Shown here one piece after another: positions 1 to 58,615 of a stretch of 58,615 nt of DNA. Position numbers and translations under genes: made by a program. The notes under the pieces were generated by a model, which ran no database searches, was not told where the DNA came from, and saw nothing but the letters and a program-made list of their open reading frames with translations. The DNA comes from Microbacterium salitolerans (GTDB lineage: Bacteria; Actinomycetota; Actinomycetes; Actinomycetales; Microbacteriaceae): assembly GCF_019720895.1 (NCBI RefSeq), contig NZ_JAHKSH010000007.1:1-58615 (forward strand), read 5' to 3'. Each line of letters starts with the position of its first letter. Within the stretch, counting starts at the first letter, position 1.

Positions 1-50
1 CCGATGGTACTGCACCGGGGACGGTGTGGGAGAGTAGGTCACTGCCGGAC
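1..50 (+). rRNA. 5S ribosomal RNA, 3' end (partial)
   Basis: The first 50 bases read like the 3' portion of a bacterial 5S rRNA: CCGATGGTACTGC followed by the conserved GTGGGAGAGTAGGTCACTGC block. The 5' part lies outside the window. A strong terminator follows about 15 bases later, as expected at the end of an rRNA operon. The exact 3' base cannot be fixed because the pairing 5' end is missing. Confidence 0.85.
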
Positions 51-64
51 TTCACTTAGAGATG

Positions 65-97
65 AAAGGGTCACCCAGTGTGGGGTGGCCCTTTCGT
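65..97 (+). terminator. Terminator of the rRNA operon
   Basis: A 12-bp hairpin (one G-T wobble) pairs 65-76 with 83-94 around a 6-base loop. There is no long T-run, which is common in high-GC actinobacteria. Its position directly after the 5S rRNA supports transcription termination of the rrn operon. Confidence 0.75.
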
Positions 98-181
98 CGT
101 TTACGGACCCGACTTATGCTCGGGAGATGGACATCGGGGCGTGCCGGCTCGGCGCAGCGCCCGCGCAATAGGGGAGTGGAC

Positions 182-2215
182 ATGGCCACCGACGATAGAC
201 ACGACAACGGCGAGCGACGCGACGGCGATCGCCGGCAGCGTCGCGATGACGGTGGCCGTCGTTCGGAGCGCGATGATCGCTCCGGCGGCGCGCGGAGGGA
301 CGACGGTGCGCGTCGCGAAGGCGACCGACCGCGTTCTGGGCGTGATGACCGGGATCGTCGGGGCACAGGCGGCGACCGCCCCCGCTATGGACGTGACGAC
401 CGGTCCGGTGGCGCGCGGAGGGATGACCGCTCGGGTCGGAATGGCTACGGGCGTGATGACCGTTCTGGTGGCGATCGTCCGCGTTACGGGCGTGATGACC
501 GCTCCGGTGCGGCGCGCGGAGACCGTGACGGTGGCGCGCGAAGGGACGATCGTTCGAGCCGGGATGGCTACGGACGTGACCAGCGTTCTGGTGGGGATCG
601 TCCGCGGTATGGGCGTGATAACCGTGATCGTCGCGGCTCGAGCTCCGATCGTCCCCGCTACGGTCGCGACGAGCGTTCCGGCGGTGGACGCGACGCCGGT
701 CGCCCGAGCGCAGGTCGCGATGATCGTGATCGTCGGTTCTCCGGCGACAAGGACCGCGGACGCCCGCGTGGTGACGGTAACCGCGCGGCTGGCCGTGGCG
801 AGAGCTCGCGTTCGTGGCGCGACGGCGATCGACCCCGCCCGCCGTGGAACGAGGATCGCCGGCGTGATGGTGGCGAGCGCGGCCGCGGATACTCGTACGG
901 TGGGAGCCGTCCGTGGGAGAAGGACGCGGGTCGCGGATCTTCATCCCGCGACGGCGAACGGCGTGGAGGCCCTCGTCGCGACGACCGTCGCCCCTCCGAC
1001 GGTGGTGACCGTCGGTTTGATCGTCGTGACGAGCGTGGTGGTGACCGTCGGTTTGATCGTCGTGACGAGCGTGATGGCGATCGTCGGTTCGACCGGGATT
1101 CGCGTCCGCCCCAGGAGGATCGCGTCCGCGATCCCGAGCTTCCGGACGACATCACGCCGAAGGACCTCGCGCCCTCGGCACGCAACGAGCTCAAGACGCT
1201 GAGCAAGGAGAATGCGGAGCGCGTCGCGCGTCACATGGCGATGGCCGCCCGCACGATCGACGAGGACCCGCAGCTCGCGCACGAATACGCGCAGGCCGCG
1301 ATGCGTCATGCCGGTCGCGTCGCCGTCGCTCGCGAGACGCTCGCCGTCACCGCGTATGCGACAGGCGACTTCGCGCTCGCGCTGCGGGAGCTGCGCACGG
1401 TGCGCCGCATCACCGGTCGCAACGAGCACGTGGCGATGCTGGTCGACAGCGAGCGCGGCGTGGGCCGTCCCGAGAAAGCCCTGGAAGAGGGACGCGCCGC
1501 GGATCGCGACGCGCTTCCCGTGCAGCAGCGCGTCGAGCTCGCGATCGCGATGTCCGGTGCCCGGCTCGACCTCGGTCAGACCGAACTCGCACTGCACGAA
1601 CTCGACATCGCGGAAGACGATCCCAATCGCGCATTCGAGTGGAGCGCGGGGCTGTTCGCCGCGCGCGCGGCCGTGCTCGAGGATCTCGGCCGCGCGGAAG
1701 AGGCCGCGGAATGGGCACGCCGCGCCGAGATCGCCGCCGATGCGATCGCCTCCAAGCTCGCAGAAGACGACACGATCGAGATCGAGGAGATCGAGTTCGA
1801 GATGTCGGAGGATCTCGCTGTGCTGGATGCGGATCTGCACGGCGAGTCGGCTACGGCTTCCACGGACGTCGACGACGTTGAGTCCGAGTCCGAGTCCGAG
1901 TCCGAGTCCGAGTCCGAGTCCGAGTCCGAGTCCGAGTCCGAGTCCGAGTCCGAGTCCGAGTCCGAGTCCGAGTCCGAGTCCGACGCATCGTCGAACTCGG
2001 ACGCCGCGACCGCTGTCGAGGAGACGGTTGCTGTCGAGGAGACGGTTGCTGTCGAGGAGGTCTCAATCGAGGACGAGGTGTCCGAGCTCCTCGCCGATGC
2101 CGGGATCACGGACGACGCCGAGGAGGCCTCGGATTCTGCGGAGAGCGACCCGCAGGGCGAGGAGAAGCGGAACGACGACACGGAGGAAGACCGACCCGAT
2201 GGCGCTCTTTTCTAA
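182..2215 (+). CDS. Arg/Asp/Gly-rich disordered protein with helical TPR-like region and Ser-Glu repeat tail
   Basis: About 677 aa. I chose the ATG at 182 because the protein then opens MATDDRHDNGERRDGDRR; an upstream in-frame ATG at 62 would translate the rRNA terminator. Residues 1 to about 325 are a low-complexity tract built of repeated DDRSGG / YGRD / RRFDRRDERGG units, similar to RGG RNA-binding tails. A globular, Ala/Leu/Glu-rich region of about 230 aa follows, with spaced helices (AHEYAQAAMRHAGRV, ALALRELRTVRRITG, ALHELDIAED) that resemble TPR repeats. The tail is acidic and contains 17 Glu-Ser pairs. The stop overlaps the next gene by 17 bases, so translation is probably coupled. An RNA-binding or scaffolding role is inference from composition only; no enzyme motif is visible. 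Confidence 0.8.
   Translation: MATDDRHDNGERRDGDRRQRRDDGGRRSERDDRSGGARRDDGARREGDRPRSGRDDRDRRGTGGDRPRYGRDDRSGGARRDDRSGRNGYGRDDRSGGDRPRYGRDDRSGAARGDRDGGARRDDRSSRDGYGRDQRSGGDRPRYGRDNRDRRGSSSDRPRYGRDERSGGGRDAGRPSAGRDDRDRRFSGDKDRGRPRGDGNRAAGRGESSRSWRDGDRPRPPWNEDRRRDGGERGRGYSYGGSRPWEKDAGRGSSSRDGERRGGPRRDDRRPSDGGDRRFDRRDERGGDRRFDRRDERDGDRRFDRDSRPPQEDRVRDPELPDDITPKDLAPSARNELKTLSKENAERVARHMAMAARTIDEDPQLAHEYAQAAMRHAGRVAVARETLAVTAYATGDFALALRELRTVRRITGRNEHVAMLVDSERGVGRPEKALEEGRAADRDALPVQQRVELAIAMSGARLDLGQTELALHELDIAEDDPNRAFEWSAGLFAARAAVLEDLGRAEEAAEWARRAEIAADAIASKLAEDDTIEIEEIEFEMSEDLAVLDADLHGESATASTDVDDVESESESESESESESESESESESESESESESESESDASSNSDAATAVEETVAVEETVAVEEVSIEDEVSELLADAGITDDAEEASDSAESDPQGEEKRNDDTEEDRPDGALF
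1880..1981 (+). repeat. 17 perfect copies of hexanucleotide GAGTCC
   Basis: GAGTCC repeats 17 times without interruption and encodes (Glu-Ser)17 in the acidic tail of the preceding gene. Because the unit is 6 bp, copy-number changes keep the reading frame and would only lengthen or shorten the tail. Confidence 0.95.
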
Positions 2216-3236
2216 GAAGGCCGGCCCCACGCCCCTCGATGGCGTGGACGTGGTCTTCGCCGATCTCGACGGCATCGTCTACGCAGGTCCGGGAGCGATC
2301 CCGCATGCGATCGACGGGCTGAACAGGGCAGAGGCCGAGGGGCGGCGTCTCGGCTACATCACCAACAATGCGTCTCGCACCGACGTGTCGGTGGCGGCGC
2401 ACCTGACCGATCTGGGCCTGCACGCGGGTGCCGACGACATCGTGACGAGCCCTCAGGCCGCGGTGCGCCTGCTCGGCGAGAAGGTGCCGACGGGATCGAC
2501 GATCCTCGTCGTCGGCGGGGAGGGTCTCGTCGTCGAGCTCGAGAAGGCGGGCTACGTCGTCACGCGCAGCTCGCAGGACGAACCGGCCGCCGTCGTACAG
2601 GGCTTCAACCCCGATGTCGCGTGGACCGACCTCGCGGAGGCGGCGTTCGCACTGGCGACCCCCGAGGACGAGGGCGGGATCCCCTGGATCGCGACGAACA
2701 CCGACTGGACGATCCCGCGTGACCGTGGCGTCGCGCCCGGAAACGGCACGCTCGTGTCAGCCGTGCACACGGCGGTCGGCAGGCTCGCGACCGTCGCCGG
2801 CAAGCCGCAGGCGCCGATCTTCCATGCGGCGGTCTCGCGATTCGACGCGTCGAAGCCGCTCATGCTCGGTGACCGGCTCGATACGGACATCCAGGGCGCG
2901 TGCGCTGCCGAGATGGACTCGGCGATCGTCCTGACCGGGATCGATCGACCCAAGCACGTCCTCGCGGCGCTGCCGCACCAGCAGCCCACCTACATCCTCG
3001 GCGACCTGCGCGACCTGTTCGATCCGTACCCCACGGTCAGGCAGCGGAGCGACGTAACGACGGTCGGCGACGCGAAGGTGCGCATCGACGGGCCGCGAGT
3101 CGAGATCCTGGCCGAGGGGTCGAAGGACATCGATCTGCTGCGCGCCGGCGCGCACGCGATCTGGGCGACGGGCCGTCAGATCTTCGGCTTCGACGTGCCC
3201 GAGCGGCTGTATCGCGACACCTTCCATCGTCAGTGA
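2199..3236 (+). CDS. HAD-IIA family (NagD / phosphoglycolate phosphatase-like) hydrolase
   Basis: 345 aa. The ATG at 2199 has a strong ribosome binding site (GGAGGAAG at 2182-2189) and lies inside the end of the previous gene. Motif I is VVFADLDGIVYAG (nucleophile Asp in DLDG). Motif II is GYITNNASRT, typical of the HAD-IIA group that includes NagD, PNPPase and phosphoglycolate phosphatases. Motifs III/IV are in PLMLGDRLDTDIQGA. A small-molecule phosphatase acting on sugar phosphates or phosphoglycolate is the usual family role; the substrate cannot be read from sequence. It probably shares a transcript with the upstream gene and the tlyA-nadK-recN cluster. Confidence 0.9.
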   Translation: MALFSKKAGPTPLDGVDVVFADLDGIVYAGPGAIPHAIDGLNRAEAEGRRLGYITNNASRTDVSVAAHLTDLGLHAGADDIVTSPQAAVRLLGEKVPTGSTILVVGGEGLVVELEKAGYVVTRSSQDEPAAVVQGFNPDVAWTDLAEAAFALATPEDEGGIPWIATNTDWTIPRDRGVAPGNGTLVSAVHTAVGRLATVAGKPQAPIFHAAVSRFDASKPLMLGDRLDTDIQGACAAEMDSAIVLTGIDRPKHVLAALPHQQPTYILGDLRDLFDPYPTVRQRSDVTTVGDAKVRIDGPRVEILAEGSKDIDLLRAGAHAIWATGRQIFGFDVPERLYRDTFHRQ

Positions 3237-3261
3237 GGCGCGACGGCGTAGCCTGGAGGCC

Positions 3262-3402
3262 ATGACCGACGACAACGCCGAGAGCGAGCTGGTGAGCCGC
3301 CTCCCGATCATCGAGGACCAGCCGCTCTCCGAGCGCGCGGAGGCGTACCGCGCGCTCCACGACGATCTGTCGGCCCGCCTCGAGCAGGCTCCCGAGGCGT
3401 GA
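3262..3402 (+). CDS. Small acidic conserved-position protein (46 aa)
   Basis: A 46-codon reading frame from ATG 3262 to TGA 3400-3402. It begins MTDDNAESELVSRLP and continues with a helical, charged segment (ERAEAYRALHDDLSARLEQ). GGAGG at 3255-3259 sits close to the ATG, and a TAGCCT -10-like hexamer lies just upstream at 3249-3254. Its stop overlaps the GTG start of tlyA in a GTGA junction, which argues that it is translated. I recognise no domain; in actinobacteria a similarly short protein often sits between the HAD phosphatase and tlyA, so it may be a real conserved gene. Confidence 0.7.
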   Translation: MTDDNAESELVSRLPIIEDQPLSERAEAYRALHDDLSARLEQAPEA

Positions 3403-4223
3403 GCGCGCGGCTCGACGCCGAGCTCGCGGCTCGCGGTCTCGCGCGTTCCCGCACGCACGCGGCACGTCTCGTCGCGGACGGCCGTGTGACGATCGACGGC
3501 GTGATCGAGCGGAAGAGCTCTACGAAGGTCGCGGTCGACCAGCGGCTCGATGTCGACGCCGACCAGTACGTCAGTCGGGCCGCGCACAAGCTCATCGCCG
3601 CGCTCGACGTGTTCGACATCGACGTCACCGGCCGCACGGCGCTCGATATGGGCGCCTCCACGGGCGGATTCACACAGGTGCTGCGCGAGCGAGGGGCGGA
3701 TCCGGTGCTCGCGGTCGATGTCGGACATGACCAGATCGCGCCGGACATCGCCGCGGATCCCGGCGTGCGCGTCGTCGAGGGGTTCAACGTCCGTTTCATG
3801 ACGCCGGCCGCCCTGGCGGAAGCCAGCGGGATCGCGGACCCGCCCCGCATCGTGACGGGAGATCTTTCGTTCATCTCGCTCCGTCACGTCCTGCCCGCCG
3901 CCGTCGAGGTCGCGTCTCCCGACGCCGACCTGGTGCTGCTCGTCAAACCGCAGTTCGAGGTGGGCCGCACGAACGTCCGCGGTGGGATCGTCGAGGACCC
4001 GGCGCTGCGCGCCCAGGCGGTCCGCAACGTCCTCGCGCAGGCGGCGGACCTCGGGTGCGGGACGCTCGGAGTCATCCCGAGCCCGATCACGGGAACGCAC
4101 GGCAACGCCGAGGCGGTTGTTCATATCGGGCGCGGCCGCGGATCCGATCCGACAGAATGGGAAGACGAGGTCGTCGGCTTCGCGCAGGCTCCACCCGCAC
4201 CCGGTCCGAGAGGGGGACGATGA
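3399..4223 (+). CDS. tlyA: TlyA family 16S/23S rRNA 2'-O-methyltransferase
   Basis: 274 aa from the GTG at 3399. Residues 1 to about 60 form an S4 RNA-binding domain (LARSRTHAARLVADGRVTIDG). From about residue 75 an FtsJ-type Rossmann methyltransferase follows, with the SAM-binding motif ALDMGASTGGFTQV near residue 81 and a conserved LVKPQFEVG segment. Family members 2'-O-methylate cytidines in 16S and 23S rRNA and set sensitivity to capreomycin in mycobacteria. The start is chosen from the GTGA overlap with the small gene before it; the stop overlaps the ATG of nadK by four bases. Confidence 0.95.
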   Translation: MSARLDAELAARGLARSRTHAARLVADGRVTIDGVIERKSSTKVAVDQRLDVDADQYVSRAAHKLIAALDVFDIDVTGRTALDMGASTGGFTQVLRERGADPVLAVDVGHDQIAPDIAADPGVRVVEGFNVRFMTPAALAEASGIADPPRIVTGDLSFISLRHVLPAAVEVASPDADLVLLVKPQFEVGRTNVRGGIVEDPALRAQAVRNVLAQAADLGCGTLGVIPSPITGTHGNAEAVVHIGRGRGSDPTEWEDEVVGFAQAPPAPGPRGGR

Positions 4224-5203
4224 ACGCGCGCAACATCCTGATCGTGGCTCACGCGCATCGAGAGGACACGGTCGAAGCGGCGACGCGCATCGTCTCCATC
4301 ATCCGCGAGCAGGGCGCGACGCCCGTGTTCCCACCAGACGACCGGGCCGAGCTCGGCGAGCTCGTCCCGAGCTTCCTCGAGGTGGATGCGCTTGGCATCG
4401 ATGTCGCACTCGACACGATCGACGTCGCCATCGTGCTCGGCGGCGACGGCACGATCCTGCGAGCGGCCGAGCTCGTGCGCGGCGGCACGACGCCGATCCT
4501 CGGCATCAACATGGGGCATGTCGGCTTCCTCGCCGAGATCGAGCGCGACGACATGGACGATGCCGTCCACCGCATCCTCGCGGGCGACTTCGTCGTCGAG
4601 GAGCGTCTCGCGCTCGCGGTGAAGGTGCGCGATCGCACGGGCGAGCTCGTCTACGAGACGTGGGCGCTCAACGAGGCGTCGATCGAGAAGGACTCTCGTG
4701 AGCGCATGATCGAGATCGTCATCGAGATCGATGGGCGTCCGCTTTCGACGTTCGGTGCCGACGGGTGCGTCGTCTCGACGCCGACCGGATCCACGGCGTA
4801 CAACTTCTCGGCGGGCGGGCCCGTCATCTGGCCCACCGTTCAGGCGATCGCGGTCGTGCCGCTGTCCGCGCACGCGCTGTTCGCGCGACCGCTCGTGATC
4901 GGCCCCGACCACGCGGTCGCGGTCGAGGTGCGCGACGGCGGTCTCGGATCCGGGGTGCTGTGGTGCGACGGTCGCCGCTCGCACCTCCTGCCGGTCGGTG
5001 CGCGTGTCTCCGTGAAGCGCTCGGAGGACCCCGTCCGCCTCGCGCGACTGCACCCGGCGGCGTTCACCGACCGGCTGGTGCGCAAGTTCCAGCTTCCCGT
5101 GCACGGCTGGCGCGGTCCGACCGGCACGATGATGACCGAGGCGGTGAGCGTCATCCCGCCGGCGACGTCACGCCGCGACAGAAGGGGAGGACCGGCCTCG
5201 TGA
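4220..5203 (+). CDS. nadK: NAD kinase (ATP-NAD phosphotransferase)
   Basis: 327 aa, beginning MNARNILIVAHAHREDTVEA with the ATG overlapping the tlyA stop (ATGA). The nucleotide-binding GGDGTILRAAE motif, the NMGHVGFLAE segment and the glycine-rich TPTGSTAYNFSAGGP substrate loop are all intact. The enzyme phosphorylates NAD to NADP in the cytosol. The length is slightly above the common 300 aa because of an Arg-rich C-terminal tail. A 4-base overlap with recN continues the translationally coupled run. Confidence 0.96.
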   Translation: MNARNILIVAHAHREDTVEAATRIVSIIREQGATPVFPPDDRAELGELVPSFLEVDALGIDVALDTIDVAIVLGGDGTILRAAELVRGGTTPILGINMGHVGFLAEIERDDMDDAVHRILAGDFVVEERLALAVKVRDRTGELVYETWALNEASIEKDSRERMIEIVIEIDGRPLSTFGADGCVVSTPTGSTAYNFSAGGPVIWPTVQAIAVVPLSAHALFARPLVIGPDHAVAVEVRDGGLGSGVLWCDGRRSHLLPVGARVSVKRSEDPVRLARLHPAAFTDRLVRKFQLPVHGWRGPTGTMMTEAVSVIPPATSRRDRRGGPAS

Positions 5204-6888
5204 TCGAGGAGATCAAGCTGCACGACCTCGGTGTGATCGCTGACGCGACGCTGCCGATCGGACCGGGTTTCACCGCCATCACGGGAGAGACCGGTGCGGG
5301 GAAGACGATGGTCGTCACGGGCCTCGGCCTGCTGATGGGACAGCGCGCCGACAGCGGCACGGTCCGCTCCGGAGCCCGGCAGTCGGTCGTCGAGGGGATC
5401 TGGAACGTCCCGAACGCCGGTGGCGTCGCCGAGCGCGTGCGCGACGCGGGCGGCGACCTCGAGCCGATCGGGTCCGGACGCTGCGAGCTCTATCTCTCGC
5501 GCACGATCCAGGCGGAGGGGCGCAGTCGCGCGAGCGTCGGCGGTCGGGCGGCGCCCGCGGGAGTGCTCGTCGACCTCGCCGACAAGCTCGTCGCCGTGCA
5601 CGGCCAGACCGATCAGCTGCGCCTGAGATCCCAGGTGGCGCAGCGTGACGCGCTCGACCGCTTCGGCGGCGACGACCTCCAGGAGGCGCTGACGGCCTAC
5701 CGCGAGGCGTACGACGCGTGGAGCGCGATCGACCGCGAGCTGACGCAGCTGATCGGCGAGCGCGACATCCGCGCGGCCGAGGCCGATCGCCTGCGCGTCG
5801 CGCTCGGCGAGGTCGAGGCCATCGCGCCCGAGCAGGGCGAGGACGAGCAGATCGCTCAGCGCGCCGAGCGGCTGGCGAATGCGGAGCAGCTGCGAGAGGC
5901 CGCGCTCCTCGCCCGCGAGGGCCTGTCGAGCGAGGAGGGCGCGCCCGATGCTGCCACGATCATCGGCGAGGCGAAGCGGGCGCTCGATCGCGTGAGCGAC
6001 ACCGCGCTCGACGCGATCGGCACACAGCTCGCCGATCTCACCTACCGCGTGAGCGATCTCGCGGTCGAGCTGTCCAGCTACCTCGCCGATCTCGACGAGC
6101 ACGGCCCGCAGGAGCTCGCGGCGGTCGAGGAGCGCCGCGCGGCCCTCGGCGGCCTCGTGCGGGCGCACGGATCCCTCGACGCGGCGATCGAGCTGCTCGA
6201 GTCCGGATCCGCGCGCCTCGCCGAGCTCGACGACGACGGAGACCGGGTCGAGCGCCTCGGACAGCTCCGCGAGGGCGCACGCGGCGCGCTCGACGTCGCG
6301 GCGGAGCGGCTCACGGAGGCGCGTCGCGCGGCGGCCGAGCGACTGGGTGCCGCCGTCACGGACGAGCTGCACGCGCTCGCGATGCCCGACGCCCGTCTCG
6401 TCGTCGACGTCTCGCCGGGGGCGGAGCAGACGCACGGGCACGACGAGATCGCGTTCCTGCTCGCACCGCATCCCGGCGCGGAGCCGCGTCCCGTCGCGAA
6501 GGGCGCCTCCGGGGGAGAGCTCAGCCGTGTGATGCTGGCGATCGAGGTGGTCGTCGCGGCGACCGACCCCGTCCCCACGTTCATCTTCGACGAGGTCGAC
6601 GCCGGCATCGGCGGCGCGGCCGCGATCGAGGTGGGCCGTCGCCTCGCCAAGCTGGCGGAGACGGCACAGGTCATCGCCGTCACGCACCTGGGTCAGGTCG
6701 CGGCGTTCGCGAACAACCATCTGAACGTCGTGAAGTCGAGCGACGGATCCATCACGGCGTCGAGCGTGACGCGTCTGGACGGCGCCGAGCGGGAAGCCGA
6801 GATGGCTCGCCTGCTGTCGGGGATGGCCGACAGCGATGCGGCGATCGAGCACGCGCGCGAGCTCCTCGCGCTCGGCGTCGCGGCGTGA
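5200..6888 (+). CDS. recN: DNA repair protein RecN
   Basis: 562 aa from GTG 5200, opening VIEEIKLHDLGVIADA, the normal RecN N-terminus. Walker A is GETGAGKTM near residue 31. Two helical coiled-coil stretches occupy the middle. The C-terminal ABC signature GGELSRVMLAIEVV and Walker B FDEVDAGIGG are intact. RecN is an SMC-like ATPase that works in double-strand break repair. No LexA box is evident upstream because the gene is embedded in the nadK transcript. Confidence 0.96.
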   Translation: MIEEIKLHDLGVIADATLPIGPGFTAITGETGAGKTMVVTGLGLLMGQRADSGTVRSGARQSVVEGIWNVPNAGGVAERVRDAGGDLEPIGSGRCELYLSRTIQAEGRSRASVGGRAAPAGVLVDLADKLVAVHGQTDQLRLRSQVAQRDALDRFGGDDLQEALTAYREAYDAWSAIDRELTQLIGERDIRAAEADRLRVALGEVEAIAPEQGEDEQIAQRAERLANAEQLREAALLAREGLSSEEGAPDAATIIGEAKRALDRVSDTALDAIGTQLADLTYRVSDLAVELSSYLADLDEHGPQELAAVEERRAALGGLVRAHGSLDAAIELLESGSARLAELDDDGDRVERLGQLREGARGALDVAAERLTEARRAAAERLGAAVTDELHALAMPDARLVVDVSPGAEQTHGHDEIAFLLAPHPGAEPRPVAKGASGGELSRVMLAIEVVVAATDPVPTFIFDEVDAGIGGAAAIEVGRRLAKLAETAQVIAVTHLGQVAAFANNHLNVVKSSDGSITASSVTRLDGAEREAEMARLLSGMADSDAAIEHARELLALGVAA

Positions 6889-6958
6889 GTATGCTCGTGC
6901 TCAGTCCATTCCCAGCGCGCATGCGCGGCGCGCCCACCCGAGGATCTTCGCAGAGCGT

Positions 6959-6964
6959 TAGGAT
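6959..6964 (+). promoter_or_regulatory. Possible pyrG -10 element
   Basis: TAGGAT matches the actinobacterial TANNNT -10 pattern and lies 11 bases before the pyrG ATG, in the 87-base gap after recN. The implied leader would be only a few bases long. I see no convincing -35 hexamer, so this is tentative. Confidence 0.3.
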
Positions 6965-6975
6965 TGAAGCCCGTG

Positions 6976-8658
6976 ATGCAGACTTCTGACGCGGCGACAA
7001 ACGACACCACCAAGCACATCTTCGTGACGGGCGGTGTCGTTTCCTCATTGGGCAAGGGACTCACGGCAGCCAGCCTGGGCAACCTCCTCACGGCGCGCGG
7101 TCTGCACGTGGTCATGCAGAAGCTCGATCCCTACCTCAACGTCGACCCGGGGACGATGAATCCGTTCCAGCACGGGGAGGTCTTCGTGACCGACGACGGC
7201 GCGGAGACCGACCTCGACATCGGCCACTACGAGCGCTTCCTCGACATCAACCTGTCGCAGGCGGCGAACGTGACCACCGGCCAGGTGTACTCGCAGGTGA
7301 TCGCGCGCGAGCGCCGCGGCGAGTACCTCGGCGACACGGTGCAGGTGATCCCGCACATCTCCGACGAGATCAAGCGCCGCATGCGCCTGCAGGCCCAGGA
7401 CGACCCGAAGCCCGACGTGATCATCACGGAGGTCGGCGGCACCGTCGGCGACATCGAGTCGCAGCCGTTCCTCGAGTCGGCCCGCCAGATCCGCCATGAG
7501 CTCGGCCGCGACAACGTGTTCTTCGTGCATGTGTCGCTCGTGCCGTTCATGGGCGCGTCGGGCGAGCAGAAGACGAAGCCGACGCAGCACTCCGTGGCGG
7601 CCCTGCGCCAGGTCGGCATCCAGCCCGACGCGCTCGTGCTGCGCAGCGACCGTCCCGTCACGGACGGCAACATGGACAAGATCGCGCTGATGTGCGATGT
7701 GCCGCGTGAAGGCGTCGTCAACACGGTCGACCTGCCGAGCATCTACGACATCCCGTCGACGCTCAACGGCCAGGGCCTCGACGCGTTCATCGTGAATCGC
7801 TTCGGTCTCTCCACGGCCGGCGACGTCGACTGGTCGCGCTGGCAGAAGGTGCTCGACGCCGTGCATCACCCCAAGCACGAGGTCACGATCGGCCTCGTCG
7901 GCAAGTACATCGACCTGCCCGACGCGTACCTGTCGGTGACAGAGGCGCTCAAGGCGGGCGGCTTCGCGCAGGACACGAAGGTCAACATCCGCTGGATCGC
8001 GTCCGATCTGTGCGAGACGCCGGCTGGCGCCGCCGAGAACCTGGGCGAGCTCGACGGCATCTGCGTGCCCGGCGGGTTCGGCATCCGCGGCATCGAGGGC
8101 AAGCTCGGCGCGCTCCGGTTCGCCCGCGAGCAGGGCATTCCGACGCTCGGCCTCTGCCTCGGTCTGCAGTGCATGGTCATCGAGTACGCGCAGAACGTCG
8201 CCGGCATCGAGGGCGCGTCGTCGAGCGAGTTCGACCCCGAGACGGCGGCGCCGGTCATCGCGACGATGGCCGAGCAGGTCGAGATCCTCGAGGGCGGCGA
8301 TCTGGGCGGCACGATGCGTCTCGGGCTCTACCCCGCGAAGCTCGCGGAGGGGTCCATCGCCGCAGAGGTGTACGGATCCACGCAGGTCTCCGAGCGTCAC
8401 CGTCACCGCTACGAGGTGAACAACCGCTACCGCGACCAGATCGGCGAGGCGGGCCTGACGTTCTCCGGTCTCAACCCCGAGCTCGACCTCGTCGAGTTCG
8501 TCGAGCTGCCGCGCGACGTGCACCCGTACTACATCGCGACGCAGGCGCACCCTGAGCTGCGCTCGCGTCCGACCGAGGCGCACCCGCTCTTCCGCGGCCT
8601 CGTCGGCGCGGCCCTCGAGCGCCACAGCTCGAGCGAGCTGTTCGAGGTCGAGGAGTGA
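6976..8658 (+). CDS. pyrG: CTP synthase
   Basis: 560 aa. It converts UTP, ATP and glutamine to CTP. The N-terminal synthetase domain starts [16 protein letters not shown]. The C-terminal class I glutamine amidotransferase domain has the nucleophile Cys in [12 protein letters not shown] and the catalytic His-Glu in ATQAHPE. I used ATG 6976 ([20 protein letters not shown]); GTG 6973 and TTG 6964 are in frame just upstream and cannot be excluded. The stop overlaps the start of the NUDIX gene. Confidence 0.96.
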
Positions 8659-9221
8659 CAGACGTCCTGCGCGATGAGCCGCTCGAGGTCGACGTCACGC
8701 GGTCCGACGTCGTCTTCGACGGCGTCGTGTGGGACGTCCGGCAGGACCGATTCCGCTACGGCGACGACGAGCTGGTGCGGCACTACGTCGATCACACGGG
8801 CGCTGTCGCGGTCGTCGCGATCGACGATGCGGAGCGCGTGCTGCTGATCCAGCAGTACCGCCACCCGATCCGCGCACGCGACTGGGAGATCCCGGCGGGT
8901 CTCCTCGACGTCGAAGGGGAGGACCCGCGCGATGCCGCGGCGCGCGAGCTCGCGGAGGAGGCCGATCTCCTCGCGGACGAGTGGGAGGATCTGGGATCCT
9001 TCGCCCTCACGCCGGGCGGATCCTCGGAGCACATCCGCATCTTCCTCGCGACGGGCGTGCGTCCGACCGGTGAGACGTTCGCGCGCGGCGACGAGGAGGC
9101 GGACATCCGCACGGAGTGGGTGCCGATCGATCAGGCCGTGGCCGCGGTCGAAGAGGGGCGCATGCGCAATGCGGCCCTGGTGATCGGGATCCTGCTCGCC
9201 GCGCGGCGGCGCTCGGCCTGA
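8655..9221 (+). CDS. ADP-ribose pyrophosphatase-like NUDIX hydrolase
   Basis: 188 aa from GTG 8655, overlapping pyrG by four bases. The beta-strand core [20 protein letters not shown] and the NUDIX helix with REL..EE ([11 protein letters not shown]) match the NudF/ADP-ribose pyrophosphatase subfamily, which cleaves ADP-ribose to AMP and ribose 5-phosphate. The position between pyrG and xerD is conserved in many actinobacteria. Substrate choice is inferred from the subfamily resemblance. Confidence 0.9.
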
Positions 9222-9229
9222 GGCGCACC

Positions 9230-10132
9230 GTGCAGCTCGACCGCGCCGTCGACGCCTATCTGCGCCACATCGCGATCGAGCGCGGGCTGAGCGACCACAC
9301 GGTGGCGGCGTATCGACGCGACCTGGGCGGCTACCTCGAGTGGCTGGCGGAGCGCGGCGTCGAGTCGCCGGATCGCGTGACGCGCGCGCACGTCGAGGAG
9401 TTCGCCGCCGATCGCGCGACCGCGGATCCCCCTCCTGCGGCGTCGTCGCTGGCGCGGCTGCAGTCATCCGTGCGCGGCCTCCACCGCTTCCTCGCGCGGG
9501 AGGGCATCGTCGAGGCCGACCCGACCGTGGGGCTCGCGCCGCCGAAGCAGCCGCAGAAGCTCCCGAAGGCCCTCACGATCGACCAGGTCGAGGCGCTCCT
9601 GCAGGCGCCGAGCTCCGAGGAGCCGCTCGGGATCCGCGATCGCGCCCTCCTTGAGCTCCTGTACGCGACGGGGGCGCGCGTGTCGGAGGCGATCTCTCTC
9701 GACGTCGACGACATGCAGTCGGGGGAGGTGCTGCGCCTGCGCGGCAAGGGCGACAAGGAGCGGATCGTTCCGGTCGGCTCCTTCGCCCGCGACGCGATCG
9801 ACGCCTATCTCACCCGCGTGCGGCCCGCGCTCGCCGCGAAGGGCCGGGCGACGTCGCGGCTGTTCCTGGGCGCCCGCGGAGCGCCGCTGTCGCGTCAGAG
9901 CGCCTGGCTCGTGATCCAGAAGGCGGCGGAGCACGCGCATCTCACGGCGCATGTGTCGCCGCACACGCTGCGGCACTCGTTCGCGACGCACCTCCTCCAG
10001 GGCGGCGCCGATGTCCGCGTCGTGCAGGAGCTGCTCGGGCACTCGTCCGTCGCGACGACGCAGATCTACACGCACGTCACCGCCGACGTGCTGCGCGATA
10101 TGTATCAGTCGGCGCACCCGCGCGCCGTCTGA
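9230..10132 (+). CDS. xerD: Site-specific tyrosine recombinase XerD
   Basis: 300 aa from GTG 9230 ([20 protein letters not shown]), 8 bases after the NUDIX stop. The N-terminal SAM-like DNA-binding domain is followed by the catalytic domain: Arg in [12 protein letters not shown], His-x-x-Arg in [13 protein letters not shown], His in [11 protein letters not shown] and the nucleophile Tyr in QIYTHVT. With XerC it resolves chromosome dimers at dif. It is a housekeeping gene here, distinct from the island integrase at 23.2 kb. Confidence 0.94.
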
Positions 10133-10214
10133 CGCGGATCCGTCGGGTCCCCTTCCGAGTCGGACGCGGCGCCACTACGCTGTCGCCCGATCGCGGACGT
10201 CTCGGGGAGGTCGG

Positions 10215-11207
10215 ATGAGCGAGGAGCTCGCCGTCGAAGCGCGCGGTCTCGTCAAGCGCTTCGGCAAGACGACGGCCGTCGACGGCATCGATCTGTCGAT
10301 CGCCCGCGGCGGCATCTACGGCGTTCTGGGCCCGAACGGCGCCGGGAAGACGACGGCGCTGCGCATGTTCGCGACGCTGCTGCGACCGGATGCCGGCGAG
10401 GCCCGCGTGCTCGGCCACGATGTGGTCGCGGAGCCGAAGCGGATCCGCGAGCTCGTGGCGCTCACGGGGCAGTTCGCGTCGCTCGATGAGGACCTCACGG
10501 GCATCGAGAACCTCGTCCTCCTCGGACGCCTCTACGGCTTCTCCTCGACGGCCGCCCGGAAGCGCGGCATGGATCTGCTCGACGCCTTCGGTCTGACGGA
10601 CGCGGCCGCCCGGCAGGTGAAGAAGTACTCGGGCGGCATGCGACGCCGGCTCGACATCGCCGGATCGCTCATCGTCACGCCGCAGATCATGTTCCTCGAC
10701 GAGCCGACGACGGGTATCGACCCGCGCAGCCGCAACCAGGTGTGGGACATCATCCGGACGCTCGTCGACGGGGGCACGACGATCCTCCTCACCACGCAGT
10801 ATCTGGAGGAGGCCGATCAGCTCGCCGGCCGGCTCGCCGTGATCGACCACGGCCGCGTCATCGCCGAGGGGACGCCCGGTCAGCTGAAGTCCCAGGTGGG
10901 GGCGGGCGCGCTCACCGTGCGCGTCATCGATCCGGCCGACCGTCCGCGCGCCGAGGAGATCCTCGACCGGGCGCTCGGCGTCGAGGTCGTGCGCGAGTCG
11001 GATCCCGCCGCCCTCACGACGACGATCGCCGATGGGCAGAGCCCGGCCGCCGCGCTGGCGGCGCTGGAGGAGGCCGGCCTCGACATCGAGTCGTTCGCGC
11101 TCGGCCAGCCGAGCCTCGACGAGGTGTTCCTCGCTCTGACCGGCAAGCCCGCCGAGGAGGAGACGGACATCGCGGAGGAGACGCAGCAGGAGGAGGCGGC
11201 GCGATGA
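10215..11207 (+). CDS. ABC transporter ATP-binding protein, DrrA-like
   Basis: 330 aa starting [17 protein letters not shown], with GGGGAGG at 10204-10210 as ribosome binding site. Walker A is GPNGAGKTT, the signature is [15 protein letters not shown] and Walker B is [13 protein letters not shown]. The C-terminal domain of about 90 aa after the ATPase (from [16 protein letters not shown]) is typical of DrrA-type subunits of drug or lipid exporters. It overlaps the permease gene by four bases. The pair separates xerD from parA, which are close neighbours in many relatives. Confidence 0.93.
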
Positions 11208-12034
11208 GCATCGACACGCAGGAGGACACTGCCCGGGTCCGCACCGTCCTGCTGCCCGAGAGCGAGCGGCCCCGGCCCGCGAACGCCCTGAGCTCGTCGA
11301 TCACATACGGCTGGCGCGCCCTGCTCAAGATCAAGCACATCCCCGAGCAGCTGTTCGACGTGACGATCTTCCCCGTGATGATGACCGTGATGTTCTCGAC
11401 GATCTTCGGCGGGGCGCTCGCCGGAGGGATCGGCGACTACATCCAGTGGCTCATCCCCGGCGTCTTCGTGCAGACGCTCGTCATGATCACGATGTACACG
11501 GGTCTCACGCTGAACCGCGACATCTCGAAGGGCGTCTTCGATCGCTTCCGCTCGCTGCCCGTCTGGCGCCCCTCGCAGCTCGTCGGCGCGCTCCTCGGCG
11601 ACCAGGTGCGCTACACGATCGCGGGCGTGATCATCCTCCTCGTCGGATTCCTCATGGGATTCCGCCCGGCCGGGGGAGCGACGGGCGTGATCGCCTCGTT
11701 CGTGCTCCTGCTGGTCTTCAGCTTCTGCCTGTCGTGGGTGTGGACGATGGTCGCGCTGCTCACCCGCACGGAGCAGGCGGCGATGGGCGTGTCGATGTTC
11801 ATCCTCATGCCGCTGACGTTCGTGTCGAACATCTTCGTCGATCCGCGCACGATGCCCGAGTGGCTGCAGGCCTTCGTCGACGTGAATCCGGTCAGCGTCA
11901 TCGTCAGCACGATCCGCGATCTCATGAACGGTACGTACGACGCGGCGTCCGTCGGCCTCGTGCTCGTGTACTGCGCTGTCCTGGTCGCGGTCTTCGGTCC
12001 CATCTCGATGTACCTCTACAACCGCAAGAGCTGA
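11204..12034 (+). CDS. ABC-2 type transporter permease, DrrB-like
   Basis: 276 aa, translationally coupled to the ATP-binding gene. After a hydrophilic N-terminus (about 60 aa) there are six predicted membrane segments, including [53 protein letters not shown] and a C-terminal [13 protein letters not shown]. The layout and the conserved [13 protein letters not shown] region match DrrB-type ABC-2 permeases. The exported substrate is unknown. Confidence 0.9.
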
Positions 12035-12117
12035 CGGATCCGGCGCGCCCGGGTGCAGCGGATCCCGGCGATCCTCGGGGGCGCCAGGTAACGATGCGGA
12101 TACACTCGACGGAGCAG

Positions 12118-12137
12118 GTCAGCGGCTGACCGCTGAC
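12118..12137. promoter_or_regulatory. Inverted repeat upstream of parA
   Basis: GTCAGCGG and CCGCTGAC form a perfect 8-bp inverted repeat around the 4-base spacer CTGA. It lies 58 bases before the parA start and about 15 bases after a TACACT -10-like hexamer (12100-12105). It could be an operator or an mRNA leader hairpin; there is no T-run. Confidence 0.4.
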
Positions 12138-12195
12138 AACGAGGCACGGACGGACGGACGGCCCTCTGGTCGCCTATCCGTCAGGAGGATCATCG

Positions 12196-13074
12196 GTGGC
12201 GAAGACCCAGAACAAGCCGAAGAAGAGCGACGACGTCATTCTCGGCGCCACGGGACGCCCGTACAACGGCTTCCCGACCCCGGCGAAGCTCGACCGGCAC
12301 GGGCCGGCGCGCATCATCGCGCTCTGCAACCAGAAGGGCGGCGTCGGCAAGACGACGACGAGCATCAATCTCGCCGCCTCTCTCGCGGAGTACGGGCGCA
12401 AGGTGCTCGCGGTCGACTTCGACCCGCAGGGCGCGCTGTCGGCGGGCCTCGGGATCCAGACGCACGACGTCACGACGATCTACGACCTCATGCTCGACAC
12501 GAAGCGCGATGCGCACGATGCGATCGTGTCGACGGCCGTCGACGGTCTCGACGTGCTCCCCGCCAACATCGACCTGTCGGCTGCCGAGGTGCACCTCGTC
12601 AACGAGGTCGCGCGCGAGATGATCCTCGCCCGCGTCCTGCGTGGCGTGGCGAAGGAATACGACGTCATCCTCATCGACTGCCAGCCGTCGCTCGGCCTGC
12701 TGACGGTCAACGCGCTCACGGCGGCGCACGGCGTGCTGATCCCGCTCGAATGCGAGTTCTTCGCGCTGCGCGGCGTCGCGCTGCTCGTCGAGACGATCGA
12801 GAAGGTGCAGGATCGCCTCAATCCGACGCTCGAGCTCGACGGTCTGCTGGCGACGATGTACGACCCGCGCACGCTCCACTCGCGTGAGGTCCTTGAGCGC
12901 ATCGTCGAGACGTTCGGCGACAGCGTGTTCGAGACGGTCATCGGCCGCACCGTGAAGTTCCCCGACGCGTCGGTCTCCGGAGTGCCGATCATCGACTACG
13001 CGCCGGAGCATCCCGCCGCGCAGGCGTATCTGCGCCTGGCGCGCGAGCTCGTGCATCGCGGCGCCGTCGCCTGA
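12196..13074 (+). CDS. parA: ParA/Soj-family chromosome partitioning ATPase
   Basis: 292 aa from GTG 12196, with AGGAGG at 12183-12188. The deviant Walker A NQKGGVGKTTTS is near residue 45, with DFDPQGALSAGL and VILIDCQPSLGLL downstream. It belongs to the ParA copy that sits with scpAB in actinobacteria, separate from the oriC-linked parAB pair; no parB follows here. A role in positioning the chromosome or condensin is inferred from this context. Confidence 0.9.
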   Translation: MAKTQNKPKKSDDVILGATGRPYNGFPTPAKLDRHGPARIIALCNQKGGVGKTTTSINLAASLAEYGRKVLAVDFDPQGALSAGLGIQTHDVTTIYDLMLDTKRDAHDAIVSTAVDGLDVLPANIDLSAAEVHLVNEVAREMILARVLRGVAKEYDVILIDCQPSLGLLTVNALTAAHGVLIPLECEFFALRGVALLVETIEKVQDRLNPTLELDGLLATMYDPRTLHSREVLERIVETFGDSVFETVIGRTVKFPDASVSGVPIIDYAPEHPAAQAYLRLARELVHRGAVA

Positions 13075-13078
13075 CGCC

Positions 13079-13927
13079 ATGACGGTCGAGGAACAGGCGC
13101 CCGCGGAGCCTGTCTCGCCGTCGGATGCCGCGGATCCGCAGGACGAGAGCGGATTCCGCGTCTCGCTTGCGAACTTCGACGGCCCGTTCGACCTGCTGCT
13201 GAGTCTGATCACGAAGCGCGAGCTCGACATCACCGAGGTCGCGCTGTCGGCGGTCACCGACGAATTCATCGCGTATCTCGCGGAGCTCGGTCCCGAGGAG
13301 AACCTCGACCAGGCGAGCGAGTTCCTCGTCATCGCCGCGACCCTGCTCGATATGAAGGTCGCGGGTCTCCTGCCGCAGGGCGAGCTCGTCGACGCCGAGG
13401 CCGTCGCGCTGCTCGAGGCGCGGGATCTCCTCTTCGCGCGCCTCCTGCAGTACCGCGCGTTCAAGGAGGTCTCGACATGGTTCGCCGCGAACATCGCGCG
13501 CGAGGACGCCCGTGTCACGCGCGACGTGCCGCTCGAGGAGAAGTACCGCGCGCGCACGCCCGAACTGCAGTGGACCACGTCCCTCGACGATTTCGCGGCG
13601 CTCGCGACCCTCGCCTTCGCGCCGAAGGAGATCCCGACCGTCGGCCTCGATCATCTGCATGCGCCGCAGGTGTCGATCCGCGAGCAGGCGGCGATCGTCG
13701 TGTCGTCGCTGCGCACGCGCACCTCGATGTCCTTCCGAGAGCTCGTGGCGGGGGCCGACGGGCCGGGCGTCGTCGTCGCCCGCTTCATCTCGATCCTCGA
13801 GCTCTACCGACACGCCGCCGTGTCGTTCGAGCAGCTCGAGCCGCTGGGGGAGCTGACCGTCAGATGGGTCGCAGAGACCTGGAGCGATGAGAACCTCGCG
13901 ACGCTGGGAGCCGACTATGACACGTGA
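13079..13927 (+). CDS. scpA: Segregation and condensation protein A
   Basis: 282 aa, starting four bases after parA. After a 25-aa acidic leader the kleisin N-domain reads FRVSLANFDGPFDLLLSLITKRELDITEV, the hallmark of ScpA, with the winged-helix C-domain near AVSFEQLEPLGELTVRW. ScpA is the kleisin that closes the SMC ring together with ScpB. It overlaps scpB by 11 bases. Confidence 0.95.
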   Translation: MTVEEQAPAEPVSPSDAADPQDESGFRVSLANFDGPFDLLLSLITKRELDITEVALSAVTDEFIAYLAELGPEENLDQASEFLVIAATLLDMKVAGLLPQGELVDAEAVALLEARDLLFARLLQYRAFKEVSTWFAANIAREDARVTRDVPLEEKYRARTPELQWTTSLDDFAALATLAFAPKEIPTVGLDHLHAPQVSIREQAAIVVSSLRTRTSMSFRELVAGADGPGVVVARFISILELYRHAAVSFEQLEPLGELTVRWVAETWSDENLATLGADYDT

Positions 13928-14489
13928 TGACCTCCACCTCCGTCAGCGGCTCGAGGCGCTGCTGATCATCGCCGATGAGCCCATGAGCGTCGTGAACCTG
14001 GCGACGGCCGTCGGTGCTCCGATCCCGGCCGTCCGCGCGGCGCTCGCGCTGCTCAGGGCCGACTACGACGGGGAGGCGGACGGGCCGCAGCGCGGGTTCG
14101 AGCTGCGCGAGGTCGGCGGCGGGTGGCGCGTGTACGTGCGCGAGCAGCTGGACGCGGTCGTCACCGACTTCATCGGCAGTCAGGCGCCCGCGCGCCTGTC
14201 GCAGGCGGCGCTCGAGACCCTCGCGGTGATCGCCTACAAGCAGCCCGTCACGCGGTCGCAGGTCGCGCAGATCCGCGCCGTCAACGTCGACTCCGTCGTG
14301 CGCACGCTCCTCGGACGCGGCCTCATCACGGAGATGCACGCGGATCCCGAGACGGGCGCCATGCACTACGGCACCACCGACCTGCTGCTGCAGAAGCTCG
14401 GCATCAACTCGACGGCGGAGCTGCCGCCGATCTCGCCGCTGCTCGACGACGGCGCCGACGGGTTCGACGACCTCGAGCAGCTCGCCTGA
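13917..14489 (+). CDS. scpB: Segregation and condensation protein B
   Basis: 190 aa from ATG 13917 (MTRDDLHLRQRLEALLIIAD). Two winged-helix domains are recognisable: LEALLIIADEPMSVVNLATAV and the conserved ALETLAVIAYKQPVTRSQVAQIR, followed by the GLITEM segment. ScpB dimers bind ScpA and SMC. A coupled start inside scpA fits a fixed stoichiometry. Confidence 0.94.
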   Translation: MTRDDLHLRQRLEALLIIADEPMSVVNLATAVGAPIPAVRAALALLRADYDGEADGPQRGFELREVGGGWRVYVREQLDAVVTDFIGSQAPARLSQAALETLAVIAYKQPVTRSQVAQIRAVNVDSVVRTLLGRGLITEMHADPETGAMHYGTTDLLLQKLGINSTAELPPISPLLDDGADGFDDLEQLA

Positions 14490-14599
14490 CGAGTTCTGTC
14501 TGCGTGCGCCGCGATCGCTCGCGCGCAGCCTCGTCTCGCGGCGCGATCGAGGCCGTTCGCGAGGGGGCGCTACTCAGGAGGATCCGCCATGATGGAGGG

Positions 14600-15385
14600 A
14601 TGCCTGAGACCCCTGATTCCTCCGCGTCCGAGGGTGTGCGCCTGCAGAAGGTGCTCGCGAACGCGGGCGTCGCCTCGCGCCGAGTCTCCGAGCAGCTGAT
14701 CGCCGCGGGACGCGTGCGGGTGAACGGATCCGTCGTCTCCGAGCTCGGCAGCCGCATCGACCCCGAGATCGACCTCGTCGACGTCGACGGACAGGCGGTG
14801 CAGCTCGACACGACGAAGCGCTATGTCGTGCTCAACAAGCCCACCGGCGTCGTCAGCTCGATGAGAGACGATCGCGGACGTCCCGATCTGCGCGAGTTCA
14901 CGCGCGACTTCGACGAGCGCCTCTACAACGTCGGCCGCCTCGATGCCGACACGTCCGGTCTCCTCGTGCTCACGAACGACGGCGAGCTCGCGAACGTCCT
15001 TGCGCACCCCCGGTACGGCGTGACGAAGGTCTATATCGCGAAGGTGGAGGGGCAGGTCCTCCCCAAGACGCTCACGACGCTCACGCGCGGCGTCGAGCTC
15101 GAGGACGGTCCGATCCAGGCCGACAAGGCGCGGCTGCTCGATGCCTCGCGCGGATCCAGTCTCGTCGAGCTCACGCTCCACTCGGGTCGCAATCGCATCG
15201 TGCGCCGCATGATGGCCGAGGTCGGGCACCCCGTGATCGAGCTCGTGCGGCGCCAGTTCGGCCCGCTGCATCTGGGCACGCTTCCCGTCGGGCGCACCCG
15301 CGAACTCGATAAAGTGGAGCGCAGCGCCCTCCTGACCCTTTCTCGTCAGGCGGCGCAGGATCCGCCCGCGAAGGAGAACCCGTGA
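14600..15385 (+). CDS. rluB: Ribosomal large-subunit pseudouridine synthase B-like (RsuA/RluB family)
   Basis: 261 aa. An N-terminal S4 domain (VRLQKVLANAGVASRRVSEQ) precedes the catalytic domain with YNVGRLDADTSGLLVLTNDG, whose Asp is the catalytic residue, and a conserved LHSGRNRIVRRMM motif. It isomerises a uridine in 23S rRNA. ATG 14600 is the only good in-frame ATG, but GGAGGG directly abuts it and the better AGGAGG at 14577-14582 is about 17 bases away, so the initiation geometry is odd. The stop overlaps tyrA. Confidence 0.9.
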   Translation: MPETPDSSASEGVRLQKVLANAGVASRRVSEQLIAAGRVRVNGSVVSELGSRIDPEIDLVDVDGQAVQLDTTKRYVVLNKPTGVVSSMRDDRGRPDLREFTRDFDERLYNVGRLDADTSGLLVLTNDGELANVLAHPRYGVTKVYIAKVEGQVLPKTLTTLTRGVELEDGPIQADKARLLDASRGSSLVELTLHSGRNRIVRRMMAEVGHPVIELVRRQFGPLHLGTLPVGRTRELDKVERSALLTLSRQAAQDPPAKENP

Positions 15386-16521
15386 CCGATGACACCCGTG
15401 TGCCCGCCGCGCACGAGATCGTCGTGCCCGGGCGTCGCGCTCGTGTGAGCGGTACGGTCCGCATCGTCGGCGCCGGCCTGCTCGGATCCAGCATCGGCCA
15501 CGCCCTCATGCAGAACGGCGTCGACGTGGCGCTGTTCGACACGTCGCCGGCGCAGCTGCGACTCGCGGTCGACTACGGCGCGGGGCGCACAGCGGCCGCC
15601 GACGACGCACCCGACCTGGTCGTGGTGTGCACGCCCCCCGACGTCGTCGCGGAGACGATCGCGGCCGAGCTCACGCGCTACCCCGACGCCGTCGTCACCG
15701 ATGTCGCATCGGTGAAGCTCGAGCCGCTGCGCCTGCTTCGCGAGCGCGGCATCGACCTGTCGCACTACGTCGGTTCGCACCCCATGGCCGGACGTGAGCG
15801 CGGCGGCGCGATCTCGGCGCGGGCCGACATCTTCACGGGGCGCCCCTGGGTGATCTGCCGCGACGGCGAGACGCCGACGGCCGCGCTCGCGCTCATCGAG
15901 GACCTCGCGCTCGATCTCGGTGCGGTTCCGATCGAGATGACGCCGGACGAGCACGACCGCTCGGTCGCGCTCGTCTCGCACGTACCGCAGGTCGTCGCAT
16001 CGCTGCTCGCCGCGCGCTTCGCGGAGGCTCCGGAGCACGCCCTCGGCCTCGCGGGCCAGGGCGTGCGCGACACGACGCGGATCGCGCACTCGGCACCCGA
16101 GCTCTGGGTGCAGATCCTCGCGGCCAACGCGCAGCCCGTCGTCGAGCAGCTCGACCTGCTCGCAGGTGACCTCGCGCTCGTCGCGGACGCGCTGCGGGAG
16201 CCCGACGAGCCGGGCGCGCGCCGCACGACGGCCGACGCGATCCGCGCGGGGAACGTCGGCGTCGAGCGCCTGCCGGGCAAGCACGGCCAGCGCCGCAGCT
16301 TCGAATCGTTCATCGTCATGGTCGACGACAGCGCCGGGCAGCTCGGGCGCCTCTTCGGCGACCTCGGCGAGCTCGCCGTCAACGTCGAGGACTTCCGTCT
16401 CGAGCACTCGCCCGGCGCGCAGCTCGGACTCGCCGAGATCTCGGTGGACCCGGCGACGCTGCCGCGCGCCGTCGACGGAATGACCACGCGCGGCTGGCGG
16501 ATTGCGGGGACCAGTGACTGA
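15382..16521 (+). CDS. tyrA: Prephenate dehydrogenase
   Basis: 379 aa from GTG 15382, overlapping rluB by four bases. The Rossmann nucleotide-binding motif VRIVGAGLLGSSIGHAL near residue 28 and the GSHPMAGRERGG substrate motif identify TyrA, which converts prephenate to 4-hydroxyphenylpyruvate in tyrosine synthesis. The C-terminal part from about residue 300 (FIVMVDDSAGQLGRLFGDLG) resembles an ACT-type regulatory domain, suggesting feedback control by tyrosine. It overlaps cmk by 8 bases. Confidence 0.93.
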   Translation: MTDDTRVPAAHEIVVPGRRARVSGTVRIVGAGLLGSSIGHALMQNGVDVALFDTSPAQLRLAVDYGAGRTAAADDAPDLVVVCTPPDVVAETIAAELTRYPDAVVTDVASVKLEPLRLLRERGIDLSHYVGSHPMAGRERGGAISARADIFTGRPWVICRDGETPTAALALIEDLALDLGAVPIEMTPDEHDRSVALVSHVPQVVASLLAARFAEAPEHALGLAGQGVRDTTRIAHSAPELWVQILAANAQPVVEQLDLLAGDLALVADALREPDEPGARRTTADAIRAGNVGVERLPGKHGQRRSFESFIVMVDDSAGQLGRLFGDLGELAVNVEDFRLEHSPGAQLGLAEISVDPATLPRAVDGMTTRGWRIAGTSD

Positions 16522-17197
16522 GACGACACCGATCATCGCGATCGACGGCCCGGCCGGGTCCGGAAAGTCGAGCGTCTCGAAGGAGGTCGCTCGTCGCCGC
16601 GGCTTCGGCTACCTCGACACCGGGGCCGGATATCGGGCGCTCGCGTGGCACGTGCTCGCACGCGGCGCCGAAACGACCGACGCCGACGCCGTGCTCGATG
16701 CGTTGGAGTCCTTCGACCTGCGCCTCGGGCTCGCTCCCGACGACCGCAGCGTCGCCGTCGGCGAGGCTGACGTGACGGTCGCGATCCGCACGCCGGAGGT
16801 GACCGGCTCGATCGCCGGCTTCACGCGCGTCGCCGAGGTGCGGGCGTACCTCAACGCGATCTTCCGCCGCCTGGCGGGGGAGTCGGGCCTGGCGGGCGTC
16901 GTCATCGAAGGGCGCGACATCACGTCGGTCGTGGCGCCCGACGCCCCCGTGCGGATCCTCATGACCGCGTCACCTGAGGTCCGTGCTCAGCGGCGCGGGC
17001 TCGAGAGCGGCCAGGACGTCGCGGAGGTCCAGGCCGCGATCCTCCGCCGCGACGCGTCCGACAGTCACGTGCTGGATCTCGCGGAGGCGGATCCGGGTGT
17101 CGACGTCGTCGACACGACAGACAGAGATTTCGAACAGTCCATCGACGCCGTGCTCACGGTGATCGACCGAAAGCTGGGAGGCCAGGATGGCCGCTGA
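16514..17197 (+). CDS. cmk: Cytidylate (CMP) kinase
   Basis: 227 aa from GTG 16514 ([20 protein letters not shown]); a TTG at 16502 is an alternative. The P-loop GPAGSGKSS, the [14 protein letters not shown] segment and [13 protein letters not shown] are diagnostic of CMP kinase. It phosphorylates CMP and dCMP. It sits between tyrA and der in the conserved actinobacterial order and overlaps der by 11 bases. Confidence 0.94.
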
Positions 17198-18725
17198 ACA
17201 CACTGACGACGAGTTCGTCCCGCGCGAGGACGACGGTCTCGCCGAGCGTCTCGACGACCTCGACGACGATCTCATCGAGGCACGCGCCGAGACGCTGCGC
17301 CGCAGCCTGACCGACTACGAGCTCGACGAGGAGGACGCCGAGCTGCTCGCGGGCATCACGGTCGATGAGCAGGGCATCGAGTACATGCCCGCGCTGCCCG
17401 TCGTCGCGATCGTCGGTCGTCCGAACGTTGGCAAGTCCGCGCTCGTGAACCGGATCCTCGGACGCCGCGAGGCGGTCGTCGAGGACACCCCGGGCGTCAC
17501 GCGCGACCGCGTCACCTACAAGGCCGAGTGGCTCGATCGCCGCTTCTCGCTCGTCGACACGGGCGGATGGGAGCCCGGGGCGAAGGGCATCGACAAGTCG
17601 GTGGCGGCGCAGAGCGAGGTCGCGATCGACCTCGCCGACGTCATCCTCTTCGTCGTCGACTCGCGCGTCGGTGCGACATCGACCGATGAGCACGTCGTGC
17701 GTCTGCTCCGGGGGACCGACAAGCCGGTCTTCCTCGTCGCCAACAAGGTCGACGACGCCTCGCACGAGGCCGAAGCCGCGGCGCTGTGGAACCTCGGACT
17801 CGGCGAGCCCCACCCCGTCTCAGCGATCCACGGGCGCGGCGTCGCCGACATGCTCGACGCCGTCATGGAGAAGACGCCGAAGATCTCGGCCGTCGCGAAG
17901 CACGAGATCGGCGGCCCCCGCCGCGTCGCGATCCTCGGCCGCCCGAACGTCGGCAAGTCGTCGCTCCTGAACAAGGCGGCGGGCGAAGAGCGCGTCGTCG
18001 TCAACGAGCTCGCGGGCACGACGCGCGACCCGGTCGACGAGATCGTCGAGCTCGGCGGCAAGAAGTGGACCCTCGTCGACACGGCGGGCATCCGCCGCCG
18101 CGTGCACATGCAGCAGGGCGCCGACTTCTACGCCAGCCTGCGCACGTCGACGGCGCTCGAGAAGGCCGAGGTCGCGGTCGTCGTGCTCGACGTGACGCAG
18201 CCGATCAGCGAGCAGGATGTGCGCATCATCGACCTCGTGCTCGAGTCGGGCCGCTCGCTCGTCCTCGCGTTCAACAAGTGGGACATGCTGGACGCCCCCG
18301 AGCTCGAGGACAAGGAGCGTCGCCGCTTCCTCGAGCGCGAGATCGAGAAGGACCTCGCCCACGTCGCCTGGGCGCCGCGCGTCAACATCTCCGCCAAGAC
18401 GGGCCGCCGCCTCGACAAGCTCGTGCCGGCGCTCGAGACGGCGCTCGAGAACTGGGACCGCCGCATCCCGACGGGCAAGTTCAACGCGTTCCTCTCGGAG
18501 CTTGTGGCCGAGCACCCGCACCCGCTGCGCGGCGGGAAGCAGCCGCGGATCCTCTTCGGCACGCAGGCGTCGACGCGTCCGCCGACATTCGTGCTGTTCA
18601 CGACCGGCTTCCTCGACCCCGGCTATCGCCGGTACGTGCAGCGTCGCCTGCGCGAGCTCTACGAGTTCGAGGGCACGCCGATCGTCATCAACATGCGCGT
18701 GCGCGAGAAGCGCAAGCGGCCGTAG
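17187..18725 (+). CDS. der: Ribosome biogenesis GTPase Der (EngA)
   Basis: 512 aa. A 70-aa acidic N-terminal extension precedes two tandem GTPase domains, each with GRPNVGKS (SALVNRILG and SLLNKAAG) and TPGVTRDR / AGTTRDPV switch regions, and a C-terminal KH-like domain ending in [10 protein letters not shown]. Der acts in 50S subunit assembly. ATG 17187 is preceded by GGGAGG at 17177-17182. Confidence 0.96.
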
Positions 18726-18852
18726 CGCGTACTCGGGGCTCGTCGGATCCGTCCGGCGGGCCCTTCGTGCGTCTCCGGGGCGAATGCGAGGAGCCGTCAG
18801 ACGCGGGCGCTCCCTGCCGAGGTGCGTGTGCGCGCCGCGGTAGCGTGGCGAT

Positions 18853-18918
18853 GTGAGCCGAGATCGCCGTCCCCTGTACGTGGAGGCGTTCATCCGCGCC
18901 CCGATCGAGCGCGTGTGA
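18853..18918 (+). pseudogene. Truncated start of an SRPBCC domain (21 codons)
   Basis: From GTG 18853 the frame reads VSRDRRPLYVEAFIRAPIERV and then hits TGA. The sequence YVEAFIRAPIERV is the typical first strand and helix of SRPBCC proteins, where the next residue is normally Trp. Here TG is followed directly by AGAGAGG of the DUF4166 gene in another frame. I infer that an SRPBCC-DUF4166 fusion gene lost most of its SRPBCC part through an out-of-frame deletion. A TAGCGT -10-like hexamer at 18842-18847 could still drive the region. Confidence 0.65.
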
Positions 18919-19568
18919 GAGAGGACTTCGCGCGCCTGCATCCGATGATGCGCCGTCGCTTCGGAGTGGGGGTCGACGCGGGATACGCCTGCGTCGGGAC
19001 CGGGACGATGCGCGAGATCCGCCGTGGCCCGTGGTGGGCTCGACCGTTCCTGCGGTTCGGCGCGTCGCGGAACATCATGTTCCCGGAGTCGGGCACGGGG
19101 GTGCCGTTCCGGATCGACAATCACGCGTACATCGACGACTTCGGGCGGGAGACGGTGACGTTCGTGCGCACGATGGACGTGCGACGGGGGAGGCGTCGTC
19201 GCTTCGACGCGACCATGATCTACAGCGCGGGCCGCGGCCGCGTCGTCGACTACCTCGGCACGCACCAGCACCTCGCCGTGGACCTCGACCTGTCCGTGAC
19301 CGAGGGCGGGGGACTGCGCCTGGTATCGGGGGAGCAGCGCTTCTATGAGGGCCCCGTGGCGTTCCGGTTCCCGATGCTGCTCAGCGGGCGCGCGTACCTG
19401 AGCGAGCACTACGACGAGGCTCGCGAGTGCTACGTCATCGACCTGGAGGTGCGCAACCGGCTGGCCGGGCTGCTGTTCGGGTATCGCGGTGAGTTCACGT
19501 GCGAGTTCCCGACGGAGGGAGACGTCCCCGTCTCGCTCAAACCCGCCCGCGAGGAGCGACGGGAGTGA
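18915..19568 (+). CDS. DUF4166 domain protein (probably the surviving C-terminal part of a fusion)
   Basis: About 217 aa if GTG 18915 is used (VREDFARLHPMMRRRFGVGV). The body matches the DUF4166 pattern: RNIMFPESGTGVPFRIDN, then FVRTMDVRRGRRRRFDATM, and a C-terminal YRGEFTCEF. The function of DUF4166 is unknown. The true start is uncertain because the 5' side looks like a deletion junction; no Shine-Dalgarno is apparent. The stop overlaps the GTG of a second DUF4166 gene. Confidence 0.7.
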   Translation: MREDFARLHPMMRRRFGVGVDAGYACVGTGTMREIRRGPWWARPFLRFGASRNIMFPESGTGVPFRIDNHAYIDDFGRETVTFVRTMDVRRGRRRRFDATMIYSAGRGRVVDYLGTHQHLAVDLDLSVTEGGGLRLVSGEQRFYEGPVAFRFPMLLSGRAYLSEHYDEARECYVIDLEVRNRLAGLLFGYRGEFTCEFPTEGDVPVSLKPAREERRE

Positions 19569-20206
19569 CATCGGTGTTCCTCGCCGCGCTCGGGGACGCC
19601 TCCGCACGGCTCCGTCCGGAGGTGGCGCGCTACGCCGCCGCGACGAGCGGTGGCGACGACGTCGTGGGCGAGGGGATCTTCGATGTCGTCGGCGGCCGGC
19701 AGGGCCGCATCGGGGTGCTGCTGCGGCCCTTCGCCGGGCCGAGGTTCCTCCTGACACGCCGCGGACGGAACGTCCCGTTCCACGTCGTGAACCGGCCCGG
19801 GGCCGGTCCTGCGGGCATCGAGCTCTGCGCCGAGCGCACGGTGAGGTTCGATGACCGTGCCCAGACATTCGCCGACGTGCTGCGGCTCGGCTCCGAGCCC
19901 GGCACGCTCACGAATCTGCTCGGAGATGCGCGTCGCGTCGAGATCCGGCTGCGCTGCACGGCCACGGCGGAGGGACACCTGCGGTTGGCATCGGATCGCT
20001 GCTGGGTGCGCCTCGGGCGCCTGCGCATCCGTCTGCCCGCCGCGTTCGCAGTGCGCGTCGAGGTCGAAGACGGCTTCGACGACGCGACCGGGCGCCAGAC
20101 GGTGCGGGCGCACGCACGGAACCCGATCGTCGGCACGGTGCTCGAGTACCGGGGCTCGTTCACCTGGCACGTCGAGCCGACGGGCGCCCCTACGTCGGGC
20201 ATCTGA
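19565..20206 (+). CDS. Second DUF4166 domain protein
   Basis: 213 aa from GTG 19565, coupled by a GTGA overlap to the previous gene. It aligns by eye with its neighbour: FARLHP-like ASARLRPEV at the start, GRNVPFHVVNRPG in the middle and VLEYRGSFTWHVEP at the end. Tandem paralogs suggest duplication. No catalytic motif is known for the family. Confidence 0.8.
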   Translation: MTSVFLAALGDASARLRPEVARYAAATSGGDDVVGEGIFDVVGGRQGRIGVLLRPFAGPRFLLTRRGRNVPFHVVNRPGAGPAGIELCAERTVRFDDRAQTFADVLRLGSEPGTLTNLLGDARRVEIRLRCTATAEGHLRLASDRCWVRLGRLRIRLPAAFAVRVEVEDGFDDATGRQTVRAHARNPIVGTVLEYRGSFTWHVEPTGAPTSGI

Positions 20207-20270
20207 TCCGTCGTGAGAATCGCGACCTTCGCCGATTCCGTCCGATCGTCAGGATCCCGGCCGCGGAGGG

Positions 20271-21164
20271 TCAGCCGAGGAGATCGAGAAGCCACCCGGC
20301 GGGGCGCACGACAGCCCCGACCTGCTCGAGACGTTCGCGCAGGGCGCGGTCGCTCGTCACAGCGAGGGGCGGGAAGCCCGATCGGACCATGGCGTCGGCG
20401 CGGGCGACGAGATCGTCGTCGCCGGATCCCTCGGCGCGGAAGATCCGCACGGATCCGTCGCCATCGTGGACATCGCGCGCCTGGCCCTCGACGACCATCG
20501 TCACGAGCGGGAACCAGCGCTCCATCGGGCGGTCGAGTGCGGCCGCCGGGAGGCCGTCGGCCGCGAGGGTCGTGAGGCGGTCGCGCAGGCGCGCCGTCGC
20601 CCCGGCGCGATCCTTCCACCAGCCGTCCGGCACGGAGCCCACGACGTTCGCCGCGTCGACGAGGAGCACCGGGCGGTCGGCGAGCGAGGTGCGGATCTCG
20701 GGCCAGGCGAGCGCGAAGCCGGGGTGCAGATCGTGGGAGTCGACCTCGTCGACGGGAACCCACGCGAGTTCGAGGGACTCGGGGTCGCTGATGACGGGCT
20801 CGAACGGATCCGCGACGTCGGCGACCACGGTCGTGTAGCGCCAGACGTCGACGTCGAAGAGGTGGGTGAAGCGCGGCACGACGGATCCGTCGGGAACGCC
20901 CGCCTCCTCCTGCGCCTCGCGGATGGCGCCCGTGATGGGGGTCTCGTCGGCGTGGAGTGCGCCGCCGGGCAGGGCCCAGGTGCCACCGAAGTGGCTCCAG
21001 CCGACACGGTGCTGCAGGAGGACGCCGCGGCGCGCGTCGAGCGCCAGCAGTCCGGCCGCGCCGAACACGCCCCAGTACTTCGCGCCGTTCGGCGCCTCGA
21101 CCCACGCGTCTCCCGGATTGCGCGGTCCGCGCCGGGGAGGGATGGGGGTCGTCACGATCTCCAA
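20271..21164 (-). CDS. NUDIX hydrolase fused to a C-terminal NYN/PIN-like domain
   Basis: 297 aa on the minus strand. Residues about 30-165 are a NUDIX domain with the complete box GGALHADETPITGAIREAQE followed by EAGV. From about residue 180 a second domain begins VLLVDAANVVGSVPDGWW and ends with a strand-rich GFPPLAVTSDRALRERLE, which resembles YacP/NYN ribonuclease folds with an acidic N-terminal strand. The combination suggests a nucleotide- or RNA-end-processing enzyme; this is inference. It is the last gene of a minus-strand trio. Confidence 0.85.
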   Translation of the reverse strand: MEIVTTPIPPRRGPRNPGDAWVEAPNGAKYWGVFGAAGLLALDARRGVLLQHRVGWSHFGGTWALPGGALHADETPITGAIREAQEEAGVPDGSVVPRFTHLFDVDVWRYTTVVADVADPFEPVISDPESLELAWVPVDEVDSHDLHPGFALAWPEIRTSLADRPVLLVDAANVVGSVPDGWWKDRAGATARLRDRLTTLAADGLPAAALDRPMERWFPLVTMVVEGQARDVHDGDGSVRIFRAEGSGDDDLVARADAMVRSGFPPLAVTSDRALRERLEQVGAVVRPAGWLLDLLG

Positions 21165-21185
21165 CCTATTGCACGCGGAGATTCG

Positions 21186-21563
21186 TCAGCTCGAGCGGCC
21201 GTGGAGGCGGTCGATCTCGCGGCGTTCGCGCTTCGTGGGACGGCCCGCGCCGCGATCGCGCGTGACGATCGGGGCGACGAACTCGCGCGGCGGCGGGGGA
21301 GGCGTGCGGTCGTCGAAGGCCTCGGCGGCGGGAGCGGCGCCGACCCTCTTCCGGAGGAGCTTCTTCACCCCGAGGATCCGGTCGAACCCGTGGATCCGCA
21401 CGCGCACCTCGTCGCCGACCTTCACGCTGTAAGCGGCCTTCACACTGTCGCCGTTCACGCGCACGTGGCCGCCGCGGATCGCAGCGGTCGCGGCCGAGCG
21501 GGTCTTGTAGACGCGCACGGCCCACAGCCACACATCGATGCGCACGGAGGACGGTTCGGTCAT
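21186..21563 (-). CDS. S4-domain RNA-binding protein (Hsp15/RqcP-like)
   Basis: 125 aa beginning MTEPSSVRIDVWLWAVRVYK. The S4 fold is clear (TRSAATAAIRGGHVRVNGDSVKAAYSVKVGD), followed by KKLLRKRVG and a basic tail ending GRPTKRERREIDRLHGR. This architecture matches Hsp15/RqcP proteins, which bind 50S subunits carrying stalled tRNA. It lies 21 bases upstream of the NUDIX-NYN gene in the direction of transcription. Confidence 0.88.
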   Translation of the reverse strand: MTEPSSVRIDVWLWAVRVYKTRSAATAAIRGGHVRVNGDSVKAAYSVKVGDEVRVRIHGFDRILGVKKLLRKRVGAAPAAEAFDDRTPPPPPREFVAPIVTRDRGAGRPTKRERREIDRLHGRSS

Positions 21564-21577
21564 CCGTCCATTGTCGC

Positions 21578-22156
21578 TCAGAGGACGAGCTGCACGACGT
21601 GACGTGCGGATCCGAGGGGCGCGACGACCTCGAACCCCGCCCGGGTGAAGGTCGAGAGCGTTCCGACGAACAGGCTGTTCGCGTCGGTCCGCTTCGCCGT
21701 CGGGTCCCGCGGGTACGCCTCGATGACGCGCGCGCCGGCGTCGCGTGCAGAGGCGATCGCCGCGTCGAGCAGCGCCGCCATGATCCCCTGGCCGCGATGC
21801 GTGCGCGGAATCGAGAAGCACGTGAGCGCCCAGACGCCCGCGTCGTCGAGGTCGTGGGCGCTCGCCGCGGGGAGCCCGCGCGTGTGGGCGAGGCGCTTCT
21901 GGTGGATCCGCGGCCCGATGCGCACCCAGCCCGCCGGAGCGCCATCGATGCGCGCGACGAGGCCCGGCGGTGGCCCCGACTGGATCTCGTGGCGGAAGTC
22001 GCGCTCGAGGTCCTCCGTCGTCGCCGCGGAGAAGTCCTTCTGGCGCATCATCGGCCACATGCACTGGCAGGTGCGGCCGTCGCCGCCGCCCGCGAAGATC
22101 TCCTGCACGTCGTCCCAGTCGGCGATTGTCGCCGGGGAGGTGGTGATGGTCGACAT
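21578..22156 (-). CDS. GNAT family N-acetyltransferase
   Basis: 192 aa from ATG 22156 (MSTITTSPATIADWDDVQEI). The acetyl-CoA binding loop is visible as CFSIPRTHRGQGIMAALLDA, preceded by a beta-strand pair (GLVARIDGAPAGWVRIGPR). Cys-rich TCQCMWPMM near residue 30 is a feature of one actinobacterial subgroup. The substrate is unknown. A longer start at 22192 would overlap the promoter region and is less likely. Confidence 0.85.
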   Translation of the reverse strand: MSTITTSPATIADWDDVQEIFAGGGDGRTCQCMWPMMRQKDFSAATTEDLERDFRHEIQSGPPPGLVARIDGAPAGWVRIGPRIHQKRLAHTRGLPAASAHDLDDAGVWALTCFSIPRTHRGQGIMAALLDAAIASARDAGARVIEAYPRDPTAKRTDANSLFVGTLSTFTRAGFEVVAPLGSARHVVQLVL

Positions 22157-22230
22157 GCCGTCAGCGTAGGAACGTCTGAGTTCTGCCACCACCCCTGTCG
22201 CTCGCCCGGGACGGGTGCCACGATGGCGCC

Positions 22231-22638
22231 ATGGGCTGGAATCAGCGGATCATCGATGAGTTCCGTGAGAACGGCGGGACCGTGAAGACGATGGGGTTCG
22301 GGCGCGACCTCGTGCTGCTGCATCACACCGGCGCGAAGTCGGGCACGGTGCGCGTGACACCCGTGATGGCGCTGCGGCCCGGCGACGGCGTCTGGCTGAT
22401 CGCGGCGTCGTACGGCGGCGCCCCGACGAACCCCGCCTGGTTCCACAACCTCGCGGCGCATCCCGACGTGACGATCGAGGATCCGGACGCGGGCACGGTG
22501 CGCGTGCGCGCCGAGATCCTCGAGGACGAGCAGCGCGACAAGGCCTGGCGGATCTTCACGGAAGCGAGCGAAGGCTTCGCGAGCTACGAGAAGAAGACCG
22601 ACCGCGTCATCCCCGTCATCGTGCTGCGCAGAGCCTGA
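22231..22638 (+). CDS. Deazaflavin (F420)-dependent nitroreductase family protein (Ddn-like)
   Basis: 135 aa starting MGWNQRIIDEFRENGG. The features LLHHTGAKSGTVRVTPVMAL, ASYGGAPTNPAWFHNLAAHP and the C-terminal RVIPVIVLRR are the classic DUF385/Ddn pattern, a split-barrel fold that binds F420H2. In the cell these proteins reduce quinones or other small molecules. It diverges from the GNAT gene and ends shortly before tRNA-Pro. Confidence 0.92.
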   Translation: MGWNQRIIDEFRENGGTVKTMGFGRDLVLLHHTGAKSGTVRVTPVMALRPGDGVWLIAASYGGAPTNPAWFHNLAAHPDVTIEDPDAGTVRVRAEILEDEQRDKAWRIFTEASEGFASYEKKTDRVIPVIVLRRA

Positions 22639-22725
22639 CGCGCCCGGCGGAAGCCCGGATTCGCGGCGCCCCGGCGGGTCGGGTAGACTTCTCGAGTTGC
22701 CCACGCGGTGACGAAAACTTGATAG

Positions 22726-22799
22726 CGGGCTGTGGCGCAGCTTGGTAGCGCACCTGACTGGGGGTCAGGGGGTCGCAGGTTCAAATCCTGTCAGCCCGA
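22726..22799 (+). tRNA. tRNA-Pro, anticodon GGG
   Basis: The acceptor stem CGGGCTG (22726-22732) pairs with CAGCCCG (22792-22798), with A as discriminator and no encoded CCA. The anticodon arm CCTGA-CTGGGGG-TCAGG gives anticodon GGG, and the T arm holds GGTTCAAATCC. The 3' half forms attL of the downstream island, so integration rebuilt the end of the gene and left an intact tRNA. Confidence 0.95.
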
Positions 22800-22803
22800 C
22801 CGA
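22769..22803 (+). repeat. attL: left copy of a 35-bp direct repeat
   Basis: The 35 bases from 22769 to 22803 (end of the anticodon arm, T arm and acceptor of tRNA-Pro plus CCGA) recur exactly at 38429-38463. Identity at the 3' end of a tRNA with an integrase directly downstream marks this as the attachment site. Confidence 0.93.
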
Positions 22804-22806
22804 GAG

Positions 22807-22839
22807 GTCCCGGAAACTCAAGGGTTTCCGGGACTTTTT
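22807..22839 (+). terminator. Rho-independent terminator just inside attL
   Basis: GTCCCGGAAAC (22807-22817) pairs perfectly with GTTTCCGGGAC (22824-22834), followed by five T. It belongs to the island side of attL and now terminates tRNA-Pro transcription, shielding the integrase from read-through. Confidence 0.9.
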
Positions 22840-22981
22840 CTGTAGGTGGATGTGATCTGGTCATCCAAAACCCATCACTTTGATGCCCTCCCGGCCCGCT
22901 CGGGCCGTCGTGCTCCGGCAGGGGAGCGACCGTGCCGGTTGCTCCTGATTCGTGGGTGGGAGCAGAACGCACCTGTTCGGT

Positions 22982-23221
22982 ATGGACACCGAACACCGCC
23001 CGACCGGCAACCCTTGGGGCCTCGAACCGCTGCTCGACGTCGGCGAGCTCGCCGCCTATCTGGGCGTGCCCGTCTCCACGGTCTACGACTGGCGCACCCG
23101 TGGCCTCGGTCCGCGGGCGTATCGCTTCGGGAAGCATCTGAAGTTCGCGCTTTCGGACGTGCGGATCTGGATCGAGCAGCAGCGCGACCCCGAACCGCCT
23201 GCACCGGCGGGTGGGCGGTGA
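22982..23221 (+). CDS. Excisionase-like helix-turn-helix protein
   Basis: 79 aa from ATG 22982 (MDTEHRPTGNPWGLEPLLDV). The core LLDVGELAAYLGVPVSTVYDW is a MerR/Xis-type winged HTH. It ends 4 bases before the integrase ATG used here, so the two genes are almost certainly co-transcribed. Its likely role is to bend DNA at the att sites and steer the integrase towards excision; it could also regulate int. Confidence 0.85.
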   Translation: MDTEHRPTGNPWGLEPLLDVGELAAYLGVPVSTVYDWRTRGLGPRAYRFGKHLKFALSDVRIWIEQQRDPEPPAPAGGR

Positions 23222-23225
23222 TCCG

Positions 23226-24407
23226 ATGAGTCGCCAGCGTTTGACCATCGGCACCTTCGGGGAGATCGGCCACCTTGCGAGCCCCAACGGACGTGTCGTC
23301 GCGCGCGCCCGCTACCGCGACTGGAACGGCAAGACGCGGCTCGTCCAAGTGACCGGGGATACACGGAAGTCCGCGGAACGGGCGTTGAAGGCGAAGCTTG
23401 CCGACCGGAGTCTGTTCCAGCCGTCGTCCTCGGTGCTCACCCCGGACAGCCCGTTCCCGGACCTGGTCGCGTACTGGCTCGAAGACCTCGAGCTCGAAGA
23501 CCGGCTCTCCAAGCGCACGCTGCAGCTATATGAGCGGAACATGCAGACGCTCGTTCTGCCGGTTCTCGGGAACTTGACTCTGCGGGAGATCGGCGTCGCC
23601 CGCTGCGACCACTTCCTCAAGCAGCTCGCGAAGCAGAGCTACAACCGCGCCAAACAGGCCCGCGTCGTCCTCCGGCTCGCACTCGGCCTCGCCGTCAGGC
23701 ACGAGGTGCTGTCGCGGAACCCGATGGATCACGTTTCGCGGCTGCACCGGCCGGCGTCCACGCCGAACGCGCTGACGCCTGCGGAGGTTAACGAGATCCG
23801 CACAGCGATCGCGTTCTGGGAAGCCGGACGCTCGATCTCCGGTCCGAAGCCCGACGGCCAGCTCGGGGCGATCGTCGAGGTCATGCTCGGCACCTCCGCC
23901 CGCATCGGCGAAGTCCTCGCCATCCGACGCCGCGACATCGACGTCACCAGCCCGACCCCGTCCATCCGGATCACCGGCACGATCGTCAGCCACCGCGGCG
24001 AGGCGACCACACGACAGGACCACCCGAAGACAGCGAAGTCGCGGAGGACCGTGGCGATCCCGTCGTTCACCGCAGAAGCTGTAAGGCGCCGCATGACACG
24101 GCTGGAAGACTCGTCGCTCGACGCCCTGCTGTTCTGCAGCCGCGAGGGAACTCCGCTGACCACGAACAATGTGCGCCGCCAGCTCCGGCACGTGATGGAC
24201 CTCGCGGGGATCACCGGCGTCACGCCTCACATGTTCCGCCGCACGGTCGCGACCGCGATCAACGAGCAGGCCGGCGTCGAGCTCGCCGCCGAACTGCTCG
24301 GGCACACGGACCCGAAGATCACGATCCAGCACTACATCCGCCGCAGCGAGATGGTGAACCCGGTGACCGCCGAGATGCTGGAGCGGGCGTTCGCGAAGGA
24401 ACAGTGA
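23226..24407 (+). CDS. Tyrosine integrase of the island
   Basis: 393 aa from ATG 23226 (MSRQRLTIGTFGEIGHLASP); a GTG at 23211 is in frame. An N-terminal arm-binding strand region (RVVARARYRDWNGKTRLVQV) and a SAM-like core-binding domain precede the catalytic domain: Arg in TSARIGEVLAIRRRD, His-x-x-Arg in PHMFRRTVATAIN, His in LLGHTDPKITIQ and the nucleophile Tyr in QHYIRRS. Its position next to attL at a tRNA 3' end is typical. It should recognise the 35-bp core. Confidence 0.93.
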   Translation: MSRQRLTIGTFGEIGHLASPNGRVVARARYRDWNGKTRLVQVTGDTRKSAERALKAKLADRSLFQPSSSVLTPDSPFPDLVAYWLEDLELEDRLSKRTLQLYERNMQTLVLPVLGNLTLREIGVARCDHFLKQLAKQSYNRAKQARVVLRLALGLAVRHEVLSRNPMDHVSRLHRPASTPNALTPAEVNEIRTAIAFWEAGRSISGPKPDGQLGAIVEVMLGTSARIGEVLAIRRRDIDVTSPTPSIRITGTIVSHRGEATTRQDHPKTAKSRRTVAIPSFTAEAVRRRMTRLEDSSLDALLFCSREGTPLTTNNVRRQLRHVMDLAGITGVTPHMFRRTVATAINEQAGVELAAELLGHTDPKITIQHYIRRSEMVNPVTAEMLERAFAKEQ

Positions 24408-24480
24408 ACAGCGGCCGATCGACGGGGATCGTCACAGGTGCCAGCGGCCTGTGACGATCCCCATCGGCTGGCGGCGCGCT

Positions 24481-24729
24481 CTATGCGCGTGAGTTGGGCT
24501 TGGCGCGCTGTGTCTTAAAGACGGAGAGGTCGCCGTCCGCCAGTCCGCTCAGATCGACGCCCTCCTTGATGAGCTCTCGTTCGACCCGATCGAAGATCTC
24601 GATCAGCAGCGGGTAATGCTCGGCGGCGTAGGCGAGGAACGCCGGTATGTCCTTCTTCAAGAGCGGAGCGCACTGAGGCGGGCGAACTTCGGCGACATCG
24701 GATGATTCGTTGAGCGGTGATTCGGACAT
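24481..24729 (-). CDS. Small acidic protein of unknown function (82 aa)
   Basis: Reads from ATG 24729 (MSESPLNESSDVAEVRPPQC) to TGA-type stop at 24481. The N-terminal half is disordered; the second half is helical and acidic (KKDIPAFLAYAAEHYPLLIEIFDRVERELI). I do not recognise a family. The open frame continues upstream through tRNA-like DNA, but that extension is an artefact, so I start at the ATG that follows the AGGAAGGCAGG purine tract. Confidence 0.55.
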   Translation of the reverse strand: MSESPLNESSDVAEVRPPQCAPLLKKDIPAFLAYAAEHYPLLIEIFDRVERELIKEGVDLSGLADGDLSVFKTQRAKPNSRA

Positions 24730-24797
24730 CTCAATCCTGCCTTCCTGTTGTTGGTTCCTTGCGGCGTTGAACGGGCAGCGCCCGCTACGGATCTTCG

Positions 24798-25062
24798 GTG
24801 CACTCGATAGGTGCGCTTCGCTCCCACCCAAGGAACTCGTCGTCATTGACGGGTAGTTGGGAGGGTCCGGAGCGAAGGCTCGATCAGAGCAGTAGGTCGG
24901 GGGTTCGACTCCCATCAGGTGCACCTGGGGTGCTCTATACGAAGCGCTGCGGCACATGCAGAAGGTCAGAGGTTCGAATCCCGTTAGGTCCACCAGGCGC
25001 GCGTTGTGCGAAACGGTCGCTGATCGTGACGTCGCGGGTTCGACTCGCGTTTGGTCTCCCGA
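24798..25062 (+). other. tRNA 3'-end remnants and a long imperfect hairpin
   Basis: This gene-free stretch holds a long hairpin at 24816-24877 (outer 9 bp CTTCGCTCC/GGAGCGAAG, inner AACT/AGTT and CGTC/GACG around GTCATT). Three tRNA-like 3' ends follow: GGGGGTTCGACTCCCATC then AGGTGCACC (24898-24925), GAGGTTCGAATCCCG then TTAGGTCCACCA (24969-24994), and CGCGGGTTCGACTCGCG then TTTGGTCTCCC (25033-25060). None has a matching 5' acceptor strand at normal distance, and the T stems contain mismatches. They look like decayed tRNA genes or relict att sites. Confidence 0.55.
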
Positions 25063-25069
25063 AGTAGCC

Positions 25070-26593
25070 CTACACGAAATGCTCTTCCGCGGCGCCGCGC
25101 AGCCCTAGCTTGGCGATCTCTGGCCGAAGCTCGACACAGATGTCCTCCGGGTTCGGCCCGATGAGCACACGGTCCATCAACGCGTTGTTCAGCTGCTTGC
25201 GATCTGCGGGAGCCGCTGCGAGGTAGCGGTCGTAGGCGTCTTCAAGGAGATCGAGCGATTCCGCCAAGTGCTTCGTCTGGAATACGACATCGTCGCTCAG
25301 GCGCTCCTCCTCGGCCTCGGTACGGGAGAGCGAATCGGACAACTTGCGCTGCTCCTTGACGAACAGGTCGCGAGGCAGGGCGTCGGAATAGTAAGCCTCG
25401 AGGAGCTTCTCTTGGCGCAGCCGGATCTCTTGCGCCTGTACGGCGAGGTCTGATCGCTTCTGCTCGGAGCCGGATGCTTCCGCCGCGAGCCGATCCTGCC
25501 AATGCAGCTCGATCTCGTTGCGTCGGTGAGCGGAGATCTGGATCCGTTCGTAGGCGTCCTCGACGCGACGCTCCACGTCGCTGATGCGCAGTGCGCTCTG
25601 TGTGCATCGCGGTGTGCCGTTCTGGCGGCCGGAGCAGACGAAGTAGTCGTAGATGCGCCCGCTCTTCGAATGAGCGTTGTGGACCAGCAGCCGGCGTTGG
25701 CATTTGAAGCAGCGGACCGTGCTCTTGAGGTAGTGCGTGTGGATGCGGCTGCGTTCACCCTGACCCCGAGAGGTGAGGAAGCGTTGGACGGTATCCCAGG
25801 TCTTCGCCGGGACTAACGGCTCGTGGCTTCCTGCATGCTGCGCGCCGTTCAGCGTGACGATGCCCTTGTAGTACGGGTTCGTCAGGACACGATGAAGGCT
25901 CGCGACTGTCAGCGCCGCGGGGGAGCGGGAAGCAGTCGCCCGAGTCCGAAGTCCTCTGTCCGTGAGTGCCGTGGCGATCTGAGCGACGCTCCACTCGCCG
26001 GTCGCATAGGTGGCGAATGCCCAGGCGATGTGTGGCGCTCGTTCGTGGTCGAGTTGGATCGCTCGATACTCGCGTCCGTCCTCGGTCTGGCGGCGTACGT
26101 TGAGGTAGCCGATCGGCGCCCGGCCCGGTGTTCCGCCCTGGATGGCTTTCTGCCGCATGCCCTTCATGACCTCTTGCGCGAGGTTGCGCGAGTAAAACTC
26201 CGCGATCGAGGCCATGATCCCATGCAGAAGCACGCCGTTCGGCGTGGTGTCGATGTTCTCGGTGCTGGATATAAGTCGTGCACCAGTGTCACGAATTGCT
26301 TGCGTGAGTGCGATGTCATCGGCTCGAGATCGCGCGAGACGGTCAAGCTTATGCACGATCACGTAGTCGGCGGGATGGTCTCCCAGGTAGGCGAGCATCC
26401 GTTGAAGCTCCGGGCGGTTCGTACTCCGTCCAGACTGACCGCGGTCAACAAACTCAGCGGAGATGAGAGCCCCCAGCCCGTGTGCCTGCTTCCTGTTCGC
26501 CTCGCGCTGGGCCGGGATCGAGAAACCGTCTCGCTCGCCGTTTCGCTCCGCTTGGCGCGCAGTGGATACGCGGATGTACGAGACGGCCGACAG
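25070..26593 (-). CDS. Large serine recombinase (start codon uncertain)
   Basis: Up to 507 aa. The resolvase domain contains YIRVSTARQAERNGERDGFS with the catalytic Ser of RVST, then FVDRGQSGRSTNRPELQRML and KLDRLARSRADDIALTQAIR. The recombinase domain (GYLNVRRQTEDGREYRAI..) is followed by a zinc ribbon (CFKCQRRLL .. FVCSGRQNG .. RC) and a coiled coil, so all LSR domains are present. The frame is open upstream to a TGA at about 26657, but there is no ATG, GTG or TTG before the catalytic Ser; the first ATG (26398) lies after it. I tentatively use CTG 26593 (LSAVSYIRVST). A 5' frameshift from the ATG at 26652 is the other explanation. It may drive a nested element. Confidence 0.7.
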   Translation of the reverse strand: MSAVSYIRVSTARQAERNGERDGFSIPAQREANRKQAHGLGALISAEFVDRGQSGRSTNRPELQRMLAYLGDHPADYVIVHKLDRLARSRADDIALTQAIRDTGARLISSTENIDTTPNGVLLHGIMASIAEFYSRNLAQEVMKGMRQKAIQGGTPGRAPIGYLNVRRQTEDGREYRAIQLDHERAPHIAWAFATYATGEWSVAQIATALTDRGLRTRATASRSPAALTVASLHRVLTNPYYKGIVTLNGAQHAGSHEPLVPAKTWDTVQRFLTSRGQGERSRIHTHYLKSTVRCFKCQRRLLVHNAHSKSGRIYDYFVCSGRQNGTPRCTQSALRISDVERRVEDAYERIQISAHRRNEIELHWQDRLAAEASGSEQKRSDLAVQAQEIRLRQEKLLEAYYSDALPRDLFVKEQRKLSDSLSRTEAEEERLSDDVVFQTKHLAESLDLLEDAYDRYLAAAPADRKQLNNALMDRVLIGPNPEDICVELRPEIAKLGLRGAAEEHFV

Positions 26594-26773
26594 CGGCGAG
26601 AACGCAGTATGGATAGAAGTTGGAACGTGGAGGGTTTTAGAAGATGAGTCATTCAGTCAACGTTGGCGCTCCCACGCCCAAGGAGCGGAAGGGCACGTGC
26701 ACTGGCTCAAGCGTGTCGTCTGGTCGCGGCGATCCACATGCTGGAGAATCAGAGGGATGTCTGACGAACTGTA

Positions 26774-26788
26774 GGTGACCGCGTCACC
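26774..26788. promoter_or_regulatory. Palindrome GGTGAC-CGC-GTCACC, possible operator
   Basis: A perfect 6-bp inverted repeat with a 3-base spacer lies immediately before the ribosome binding site ATAGGAGG (26790-26797) of the helicase operon leader. Its location fits a repressor site or a short recombination half-site pair. Confidence 0.45.
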
Positions 26789-26803
26789 GATAGGAGGTAC
26801 CCG

Positions 26804-26950
26804 GTGACAAGCTCATCTCTCGCAAAGCCACCTTCAGCGAACGAGCAGAGCGCCCGTCGCCGGCCGTTCTCGTGCAACGCAAGCCATGTCTCTGCCGTAG
26901 CCAACGGGCGATGGCATCACTGGCCAAAGCGGGTCGGGAGACAGCGATGA
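26804..26950 (+). CDS. Possible 48-aa leader peptide coupled to the helicase gene
   Basis: GTG 26804 has the best ribosome binding site in this part of the island (TAGGAGG, 7 bases upstream). It opens a 48-codon frame (VTSSSLAKPPSANEQS..) ending at TGA 26948-26950, overlapping the helicase ATG as ATGA. The peptide is basic and low in complexity and matches nothing I know. The signal-quality start and the 4-base overlap suggest that it is translated and couples to the helicase, perhaps as a control device. It could also be chance. Confidence 0.4.
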   Translation: MTSSSLAKPPSANEQSARRRPFSCNASHVSAVANGRWHHWPKRVGRQR

Positions 26951-29900
26951 GAACCGCATCCGTATGGGCGACGGAAAGCGCTGTCGGCAAGAACATCATC
27001 AGACAGTTGTTGGTTCCGGCCCACGACTCACTAATCCTCAGCGAAGACGAAACAGAGACCGCCCGCAGCCAATACGGCGAATGGCCCACGGCTTCACCAG
27101 ATCAGACTCAACCTGATGGCGGAATAGCTGCCGCACTACCGATCGACAAGGCCGAGGGCGTGATCGAATGGATCGGCGAGAGGGACCCGATCCCTGCAGA
27201 GAAGATCCTCGACTCCTTTGAGGGCGCGATAGGGTTCACCGCCTACGACCGACCACACAGCCTGCGCCGTCCACAGATCGGTGCTCTGCACTCCATCCTT
27301 GGCTACCAATCATCAGGCCTCACTGAGCCAGGAACCGTGGTCATGCCGACGGGGACCGGCAAGACAGAAACTATGCTCGCGTGGCTGGTCGCGCGACGCC
27401 CGGAACGAGTCCTCGTAATCGTTCCCTCGTCCGCGTTACGGGAGCAGCTCGCGTCGAAGTTCGAGACGCTCGGCATTCTTCAACAGGAAGGAATAGTCGG
27501 CCCAGGTGCGCTCAGACCACGAGTGGGACGAGTCTCTGGCCGATTCGACAGCGAAGAAGATGCCGCCAGCTTCGCAGCTGCCTGCAACGTTGTCATTGCG
27601 ACTCCCAGCGCTATCAACGCCTCAAGCGAATCGGTACGCCGGGCCTTCTTCGCGGGGTTCACGCATCTTCTGGTCGATGAAGCACACCACGCTCCAGCTC
27701 GCACCTGGACCGAAATCATCCGCGCCTTCGCTGACCGCCCTGTTCTTTTGTTCACTGCGACTCCCTATCGGCGTGACGGACGCACGCTGCCGGGACGTGT
27801 GATCTTCCGCTTTCCGCTACGAGAGGCGCAACGAGAGGGCTACTTCAGCAAAATCGACTTCACTGCCGTCCTCGATCTCGATGACGACGACGAGGCACTC
27901 GCTAAGGCCGCGATCGCCCGACTACGAAGTGACCTGGCCGCAGGACATGAACACCTCCTGCTAGCACGTGTCGACACGAAGTCGAGAGCTGACGAAGTCC
28001 ATGCGTTGTATTCGCGGCTAGCACCGGACCTCGCTCCGAAAGTGATCTATGACTCGCTTGGAGTAAGAGATCGAACCGCAGCTATACGAGCGATGCGCAA
28101 CCGTTCCAGCCGCGTGATCGTGTGCGTCGATATGCTCGGCGAGGGCTTCGATCTGCCGACACTTAAAGTCGGCGCGTTCCATGATGCGCACCAGTCTCTG
28201 AGCCCTATGGTCCAGCTCATCGGGCGGTTGGCAAGGACATCGTCTCCAGTTCCGATCGGCGAAGCGAGCGTCTTTATACGCCAAGACCCTAAACAAGCAC
28301 TCTCTCCACTCCGGTTCCTCCTCCGAGAAGACCCGGATTGGAACAAGGTCCTCAGTGACATCACCGAGCGTGCGACCGAACAAGCTGATGAACTCAGCGA
28401 CTTTGAAGCGTCGTTCATCGAGACACCGCCCGATGTTCCCGTCGGCCTCTTGGAGCCAAAAATGAGCGCGCGAGCGTTCAAGGCCACAAACTTGGATTGG
28501 GATCCACTCGCGGCGCGGCGCATTTATGGAGACAAAGTCTTGGACGGACTTGTCAGCGTCAACCAAGACAACAGCATCGCATGGTTCGTAATCGAATCGA
28601 TCACTGACCTTAGATGGGGCGATATTCCTTCCATCCGTGCCACTGACTACGCACTCATCGTCCTGTTCCTCGATCGGTCTCAGGGCCTACTCTATGTTCA
28701 CTCATCTGACACGAAGCACGGCCTGGATGACCTCGTGGAGGCGGTTCTTGGGCACGATCCCATACCAGTCAACGGATTTGACACGTTCAAGGTGTTCGCT
28801 GGACTCGACCGTCTCGTGCCAACGAACATTGGCCTACTAGACGCCCGGGATCGCGATAAGCGGTTCTCGATGCACGTCGGAAGCAACGTCGAGACAGCGC
28901 TGACGGAGGCAGAGCAGAGCAACAAGACCAACACCCACGTCGCTGCCAAGGCATTCCAGGACGGCGAACGAGTCACCATATCCGCGGCACTTTCGGGCAG
29001 ATTCTGGTCGATGAGGGCTGCATCCAACCTCGTTGAGTGGCGTCGTTGGTGTCACGACCGAGGTACGAAACTTCGCGATAGCTCCGTTGACGTCCGCTCT
29101 CTGTTCCGCGAGATGATCATCCCGATCGACGTGAAGGAAAGGCCTCCTCACCCGTTCCTGGCGGTCGAATGGCCGTGGGATCTGTATCTCGGGGCAGGTA
29201 CTTCGTCGCGCGTCGTGTACGACGGCTCGGGCGTTCTTCTTACCGACGCGGATTTGAGAGTGGACGACTACGGCACCGTCGGTCATCTTCTCTTCTCGGT
29301 AGTCACCCCAAACTGGGAACTCGCGTACGAAGGACGGTTCAGCGAGAGAGGTATTCACTACCGCGCAGTAGCCGACGATGCCACGGTCGAAGCCGGACGC
29401 GGGACCAGTTCACCACTGTCTACGTGGTTGAACAACCACAAGCCGACGCTGCTGCTCTCTGGTGATCGGCTGATTACGGGAGATGACCGGCTTCTTGAAC
29501 CGCGCACCGAACTCGCCCCATACCCCCGGGAGAACTTGCGCACTCTCGACTGGGCAGCAGGTGGCGTGAACATCACGGTCGAGTCGCAAGGCCGTGAGCG
29601 CAGACAAGACTCGATCCAGGCATTCATGGCCCGACACCTCTCGGAGAACCAGGCCTTCGATATCCTCATCGACGACGACCGATCTGGTGAGGCGGCCGAC
29701 CTCGTTGGGCTCCGAGTTGAGGGCGGGAATCTTCACGTCACCCTCGTGCATTGCAAGTATTCATCGAGACCAGAACCCGGATCGCGACTTGCCGATCTCT
29801 ACGAAGTGTGCGGGCAAGCGATGCGAGGAGCTCGGTGGCGAGACAAGGCCGCACTGCCGCTTCTCGAACACCTTGATCAGCGGGCCGGCGGATACGCACG

Positions 29901-30120
29901 CAGCTTCGGCGGTTCGGCTTTCGAGATCGGCGATCGAGAGGTGCTGTTCAAGGTCAGACAGCAAGCGCCGTTGCTGTTCCCACGCTTCACGACGATCATC
30001 GCCCAGCCTGGTCTGAGCATCGAGGCCGCAGGCGCCGAGCAGCTTCGACTCCTCGCGGGTGCCGCTTCATATGTTCAAGCGGTCACCAAAGGCGGATTCG
30101 AAGTGTATGGATCGCGATGA
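26947..30120 (+). CDS. SF2 DEAH-type helicase with C-terminal PD-(D/E)XK-like region
   Basis: About 1057 aa from ATG 26947; ATGs at 26872 and 26911 are in frame. Motifs: Walker A MPTGTGKTE (133-141), DEAH (244-247) in LLVDEAHHAP, SAT-type FTATPYRRDG (from 269), and motif VI QLIGRLAR (423-430). A middle region of about 450 aa is unassigned. Near the C-terminus, GEAADLVGLRV (about 914-924) and TLVHCKYSS (about 932-940), followed by RLADLYEVCGQAMR, look like a PD-(D/E)XK nuclease core with Asp918 and Lys937, the usual Glu being replaced by His935. This is a helicase plus putative nuclease, typical of DNA-targeting defence proteins. It overlaps the next gene by 4 bases. Confidence 0.9.
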   Translation: MRTASVWATESAVGKNIIRQLLVPAHDSLILSEDETETARSQYGEWPTASPDQTQPDGGIAAALPIDKAEGVIEWIGERDPIPAEKILDSFEGAIGFTAYDRPHSLRRPQIGALHSILGYQSSGLTEPGTVVMPTGTGKTETMLAWLVARRPERVLVIVPSSALREQLASKFETLGILQQEGIVGPGALRPRVGRVSGRFDSEEDAASFAAACNVVIATPSAINASSESVRRAFFAGFTHLLVDEAHHAPARTWTEIIRAFADRPVLLFTATPYRRDGRTLPGRVIFRFPLREAQREGYFSKIDFTAVLDLDDDDEALAKAAIARLRSDLAAGHEHLLLARVDTKSRADEVHALYSRLAPDLAPKVIYDSLGVRDRTAAIRAMRNRSSRVIVCVDMLGEGFDLPTLKVGAFHDAHQSLSPMVQLIGRLARTSSPVPIGEASVFIRQDPKQALSPLRFLLREDPDWNKVLSDITERATEQADELSDFEASFIETPPDVPVGLLEPKMSARAFKATNLDWDPLAARRIYGDKVLDGLVSVNQDNSIAWFVIESITDLRWGDIPSIRATDYALIVLFLDRSQGLLYVHSSDTKHGLDDLVEAVLGHDPIPVNGFDTFKVFAGLDRLVPTNIGLLDARDRDKRFSMHVGSNVETALTEAEQSNKTNTHVAAKAFQDGERVTISAALSGRFWSMRAASNLVEWRRWCHDRGTKLRDSSVDVRSLFREMIIPIDVKERPPHPFLAVEWPWDLYLGAGTSSRVVYDGSGVLLTDADLRVDDYGTVGHLLFSVVTPNWELAYEGRFSERGIHYRAVADDATVEAGRGTSSPLSTWLNNHKPTLLLSGDRLITGDDRLLEPRTELAPYPRENLRTLDWAAGGVNITVESQGRERRQDSIQAFMARHLSENQAFDILIDDDRSGEAADLVGLRVEGGNLHVTLVHCKYSSRPEPGSRLADLYEVCGQAMRGARWRDKAALPLLEHLDQRAGGYARSFGGSAFEIGDREVLFKVRQQAPLLFPRFTTIIAQPGLSIEAAGAEQLRLLAGAASYVQAVTKGGFEVYGSR

Positions 30121-30380
30121 GACTTCGAGGCTCTCAACGGATTGCCGTAGGAGAAGGGCTTTCGACAAGTTCTTCGTTGTCAACAGGCGACGTATGGTAC
30201 GACGCCCGCTACGAGGAAACGCGTACGCCGATCCGTTCTCTCGATTTGGTGCGCCCCGAAGGCGGGAAAATTTGTCGAGTTCGCCGATGGTTGGTGGTCA
30301 TCGCTCGTGAGGGATCGTGGTTGGGTAAAGCCGTCGGCAACTTGTTCGACCGGGGAGAGCTAGAGCATGGGTGCCGATGA
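30117..30380 (+). CDS. Small protein (87 aa) linking helicase and NTPase genes
   Basis: ATG 30117 overlaps the helicase stop (ATGA), and the stop at 30380 overlaps the next gene by 14 bases, so the frame is tightly held in the operon. The protein starts MRLRGSQRIAVGEGLSTSSS, carries a RRWLVVIAREGSWLGKAVGN segment that could be one amphipathic or membrane-associated helix, and ends in a charged tail. I find no known motif. The double overlap is the main evidence that it is real and works with its neighbours. Confidence 0.65.
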   Translation: MRLRGSQRIAVGEGLSTSSSLSTGDVWYDARYEETRTPIRSLDLVRPEGGKICRVRRWLVVIAREGSWLGKAVGNLFDRGELEHGCR

Positions 30381-33300
30381 CGTGAACGCGCGCGAGAAGG
30401 AGATCGCGGTCGTCAATCCTTACGCCGGTGGTGGTGGTGGGACTGTCCTTGCTCACCGAATCGCAACTAGCTACCTCGCCGACGTGCTGCTGGGGGCGGG
30501 GCGACCTGAGACTGACGAGCTTCCTGTCGTCAGAGTCGCGTTCCAGACGAGTCCAACCGACCCCGTCGATGATCTACGGGTAGAGGCCGAACGCAATGGA
30601 GAAACGGTCGTCGTCCATATCGCGGCTCGACGTGCCCCCCAGTTCACCCGCAGCCATTCGAAGACCGCCAAGCTGGTCAGAACCCTCATTGATCAGGTCG
30701 AGAGGTTGGGGGAGGACGAGCGTGCATACGTCGCGGTCGCCGTCGCAACGGTGGCCTCTTCGACGAAGGAAGTTCAGCTCCTCGCTTCCCTTGCACGAAA
30801 TAGTGCGACCGAGGCAGACTTCTACTCACAGGTCCACACGCCCGAGCGACACTCTGGCTATGCAAAGCGATATGAAAACCTGACCCAGCTAGTAGCGCAG
30901 GCGCGGTCGAGAGCTTCTGCCGACGAACTTCGGGGAATCGTCTGGTCACTCCTCAACCGCCTATGGATATTGAGTTTTTGCGTCGAGTCCGACGACGAAA
31001 CTGACTGGGTAGAAATCGGAAACCGGCTCAATCCGCTCGCCCGGCACGGACAGAAGGGGACCGATGTCCGCGATGCCCTATACTCGGCCGGCTCTACTCA
31101 GTTTGATCAGCAAGGCACTGTAGTTGACCGTGCCTTGCTCCGACGCAAGTTCCACTCTGTTCTCGCAGCAGACGCCGGCCGATCTAAGGATGCGTGGGCG
31201 CAGCTCAGCCTGGAACAGGAATCCGCAAGGGTTGCCGTTCGCCACGATCTGGCAGACGGAACCCAACTGCCACGAGCGAAGCTACAGGCGGACATTCAGG
31301 CCGCGATCGCTCACGCAGGCAAGACACATGGTGCGCTCCTAGTTACAGGTGAATCCGGGATAGGCAAGAGCGCGGTGACCCTCTCGTCGGCAGCAGCGCT
31401 GGCGGACAGCAACAGCGATTTTCAGTGCGTAGTGCTCAATTTGCGACGGACCCGCGACAGCGTTGCGGTACTGTCGGCGGATCTCGGAATGTCTCTTACT
31501 GACGTACTCGGGGAGATGTCTGCACCTGATCGCGTCCTCATCATTGACGCCGCCGATGCCGCCAATGAAGGGCGTGCACCACTCCTCCGAGAACTTGCGG
31601 CAGCGACACATGCAGCAGGAGTCGGAATCGTGCTCGTCGCCGCCGACACGGCGGTCAGCGAAGCCTCCAACACGCTCCACGGCATATACCCCGACCCACA
31701 GCGATTCGAAGTGCCTGGACTCGATGACAACGAGCTTCGCGCCGTGGGAACCAAGGTGCCAGCGATCGCAGGTGCCCTGCGGAACATCCCCACCAAATCG
31801 CTGTTTCGGCGACTGGCGATCATTGACCTCTTGGCGCGTACCGGTTCCGCAGTCACCAAGCCGCTGGCCGACTGGGACTGTCTCGAGCTGATTTGGCAGG
31901 ACCTCATAGGCCGTGCAGTGGGTCAAAGCTCGGCGGCAGCGAGAACCGCAACTCTCTTGTCAATGAGCGAGTCAGCACTCGGCCTTCCGAACCCCGAAAA
32001 GGCCTACTCAGGCGCCGACTACGCAGCGCTCGACTCTCTCCGGGCAGATCGGCTGGTCGCGCCAGCGAATCTAAGAAGGCCCGCGCCGGAGTTTGCCCAT
32101 GACGAGGTCCGTCGCTTCGCAACCGCTGTCTGTCTAGTGCAGGCCCCTTCCCTGAGCGGAACTCTGAAGACATCCGGACCAGCGCGATGGTCGATGTCTG
32201 CCGCGAAGCTCGCATGCGAGGGCAGGCTCTCTGGCGCAAACGATCCCCATGCTGAACTCGCGATACAGATCGCCGATTTTGACGCTCTTGGAGAGGAAGC
32301 CAGCGTCCGCTGGAAGGACGTGCCGCTCGAAGCGGTACTTGAGATGCCGAACTCCTATGCTCTTCTCCGCCGCATGATCGACGAATCCGGCACAGATACG
32401 CAGAACGTTCTCGCGAACATTGTCCGAGTCGTTTCGCTGCATCAGCGACATGACAACATGATCGACGTCCTACGAGGTGAGCCGGTTGTGCGCTTGCTCG
32501 TTGAGGAAACAGAGCAACTGTGGCACCGTGATAACGAGACCTACCGTTTGGTGTCAGACTGGCTCAAATCCTCCCTACTGGAACAGTTGTCTGCCGGCAA
32601 CTCCACTCGTCTCGCGCTTCGCAGAGTCCTGCTCGACCATTGGCATAAGCATTACCCGCAGGCTGACCGGTCGAGCGCGGCACAGGAGCTTGAAGGCGAC
32701 GCTGTGTTTAACGTCTTCCAAGGTCATACAACAATGAGAAGGCGCCGGAGCAAGCTGAACTGGCAGATCACCGAAGAGCGCTTCGTTGAGCTGCTGGCTC
32801 TCCTTGGCCCTGACATCAACGACGAAACACGTGCATGCCTCCTGGAGGTAGCAGCCGAGTCCCCATCGCGCCTTCAACCCGCTGTCGACTTCTCCTGGAG
32901 TGCCTGGGGGCTTGGGATGCACGATCCTCAGCTTCTCCTCACCCTCACTGAGTCCTACTACATCGATCACGAGGGCAGTGGCGGGTGGAGACACTGGGAC
33001 GGCATTCGCGACCACCAACGGCACGGCTCTTACAAACTCAGCAACCACATGTATGGCCCGTTTTGGGTCCTGACTCGGTTCTGCTCACACGTGGATTGGA
33101 TTCCAGTGGTGAACAGAATGCTCAACCATGCAGCGAACATCCGGTGCCGGACAGAGGATGGATCAGGATCGATCGATCCCGGTTCGAAGGTGACACTAGC
33201 GATCGACGGCACCGAACGAACCTACGTCGGCGACGGCAACGTATGGGGCTGGTACCGCGGCAACACAAACGGACCATACCCATGCATGAGTGCACTACAG

Positions 33301-35349
33301 GCAGTGGAACGATGGGTGGACCACTCGATCCGCGATGGCGCAGCTATTGGTGATGTTGCAACCGCATTGCTGAGCGGATGCGAAAACCTTGCAATTCCCG
33401 CGCTCCTCCTGGGGGTCACCATTCGTCACTTGGGTGACGACGCTACGGTACTCGATCGATACCTCGTGGAACCTCTTGTCTGGCAGCTTGACCTGAGCCG
33501 CGCCACTCACGAAGCCGTTGGAATCATGCTGGCGGCTGATGATGGAATCATCAATCCGGAACGGCGCAAGTGGCAACTGCGCGATGTCGCTGCTTTTCTT
33601 GTGTTGAACGCCGGTGCGGAACGCCGTTCAGAACTAAGGGACCTGGGTCAGCATCTCATAGCGAACTCCGATCGTGCCGGTATCGGTGAGTCAACCGTCA
33701 TCCGTTGGGCGGCGACACTTGATGCGGACAATATGGAGACTGAGCCTATAGAGGGCGGCCTTCTTGTCTCGTTCAACGAGCCGAAGGCTATTGAAGAAGA
33801 GCTTGCTCCGCTACGAGCTGACCTCGGTCGCGGCAGCCTCCTAATCGGGCTTCAGAACAAGTACTGGATTCCTGCACGGGAGCAGAAGGACGGCTGGGAG
33901 CCGCCAACGCCGGGTGAGATTGCGGAGGACCTATCAGAGGTCAAAGATCTGTATGAAAATCCACCCGAGTTCGCCGCATACGACCTTCCCCTCGTAGTCG
34001 CCCACGTCTCAGCCGCAGCAGTGCGCAGCGCAGCGGCTGGCAACATTGAAGCGTTCGGTGTGAACGCGTCCTTCGCGATCAATTGCACCCTCGGCATTCT
34101 CCGGGCGTACGCGGATGCGTCAACAAACGACGTCGACGCGCTTGAGTACGAGGACGACATAGGGACCCGAGGTGCAGCGGCATCAGCGGTGCCGTATCTG
34201 CTGCTCTCCGAGCTGACTGAACAACTCGCAATCGCAGGCGTCATCATGGACGATATCGAGACAACAGTGGCGACATTCGGCCAACTCGCGGCGACCGACA
34301 CTTGCCTCAGTTTCGCACGCTCTTGCGATGCCATCTGGGATCATCCTTGCTCCGGAAGCCCCTGTATCCATACGACTGCCTACAAGTGGGTGCTCGATCT
34401 CGCTGCGCTCTGCGAAGTGCCTGACTTTGACGACGAGCTTCAAGAGCCGCTGCCTAGGGAGCCCATCACGGAGAACATCGCAGATCGGGTTTCCGCTGTT
34501 GAACCAGGAAGGCTCGACACCTCACGCTTGAGTGCGACGATTCGTGCCGCTGGACACGCCGCCATCTCGAAGGCGTGCATCGCGAAGAGCGCTCAGAGCG
34601 ATCTCAAGAGGCTTCTGCAGGCTCAAGCGATCGCGATGGTCGTCCAGGAGACGTCCGAAGGCGTCCACTTCATTGACGACCATGGCGCTGAGACTGTGAG
34701 CGCAGCCCGAGCATTACTCCAGAACAGATCACTTTCAGACGAGAATCTGTTGCTCTCGTACGTAACAACGCTGATGCCTGCCAGTCAAGTCTTCAGTGCG
34801 TTTCTGCGGGATCTGGCAGCCGTGGGAACCGAGAGCCAAGAACTTGCTGATTCAGCTAAAGAGCTGTGGCCCACCTTGTTGGGGCACGTGCTAAACGAAC
34901 TAGACGCGAACAAAGACCTCTATGGGCGAGACGATACCTTCGGCGGCTATGCCCTTGGACATCTTCTGCCAAGCCATCCGCTCTCAGCCCGGGGCCTGCA
35001 CGAAGAGTTCGGACGTTCGACTTTCGATTGGGTGCATCCTGAAGTACTGGTGGAGTTCATTCCTCGGTGGCTGCCGCACGCCGCAGGCAGAATGCCAGCG
35101 CTACTTGATCTTGTCCGTTTTCTGCGTCGACTCCCCATAGACACCCAACTCGGCGAAGGTCTGAACTGGCTGAGCGATATGTGCTTCTCGCGGCCGGATC
35201 GTCAGATCACTTCCTCCGAGGTGCTTGAGGAGTGGCTGGTAAAGGTCAAACACGAAGTTGACGTGCGAGGAAACAGCGCTAGCTGGCTCAACTTCGTCGA
35301 CCGTCTCGTGTACGCGGGAAACACGGCGCTTGCAGGGTTCTCGCGTTGA
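30367..35349 (+). CDS. Giant P-loop NTPase (1660 aa), putative defence sensor
   Basis: ATG 30367 follows GGGGAGAG at 30353-30360. Residues 1-100 have a Gly-rich start (NPYAGGGGGTVLAHRIATSY) and a strand pattern DPVDDLRVEAERNGETVVVH then IAARRAP, which looks like a restriction-endonuclease fold whose catalytic Lys is replaced. Walker A is GESGIGKS (328-335) and Walker B is RVLIIDAADA (from 389), with a downstream FAHDEVRRFA typical of STAND/AAA-like NTPases. The last 1000 residues are mostly helical, like an alpha-solenoid sensor. I recognise no named family. Together with the helicase and the 87-aa protein it probably forms a phage- or plasmid-defence complex; this is inference from architecture and location. 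Confidence 0.85.
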   Translation: MGADDVNAREKEIAVVNPYAGGGGGTVLAHRIATSYLADVLLGAGRPETDELPVVRVAFQTSPTDPVDDLRVEAERNGETVVVHIAARRAPQFTRSHSKTAKLVRTLIDQVERLGEDERAYVAVAVATVASSTKEVQLLASLARNSATEADFYSQVHTPERHSGYAKRYENLTQLVAQARSRASADELRGIVWSLLNRLWILSFCVESDDETDWVEIGNRLNPLARHGQKGTDVRDALYSAGSTQFDQQGTVVDRALLRRKFHSVLAADAGRSKDAWAQLSLEQESARVAVRHDLADGTQLPRAKLQADIQAAIAHAGKTHGALLVTGESGIGKSAVTLSSAAALADSNSDFQCVVLNLRRTRDSVAVLSADLGMSLTDVLGEMSAPDRVLIIDAADAANEGRAPLLRELAAATHAAGVGIVLVAADTAVSEASNTLHGIYPDPQRFEVPGLDDNELRAVGTKVPAIAGALRNIPTKSLFRRLAIIDLLARTGSAVTKPLADWDCLELIWQDLIGRAVGQSSAAARTATLLSMSESALGLPNPEKAYSGADYAALDSLRADRLVAPANLRRPAPEFAHDEVRRFATAVCLVQAPSLSGTLKTSGPARWSMSAAKLACEGRLSGANDPHAELAIQIADFDALGEEASVRWKDVPLEAVLEMPNSYALLRRMIDESGTDTQNVLANIVRVVSLHQRHDNMIDVLRGEPVVRLLVEETEQLWHRDNETYRLVSDWLKSSLLEQLSAGNSTRLALRRVLLDHWHKHYPQADRSSAAQELEGDAVFNVFQGHTTMRRRRSKLNWQITEERFVELLALLGPDINDETRACLLEVAAESPSRLQPAVDFSWSAWGLGMHDPQLLLTLTESYYIDHEGSGGWRHWDGIRDHQRHGSYKLSNHMYGPFWVLTRFCSHVDWIPVVNRMLNHAANIRCRTEDGSGSIDPGSKVTLAIDGTERTYVGDGNVWGWYRGNTNGPYPCMSALQAVERWVDHSIRDGAAIGDVATALLSGCENLAIPALLLGVTIRHLGDDATVLDRYLVEPLVWQLDLSRATHEAVGIMLAADDGIINPERRKWQLRDVAAFLVLNAGAERRSELRDLGQHLIANSDRAGIGESTVIRWAATLDADNMETEPIEGGLLVSFNEPKAIEEELAPLRADLGRGSLLIGLQNKYWIPAREQKDGWEPPTPGEIAEDLSEVKDLYENPPEFAAYDLPLVVAHVSAAAVRSAAAGNIEAFGVNASFAINCTLGILRAYADASTNDVDALEYEDDIGTRGAAASAVPYLLLSELTEQLAIAGVIMDDIETTVATFGQLAATDTCLSFARSCDAIWDHPCSGSPCIHTTAYKWVLDLAALCEVPDFDDELQEPLPREPITENIADRVSAVEPGRLDTSRLSATIRAAGHAAISKACIAKSAQSDLKRLLQAQAIAMVVQETSEGVHFIDDHGAETVSAARALLQNRSLSDENLLLSYVTTLMPASQVFSAFLRDLAAVGTESQELADSAKELWPTLLGHVLNELDANKDLYGRDDTFGGYALGHLLPSHPLSARGLHEEFGRSTFDWVHPEVLVEFIPRWLPHAAGRMPALLDLVRFLRRLPIDTQLGEGLNWLSDMCFSRPDRQITSSEVLEEWLVKVKHEVDVRGNSASWLNFVDRLVYAGNTALAGFSR

Positions 35350-35468
35350 ATGTCGCGACAGAGCGGCTGCTGTGGTGCGGGCGCTGATGGGCGAGCCTTC
35401 GGTGCCGTTATTCATGCCTGTGAAAGTCTCCCGGCGGGGTCCTTCACGGTGCTTCTGCCTCTGTGGAG

Positions 35469-35979
35469 TCATAGATCGCGCCCACGACCACGACCTGTGT
35501 TTCCTCCTGGGGCGTTCGGCGCGATGAGCAGGGGCCCCAGCGCATCTAGGGTTCGTAGTCCCGCGGCGGCAAGTTCCGCGGCCTGCGCGCAGGCGATCTG
35601 GAAATGCTGTTCATCGCGCCAACGCGGCGCATCCGTCCAAGTCACACGCCGCTCGTCCTGGTCGTCGAGAGAGTGCGCGTTCCAGATGGCTAGTGGGCCG
35701 AAGTGACTGTATTCAGAGAGTTGGCGGTAGACCGGTTCAAGTTGCCCCGCGTCGTCACGAACAGCATGAAACATTGCCTGAAAGCTCTTCTTCGCCGGTC
35801 GGCTATCCCCAGGACCTTCCATAAGGAATTTTGCGTAGCCGGGGTTTCGGAGAACGTAGAGGCCGATGGTGATGGTTGTTCACGATCTCTCGTGTAACCC
35901 CCTCGTGGAGTCCCCGCATACGTGAGACGAACGACCCGAACAGCATGAACTCCGCGGTGAGTGTAGTTTGCTTCGACAT
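35469..35979 (-). pseudogene. Frameshifted gene for an unknown protein (about 170 aa)
   Basis: On the minus strand one frame starts at ATG 35979 (MSKQTTLTAEFMLFGSFVSR ..) and reads through EIVNNHHH. The sequence continues sensibly only in the next frame as ITIGLYVLRNPGYAKFLMEG and on to a stop at 35469. The total is 511 bases, one more than a multiple of three, which points to a single-base insertion near 35866-35876. VYRQLSEYSHFGPLAIWN resembles helical HEPN/DUF5677-type proteins, but I cannot assign it. It lies convergent to the giant NTPase and next to the SEC-C gene. Confidence 0.6.
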
Positions 35980-36096
35980 GTGCCTCTTAGCCACCGCCGT
36001 ATACCCCTGCGGGCAGCCATGAGACGCCCGAGAAATCGCGTTCTCGCGATTGTCCATTCCTGACAGGTCTAGGAGTTGCGGGCCTGACTTAGCCAT

Positions 36097-36415
36097 AGCT
36101 AGAGCCTGCTACCAACGGCACGGATTTGATGTACTTGAGCGGCTCGGCTCTGTCACGACTTGCTCGGTGGCCTTGGGACACACGAACCAGTGGGCGCGGT
36201 CGTGTCTGCCATCGCTGGACGCACGGCTTCTGGCGGATATGAAGACTCGCCGGCGGAGGCCTGACGGTCGAAGGCACCGAACCACACGTCGATGAGGTTC
36301 GCCCAGAAGGGGTGGGTCCTAGTGAGGTGAGCCTTGAACCGTCCGAGGGCCCTTCTCGTGCCTGGTTGGTGTGCCGGAGAGTTCCCATCACCTATGAAGC
36401 ATCCGCCGCTCGAAT
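36097..36415. other. Gap without a recognisable gene
   Basis: 319 bases between the frameshifted gene and the SEC-C gene. Short open frames exist on both strands, but none has a ribosome binding site or a recognisable sequence. GC is lower than in the host chromosome. I see no convincing hairpin or promoter. Confidence 0.5.
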
Positions 36416-37933
36416 CTACTTGCGCTTTCGCTTTGGCATCGTGAAGAGGAATGCTGCCTCGCGGCGCTGGTTCAACCGTTCCCCAATGGCGGGGCTGATG
36501 GCCCCGACCAGTCCGAGTGTCGCACCCGCGAAACCTGCCATACCACCCGCTGAACCCACGACTAGACCCATGCCCCCAGCGATGACCGGCACGGTGAGAG
36601 CGAGGCTGCGAGACGTTCCCATGCGCTTGTTCAACACTCGCGAAGCTTGTTCGATGTCGGAGGCAGCAGCGCGGATGGAGGAGATCTGCGAACCGAAGTC
36701 TGGGGCGCTTTCCATTGCGATGCGCACTCGCACTCGAAGGTCTTCCACTGCGTCTTCAGCCGACAGCATGCGCGCGAGGTCCTTCGCTCCGAGGTTCGCT
36801 AGCGAAGGAACGTCTGCCCACAGTGCTGTATTCGCAAGACTGGACCTATTGCTATCTCTGCGCTGGAGCATGCGCGCTTCGAAAGGCGAGGCGGCAACGT
36901 ACTCCGATCCGAGCACGTCGGCTACTGCTAGCCGCCGCTCCGTGCGCTGGAGATAGTTCGCTAGAGCGGTGTCTGACTCCTTCTTGATCCAAGCTGAATA
37001 GTCGTGGTGCGGGTCATAAGACTGGAGCATCCGAAAGCCAATGGATCGGTCAGCCTCAGTGATCGATTCAGGATCCGTACGGCCGTAAAACCACATACCC
37101 GGGCTGTGCTCGATGTCATCCACAGCGTTGATGAACAAGACCTCACGGGCGCTTGGTCCTTCCACCACGAGCTGAGACCGGACGAACCGCACCAGGGAGT
37201 CGTTAGCGAGAGCAAGTTCGGTCGCGTCGTGGATCATTCTGCCTCCGATGAACTCGGCGACGCTGTCAGGCATTGGAAGCACGTGCCCGCCGCGCAGAAG
37301 GTGCTGAAACTCCATTTCCTCGATAGCGAGCGTTCTCACCCTCCGCGCCGTCGGCGTGGATCGAAGCGCGCGGAGCAGACTATCTGGGTAGAGAACATGG
37401 TCAGCGAGAAGCATGGTGCGTCCGATGAGATTGTTGACTGCCAGCTCCTCATTCCAGAGGATGGTCCGGCGCGGCATCAGTTGACGGAGCGAGCTTGACG
37501 TCTTCCACGCGTCCACCGCAAACGACGCAATCGCTTCGATGTATCTGTCCTTCAGGGGTTCATCGCTTTCGGGGAGCGCAGTGAGTTCGCGCAATAGAGC
37601 AACTCGTGTGCGTCCTAACTCCTGAGCCGTCGCTGGGTCATCGTCGGGCGTGGAGGATGCCACAGCTCGGTCGAACGCGGTAGCTCCCAGAGGTCGCTGG
37701 GTAGGCCCGTCCGGCGGCAGGGTGAGTGGGGTGCCGGCAGGCATCATCGAAGGGATAGCAGTCCGCGCTAGCTGAACATCCGGACTCAGACTGATGAATT
37801 CATCGTCGTCAGGCTTGACAGGCGCTCCTGGTGGATGACGTGGTGCTGCGAATCGCTTGTGGCATAGACGATACGTCTTTCCGGACCCGCACCAACATGG
37901 GTCCTGACGGTCGAACGGAGCAAGCGGATTCAC
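36416..37933 (-). CDS. SEC-C motif protein with hydrophobic C-terminal tail
   Basis: 505 aa from GTG 37933 (VNPLAPFDRQDPCWCGSGKT). The N-terminal SEC-C zinc motif DPCWCGSGKTYRLCH is complete. A long helical region follows (about 70-430). Near the C-terminus a Gly/Ala-rich hydrophobic stretch of about 40 residues (VIAGGMGLVVGSAGGMAGFA ..) could form two membrane helices, before a basic MPKRKRK end. An ATG at 38035 would give a longer, less natural N-terminus. SEC-C proteins recur in genomic islands; the function here is unknown. Confidence 0.8.
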   Translation of the reverse strand: MNPLAPFDRQDPCWCGSGKTYRLCHKRFAAPRHPPGAPVKPDDDEFISLSPDVQLARTAIPSMMPAGTPLTLPPDGPTQRPLGATAFDRAVASSTPDDDPATAQELGRTRVALLRELTALPESDEPLKDRYIEAIASFAVDAWKTSSSLRQLMPRRTILWNEELAVNNLIGRTMLLADHVLYPDSLLRALRSTPTARRVRTLAIEEMEFQHLLRGGHVLPMPDSVAEFIGGRMIHDATELALANDSLVRFVRSQLVVEGPSAREVLFINAVDDIEHSPGMWFYGRTDPESITEADRSIGFRMLQSYDPHHDYSAWIKKESDTALANYLQRTERRLAVADVLGSEYVAASPFEARMLQRRDSNRSSLANTALWADVPSLANLGAKDLARMLSAEDAVEDLRVRVRIAMESAPDFGSQISSIRAAASDIEQASRVLNKRMGTSRSLALTVPVIAGGMGLVVGSAGGMAGFAGATLGLVGAISPAIGERLNQRREAAFLFTMPKRKRK

Positions 37934-38428
37934 CTGCTCAGGATATCCGGCTAAGGAACTAGCCCTCTGCGCCGTCGCGCCGCACGAGGGGGACATGCAA
38001 CACCTCTCTCGTTTTCGAGAGCCGTCCCGAAGCAAAACGCGTTCTGGCCTTGACCACAGCCTTGCACTTCCCGTGGAGTGGCTGGCTCAGTCCCAAAGCA
38101 CCCCCGCGATGCGCCAGCCGTTGGTATCGGTGGCCTGGCGGACATCACTGCGTCTGCGCGTGCCGTAGAACGACCGCCACGAGAACCGCGAAAGCAGGCG
38201 GACTCTCAGTGATCCCCACGCCATCCGGATCCCGCTCGAACCCGTCAATTTTTCTTGGCACGAGTCCGACACCCGACCCATCAAGAACCCACCTCAATCA
38301 CCCACCAAGAACCGTCACCAACCGGCTACACTCGGACTAAGCGAACCACCCGGTTCCCTGTAAGCACTAGGGAATCCGCGAGTTCCCGAGACGTTCGGCG
38401 GAGACCGGAAATCGACCGGATCCTCCAA
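37934..38428. other. Island right-end non-coding region
   Basis: 495 bases with no convincing gene. A perfect hairpin CTCTCG-TTTT-CGAGAG lies at 38006-38021, and TTCCCT/AGGGAA arms lie at 38354-38359 and 38369-38374, about 55 bases from attR, where integrase or Xis arm sites are expected. On the minus strand, fragments such as GWRIAGVLWD (stop at 38087) and a neighbouring frame with GFERDPDGVGITE look like decayed coding DNA. Confidence 0.5.
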
Positions 38429-38463
38429 GGGGTCGCAGGTTCAAATCCTGTCAGCCCGACCGA
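38429..38463 (+). repeat. attR: right copy of the 35-bp direct repeat
   Basis: Identical over 35 bases to the 3' end of tRNA-Pro at 22769-22803. The flanking bases differ on both sides (A/G before, T/G after). It lacks the 5' tRNA half and so marks the right border of the island. Confidence 0.93.
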
Positions 38464-38464
38464 T

Positions 38465-38497
38465 AAGCCCTGGTGAGAGTCTCTCTCACCAAGGCTT
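38465..38497 (+). terminator. Displaced original terminator of tRNA-Pro
   Basis: A long hairpin pairs AAGCC-TGGTGAGAG (38465-38479) with CTCTCACCA-GGCTT (38483-38497), with one mismatch. It follows attR at the same distance as the island terminator follows attL, so before integration it probably terminated the tRNA transcript. Confidence 0.75.
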
Positions 38498-38551
38498 CCT
38501 CGTGTGCGGCGGGCGTCCGCGTGTCAGGCAGCGGATCCGATATCCGCACGC

Positions 38552-39484
38552 TCAGCGCGATGCGACGACCCCGTCGAGCGCGGTGAGCTCCTCGGCCGTC
38601 AGCCGGATCGCCCCGGCAGCAATGTTCTGCTCCACGTGCGCGAGGTCACCGGTGCCCGGGATGGCCAGCACGTTCTCGCCCTGGTGCAGCGTCCACGCGA
38701 GACGGATCTGCGTCGGCGTCGCGCCATGGGCGTCGGCGATGGTCGACACCACGTCCGCTCCGGTGTCGTCGGCCTCTGCGCCGGGAACTGAACCCGGCAG
38801 CGCGCGGCCCATCGAGAAGAATGGCACGAACGCGATGCGGTGCTCGCGGGCGAGGGCGAGCACATCGTCATCGTCGCGCTCGGTCAGGCCGTAGCGGTTC
38901 TGGACGCTCGCGATCGGTGCGGTGTCGAGCGCCTCGGCGAGCTGCCCGGCCGTGACGTTCGAGACGCCGATGCTGCGCAGCAGGCCGGCGTCGCGCAGGT
39001 CGGACAGCGCGCCGACGTGATCGGCGATCGATCCGGGCTCCTTGCCCATCCCCGATCCCCAGCGCAGGTTCACCAGACCCAGCGCATCGACTCCGAGCTG
39101 CCGGACGTTCTCTTCGACTTGCTCGCGCAGCTGGTCCGGCCGTGCGTAGGGCTCGAACTCGAATGCTCCGGAACGGGGACGCGACGGGCCGACCTTCGTG
39201 GCGATGAGGACGTTGTCCGGGTACGGCGACAGGGCGGTGCTGATGATCTCGTTGGCGGCGCGGGTCGGGACGAAGTAGAAGGCGGCCGTGTCGATATGGG
39301 TCACGTCGAGTTCGACGGCACGGCGCACGACGGCGATGGCGGTGTCGCGGTCGCGCGGCTGCGCGTCCCACGGCATACCCGTCAGTCGCATCGCGCCGAA
39401 GCCGATCCGGTTGACGGCGACATCGCCGAGCGTCCAGGTGCCGGAGTCGCGGGCGGTGATGGTGGGTGAGGTCTGTGCGGTCAT
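38552..39484 (-). CDS. Aldo/keto reductase
   Basis: 310 aa from ATG 39484. The (beta/alpha)8 fold is clear: VNRIGFGAMRLTG, the catalytic Asp and Tyr in THIDTAAFYF and the Lys in LIATKVGPSR. The residue normally His in strand 4 is Asn (LVNLRWGSG), as in an actinobacterial subgroup annotated as oxidoreductases. The NADPH-binding end (LAIPGTGDLAHVEQNIAA) is intact. It diverges from the regulator at 39580, with which it shares a 95-base promoter region. Confidence 0.9.
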   Translation of the reverse strand: MTAQTSPTITARDSGTWTLGDVAVNRIGFGAMRLTGMPWDAQPRDRDTAIAVVRRAVELDVTHIDTAAFYFVPTRAANEIISTALSPYPDNVLIATKVGPSRPRSGAFEFEPYARPDQLREQVEENVRQLGVDALGLVNLRWGSGMGKEPGSIADHVGALSDLRDAGLLRSIGVSNVTAGQLAEALDTAPIASVQNRYGLTERDDDDVLALAREHRIAFVPFFSMGRALPGSVPGAEADDTGADVVSTIADAHGATPTQIRLAWTLHQGENVLAIPGTGDLAHVEQNIAAGAIRLTAEELTALDGVVASR

Positions 39485-39579
39485 GCGGCTACTCTGCTCA
39501 GAACCCAGGGGAATCTCTCCGTCTGGCAGGTTGTTGCCACCGGATGCCGGATCACACGGGTCACGAGCAGGGTGGAGGC

Positions 39580-40251
39580 ATGCAGACCATGACGCGAACT
39601 GGAGAAGCCGTCACCGTCGTCCGCGGCGAACGGGAGGTGTTCCGCCGCACGGCGCATCTGTTCGAGTCGGCGACCGAGATCACGTGCGCCGCGAACGATC
39701 TCGCCGGCTGGGGCTGGCGGCACGGCACCGATGGCGGCAACGCGTTCGCTCACACCCCGACGCGTGATTCGCGCGTGCGCAAGCTGTACCGCAGCAGCGC
39801 CCTGCTCGAGCCGGGCTGGGATCAGCGGATGTCGCTCATCCGCGATCTGCCGGGCGACGTGGGTGTGCGTGTGACGACCGAAGAGCTCAACGAGACGATC
39901 ATCCTCGACGGGCGCGTCGCCATCCTCGGCGGTGGGCGACGCGCAGGGGAGCGGACGTACAGCATCCTGACTCTGCCGGACACGGTGCAGGGCGTGCAGT
40001 CGCTGTTCGAATCGGCCTGGCGCTCGTCCACCGAACTCGACACCTACGACGCGGAGGTCGCGGAGATCCGGATGCTCGCGCCGCGCGTGCTGGATCTGCT
40101 CGTCCAAGGCGTGAAGGACGAGGCGGCGGCGCGCGCGCTCGGGATGAGCGTGCGCACGTATCGGCGCCGGGTCGCGGACCTCATGGCGGCGCTCGGCGCC
40201 GAGTCGCGGTTCCAAGCGGGGGTGCGTGCGCGCGAGCTCGGTCTCGTCTGA
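39580..40251 (+). CDS. HTH (LuxR-like) transcriptional regulator
   Basis: 223 aa from ATG 39580, with GGTGGAGG at 39571-39578. The N-terminal 150 aa resemble the sensor region of TrmB/LuxR-type actinobacterial regulators, with a PLD-like strand pattern (ETIILDGRVAILGGGRRAGE). The C-terminal HTH is AARALGMSVRTYRRRVADLM. The divergent aldo/keto reductase is the likely target. Confidence 0.82.
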   Translation: MQTMTRTGEAVTVVRGEREVFRRTAHLFESATEITCAANDLAGWGWRHGTDGGNAFAHTPTRDSRVRKLYRSSALLEPGWDQRMSLIRDLPGDVGVRVTTEELNETIILDGRVAILGGGRRAGERTYSILTLPDTVQGVQSLFESAWRSSTELDTYDAEVAEIRMLAPRVLDLLVQGVKDEAAARALGMSVRTYRRRVADLMAALGAESRFQAGVRARELGLV

Positions 40252-40349
40252 CGCGCACCCCTCACCCCTCCCGGATGAGTCCTGCCGTGCGCGGGTGAGC
40301 CGCAGTGTCACGATGCACTCGCCGCAATCGTTCGAAGGAAGGCAGCTAC

Positions 40350-40742
40350 ATGTCATTTTGGGAATCCTTCTGGGACATCATCTGGTGGATGTTCTGGATC
40401 TACGTGTTCATCGCCTACCTCATGGCGCTCTTCTCGGTGCTCATCGACGTCATCCGAGACCACTCGCTCAAGGGCTGGGCGAAGGCGATCTGGATCGTCT
40501 TCCTCGTCTTCGTGCCATTCCTCACGGTGCTCGTTTACCTGATCGCACGCGGCAGCGGTATGGGTGAGCGCTCCTCGAAGGCCTTCCGCGCCGAGCGCGA
40601 GGCTTCCGAGTCCTACATCCGCGACGTCGCGGGGACGAAGCCGGATCCGGCCCAGCAGATCGAGAAGGCCTCTCAGCTTCTCGCCTCGGGCGCGATCACC
40701 GAGGCGGAGTTCGCACAGCTCAAGGCCAAGGCACTGGCGTAA
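40350..40742 (+). CDS. PLDc_N membrane protein with SHOCT domain
   Basis: 130 aa from ATG 40350 with GAAGGAAGG as ribosome binding site. Two hydrophobic helices (DIIWWMFWIYVFIAYLMALF and WIVFLVFVPFLTVLVYLIA) form a PLDc_N-like hairpin, and the C-terminal 30 aa are a SHOCT domain (IEKASQLLASGAITEAEFAQ). These proteins are common in the actinobacterial envelope stress context; the function is unknown. It begins a three-gene cluster. Confidence 0.85.
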   Translation: MSFWESFWDIIWWMFWIYVFIAYLMALFSVLIDVIRDHSLKGWAKAIWIVFLVFVPFLTVLVYLIARGSGMGERSSKAFRAEREASESYIRDVAGTKPDPAQQIEKASQLLASGAITEAEFAQLKAKALA

Positions 40743-40765
40743 GCAACGGGCGAGATGGGATCGAG

Positions 40766-41188
40766 ATGAAGCCTTTCACCCTCGGACCCATCGAGCTGAC
40801 CATCGTCGCCCTGGAATCCGAGCGCCCGCCGCTCGGATTCCTGGCGTCGTTGGCGGCACAGGTCGAGGCGGGCACCGTCCGGCTGGTCGACCTCGTCGTC
40901 ATCGACAAAGCGTTGGACGGCGGCGTGACGATCAGCGAAGTCGACCTCGACGAGCTGGGTCTCGTCGGGCTCGGCCTCAGCGCTCGAGGTCTGGCCGGCT
41001 ACGACGATCTCCGCGTCCTCGCCGACCGGGTGCCGCCCGGGATCCGAGCCGCGATCATCGCGTTCGAGCTCACCTGGGCACGCGCTCTGGACGAGCAGCT
41101 CGCGCAGTCGGGCGCCGTCGTCATCGGCACCGAGCGCATCCCGGCGGTCGTCGCGAACACGATCCTGGACATCTCTGCAGAGGAGTGA
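40766..41188 (+). CDS. DUF6325 family protein (copy 1)
   Basis: 140 aa starting MKPFTLGPIELTIVALESER. It shares the pattern LGPIEL..V..E, GTVRLVDLVVIDKALDG, and the final ERIPAVVANTILDI with the second copy at 52750-53175 (YGPVEL .. GLVRLLDFIILSR .. ERVPAPVVNALLDL). The family is thought to sense or modulate stress, but no biochemical role is known to me. Confidence 0.82.
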   Translation: MKPFTLGPIELTIVALESERPPLGFLASLAAQVEAGTVRLVDLVVIDKALDGGVTISEVDLDELGLVGLGLSARGLAGYDDLRVLADRVPPGIRAAIIAFELTWARALDEQLAQSGAVVIGTERIPAVVANTILDISAEE

Positions 41189-41212
41189 TGCCATGCGTCG
41201 ATCGGAACCCGC

Positions 41213-41536
41213 ATGCTGACCGTGAACAGGTCAGGGCGCCCGGGGCTCATCTCCCTCGCCGCTCGCACGACGATCACCGACGCGGCGCCCCCGACGCGCG
41301 GCGAGAAGGCGGTGCGCGCAGAGTCGAGCGCCGGCCGCGATCAGATCGCCGGCGATGCCCTGCGGACAGCGGCGCAGGCCGAAGCCGCCGAGCCGCGACT
41401 CTGCGCCGCAGGATCGGTGGAGGGTTCGCGCGAGGCGGAGAGCCCCGCGCTCTTGCGCGCATCGGGAGATCCCACGAACAGCGAGGGCGACCGGGCCGAG
41501 CCCCGACTGAACGACGGATCCGTCTCGCTGCTCTGA
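41213..41536 (+). CDS. Short protein sharing the N-terminus of the SHOCT partner
   Basis: 107 aa from ATG 41213. Residues 7-20 (SGRPGLISLAARTT) match MGRPGLIGLAARTA of the SHOCT protein at 52386-52748, which also follows a DUF6325 gene. After this the sequence is Ala/Glu/Arg-rich and low in complexity and has no SHOCT end, so it looks like a diverged or truncated paralog. Expression is plausible because it lies 24 bases after copy 1 of DUF6325. Confidence 0.6.
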   Translation: MLTVNRSGRPGLISLAARTTITDAAPPTRGEKAVRAESSAGRDQIAGDALRTAAQAEAAEPRLCAAGSVEGSREAESPALLRASGDPTNSEGDRAEPRLNDGSVSLL

Positions 41537-41583
41537 CATCGCTCCAGAGCAGGACGCGCTGCCGGTCTCGTTCGCGCGGTCTG

Positions 41584-44154
41584 TCAGGTGAGCACGCGCA
41601 GCGCCTCGCGGCGCGACGTCACGCCGAGCTTGCGATAGATCGCGCGCTGATGGGTCTTCACCGTGTTGATCGAGACCTCGAGGCTCTGCGCGATCTCCGC
41701 CATCGTCCTCGTCGTGCGCAGCTGATCGAAGACCGTTCGCTCTCGCTCGGAGAGCGTCTCCAGCGGTGAATTCGCGTCGGGCGGACGCAGGCAGCTCGCG
41801 ACGAAGTCCTCGTAGCGGGTTCCCCAGGCGAGATGCTCCGTGAGCAGCTGACGCATCTCCAGGTCGCCCTCGCAGAACGGACGACGGACGTTCTCCTTCA
41901 CCGCGATCTCGAGGGCCTGCTCGCAGTAGCTGTGGGTGAGATCCCGGTTCTCGCGACGACGCTGCACGATCGCCGCGGTGACCAGTGTGCTCGCCTGGAT
42001 GTACGAGACGCCCGGGTAGCGGGCGAGGCGGCGCAGCATGCGCAGGGCCGTCTGCGGGTCGCCGAAGCGACGGACGATCCCGGCGAGGATCACGGTGACG
42101 AGCGGAAGGTCGTCCGTCTCCGCATAGCGGGCGGCGATCGAGAGCGCGCGATCACGCTGTCCGGCCGCCTCTGCGAGCGCCGCCAGAGACACGTGACGAA
42201 ACGCGGTCCAGGACACTCCGCGTGCGTCGTGACCGGGGAGATCCTGCAGCTCCATCCCGGCCTTCCGACACATCTGCGGATCCTTCGACGCCGCAGCGGC
42301 CAGGGTGAACAGCATGCGCGCGATTCCCGCGAACGACTGCTCTCCGCTCCCGCTTCGGATCGCGCGCGACAGCTCGTAGCTGGCGCGCGGCAGGTCGTCG
42401 GAGTAGTAGGCGATCAGGCCGGCCGCCGTCGAGGCTCCGCCCCCCGCATACGCGTTCCACGGCCCCTCGTCGTCCGGGTGGTCGCCGAGGGTGTCCAAGA
42501 CCTGTTCGGCGCGGCGCAGCTGCCCCGTCCAGGCGAGCACGAACGCCAGATGACTGAGCGCCCGTCGATGCAGGACGCGATCGGCGATCGCCTCAGCCTC
42601 CTGCGCGGCGGCGGACAGCAGCTGCACGGTGCGCTCGGGGTCGCGGCGGTGACGCATCTCCGACCAGCCCAACATGTAGAGCAGGGCGGCATGATCGCGG
42701 ACGTTGCCGCTGTCCGCGCCGCGCAGCTGCGCGCGGACGCTCGCACTCGCCTGTGCGAGCTCGGAGCGCCCGTCGACGAGGAACAGCTGCGCGCGCGGCA
42801 GATTGAGCGCGTAGACCTGGTCGTCGGCGCGCTCCGCCGCACGGGTCGCGGCGCTGTCGAGCAGAAGCTGCGCGACGTCGCGCGCCCCGGCGATCTCCTG
42901 CGCACACGCGCGCACCAGCAGGATCGTCGGATCCTCGGCGTACTCACCCGGCAGCTGCATGCACAGGCGTTCGAGGGCCGCGGATTCACCGCGCACCAGG
43001 ATTCCCACCCAGTGCCCCTGGATCGAGGCGACGGCGGCCGCGTCATCGCCCGCGCGGAGCCAGTGCGACAGCGCCGTGAGCGGCTCCCGCGGCTCGTAGA
43101 ACCGAGCCGCGGCTCGATGCAGTCGGGCTCGCTCGCCCGGGTGAGTCGCCTCCAGGATCTCGCGGCAGTGGCGGGTGAAGGTCGAATGCCAGCGATAGAC
43201 GGGGCCGTGCTCGGTGGCGTACCTGTCGAGGAAGAGCCCCATCCCGACGCAGTTGCGCAGGAGCGCTTCGGCATCGGCGCGTCCGGTGATCTCGGTGGCC
43301 AGCTCGACGGTGAGGTCCGAGCAGATCGAGGTGCGCAGCACGAACAGAGCGAGGTCGCGGGGGAGGCTGCCCAGCACGTGATCGCGAATGTAATCGCGCA
43401 TGAGGTCGTCGTCGTGGCCGGTGGGCGACGTCGGACGCACGCCCGCGAGCTGGAAGACCTGGACGGCGATCGGCCAGCCCTGGGTCTCCTCGAAGATCGT
43501 CTGAGGCGTGATCTCACCGGAGGCGCCGGAAAGCAGGCCGGTGATCTCGTCCATGTCGAAGGCGAGCTGATCCGCGCGGATGGAAGCGCGGGGATGGGTG
43601 AGGGTCCATCGCGCCAGCGCGAGTTCGACGTAACTGGTGCCCACGATGATGAGGCGCAGCGCCTGCGGGCCGACATCGATCAGCGCTCCCAGAAGCCCGG
43701 CGGTGAGCGCCTCGGCGGCGCGATGCGCGTCATCGATGACCAGGTACACCGGCTGCTCGGCCTCGCCCAGGGAGGTGTGCAACGCGTCCAGGGCGCCCGC
43801 GGAATCACCGGAGACGGCGTCGAGAGCGAATGCCTCTGCTGAGACGCTCTCGGCCGTGGACCGCGCTAGGGCCTGCAGCGCCTGAAGGATCCCCGCGCTC
43901 AGGCGACTCGGATCGGCATCGAACGCACTCAGGGTCAGCCACGCGACGCGATCCGAATGGGCCGAGGCCCAGGCGCTGACCGCCGTCGTCTTCCCGTACC
44001 CGCTGGGGGCCGTCACGACCGTCACGCGATCCCTCGCGACCGTCGCGTCGATCAGATCCCGTACGCGCGGCCGATCGACGTGGCCGGCCTGCGGCTGAGG
44101 CGGCTGGAACCGCGCCCCACACGCGGCGCGCGACGGGGAGGCAGACGACGACAT
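41584..44154 (-). CDS. MalT-like large LuxR family regulator (LAL)
   Basis: 856 aa from ATG 44154 (MSSSASPSRAACGARF). A STAND NTPase has Walker A TAPSGYGKTTAV near residue 48 and Walker B VYLVIDDAHR. A TPR-rich middle of about 450 aa and a C-terminal LuxR HTH (LSERERTVFDQLRTTRTMAE .. VSINTVKTHQRAIYRKLGV) complete the MalT/LAL layout. Such proteins activate transcription after binding an inducer and ATP. It lies 98 bases downstream of a SulP gene on the same strand and may control the local anion/sulfatase genes. Confidence 0.9.
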   Translation of the reverse strand: MSSSASPSRAACGARFQPPQPQAGHVDRPRVRDLIDATVARDRVTVVTAPSGYGKTTAVSAWASAHSDRVAWLTLSAFDADPSRLSAGILQALQALARSTAESVSAEAFALDAVSGDSAGALDALHTSLGEAEQPVYLVIDDAHRAAEALTAGLLGALIDVGPQALRLIIVGTSYVELALARWTLTHPRASIRADQLAFDMDEITGLLSGASGEITPQTIFEETQGWPIAVQVFQLAGVRPTSPTGHDDDLMRDYIRDHVLGSLPRDLALFVLRTSICSDLTVELATEITGRADAEALLRNCVGMGLFLDRYATEHGPVYRWHSTFTRHCREILEATHPGERARLHRAAARFYEPREPLTALSHWLRAGDDAAAVASIQGHWVGILVRGESAALERLCMQLPGEYAEDPTILLVRACAQEIAGARDVAQLLLDSAATRAAERADDQVYALNLPRAQLFLVDGRSELAQASASVRAQLRGADSGNVRDHAALLYMLGWSEMRHRRDPERTVQLLSAAAQEAEAIADRVLHRRALSHLAFVLAWTGQLRRAEQVLDTLGDHPDDEGPWNAYAGGGASTAAGLIAYYSDDLPRASYELSRAIRSGSGEQSFAGIARMLFTLAAAASKDPQMCRKAGMELQDLPGHDARGVSWTAFRHVSLAALAEAAGQRDRALSIAARYAETDDLPLVTVILAGIVRRFGDPQTALRMLRRLARYPGVSYIQASTLVTAAIVQRRRENRDLTHSYCEQALEIAVKENVRRPFCEGDLEMRQLLTEHLAWGTRYEDFVASCLRPPDANSPLETLSERERTVFDQLRTTRTMAEIAQSLEVSINTVKTHQRAIYRKLGVTSRREALRVLT

Positions 44155-44252
44155 ATCGTCACCGTAGCGTCGCGCGCACGCGAGCGGAAGCATCGCGTTC
44201 CGGCACCGGCGCGGCGCCGCGTGACGGCGCCGCTGATGGCGTTCGGTGACGG

Positions 44253-45923
44253 TCAGCTGTTGTCTTCCACCCATTCACGGGCGTCGGAATACGCGCGTCG
44301 GAGGGTCTTGCCGACCCATTCGTCGCCGTGATAGGTGTCGCTCTCGGCGATGTCGGTGATGCCGGCGGCATGGATCTGCTGCAGCACGTGGGGCTCGCTG
44401 ACGACCAGCTTGAGCAGCGAGTCGGATTCCGCGAGCAGTCGCGCGTATCGCCGGAGCACCTCGATGTGCGCGAGACCGATCCGGTCGGTGCCGCGCAGCC
44501 GGATGATCACCACGGAATGCCGGGAGTTCCGGCCGACGGTCGGGAGCTGACGCTCGACCGTCGGAGCGCTCGCGAAGAACAGGCTCCCGTACGGCTGCAG
44601 GATCACGACCTCCGACGGAGGGATCACCGGCCGGGGCTCGGTCTCGCGCATGGGGCCGGCCTCCGAAATGCGCACCTCACGGACGCGGACCCGGTTCGAC
44701 TCCTGGGCGACGAAGAGCACGATTCCCATGCCGACGCCGACGAGCACGGCGAACTGCAGCGGGATCAGCAGCGTGAGCGCGAAGGTCACGGACATCACAG
44801 TGGTCTGCAGGGGGCCGGTCTTGATCACCGAGTACACGCGGCCGGGCCGGATGGACCCGATCCCGACGACGATGAGAAGCGCGGCGAGCGCCGGCATCGC
44901 GACATAGGCGACGAGATCGGAGGCGACCAGGATCACGAGCGCCATCACCCCGCCGGCGACGAACAGGGCGAGGCGGGTCTTGGCGCCCGCCGCGACGATC
45001 AGCGCGGAGGCGGACATCGAGCCGCCGACGGGCATGCCGCGGAACAGCCCCGCGACGATGTTGCCGGCTCCCTGACCGATCACGTCGCGCGAGGCGTCGG
45101 GCTGGGAGTGCCCGTCGGCGGAGGGGATGCTGGCGGAGACGCCGGCGCCCTGGACGATGGCGACGAAGGCCAGCGAGCAGGCCGGGACGATCAGGTACAG
45201 CACGTCGTCGATCTGCGGCAGCACCGGTGCTGGCAGGCCGCGCGGCACGTCCACGACGTCGCGGAGGAAGGCGACCGGCCTGCTCGTCCAGAGATCGAGC
45301 AGGACGCCGCAGACGGATCCGACGATGACGGCCGCGACCAGGCCGAGGCTGCTGAACCGCGTGCGCTGCAGGGCCACGATGATCGCCAGGGTGACGGCGC
45401 CCACGATGACCGCGGGGATGCTCCACTGCAGGATGTGCACGAGCGTGTCGATGGTCTTGACGATGCGGTTCGCGCCCTGCGCCTGGTAGCCCGTGAAGTT
45501 CGACAGCTGTCCGAGCACGATGTTCACGCCGACGGCCGTGACGAAGCCGGTCATCACGGCGGTCGGTACGAATCTCACGAGCCGCCCGACGCGAAGGAGG
45601 CCAGCGATCACCATCGCCACGCCGGCGAGCATCGCGAGCGTGTACAGCGCACGCTCGGGGTCGGCTCTGCTCTGGAGATCGGCATCGGCGACGACCAGGG
45701 CCATCGCTCCGGTCGCCTGCACGGCCATGAAGGAGCTCGAGGTGAAGAAGGCGGCGCCGACCATGCCGAACAGGTAGGCGTACAGCCCCGCCAGCGGATT
45801 CACGCCGGCCAGCAGACCGGCGGCGAGGCCGTCGGGAACGCTCTCCACGCCGAGCACGGCCCCGGCCGTGAGGTCTTTGCCGAGGGTCTTGCGGGAGAAC
45901 CACTGTCTGGGGGCGATCCGCAT
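44253..45923 (-). CDS. SulP family anion transporter with STAS domain (copy 1)
   Basis: 556 aa from ATG 45923 (MRIAPRQWFSRKTLGKDLTA); a GTG three codons upstream is possible. About ten to twelve membrane segments lie between residues 20 and 400, with the SulP signature SVPDGLAAGLLAGVNPLAGLYA. The cytosolic STAS domain starts VILQPYGSLFFASAPTVERQ. Sulfate or bicarbonate are the usual SulP substrates. The gene diverges from the arylsulfatase, which makes sulfate the more likely cargo. TAGCGT at about 45932-45937 (minus strand) could be its -10. Confidence 0.9.
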   Translation of the reverse strand: MRIAPRQWFSRKTLGKDLTAGAVLGVESVPDGLAAGLLAGVNPLAGLYAYLFGMVGAAFFTSSSFMAVQATGAMALVVADADLQSRADPERALYTLAMLAGVAMVIAGLLRVGRLVRFVPTAVMTGFVTAVGVNIVLGQLSNFTGYQAQGANRIVKTIDTLVHILQWSIPAVIVGAVTLAIIVALQRTRFSSLGLVAAVIVGSVCGVLLDLWTSRPVAFLRDVVDVPRGLPAPVLPQIDDVLYLIVPACSLAFVAIVQGAGVSASIPSADGHSQPDASRDVIGQGAGNIVAGLFRGMPVGGSMSASALIVAAGAKTRLALFVAGGVMALVILVASDLVAYVAMPALAALLIVVGIGSIRPGRVYSVIKTGPLQTTVMSVTFALTLLIPLQFAVLVGVGMGIVLFVAQESNRVRVREVRISEAGPMRETEPRPVIPPSEVVILQPYGSLFFASAPTVERQLPTVGRNSRHSVVIIRLRGTDRIGLAHIEVLRRYARLLAESDSLLKLVVSEPHVLQQIHAAGITDIAESDTYHGDEWVGKTLRRAYSDAREWVEDNS

Positions 45924-45958
45924 CTGCCTCACGCTACCGCTCTGGCGGCGGCCGTCAC

Positions 45959-45987
45959 GGGCGGTCACCCGTGGCGGGTGACCGCCC
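45959..45987. promoter_or_regulatory. Perfect 13-bp palindrome between SulP and arylsulfatase
   Basis: GGGCGGTCACCCG (45959-45971) and CGGGTGACCGCCC (45975-45987) are exact inverted repeats with a 3-base spacer. The site lies centrally in the 139-base divergent promoter region, just before GGGAACC (45990-45996) and TAGTCT (46011-46016), which could be the sulfatase -35/-10. It is a good candidate operator controlling both genes. Confidence 0.6.
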
Positions 45988-46062
45988 CCGGGAACCGTCG
46001 GCGGCGCGATTAGTCTTCCTCGCGACAGGCCCCTGCGGCGAAGTGCGATCGAAGGAGCAGAG

Positions 46063-48396
46063 ATGCCGGAGTTCAATTCAGATTTCCGCGGGGAGATCAA
46101 ACTCGACGTCCGTGATTCCGTCCCGGACTGGACGCCCTACGAACTGAAGACCGCGCCGGAGGGCGCTCCCAACGTCCTCGTCATCCTCTTCGACGACACC
46201 GGGCTCGCGTCCTGGTCGCCGTACGGCGGACGCATCAACATGCCGACGATGGACAGGCTCGCGGAGTCGGGCCTGACCTACACGCAGTGGCACACGACGG
46301 CACTCTGCTCGCCCACGCGATCGACGCTCCTGACCGGGCGCAACCACCACGTCAACCGCGCCGGCGTCATCATGGAGGGCACGAACGGGTTCCCCGGGTT
46401 CGCGGGACGCCTCCCGGCAGAATGCGCGACGATCGGTCAGATCCTTCAGGAGAACGGCTACTCGACCTTCTGGGTCGGCAAGGACCACAACATCCCCGAG
46501 GAGGACAACGCTCCCGGCGGCAACCGGTCGATGTGGCCCCTCCAGCTCGGATTCGATCGCTTCTACGGCTTCCTGGGCGGCGAGACGAACAACTGGTACC
46601 CGGATCTCGTCGAGGACAACCACTTCATCGAGGCTCCCGCCACCCCGGAGGAGGGGTACCACCTCTCCAAGGACCTCGCCGACCAGGCTCTGAAGATGAT
46701 CCGCAACCAGCAGGCGTCGAACCCCTCGAAGCCCTGGTACATGTGGTACTGCCCCGGAGCCAACCACGCGCCGCACCACGCGCCGCAGGAGTACATCGAC
46801 AAGTACAAGGGCGTCTTCGACGACGGCTACGACTCGTACCGCGAGTGGGTGCTCGAGCGCATGATCGAGAAGGGCATCCTTCCCGAGGGCACGGCGCTGA
46901 CGCCGTTCAACCCGCTGCCGGAGGACGACGCGAATCCCGCCGACTACGTGCGCCCCTGGGACGAGCTGAGCGATGACGAGAAGCGGCTGTTCGCCCGGTT
47001 CGCCGAGGTCTTCGCCGGCTTCTCCGAGTACACCGACGCGCAGGTGGGTCGGGTCATCGACTACCTCGAGGAGACGGGGCAGCTCGACAACACGCTCATC
47101 TTCTACTGCGCCGACAACGGCGCGTCCGGCGAAGGATCGCCCGACGGATCCGTCAACGAGAACAAGTTCTTCAACGGGTACCCCGACGACCTCGCGGAGA
47201 ACCTCGCGATGATCGACAAGCTGGGATCCCCGGACACGTACAACCACTACCCCACGGGATGGGCCGCCGCGTTCTCGACGCCGTTCCAGATGTTCAAGCG
47301 CTACTCGCAGTACGCGGGCGGCACGTGCGACCCGATGGTGATCCACTGGCCCAAGGGGATCGAGGCCCAGGGAGAGATGCGCCACCAGTACCACCACTCC
47401 GTGGACGTGGTGGCGACGGTCCTGGACGTCATCGGGCTCGAGATGCCCGAGGTCTACCGGGGCGTGCAGCAGCACCCCCTCGACGGCGTCTCGATGAAGA
47501 GCAGCTTCGACGCCGCGCCCGACGCGCCCAGCGAGAAGAAGACGCAGTACTACTCGATGCTCGGAACGCGCGGCATCTGGAAGGACGGCTGGAAGGCCGC
47601 CGCCGTGCACGCGCCTCTCACGGGCAAGGGCGACTTCGAGAACGACGTCTGGGAGCTGTACAACGTCGAGGAGGACCGCTCGGAGTCGAACAACCTCGCC
47701 GCGACCCATCCCGAGAAGCTCGAAGAGCTCGTCGCCGCATGGTTCGAGGAGGCCGAGGCCAACTTCGTGCTCCCGCTGGATGACCGCTCCGCGCGCGACC
47801 AGCTGACGGTGGAGCGCCCGCAGGCCGAGCCCCCGCGTGACCGCTACGTCTACTACCCCGACACCGCGGCGGTTCCCGAGAGCGTGGCCGTCAACGTGCG
47901 AGGACGCTCGTTCAAGATCATCGCGGACGTCGTCCTCGAGGAGGGCGCGCAGGGTGTGCTCTTCGCGCACGGCTCGCGATTCGGCGGACACTCACTGTTC
48001 ATCAAGGACAACAAGCTCACGTACGTGTACAACTTCCTCGGCATCCCGCCCGAGCAGACGTTCACGTCCGGGGAGCTCACGCCCGGGCCGCACACGCTCG
48101 GCGTGGAGTTCACCCGCGAGAAGTCCGGTGAGCACGGGGAGGCCGTCGGAACGGCGAAGCTGTACGTCGACGACCAGGTCGTCGCCGAAGGGCCGATGCG
48201 CACGCAGGTCGGCAAGTTCACGCTCTGCGGCGACGGCCTCTGCATCGGCTGGGACAGCGCGGATCCCGTCAGCCGTCAGTACTCGAACCCGTTCCCCTTC
48301 AGCGGAGGCAAGCTGCTCGGCGTCGGGGTGGACGTGAGTCCTGAGCAGTACCTGGACCTCGAGCTCGAGGCGGCGGCGATGCTCTCCCGCGAGTAG
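46063..48396 (+). CDS. Arylsulfatase (type I, formylglycine-dependent)
   Basis: 777 aa, cytosolic by appearance (no signal peptide: MPEFNSDFRGEIKLDVRDS). The metal site LFDDTGL and the sulfatase motif CSPTRSTLLTG (Cys82, to be converted to formylglycine) are intact, with GKDHNI and CADNGASGEG further on. The C-terminal 170 aa form a jelly-roll-like domain (GVLFAHGSRFGGHSLFIKDN). It hydrolyses sulfate esters. GAAGGAG at 46049-46055 precedes the ATG. The divergent SulP could handle sulfate released or imported with it. Confidence 0.93.
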   Translation: MPEFNSDFRGEIKLDVRDSVPDWTPYELKTAPEGAPNVLVILFDDTGLASWSPYGGRINMPTMDRLAESGLTYTQWHTTALCSPTRSTLLTGRNHHVNRAGVIMEGTNGFPGFAGRLPAECATIGQILQENGYSTFWVGKDHNIPEEDNAPGGNRSMWPLQLGFDRFYGFLGGETNNWYPDLVEDNHFIEAPATPEEGYHLSKDLADQALKMIRNQQASNPSKPWYMWYCPGANHAPHHAPQEYIDKYKGVFDDGYDSYREWVLERMIEKGILPEGTALTPFNPLPEDDANPADYVRPWDELSDDEKRLFARFAEVFAGFSEYTDAQVGRVIDYLEETGQLDNTLIFYCADNGASGEGSPDGSVNENKFFNGYPDDLAENLAMIDKLGSPDTYNHYPTGWAAAFSTPFQMFKRYSQYAGGTCDPMVIHWPKGIEAQGEMRHQYHHSVDVVATVLDVIGLEMPEVYRGVQQHPLDGVSMKSSFDAAPDAPSEKKTQYYSMLGTRGIWKDGWKAAAVHAPLTGKGDFENDVWELYNVEEDRSESNNLAATHPEKLEELVAAWFEEAEANFVLPLDDRSARDQLTVERPQAEPPRDRYVYYPDTAAVPESVAVNVRGRSFKIIADVVLEEGAQGVLFAHGSRFGGHSLFIKDNKLTYVYNFLGIPPEQTFTSGELTPGPHTLGVEFTREKSGEHGEAVGTAKLYVDDQVVAEGPMRTQVGKFTLCGDGLCIGWDSADPVSRQYSNPFPFSGGKLLGVGVDVSPEQYLDLELEAAAMLSRE

Positions 48397-48407
48397 TCAC
48401 GCGGTAC

Positions 48408-48444
48408 GCGGCCCCCGACAGGCGAACTCGCTGTCGGGGGCCGC
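48408..48444. terminator. Bidirectional terminator between convergent genes
   Basis: GCGGCCCCCGACAG (48408-48421) and CTGTCGGGGGCCGC (48431-48444) form a perfect 14-bp stem with a 9-base loop between the arylsulfatase stop and the convergent SulP stop. Confidence 0.8.
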
Positions 48445-48470
48445 GTCGTGTGCGGCGGACGGCCGTGCCG

Positions 48471-50099
48471 TCAGCCCGCGGACGCGAGGGCTTCTGCGAC
48501 GGTCGGGTGCACGCGGCCGGCCGCCGCGAGATCTCGATACCACCGCGTCCTCGCCGCGACGGCCTGGGCCTTCGCCGGCAGCGCCGCCAGATGCAGCGTG
48601 ACCCCGGCTGCCGCCAGCTCGCTGTCCAGGTCCTCCAGCGTGTCGAGCACGGTGATGGTCATCACCGACAGTCGGCGCACGTCGAGCACGAGCGTGTCCA
48701 CGGGCTCGGAGCGGGCGGCGACGAGCCCGACGATCGCGTGCTCGTGCGCCAGCGCATTCGCCGTGTACATCCCGCGGCCGACATGGACAGCGATCGTCGC
48801 GCCGTGACCTCCGACGACATCGAGCTGCGGCACGTTGAGCTCCCGCAGCACCAGGAACAGAGTGATCGCGACGCCGCCCGCCACGGCCGCCAGCAGGCCC
48901 GCGGTCAGGCCGAGAACCGCGACGACGAGCGCGACCCAGAAGTCGAGCGGACTGATGCGCGCCCAGCGGACGAGCAGAGGAATGTCGATCAGGCTCGCGA
49001 CGGCCACCAGCACCATCGCCGCGAGCGTCGCCTCCGGCAGCAGCGAGACGGCCGGACCGAGGAACAGCGCGACGAGGATCGCCAGGCACACGGTCACGAC
49101 CGAGGCCAGCTGCGTCTTCGCCCCGGAGCTCTGGTTCACGGCGCTCTGCGAGAAGCCGCCCGCGGCGGGCAGGACCGTGAAGAACGCGCCGGCGAGGTTC
49201 GCGGCGCCCGCGGCGAGCAGCTCCTGGTCCGCATCGATCGCCGGTTCGGACTTCCGCCGGATGCCGCGCGCGACCGCCGCCGACTCGAGGAAGACCATCA
49301 TCGCGATCGCGAGGGCCCCGGGAACGAGTGCGACGACCTGCGTGAGATCCGGGAGCCCCGGGGTCGGCAGGCCCGAGGGAACCGGGTCGATCAGCGCGAC
49401 GCCGGCGTCGTCGATGTCCGCCAGCCACACCAGGAGGATCCCGGCGACGACTGCGATGAGCGTGCCGGGCACGCGCGGCGCCACGCGCGTGAACAGCACG
49501 ATCACGAGGATCGATCCGGCAGAGAGCGCGATCGTGGGCCAGTTCACGCTGTCGAACGCCGCAACCGCCGCGGCGAGCGATCGGAAAAATCCCTCGCCGG
49601 AGGCGTTCGCGCTCTCTCCGAGCAGCTTCGGCAACTGCCCGATGGCGACCGTGCCGCCCACCCCGATCTTCACGCCGAGCACCGTCGCCGCGCTGATGTT
49701 CTCCACCACGGATCCGAGGCGCAGCAGCCTCGCCGCCAGGAGCAGGAGACCGACCAGCATCGCAAGCGCCATGAGCGTTCCCGCGGCGTCGTCCGAGCCC
49801 GCGGCCACGCCCGCCGTCACGAGCGTGGTCGCCGTGAGCGTCGCAATCGTCGACGTGGTGGAGACGCTCATCGCTCGCGAACCGCCGAGCAGGGCGTAGA
49901 CCAGCATCGGGATGATGCACGTGTAGAGCCCCACCTGCACGGGCAGATTCGCGATCGTCGCGTACGCCATCGCCTGCGGCACGACGACCGCTCCGGCGGA
50001 GAGCCCCGCGATGACATCGGGGAGGAGCCATGCACGGCGATACCCGACGAGGGTCGGCAGCAGTCGGCGCGTGCGCGGGGACGCCGCGGGAGCAGTCAT
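48471..50099 (-). CDS. SulP family anion transporter with STAS domain (copy 2)
   Basis: 542 aa from ATG 50099. The SulP signature VVPQAMAYATIANLPVQVGL, about ten membrane segments and the C-terminal STAS domain (TLVLDVRRLSVMTITVLDTL) are present. It is the last gene of a minus-strand operon and its start overlaps the HAD gene stop by four bases. It is clearly diverged from the copies at 44253 and 53222, so different anions or affinities are likely. Confidence 0.9.
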   Translation of the reverse strand: MTAPAASPRTRRLLPTLVGYRRAWLLPDVIAGLSAGAVVVPQAMAYATIANLPVQVGLYTCIIPMLVYALLGGSRAMSVSTTSTIATLTATTLVTAGVAAGSDDAAGTLMALAMLVGLLLLAARLLRLGSVVENISAATVLGVKIGVGGTVAIGQLPKLLGESANASGEGFFRSLAAAVAAFDSVNWPTIALSAGSILVIVLFTRVAPRVPGTLIAVVAGILLVWLADIDDAGVALIDPVPSGLPTPGLPDLTQVVALVPGALAIAMMVFLESAAVARGIRRKSEPAIDADQELLAAGAANLAGAFFTVLPAAGGFSQSAVNQSSGAKTQLASVVTVCLAILVALFLGPAVSLLPEATLAAMVLVAVASLIDIPLLVRWARISPLDFWVALVVAVLGLTAGLLAAVAGGVAITLFLVLRELNVPQLDVVGGHGATIAVHVGRGMYTANALAHEHAIVGLVAARSEPVDTLVLDVRRLSVMTITVLDTLEDLDSELAAAGVTLHLAALPAKAQAVAARTRWYRDLAAAGRVHPTVAEALASAG

Positions 50100-51052
50100 G
50101 CTCGGCGCGGCGGGGGCGTGGGATCCGGGAACACCGCATCCCAGTCGTCGCGCACGCTCGCCACCGTGTAGCCGTTCTCGCCGGCGGCCGCCAGGGCGTG
50201 CTCGGCGCCTGCATCGTACGTCGCGTCGCCGCGGTCCGTGTCATCGTCGTGGTGGATGAGGAGAGCGAACCCCGCACGGGGCCCGCGACGAGCGAAGTCG
50301 AGCATCTCCATGTCGCCGTTCGAGTTGCCCGCGGCGAACAGCGGACGTCGGCCGATCCTGCTCCAGATGCGGATCGGCTTCTCCGCGCCGTCGTCGAAGA
50401 ACGTCAGCGAGGCGGCGTACCGCACGGCCGCCGCGTCCTCGTCGTAGGTGAGTCCGAACGCGGATCCGATCACCCGCTCGGGCGGGATGCCGTAGTTCGC
50501 CTCCGTCATCGGGCGCATGAAATCGCGCTCTCCGCCCGAGACGATGTAGCACGTGAAGCCGTGGCGTTCGAGATAGCGAATCAGCTCGGTCATCGGCTGA
50601 TACACCGCGTCAGCGTAAGGACGATTCAACGTCGGGTGCAGCGCCGAACGGTAGAAGTCCTCCACGGATCCTGCATAGTCCTCGACGCTCATGCCATCCG
50701 TGAGTCCGACGATCGCCTCGAGCATCACCGACAGATCCGTGTCGTCCCCGTCGTAGTGCTTGTCGATCGCGGCGCCGAGCCACGCGAGGTCGCCCCTCAC
50801 TGCGGCGCGGTACGGCTGCTGTTCGGCGAGCGCGGGGCTGTCCTCCGCGGTCGTGCGCCAGCGGTCCACGACGTAGTGGAGCTGCGTGGGCATCGGCTTC
50901 TCCGACCAGAGCGTCCCGTCGTTGTCGAAGACGGCGACGCGCTCCTCCTCCGGAACGGCGCCCGGTCCCGAGACGACGGACTCGACGAAGTCCTCGATGG
51001 CGCGTCGCGTCGCGGTGTCCCGCCAGGAGCGCAGGTCGGCTCGGGGCATCAT
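50096..51052 (-). CDS. HAD superfamily phosphatase (phosphoserine phosphatase-like)
   Basis: 318 aa from ATG 51052 (a second ATG follows directly). Motif I is VAVFDNDGTLWSEKPMP with Asn in place of the usual variable residue; motif II is CYIVSGGERDF; motif III/IV is LFAAGNSNGDMEML. The large helical cap resembles SerB-type or bacterial haloacid dehalogenase-like lipoproteins, but no signal peptide is visible. The substrate is unknown. It is coupled to the SulP gene. Confidence 0.88.
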   Translation of the reverse strand: MMPRADLRSWRDTATRRAIEDFVESVVSGPGAVPEEERVAVFDNDGTLWSEKPMPTQLHYVVDRWRTTAEDSPALAEQQPYRAAVRGDLAWLGAAIDKHYDGDDTDLSVMLEAIVGLTDGMSVEDYAGSVEDFYRSALHPTLNRPYADAVYQPMTELIRYLERHGFTCYIVSGGERDFMRPMTEANYGIPPERVIGSAFGLTYDEDAAAVRYAASLTFFDDGAEKPIRIWSRIGRRPLFAAGNSNGDMEMLDFARRGPRAGFALLIHHDDDTDRGDATYDAGAEHALAAAGENGYTVASVRDDWDAVFPDPTPPPRRA

Positions 51053-51059
51053 CGCCGCC

Positions 51060-51674
51060 TCAGATCTTGATGGGGAACGTCAGGAGCAGCCCGATGCCGA
51101 CGACGGCCACGACGATGGCCAGCGAAAGCAGAGCGAGCCGGGTGCGGCGAGTGAGATCGCGTTGCGACATCGCCGTGAGGAACAGCACGAGTGCGAACAG
51201 CACGGTCAGGAGCGAGTAGTTGTCGCCGCGCTGGTTGTTCTCGAGCGCCTCATCGAACTTCGCGTCGGCACGGTCCGACAGCTCCTGCGCCTCGAGTGTT
51301 CCGGGCGGCACGTACTCGGCCATCTGCATCGGGCCGCGCTCCGCTCGATCTCCGGCCTCCCACGCGTCGAAGGCGACCCGGAACTCGGTGCTGAACCGCT
51401 CTTCGATGAACGAGACGAGCTCCTCTCGCCCGTCGGCCTCGGCCAGCACCCACTGCGCATAGATGTTGAGGTCGTACAGCCGCGCGTCTCGGGCCTCGCC
51501 GTCGGCGGCGGCGGCCTGGATGCGGGAACTCGACGCCTGGCTGAAGGCGATCGACATCTCGCCGCCCCACTTCGACGACTCGAACCCGCACCAGGCCGTG
51601 AGCACAGCGGTGATCGACAGGACGAACACCGTGATGACGTCGACGACCTTGTGCCATGACTGCTCTTCAGCCAT
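51060..51674 (-). CDS. DUF4337-like membrane protein
   Basis: 204 aa. One membrane helix at the N-terminus (DVITVFVLSITAVLTAWCGF) and two at the C-terminus (YSLLTVLFALVLFLTAM, LALLSLAIVVAVVGIGLLLT) flank a soluble helical loop of about 110 aa. The layout and the WCGFESSKWGGEMSIAFSQA region fit the DUF4337 family. It is 7 bases upstream of the HAD gene. Confidence 0.75.
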   Translation of the reverse strand: MAEEQSWHKVVDVITVFVLSITAVLTAWCGFESSKWGGEMSIAFSQASSSRIQAAAADGEARDARLYDLNIYAQWVLAEADGREELVSFIEERFSTEFRVAFDAWEAGDRAERGPMQMAEYVPPGTLEAQELSDRADAKFDEALENNQRGDNYSLLTVLFALVLFLTAMSQRDLTRRTRLALLSLAIVVAVVGIGLLLTFPIKI

Positions 51675-51705
51675 GATCCTGCTCCTTCATTCCTGCGGGC
51701 CGGTG

Positions 51706-52377
51706 CTAGAAGCTGCCGATGCCCTTGCCGATGATGACGACTCCGAGAACGAGGAGGAGGACCGTCATGATGACGGCATTCTCCCTCGACAGCCACACCC
51801 GCAGCGCGTCCAGTGGCTGGGCGAGCCTGTCTGATGCCACGAGATACCCGATGACGGGGATGATCACGCTGCAGGCGGCGAGGAGAGTGAAGACCGCGAT
51901 CGTCAGGGCCGCTTCGCCCGTCGGGAGATCGCTGTCTCCGATGATGATGCCCGCGCTCGCCGCGAGCAGGAGGTTCTTCGGGTTGATGCCTGCGAGCAGG
52001 GCGCCGAGGCCGAGCGCGCCGCCGAAGGAGATGTTGTCGACCGTCTTCATCCACTTCGGCAGCTTCGGCTCGTCCCCGGCTCCCGGCCGTCCTCGCCACT
52101 GCCTCGCGGCGAGGAAGAGCAGGCCCGCTCCGAGGAGGAGCTGGATCACGCCCACGACGGGCTTCGGACCCGCGTCCGTCGTCTCCGGGAGGACCTGGGC
52201 GAGCAGGACGAACGCCGACGTCGCGATGACGACGCCCAGGATCCACCCGATGAGGTATCCGACGCTGGTCGTCCGCGCTTTGGGGGAGAGCAGCATCAGG
52301 ACGGCGACGATGATCGGCACCGGACTGATCGCGATTCCCAGAGCCAGCGGCAGTGTCTGGCCGATTGCGGGACCCAT
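51706..52377 (-). CDS. GAP family (SfLAP-like) membrane protein
   Basis: 223 aa with six hydrophobic segments and the family pattern LPLALGIAISPVPIIVAVLM, GINPKNLLLAASAG and WLSRENAVIMTVLLLVLGV. In mycobacteria related GAP proteins help export sulfolipids or glycopeptidolipids across the inner membrane. Here a sulfate/anion context suggests a similar small-molecule export role; this is inference. Confidence 0.85.
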   Translation of the reverse strand: MGPAIGQTLPLALGIAISPVPIIVAVLMLLSPKARTTSVGYLIGWILGVVIATSAFVLLAQVLPETTDAGPKPVVGVIQLLLGAGLLFLAARQWRGRPGAGDEPKLPKWMKTVDNISFGGALGLGALLAGINPKNLLLAASAGIIIGDSDLPTGEAALTIAVFTLLAACSVIIPVIGYLVASDRLAQPLDALRVWLSRENAVIMTVLLLVLGVVIIGKGIGSF

Positions 52378-52385
52378 GTCGGAAC

Positions 52386-52748
52386 TCAGGCGAGCAGCTT
52401 GGCCTTGGCCGACGCGAACTCGTCGGCGGAGAGCACGCCAGCCTGCATGAGCGAGGCGAGCTGCTGAAGCTGCGTCGCCACGTCCGTGGCCGCGGGAGCG
52501 GCCGCCGGGGGAGCAGCCGGGGCGGCTGCGGCGGGCTGCGCGTACTGCGCGGCGGCGTTCTGCGCCGCCGCGTCGATCTGCGCCTGCTGCTGGGCGGCTT
52601 CGTACTGCTGCTGCTCGTACTGCGCCTGGCTCTTGCGCTGCTGCGCGGCGCTCATGCCGCCGGACACGGCTGAGGCCGTTCCTGCGACGACAGCGGTGCG
52701 TGCGGCGAGTCCGATCAGGCCGGGACGGCCCATTCTGCGGAGGGGCAT
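52386..52748 (-). CDS. SHOCT domain protein
   Basis: 120 aa from ATG 52748 (MPLRRMGRPGLIGLAARTAV). A short hydrophobic N-terminal region is followed by a Gln/Ala-rich linker (QAQYEQQQYEAAQQQAQIDA ..) and a C-terminal SHOCT domain (LASLMQAGVLSADEFASAKA). It starts one base after the DUF6325 stop, so the two are co-translated. Confidence 0.82.
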   Translation of the reverse strand: MPLRRMGRPGLIGLAARTAVVAGTASAVSGGMSAAQQRKSQAQYEQQQYEAAQQQAQIDAAAQNAAAQYAQPAAAAPAAPPAAAPAATDVATQLQQLASLMQAGVLSADEFASAKAKLLA

Positions 52749-52749
52749 C

Positions 52750-53175
52750 TCACTCTCCTTCCTGCTCGACGAGGTCGAGCAGAGCATTGACGACAGGGGC
52801 GGGGACGCGTTCGCTGCGCAGCACTTCGCCGCCGCCGGAGGCGAGGCTCTGCGCGAGCGTGCGTTCGAAGGTCAGCTCGAGCGCGAGCAGCCCGGCCGAC
52901 GTGCCGGGGGCGATCTGCTCGGCGAAGTCGGCGATGTCCTCCTCGCCGACGATGCCGGCCGACACGATCTCGATCTCGTCGAAGCCCGCGCCGCCCTCCA
53001 CCTCGACGACGGTGAGGTCGCCGCCCTCAGACCTGCTGAGGATGATGAAGTCGAGCAGCCGCACGAGGCCGCTCTCGAGGAGCTCTCCGAGCGCCCCGAG
53101 GGTCTGCGGGTCGGGCCCTTCGCCTTCGAAGCCGACGAGATAGAGCTCGACGGGTCCATATCGGAAATTGGTCAT
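52750..53175 (-). CDS. DUF6325 family protein (copy 2)
   Basis: 141 aa from ATG 53175 (MTNFRYGPVELYLVGFEGEG) with GAAGGAGA as ribosome binding site on the minus strand. It aligns with copy 1 at 40766-41188 over its whole length. It sits between a SulP gene and the SHOCT gene. Confidence 0.84.
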   Translation of the reverse strand: MTNFRYGPVELYLVGFEGEGPDPQTLGALGELLESGLVRLLDFIILSRSEGGDLTVVEVEGGAGFDEIEIVSAGIVGEEDIADFAEQIAPGTSAGLLALELTFERTLAQSLASGGGEVLRSERVPAPVVNALLDLVEQEGE

Positions 53176-53221
53176 TCGCTTCTGATCTCCTTCTGTCGTG
53201 TCGCGGTCGTGCACGCGATGA

Positions 53222-54883
53222 TCACGGGGCGGAATCTCCCGTGTCGTCGGAGAGCGCGGCGACCGCGGCTCGGTTCGTGGTGAACACCTGCTGGTCGGTG
53301 AGGATGCCGAGCCTCTCGAGCCGGGGCTGAGCCTCCGGACGCAGGCGGCTGAAGGCGAGCTCGACATCGTGGTCGGCGAGCCAGTCGGACAGGCTCTCGA
53401 ACGACTCGGCCGCGGTGACATCCGTGTCGGTGACGGCCTCCATGTCGACGACCAGGCTGTGCACGGCTCCGGGGCCCGCCGACGTGATCGACGTCTTCAC
53501 CGCTTCGACGAAGACGTTGCCGTTCGCGAAGAACATCGGGGCCGCCATGCGCACGACGATGACGCCGGGCGCGGTCACGGCGCCCTGCGGAGCGTCGTCG
53601 AGGAGGGACGCCCGTCGATCGTTGTCTGCCGCGAGCACGTCGATCGCGGGGGAGGCCGCCCGCTTCGCCATGTTCACGAGCGCGAGGACGAAGGCGACGA
53701 GGATGCCCGGGATCGAGCCGACGAAGAGCGTCACGAGGAAGCACGCGGCACCGATCGCGAATTCGAATCGGTCGAGCTTCCAGAGCCGCGCGAACTCCCG
53801 GAACCCGAGCAGGGGGAGGATCGCGACCGCCACGATCGCCCCGATCGCCGGGGAGGGGATGTCGGCCAGGAGTCCCGTGCCGAACAGGAGCAGAAGGAGC
53901 GTCCCCGCCGCGAGGACAAGGGACGGGAGCTGGGTGCGAGAGCCCGCCTGGTCCATCGCCGCTGTGCGGCTCGTCGAGGAGCCGACGGCGAAGCTGCCCT
54001 GTGCGCCCGCGGCGATGTTGCCGAGACCGAAGGCGAGCAGATCGCGGTTCGGACGGGTCACATAGTGACGCTTGTCGGCGTAGGAGCGCGAGACGAGCAG
54101 CCCCTCCGCGGTGGTGACGAGCGTGAGCGCCAGGGCCGAGGGAACCAGTGCGAGCCACTCCAGCCAGGAGAGCATGGGCCAGGTGAAGGTCGGGGGCCCC
54201 GCGGGGACCTCTCCGAGCACGGCGACGCCCGCATCGTCGAGGCCGGCGGTCACGACGAAGACCGTCGCGACGACCATGACGATCAGCGCCCACGGCACCG
54301 TCGCGACGAGCCGACGCCCGACCAGGAGGATGGCGACGGCGACGACGGAGATGAGGATCGACCACGGGTTCGCCGTGCCGAGTCCGCTGATGAGCCCGAT
54401 GACCTTCTCGACGAACTCTCCGCCGGATTCGATCGACACACCGAGCATCTTCGCGACCTGCGAGACCAGGATGTCGAGTGCCAGGCCGCCGACGAAGCCG
54501 ATGAGGATCGGCTTCGAGAGGAAGTTCGCGAGGAATCCGAGCTTGAGGACGGAGAGCAGCACGAACATCACGCCGCAGATGATCGCCTGCGCCAGCGCCA
54601 TCGTCGCGTAGTCCTCGGAGCCGGCTGCAGCGAGTCCGCCGATCGACGACGCGACGAGCGCGGCTGCGGCGGCGTCGGGTGAGGCGACCACCTGGCGCGA
54701 GGAGACCACGAGCGCGTAGACGATCGTCGGCACCACGAGCGCATACAGCCCGGCCGTCGGCGGAAGGCCGGCGATCTGGGCGTAGCCGATGTTGAGGGGG
54801 ATGGCGATCGCGAGAAGCGTGATTCCCGCGAGCAGCTCGGTGACGAGGTTCGCGCGGGTGAGGCCCACGAGCGGTCGCTGCAC
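53222..54883 (-). CDS. SulP family anion transporter with STAS domain (copy 3)
   Basis: 553 aa from ATG 54883 (MQRPLVGLTRANLVTELLAG). About ten membrane segments, the conserved GLPPTAGLYALVVPTIVYAL, and a STAS domain (VHSLVVDMEAVTDTDVTAAE). It is closest in layout to SulP-STAS proteins that carry bicarbonate or sulfate. It stands 46 bases before DUF6325 copy 2. Confidence 0.9.
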   Translation of the reverse strand: MQRPLVGLTRANLVTELLAGITLLAIAIPLNIGYAQIAGLPPTAGLYALVVPTIVYALVVSSRQVVASPDAAAAALVASSIGGLAAAGSEDYATMALAQAIICGVMFVLLSVLKLGFLANFLSKPILIGFVGGLALDILVSQVAKMLGVSIESGGEFVEKVIGLISGLGTANPWSILISVVAVAILLVGRRLVATVPWALIVMVVATVFVVTAGLDDAGVAVLGEVPAGPPTFTWPMLSWLEWLALVPSALALTLVTTAEGLLVSRSYADKRHYVTRPNRDLLAFGLGNIAAGAQGSFAVGSSTSRTAAMDQAGSRTQLPSLVLAAGTLLLLLFGTGLLADIPSPAIGAIVAVAILPLLGFREFARLWKLDRFEFAIGAACFLVTLFVGSIPGILVAFVLALVNMAKRAASPAIDVLAADNDRRASLLDDAPQGAVTAPGVIVVRMAAPMFFANGNVFVEAVKTSITSAGPGAVHSLVVDMEAVTDTDVTAAESFESLSDWLADHDVELAFSRLRPEAQPRLERLGILTDQQVFTTNRAAVAALSDDTGDSAP

Positions 54884-54990
54884 TGCCGTCTCCCGTCCGT
54901 CGTGATCGCCAAGCGGCGGTCGCGTTCATGCTGGCACCGCGAGTGCGAGCGCACCACGGTCGGTTCACCCTCAGCGGGCGATGCGGTCGG

Positions 54991-56133
54991 TCACCTCTCG
55001 GGTGCCGTCACCCGCGCATCCTGCTGGGGCACGACGACCTGCCGCACGATGATGAGGATGGACGCCGTGATGGGCACCGCGATGAGCGCCCCGAGCAGGC
55101 CGAGCAGCGCCGCGCCGATCATGGCGCCCGTGATCACGAGCACGGCAGGGACTGCGGCGGTCCTCCCCAGGATGCGGGGGGTGAGGACGTAGGCCTCGAC
55201 CTGGATGTAGAGGAAATAGCCGATCAGGAAGGCGCCGGCCGCCCACGGGCTGATGAAGAGCGCGCCGACGGTTCCGATCACCAGGAAGACGAGCGAGCCG
55301 ATCATCGGCACGAGGGTCACGAAGAAGGCGACGAGAGCCATCAGCGCCGGGACCGTGGATCCGATCGCGAGATGGAGCAGGAACACGGCGATCGCGTTGA
55401 GCGTCGAGAGCGTGATGCCGCCCGACACGACCCCACCGACGGAGGTCGTGATCTGATTCACGAGCGCAGAGAACCGCTCTCGGCCGTACGCCGGCTGCAG
55501 CCGCGCCAGCGCCTCCTTCATCATCGGCAGAGCCGAGACGAAGTACAGCGTCAGCACGACGACCATGAACCCGGTCGAGATCGCGCCCGCCACGCTGAAG
55601 CCCGCTCGCAGCACTCCGCCCGACACGGCCAGGAAGTTCGAGACGTTCGTAAAGGAGCGCACGCTGTCGGCGATCGCCGCGGAGAGATCCGTGTCGAGGG
55701 TCGACTCGAGCGACGTGAACCACTCGCTCTCCTGGAACGCGTCGATGGCCGCCGGCGCGCTCACGACCAGGTGGGCGAACTGCCGGATCGTCGGGGGAAC
55801 GACGAGGAGCACGACGACGGCCACGATCAGCAGGAACGACACCGCGACGATCGCGATGCCCCACCCGCGGGGGATCCGGCGCCGTTCGAGAGCGCCGACG
55901 GCCGGGTCGAGGCCGAGAGCGAGGAAGAGCCCGAAGAACACCGTCATCAGGACGCTGGAGACGGACGCGATCGCGACGGCGAGCGCGACGGCGATGATGA
56001 TCCCGATCGCCACGGTGAACCCCGTGACGATCGGGCGCGTGAGCAGCATGCGCGTGCGCGAGGCTCCCTCCGACGGTGCGCTCGAGATCTCACGTCGCGG
56101 CGTGCGGGGCCCTCTGCCCGGTGCGAACCTCAC
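54991..56133 (-). CDS. AI-2E family transporter
   Basis: 380 aa from GTG 56133, whose GTGA overlaps the stop of the surface protein gene; an internal ATG at 56049 is an alternative. Eight membrane segments include GFTVAIGIIIAVALAVAIAS and the conserved C-terminal GLLGALIAVPITASILIIVR. The family (YdjX/TqsA/PerM-like) includes an AI-2 exporter and Na+/H+ antiporters, so the substrate is open. Confidence 0.88.
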   Translation of the reverse strand: MRFAPGRGPRTPRREISSAPSEGASRTRMLLTRPIVTGFTVAIGIIIAVALAVAIASVSSVLMTVFFGLFLALGLDPAVGALERRRIPRGWGIAIVAVSFLLIVAVVVLLVVPPTIRQFAHLVVSAPAAIDAFQESEWFTSLESTLDTDLSAAIADSVRSFTNVSNFLAVSGGVLRAGFSVAGAISTGFMVVVLTLYFVSALPMMKEALARLQPAYGRERFSALVNQITTSVGGVVSGGITLSTLNAIAVFLLHLAIGSTVPALMALVAFFVTLVPMIGSLVFLVIGTVGALFISPWAAGAFLIGYFLYIQVEAYVLTPRILGRTAAVPAVLVITGAMIGAALLGLLGALIAVPITASILIIVRQVVVPQQDARVTAPER

Positions 56134-58615
56134 AGCCGTCCCTGCTTCCTGCGGGAGGTCGCGAAGGTGATCCAGCCGGCCGCCGCGAGGACGGCTCCGA
56201 TCAGCCCGATGCGTGCGATCGCGCTCCAGTCGAGTCCTGTGGGCGCCAGGCCGTGGAAGGTGTTCTCGAGCTCGAGACCCTGTTCGACGTCGGCACGGAT
56301 GGGGAAGTATCCGTCGCGGCTGTCGCCATCGAGGTCGATGAGGGCGATCTCCGTTCCCGCGTCGTCGAGGAGGCGCGTCGCATCCGCCCCGCCGTCGTCG
56401 GTCTCGGCGATTCCGCACAGCGCGCCCGGCGGAAGCACCTCGTACTCGGTGCGGAAGTCGTTGCCCGCATCGAGCTCGCGGACGGCCCCGCCCGGGATGT
56501 CGGTGAGCGCTGCTCCGCTCTCCGGGTCGATGCACTGCATCGTGACCTCGAACGGACCGGCCCCGCGCGTCGCGGCGTCTGCGCCCGTCACGGTCTTCGA
56601 GACGACGACGCTTCCGGCGAGGAAGGTGTTCGTCGCTGTGACCGTCGAGACGCTCCCATCGCCGATGGCGGCGGGGGATCCCTCGATCTCGTGGCTGTCG
56701 GCGACGCCGTCATCTGTCTCTTCGACCCCGCACACGGATCCGTCGGGCAGGCCGTCGACGGTCTTCTCCAGCGGCTCCTCGCCTCCGAGGATCACATCGG
56801 CGTCGTACACCGTGCGGGGGGTCGGCCTGCCGTCATCGAGCGTGCACGTCACGTGCAGAGTGAAGGGCCCGGCGCCGAAGTGCTCGGCCCCCGCACCCTC
56901 GAGCTCCTTGCGCAGTTCGAGGGCGCCGGCATCGAACGTGTTCACGAGGTCGATGCCCACGCTCGCGTTCTCCTCGACGGTGACGGTGCCGTCGTCCGGC
57001 GTCATCGTCGACGAGCCCGCGCCGCCGTCGTACGGCTCGGTGAGCGTGCACACCGCGCCGTTCGGGAGGCCCTCGTAGACAGCTGCGAAGTCGTTCTCCG
57101 CACCGAGCGTGCGGTTCGCGCCGCCCGGGACGTCGACCGGCAGGACCTCGCCCTGCACGGTCAGCTCGCAGGCGAGCCGCACGACGAAGTCCGTGGTGCC
57201 GAGAGCCGCTCCGGGCCCCGCGACGTCCTTGTGGACGGTGACGTCTCCGGTGTCGTAGCGATTCTCGACGTCGATGGTCACCGAGGCGCCGGGCTCGACA
57301 GTCACCAGGCCGTTCGCCGGCGAGATCGTCGTCTCGGAGGCGTTCGCCGCATCCGACTCGGTGAGACGGCACAGAGCGCCGTCGGGCAGGTCCTCGTAGG
57401 CGGCCGACAGGCTGGTGTCCTCCGAGAGGGTGCGCGTCGCGCCGCCGGGGATGTCGATCGGAGCGCCGTCCCAGGTACAGACGAGAGAGACCTCGAACGT
57501 ACCGGTCGCCCACGGTGCGCCGGCACCCGTGATGGACTTGTCGACCACGATCTCGCCGACCTCGAACGCGTTGTCGATCGCGATCGTGACCGGCTCGTCA
57601 GCGCCGCCCACGGTGACCATGCCGTCGGCGGGCTCCATGCTCACCTCGCTGGCGCCGCCGGTGTCGGTCTCCGTGACGCGGCACTCGGCCCCGCGGGGCA
57701 GGGTCTCGTACGTCGCGGTCGCCGTGGCGGGGTCGTCGGTGATCTGGAGGACGCGTTCCGCGCCCCCGGGGATCTCGATGTCGGTGGGCTCTCCGTCGAC
57801 CTCCACTGTGCATGCGAGATCCACGGTGAAGGGCTTCGTGCCCCATCGCTCGGCGCCGGCGCCAGACGTCGTCTTCTCGACGACGACGCTGCCGGCGTCG
57901 AAGGTGTTGTCGATGGTGACGGCGACGGGTTCGGTGGAGTCGCCGACGGTGACGTTTCCGTCGGTGGGGTCGATGCTCACGTCGGTGGCGCCGCCGGTGT
58001 CGGTCTCGGTGACCTGGCATTCGGCGCCGGGAGGCAGCGCTTCGTAGGTGGTGGTCGAGGTGGTGGGGTCGTCGGTGATCTGGAGTTCGCGGTCGGCGCC
58101 TCCGGGGATGTCGATCTCGACGCGGTCGCCGTCGATCTCGGCGGTGCAGGCGAGGTGGACCTCGAAGGGGCTCGTGCCCCAGAGGTCGGCTCCGGCGCCG
58201 GAGGTCGTCTTGTTCACGACGATGCTGCCGACGTCGAAGGTGTTCACGACCGTGAACTGACGCTGATCGTCTTCGCCGACCTGCCACCGCTGAATCGGCT
58301 CGCCGTCTTCATCCAGGATCTCGGAGGACGCCGCATTACCGGCGTCGGATTCCTCGAGGGCACACCAGGCTCCGGCCGGGAGCCTGTCGTACGACGTCGT
58401 CCAGTCGCCATCCTCGGTGAGGGTGCGGGTCGCGCCGCCGGGGATATCGACGATGCGATCCTGACTGGTGCGGTCGAAGCAGCGGAGTGTCACGTCGTAG
58501 CTGGAGTCGGCCCAGCGGGTGTCTCCCTCGAACTCCTTGGCGACCGTGACGGATCCTTCGGCGAAGGTGTTCGTGATGGTGACCGAGACGGTCTCGTCGA
58601 GGGGGATGGTGACCG
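56130..58615 (-). CDS. LAPTG wall-anchored protein with DUF5979 repeats (N-terminus outside window)
   Basis: At least 828 codons, continuing past the window end. Seven repeats of about 100 aa follow one pattern: SVVV.K...GAGA..G..PF.V.L.C, then IPGGA.R.L, Y..LP.GA.C..TE.D.GGA, and ending ..NTF (DUF5979). The C-terminus is a sorting signal: LAPTG (56235-56249), a hydrophobic helix (IARIGLIGAVLAAAGWITFA) and the tail SRRKQGRL. LAxTG is the signal of class E sortases in actinobacteria. It is probably an adhesin-like stalk on the cell surface. The repeats at about 57.55-57.9 and 57.9-58.25 kb are the most alike. Confidence 0.9.
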   Translation of the reverse strand, partial: VTIPLDETVSVTITNTFAEGSVTVAKEFEGDTRWADSSYDVTLRCFDRTSQDRIVDIPGGATRTLTEDGDWTTSYDRLPAGAWCALEESDAGNAASSEILDEDGEPIQRWQVGEDDQRQFTVVNTFDVGSIVVNKTTSGAGADLWGTSPFEVHLACTAEIDGDRVEIDIPGGADRELQITDDPTTSTTTYEALPPGAECQVTETDTGGATDVSIDPTDGNVTVGDSTEPVAVTIDNTFDAGSVVVEKTTSGAGAERWGTKPFTVDLACTVEVDGEPTDIEIPGGAERVLQITDDPATATATYETLPRGAECRVTETDTGGASEVSMEPADGMVTVGGADEPVTIAIDNAFEVGEIVVDKSITGAGAPWATGTFEVSLVCTWDGAPIDIPGGATRTLSEDTSLSAAYEDLPDGALCRLTESDAANASETTISPANGLVTVEPGASVTIDVENRYDTGDVTVHKDVAGPGAALGTTDFVVRLACELTVQGEVLPVDVPGGANRTLGAENDFAAVYEGLPNGAVCTLTEPYDGGAGSSTMTPDDGTVTVEENASVGIDLVNTFDAGALELRKELEGAGAEHFGAGPFTLHVTCTLDDGRPTPRTVYDADVILGGEEPLEKTVDGLPDGSVCGVEETDDGVADSHEIEGSPAAIGDGSVSTVTATNTFLAGSVVVSKTVTGADAATRGAGPFEVTMQCIDPESGAALTDIPGGAVRELDAGNDFRTEYEVLPPGALCGIAETDDGGADATRLLDDAGTEIALIDLDGDSRDGYFPIRADVEQGLELENTFHGLAPTGLDWSAIARIGLIGAVLAAAGWITFATSRRKQGRL

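Follow-up and report, generated by a model that had tools for sequence, protein, structure and literature searches.

Two large genes, one for a helicase and one for a giant NTPase, lie side by side on a mobile island of Microbacterium salitolerans (host genome of 3.46 Mb), and the question raised by this locus is whether they form one system or are separate passengers. We analysed a stretch of 58,615 nucleotides, hereafter the window. The initial annotation had read the two genes, together with an 87-aa ORF between them, as a single undescribed three-gene defence system. We consider another reading likely, in which a tRNA-Pro(GGG) element carries two independent defence cargoes, a helicase-nuclease and a single-gene Avs4-related STAND sensor. 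A role in defence, as first suggested, is probable for both large genes and is still the best explanation of them.

The island is ~15.7 kb long and extends from the tRNA gene to an exact 32-base repeat of its 3′ end (Table 1). G+C content is ~0.60 within 26–38 kb of the window and ~0.70 outside. The perfect repeat, the tyrosine integrase and the low internal G+C bear out the integrase-bearing island noted initially. A second recombinase gene, of the large serine type, is present; the N-terminal portion of its resolvase domain extends upstream of the called ORF. This start region (26399-26652, minus strand) is out of frame relative to the copy in the Pseudoclavibacter island described below, and the enzyme may be impaired as a result. 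A scan of promoters and terminators gave no more hits than in shuffled sequence.

Table 1. Coordinates of island features in the window
Feature	Position	Strand	Evidence and remarks
tRNA-Pro (GGG), island attachment site	22726..22801	+	ARAGORN; 3′ end copied at 38430-38461
Left att core, 32 bases	22770..22801	+	Exact match
Small HTH/excisionase-like protein	22983..23222	+	Label from sequence reading; copies 62% (G073) and 68% (L076) identical
Tyrosine integrase	23211..24407	+	Pfam Phage_integrase 7.9e-22; G073 and L076 copies each 87% identical
Large serine recombinase	25070..26398	-	Pfam Resolvase 7.6e-17, Recombinase 2.2e-12
DEAH superfamily-2 helicase, 1057 aa (longest ORF opens at 26872), putative PD-(D/E)XK-like core at the C-terminus	26947..30120	+	
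246-bp spacer with spurious 87-aa ORF 30117-30380	30121..30366	+	Two indels, no third-position excess vs G073
Avs4-like STAND NTPase, 1660 aa	30367..35349	+	Cap4-like domain ~22-270, NACHT-type NTPase ~271-735, helical sensor to C-terminus
SEC-C motif protein, 539-aa ORF, right end of island	36416..38035	-	Pfam SEC-C 4.9e-7; G073 island copy 97% identical
Right att core, 32 bases, identical to left	38430..38461	+	Exact match

A nearly identical island (~98%) was found in Pseudoclavibacter sp. AY1F1 (genome G073, locus L029), which belongs to the same family. The copies are ~97–99% identical except in the stretch ~29,867–31,066, where identity falls to 79–90%. This diverged segment takes in the end of the helicase gene, the spacer and the greater part of the NTPase's Cap4-like domain, and looks as though it had been swapped. 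Other loci carry different cargo at the same site. In Microbacterium halotolerans (L076), the same integrase (87% identical), HTH protein and att core are found, but the NTPase is only 27% identical; the integrase, the HTH protein and this NTPase lie within 6832-14950 there. A tRNA-Pro(GGG) gene (7421-7497) lies just upstream of a 70%-identical NTPase relative in L027, and the att core stands on both sides (7542 and 23940) of a 27%-identical relative in L067. The recurrence of the att core or tRNA beside NTPase relatives in these three loci makes tRNA-Pro(GGG) a repeated landing site for the NTPase family, and a single element type carries differing members of it.

The 1660-aa P-loop ORF reported initially is present, and its Walker residues (G328, G333, K334 and D394) are found in 58/58 aligned family members. 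A model of residues 1–1125 (pLDDT 87.9), taken with the alignment, gives a tripartite plan with an N-terminal effector, a central NTPase and a C-terminal helical sensor, in agreement with the STAND-like nature first proposed. In PMC12931631, STAND immune proteins are described as tripartite, and the nuclease effectors of Avs1–4 as cutting phage and host DNA on recognition of the terminase or portal. When the model was searched with Foldseek, E. coli Avs4 in complex with the phage portal (8dgf) came first (E 1.4e-18), the next entry being at 2.1e-7. Superposition of 8dgf gave a large rmsd (16.5), the domain arrangement not being matched. In the fold lists (VIA), which rank whole-model matches and so leave room for other folds at the helicase and NTPase termini, 8dgf aligned only from residue 271 of the model, leaving the N-terminal domains unmatched; over the NTPase and sensor the fold is like that of 8dgf.

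Profiles of the NTPase family are similar to Avs4 in a collinear manner over the NTPase and sensor, through HMM segments that are individually weak (i-Evalues 1.5 and 0.008; 0.00091 and 45); replication factor C slightly outscored Avs4 when the mixed profile A2 was used. The PADLOC Avs4 model did not match the window protein at E 0.1 and matched over part of its length in 11 of 28 relatives. Since the window protein itself has no such match, we term it Avs4-like and do not file it as Avs4. The same model gave no matches over 248 genomes of the order, a count that is uninformative as the 14 control genomes gave none either, and 14 weak partial matches (best 1.2e-6) over 321 genomes of another class, which we did not take as Avs4 references. 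The initial annotation had found no match to named systems, Avs included. This holds for the PADLOC Avs4 model; in fold and in family profiles the protein does resemble Avs4.

The N-terminal domain was then considered separately. In the model, residues 22–270 match the folds of LmuA, HerA-DUF, Cap4 and HamA, so that the nuclease-fold-like N-terminus proposed earlier is recovered; a profile of this domain searched against PDB sequences gave nothing relevant. Scanning genomes with the NTPase alignment yielded 74 loci; the 58-row alignment used here leaves out 17 of them (the copy in Pseudoclavibacter, proteins with a trypsin or other N-terminus, and broken, cut or short ORFs). In this alignment G22–G25, Q60, D68 and D69 are kept in 57/58 members, with one gap each. 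At position 86, the place of the catalytic acid, 57/58 members have A or G, and at the lysine position R88 is found in 58/58, so that (A/G)-x-R replaces the usual (D/E/Q)-x-K; these catalytic positions are deduced from the model and alignment. As modelled, the domain is thus of Cap4/LmuA/HamA type without the usual catalytic pair, an assignment made by fold alone.

STAND immune proteins are built on a conserved NTPase and sensor to which different N-terminal effectors are joined. Among the 74 loci, effector domains likewise vary on a conserved sensor: in L009, L042 and L088 a trypsin domain occupies the effector position. These trypsin relatives adjoin Trypco2, annotated as such at L009 and matched by Pfam at L042 (3.9e-18) and L088 (2.4e-26). 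The Trypco2 genes lie directly before the trypsin-STAND genes, at 8905-9258 in L042 and 2-775 in L088; in the latter gene no match to a metallo-beta-lactamase-type nuclease was found.

Does the Cap4-like domain cut DNA at all? It might be dead, or be of new chemistry, with killing carried out by another activity or by partners of the STAND sensor. The loss of the usual pair throughout the aligned family, while the other motif residues are kept, would fit this, as would the replacement of the whole domain by trypsin in relatives. Conserved D68 and D69 and the fold match to the active LmuA, Cap4 and HamA still permit nuclease activity, however, and the catalytic positions come from a model and an alignment, not from a solved structure; we regard this alternative as possible but rather unlikely. 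A bolder proposal, to which we give somewhat less credence still, is that the giant protein is the founding member of an Avs4-like type, rich in actinobacteria, whose effectors are exchangeable (Cap4-fold, or trypsin with Trypco2); across the family, the Cap4-fold effector would have shed the canonical nuclease residues, retained an invariant set of G4-Q-DD-R, and would therefore kill by a reaction new for STAND sensors. The Cap4 fold with A/G-x-R offers a testable oddity, and the portal a testable ligand.

For the helicase, a long ORF is found as first described, and the starts of relatives favour the ATG at 26947 (1057 aa) over the longest ORF (26872-30120). Position 26804, where the region described initially begins, is not the helicase start. 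Read by eye, it is the first base of a 48-codon ORF (26804-26950, plus strand) that lies in a different frame and follows a good ribosome-binding site; this short ORF ends in a TGA/ATG overlap with the helicase start at 26947 and is a possible leader. The helicase core is matched by Pfam (ResIII 1.3e-21, DEAD 5.6e-15, Helicase_C 1.5e-9). In the C-terminus, E915, D918, H935 and K937 are invariant in 12/12 and 9/9 aligned helicases, and a model of moderate quality (mean pLDDT 65.5) has a helix-strand-strand-strand-helix-strand order that fits the PD-(D/E)XK fold. Both observations are consistent with the PD-(D/E)XK-like core, including Lys937, of the initial annotation. No Pfam nuclease match was obtained for the C-terminus in 12 family members, nor any relevant match among PDB sequences, and no PADLOC, NCBIfam or Pfam family spans the whole protein. 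Foldseek placed RadD and XPB at the top (1e-13) and SauUSI at 2.6e-11, the rows inspected being helicase cores.

Helicase relatives occur in 158 plasmid records from widely differing bacteria. By its sequences, the family is widespread, with an invariant C-terminal E-x2-D...H-x-K core. In viral contigs, a single helicase sequence used as query retrieved no relative, the C-terminus retrieved 7 loci, and with the helicase alignment only L126 and L127, among the matches listed, match most of the protein. Annotated HsdM and HsdS genes stand immediately before the Klebsiella relative and farther upstream of the Vibrio one (plasmid records L207 and L211); no HsdR is listed in these stretches, and these relatives may serve as restriction motor. 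Elsewhere the neighbours vary: Phaeobacter has an AddAB-like cluster, Acinetobacter a GMT island, and the Rhodococcus locus no obvious partner. Assignment of the helicase to Hachiman, BREX, DISARM, Cas3, DpdF or PbeA was considered and rejected, as the PADLOC matches are confined to parts of its core. No HamA, HsdM or HsdS was found among the island genes searched with PADLOC, Pfam and NCBIfam. The helicase reads as an independent restriction-type module.

Are the two large genes linked elsewhere? Among the 74 NTPase loci, at least 3.6 kb of upstream sequence is available in 60 (both sides in 57) and less than 3.6 kb in 14. A helicase stands beside the NTPase in only one, L029, which is the same island transferred. 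The relatives L027, L028 and L031 (70, 66 and 55% identical, with ~10 kb on each side) have no helicase nearby; the 61%-identical L030, with 0.27 kb of upstream sequence, is uninformative on linkage. The 398 genomes searched from the family include 5 with the NTPase, 4 with the helicase and 2 with both, namely the window genome and G073. Among 50 NTPase-bearing genomes, a subset of those behind the 74 loci, a helicase is present anywhere in 5. In Streptomyces F001, one of two among these five for which the spacing was determined, the NTPase and a 51%-identical helicase are ~19–20 kb apart on opposite strands. Conversely, no NTPase was found by search at five plasmid helicase loci, or in the annotation of six others. 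Within 6 kb of the NTPase, a search for conserved protein partners found none. A conserved small partner was also sought and rejected: the clusters beside the NTPase, the widest comprising 9 loci, are either overlapping ORFs or genes of the Streptomyces chromosome.

The two genes might nevertheless be a two-gene system assembled on the island, in which the NTPase would sense and the helicase-nuclease execute. They lie on the same strand, 246 bp apart, and transfer to another genus has left them together, at ~98% identity; the loose co-location in Streptomyces F001 would be a second instance. Against this stand the single linked locus, the close NTPase relatives without a helicase nearby and the plasmid helicase loci, five searched and six by annotation, without an NTPase, and we judge such a pair improbable. 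It is less plausible again that the NTPase is an island or host regulator with no part in defence. Actinobacterial STAND proteins include regulators, and the annotation of L015 lists an AfsR/SARP regulator, but the closest fold of the NTPase is Avs4, its location is a mobile island and the N-termini of its family are of effector type.

The 87-aa ORF, with its 4- and 14-base overlaps and an ATGA junction at its start, does exist as the initial annotation described, but it is not a gene. Its segment is ~79% identical to that of G073 and contains two one-base indels. Substitutions by codon position (1/2/3) are 10/6/5 and 14/8/8 in the ORF, compared to 5/4/20 and 23/10/54 in the flanking genes; third positions thus account for 5/21 and 8/30 changes in the ORF, and for 20/29 and 54/87 in the large genes. 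Given the indels and the lack of codon-position signal, the ORF is a spacer, and its overlaps are artefacts, uninformative on an operon. A functional three-gene operon, suggested by those overlaps and the ATGA junction, is scarcely credible in view of the indels, the codon positions and a product with no match in NTPase loci L027, L028, L030 and L031 or in PADLOC, Pfam or NCBIfam. With the linkage absent elsewhere and the NTPase resembling Avs4, the single undescribed system is abandoned, which strikes one false system of three genes off the list of candidates.

How two independent cargoes could act can be outlined by their domains. The helicase-nuclease, an SF2 translocase with the E-x2-D...H-x-K core, would track along incoming DNA and cleave it. 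If the giant protein works as Avs4 does, its C-terminal helical array would keep the NTPase inactive and bind a single conserved protein of the phage, the portal being the likeliest. NTP binding would then lead to oligomerisation, bringing the N-terminal Cap4-like domains together. Once clustered, these might break down DNA; a different substrate is also conceivable because the usual catalytic pair is missing. The infection would thereby be aborted.

The locus can finally be compared to known systems. The helicase shares a common core with the SF2 helicase-nucleases RadD, XPB-Bax1, SauUSI, HamB and HsdR. It differs from Hachiman in that the PADLOC HamB model matches its core only (1.1e-5) and that no HamA match was found among the seven island proteins scanned with PADLOC. 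In PMC12799240, nuclease-protease pairs are described for Avs1, Hachiman and Lamassu, whereas the window NTPase is itself without a protease. Its relatives L009, L042 and L088, with a trypsin and a Trypco2 neighbour, resemble the Trypsin/Trypco2 conflict systems of PMC7159879. The PADLOC profiles did yield one match for the NTPase, to the candidate PDC-M54A (PDLC04702), which is of similar length and matches residues 64–404 at 7.4e-10; it covers only the N-terminal domain and the start of the NTPase, and matches 5 of 28 relatives. The closest relation is to Avs4 (AVAST type 4; PDB 8dgf, E. coli Avs4 with the portal of phage PhiV-1), which has the same STAND order of effector, NTPase and helical sensor and is the top fold match by ~11 orders of magnitude in E-value. 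The effectors may differ: 8dgf aligns only from residue 271, and the best fold neighbours of residues 22–270 are Cap4, LmuA and HamA. Although PADLOC (2023) leaves the window protein uncalled, this large actinobacterial STAND sensor family belongs with Avs4.
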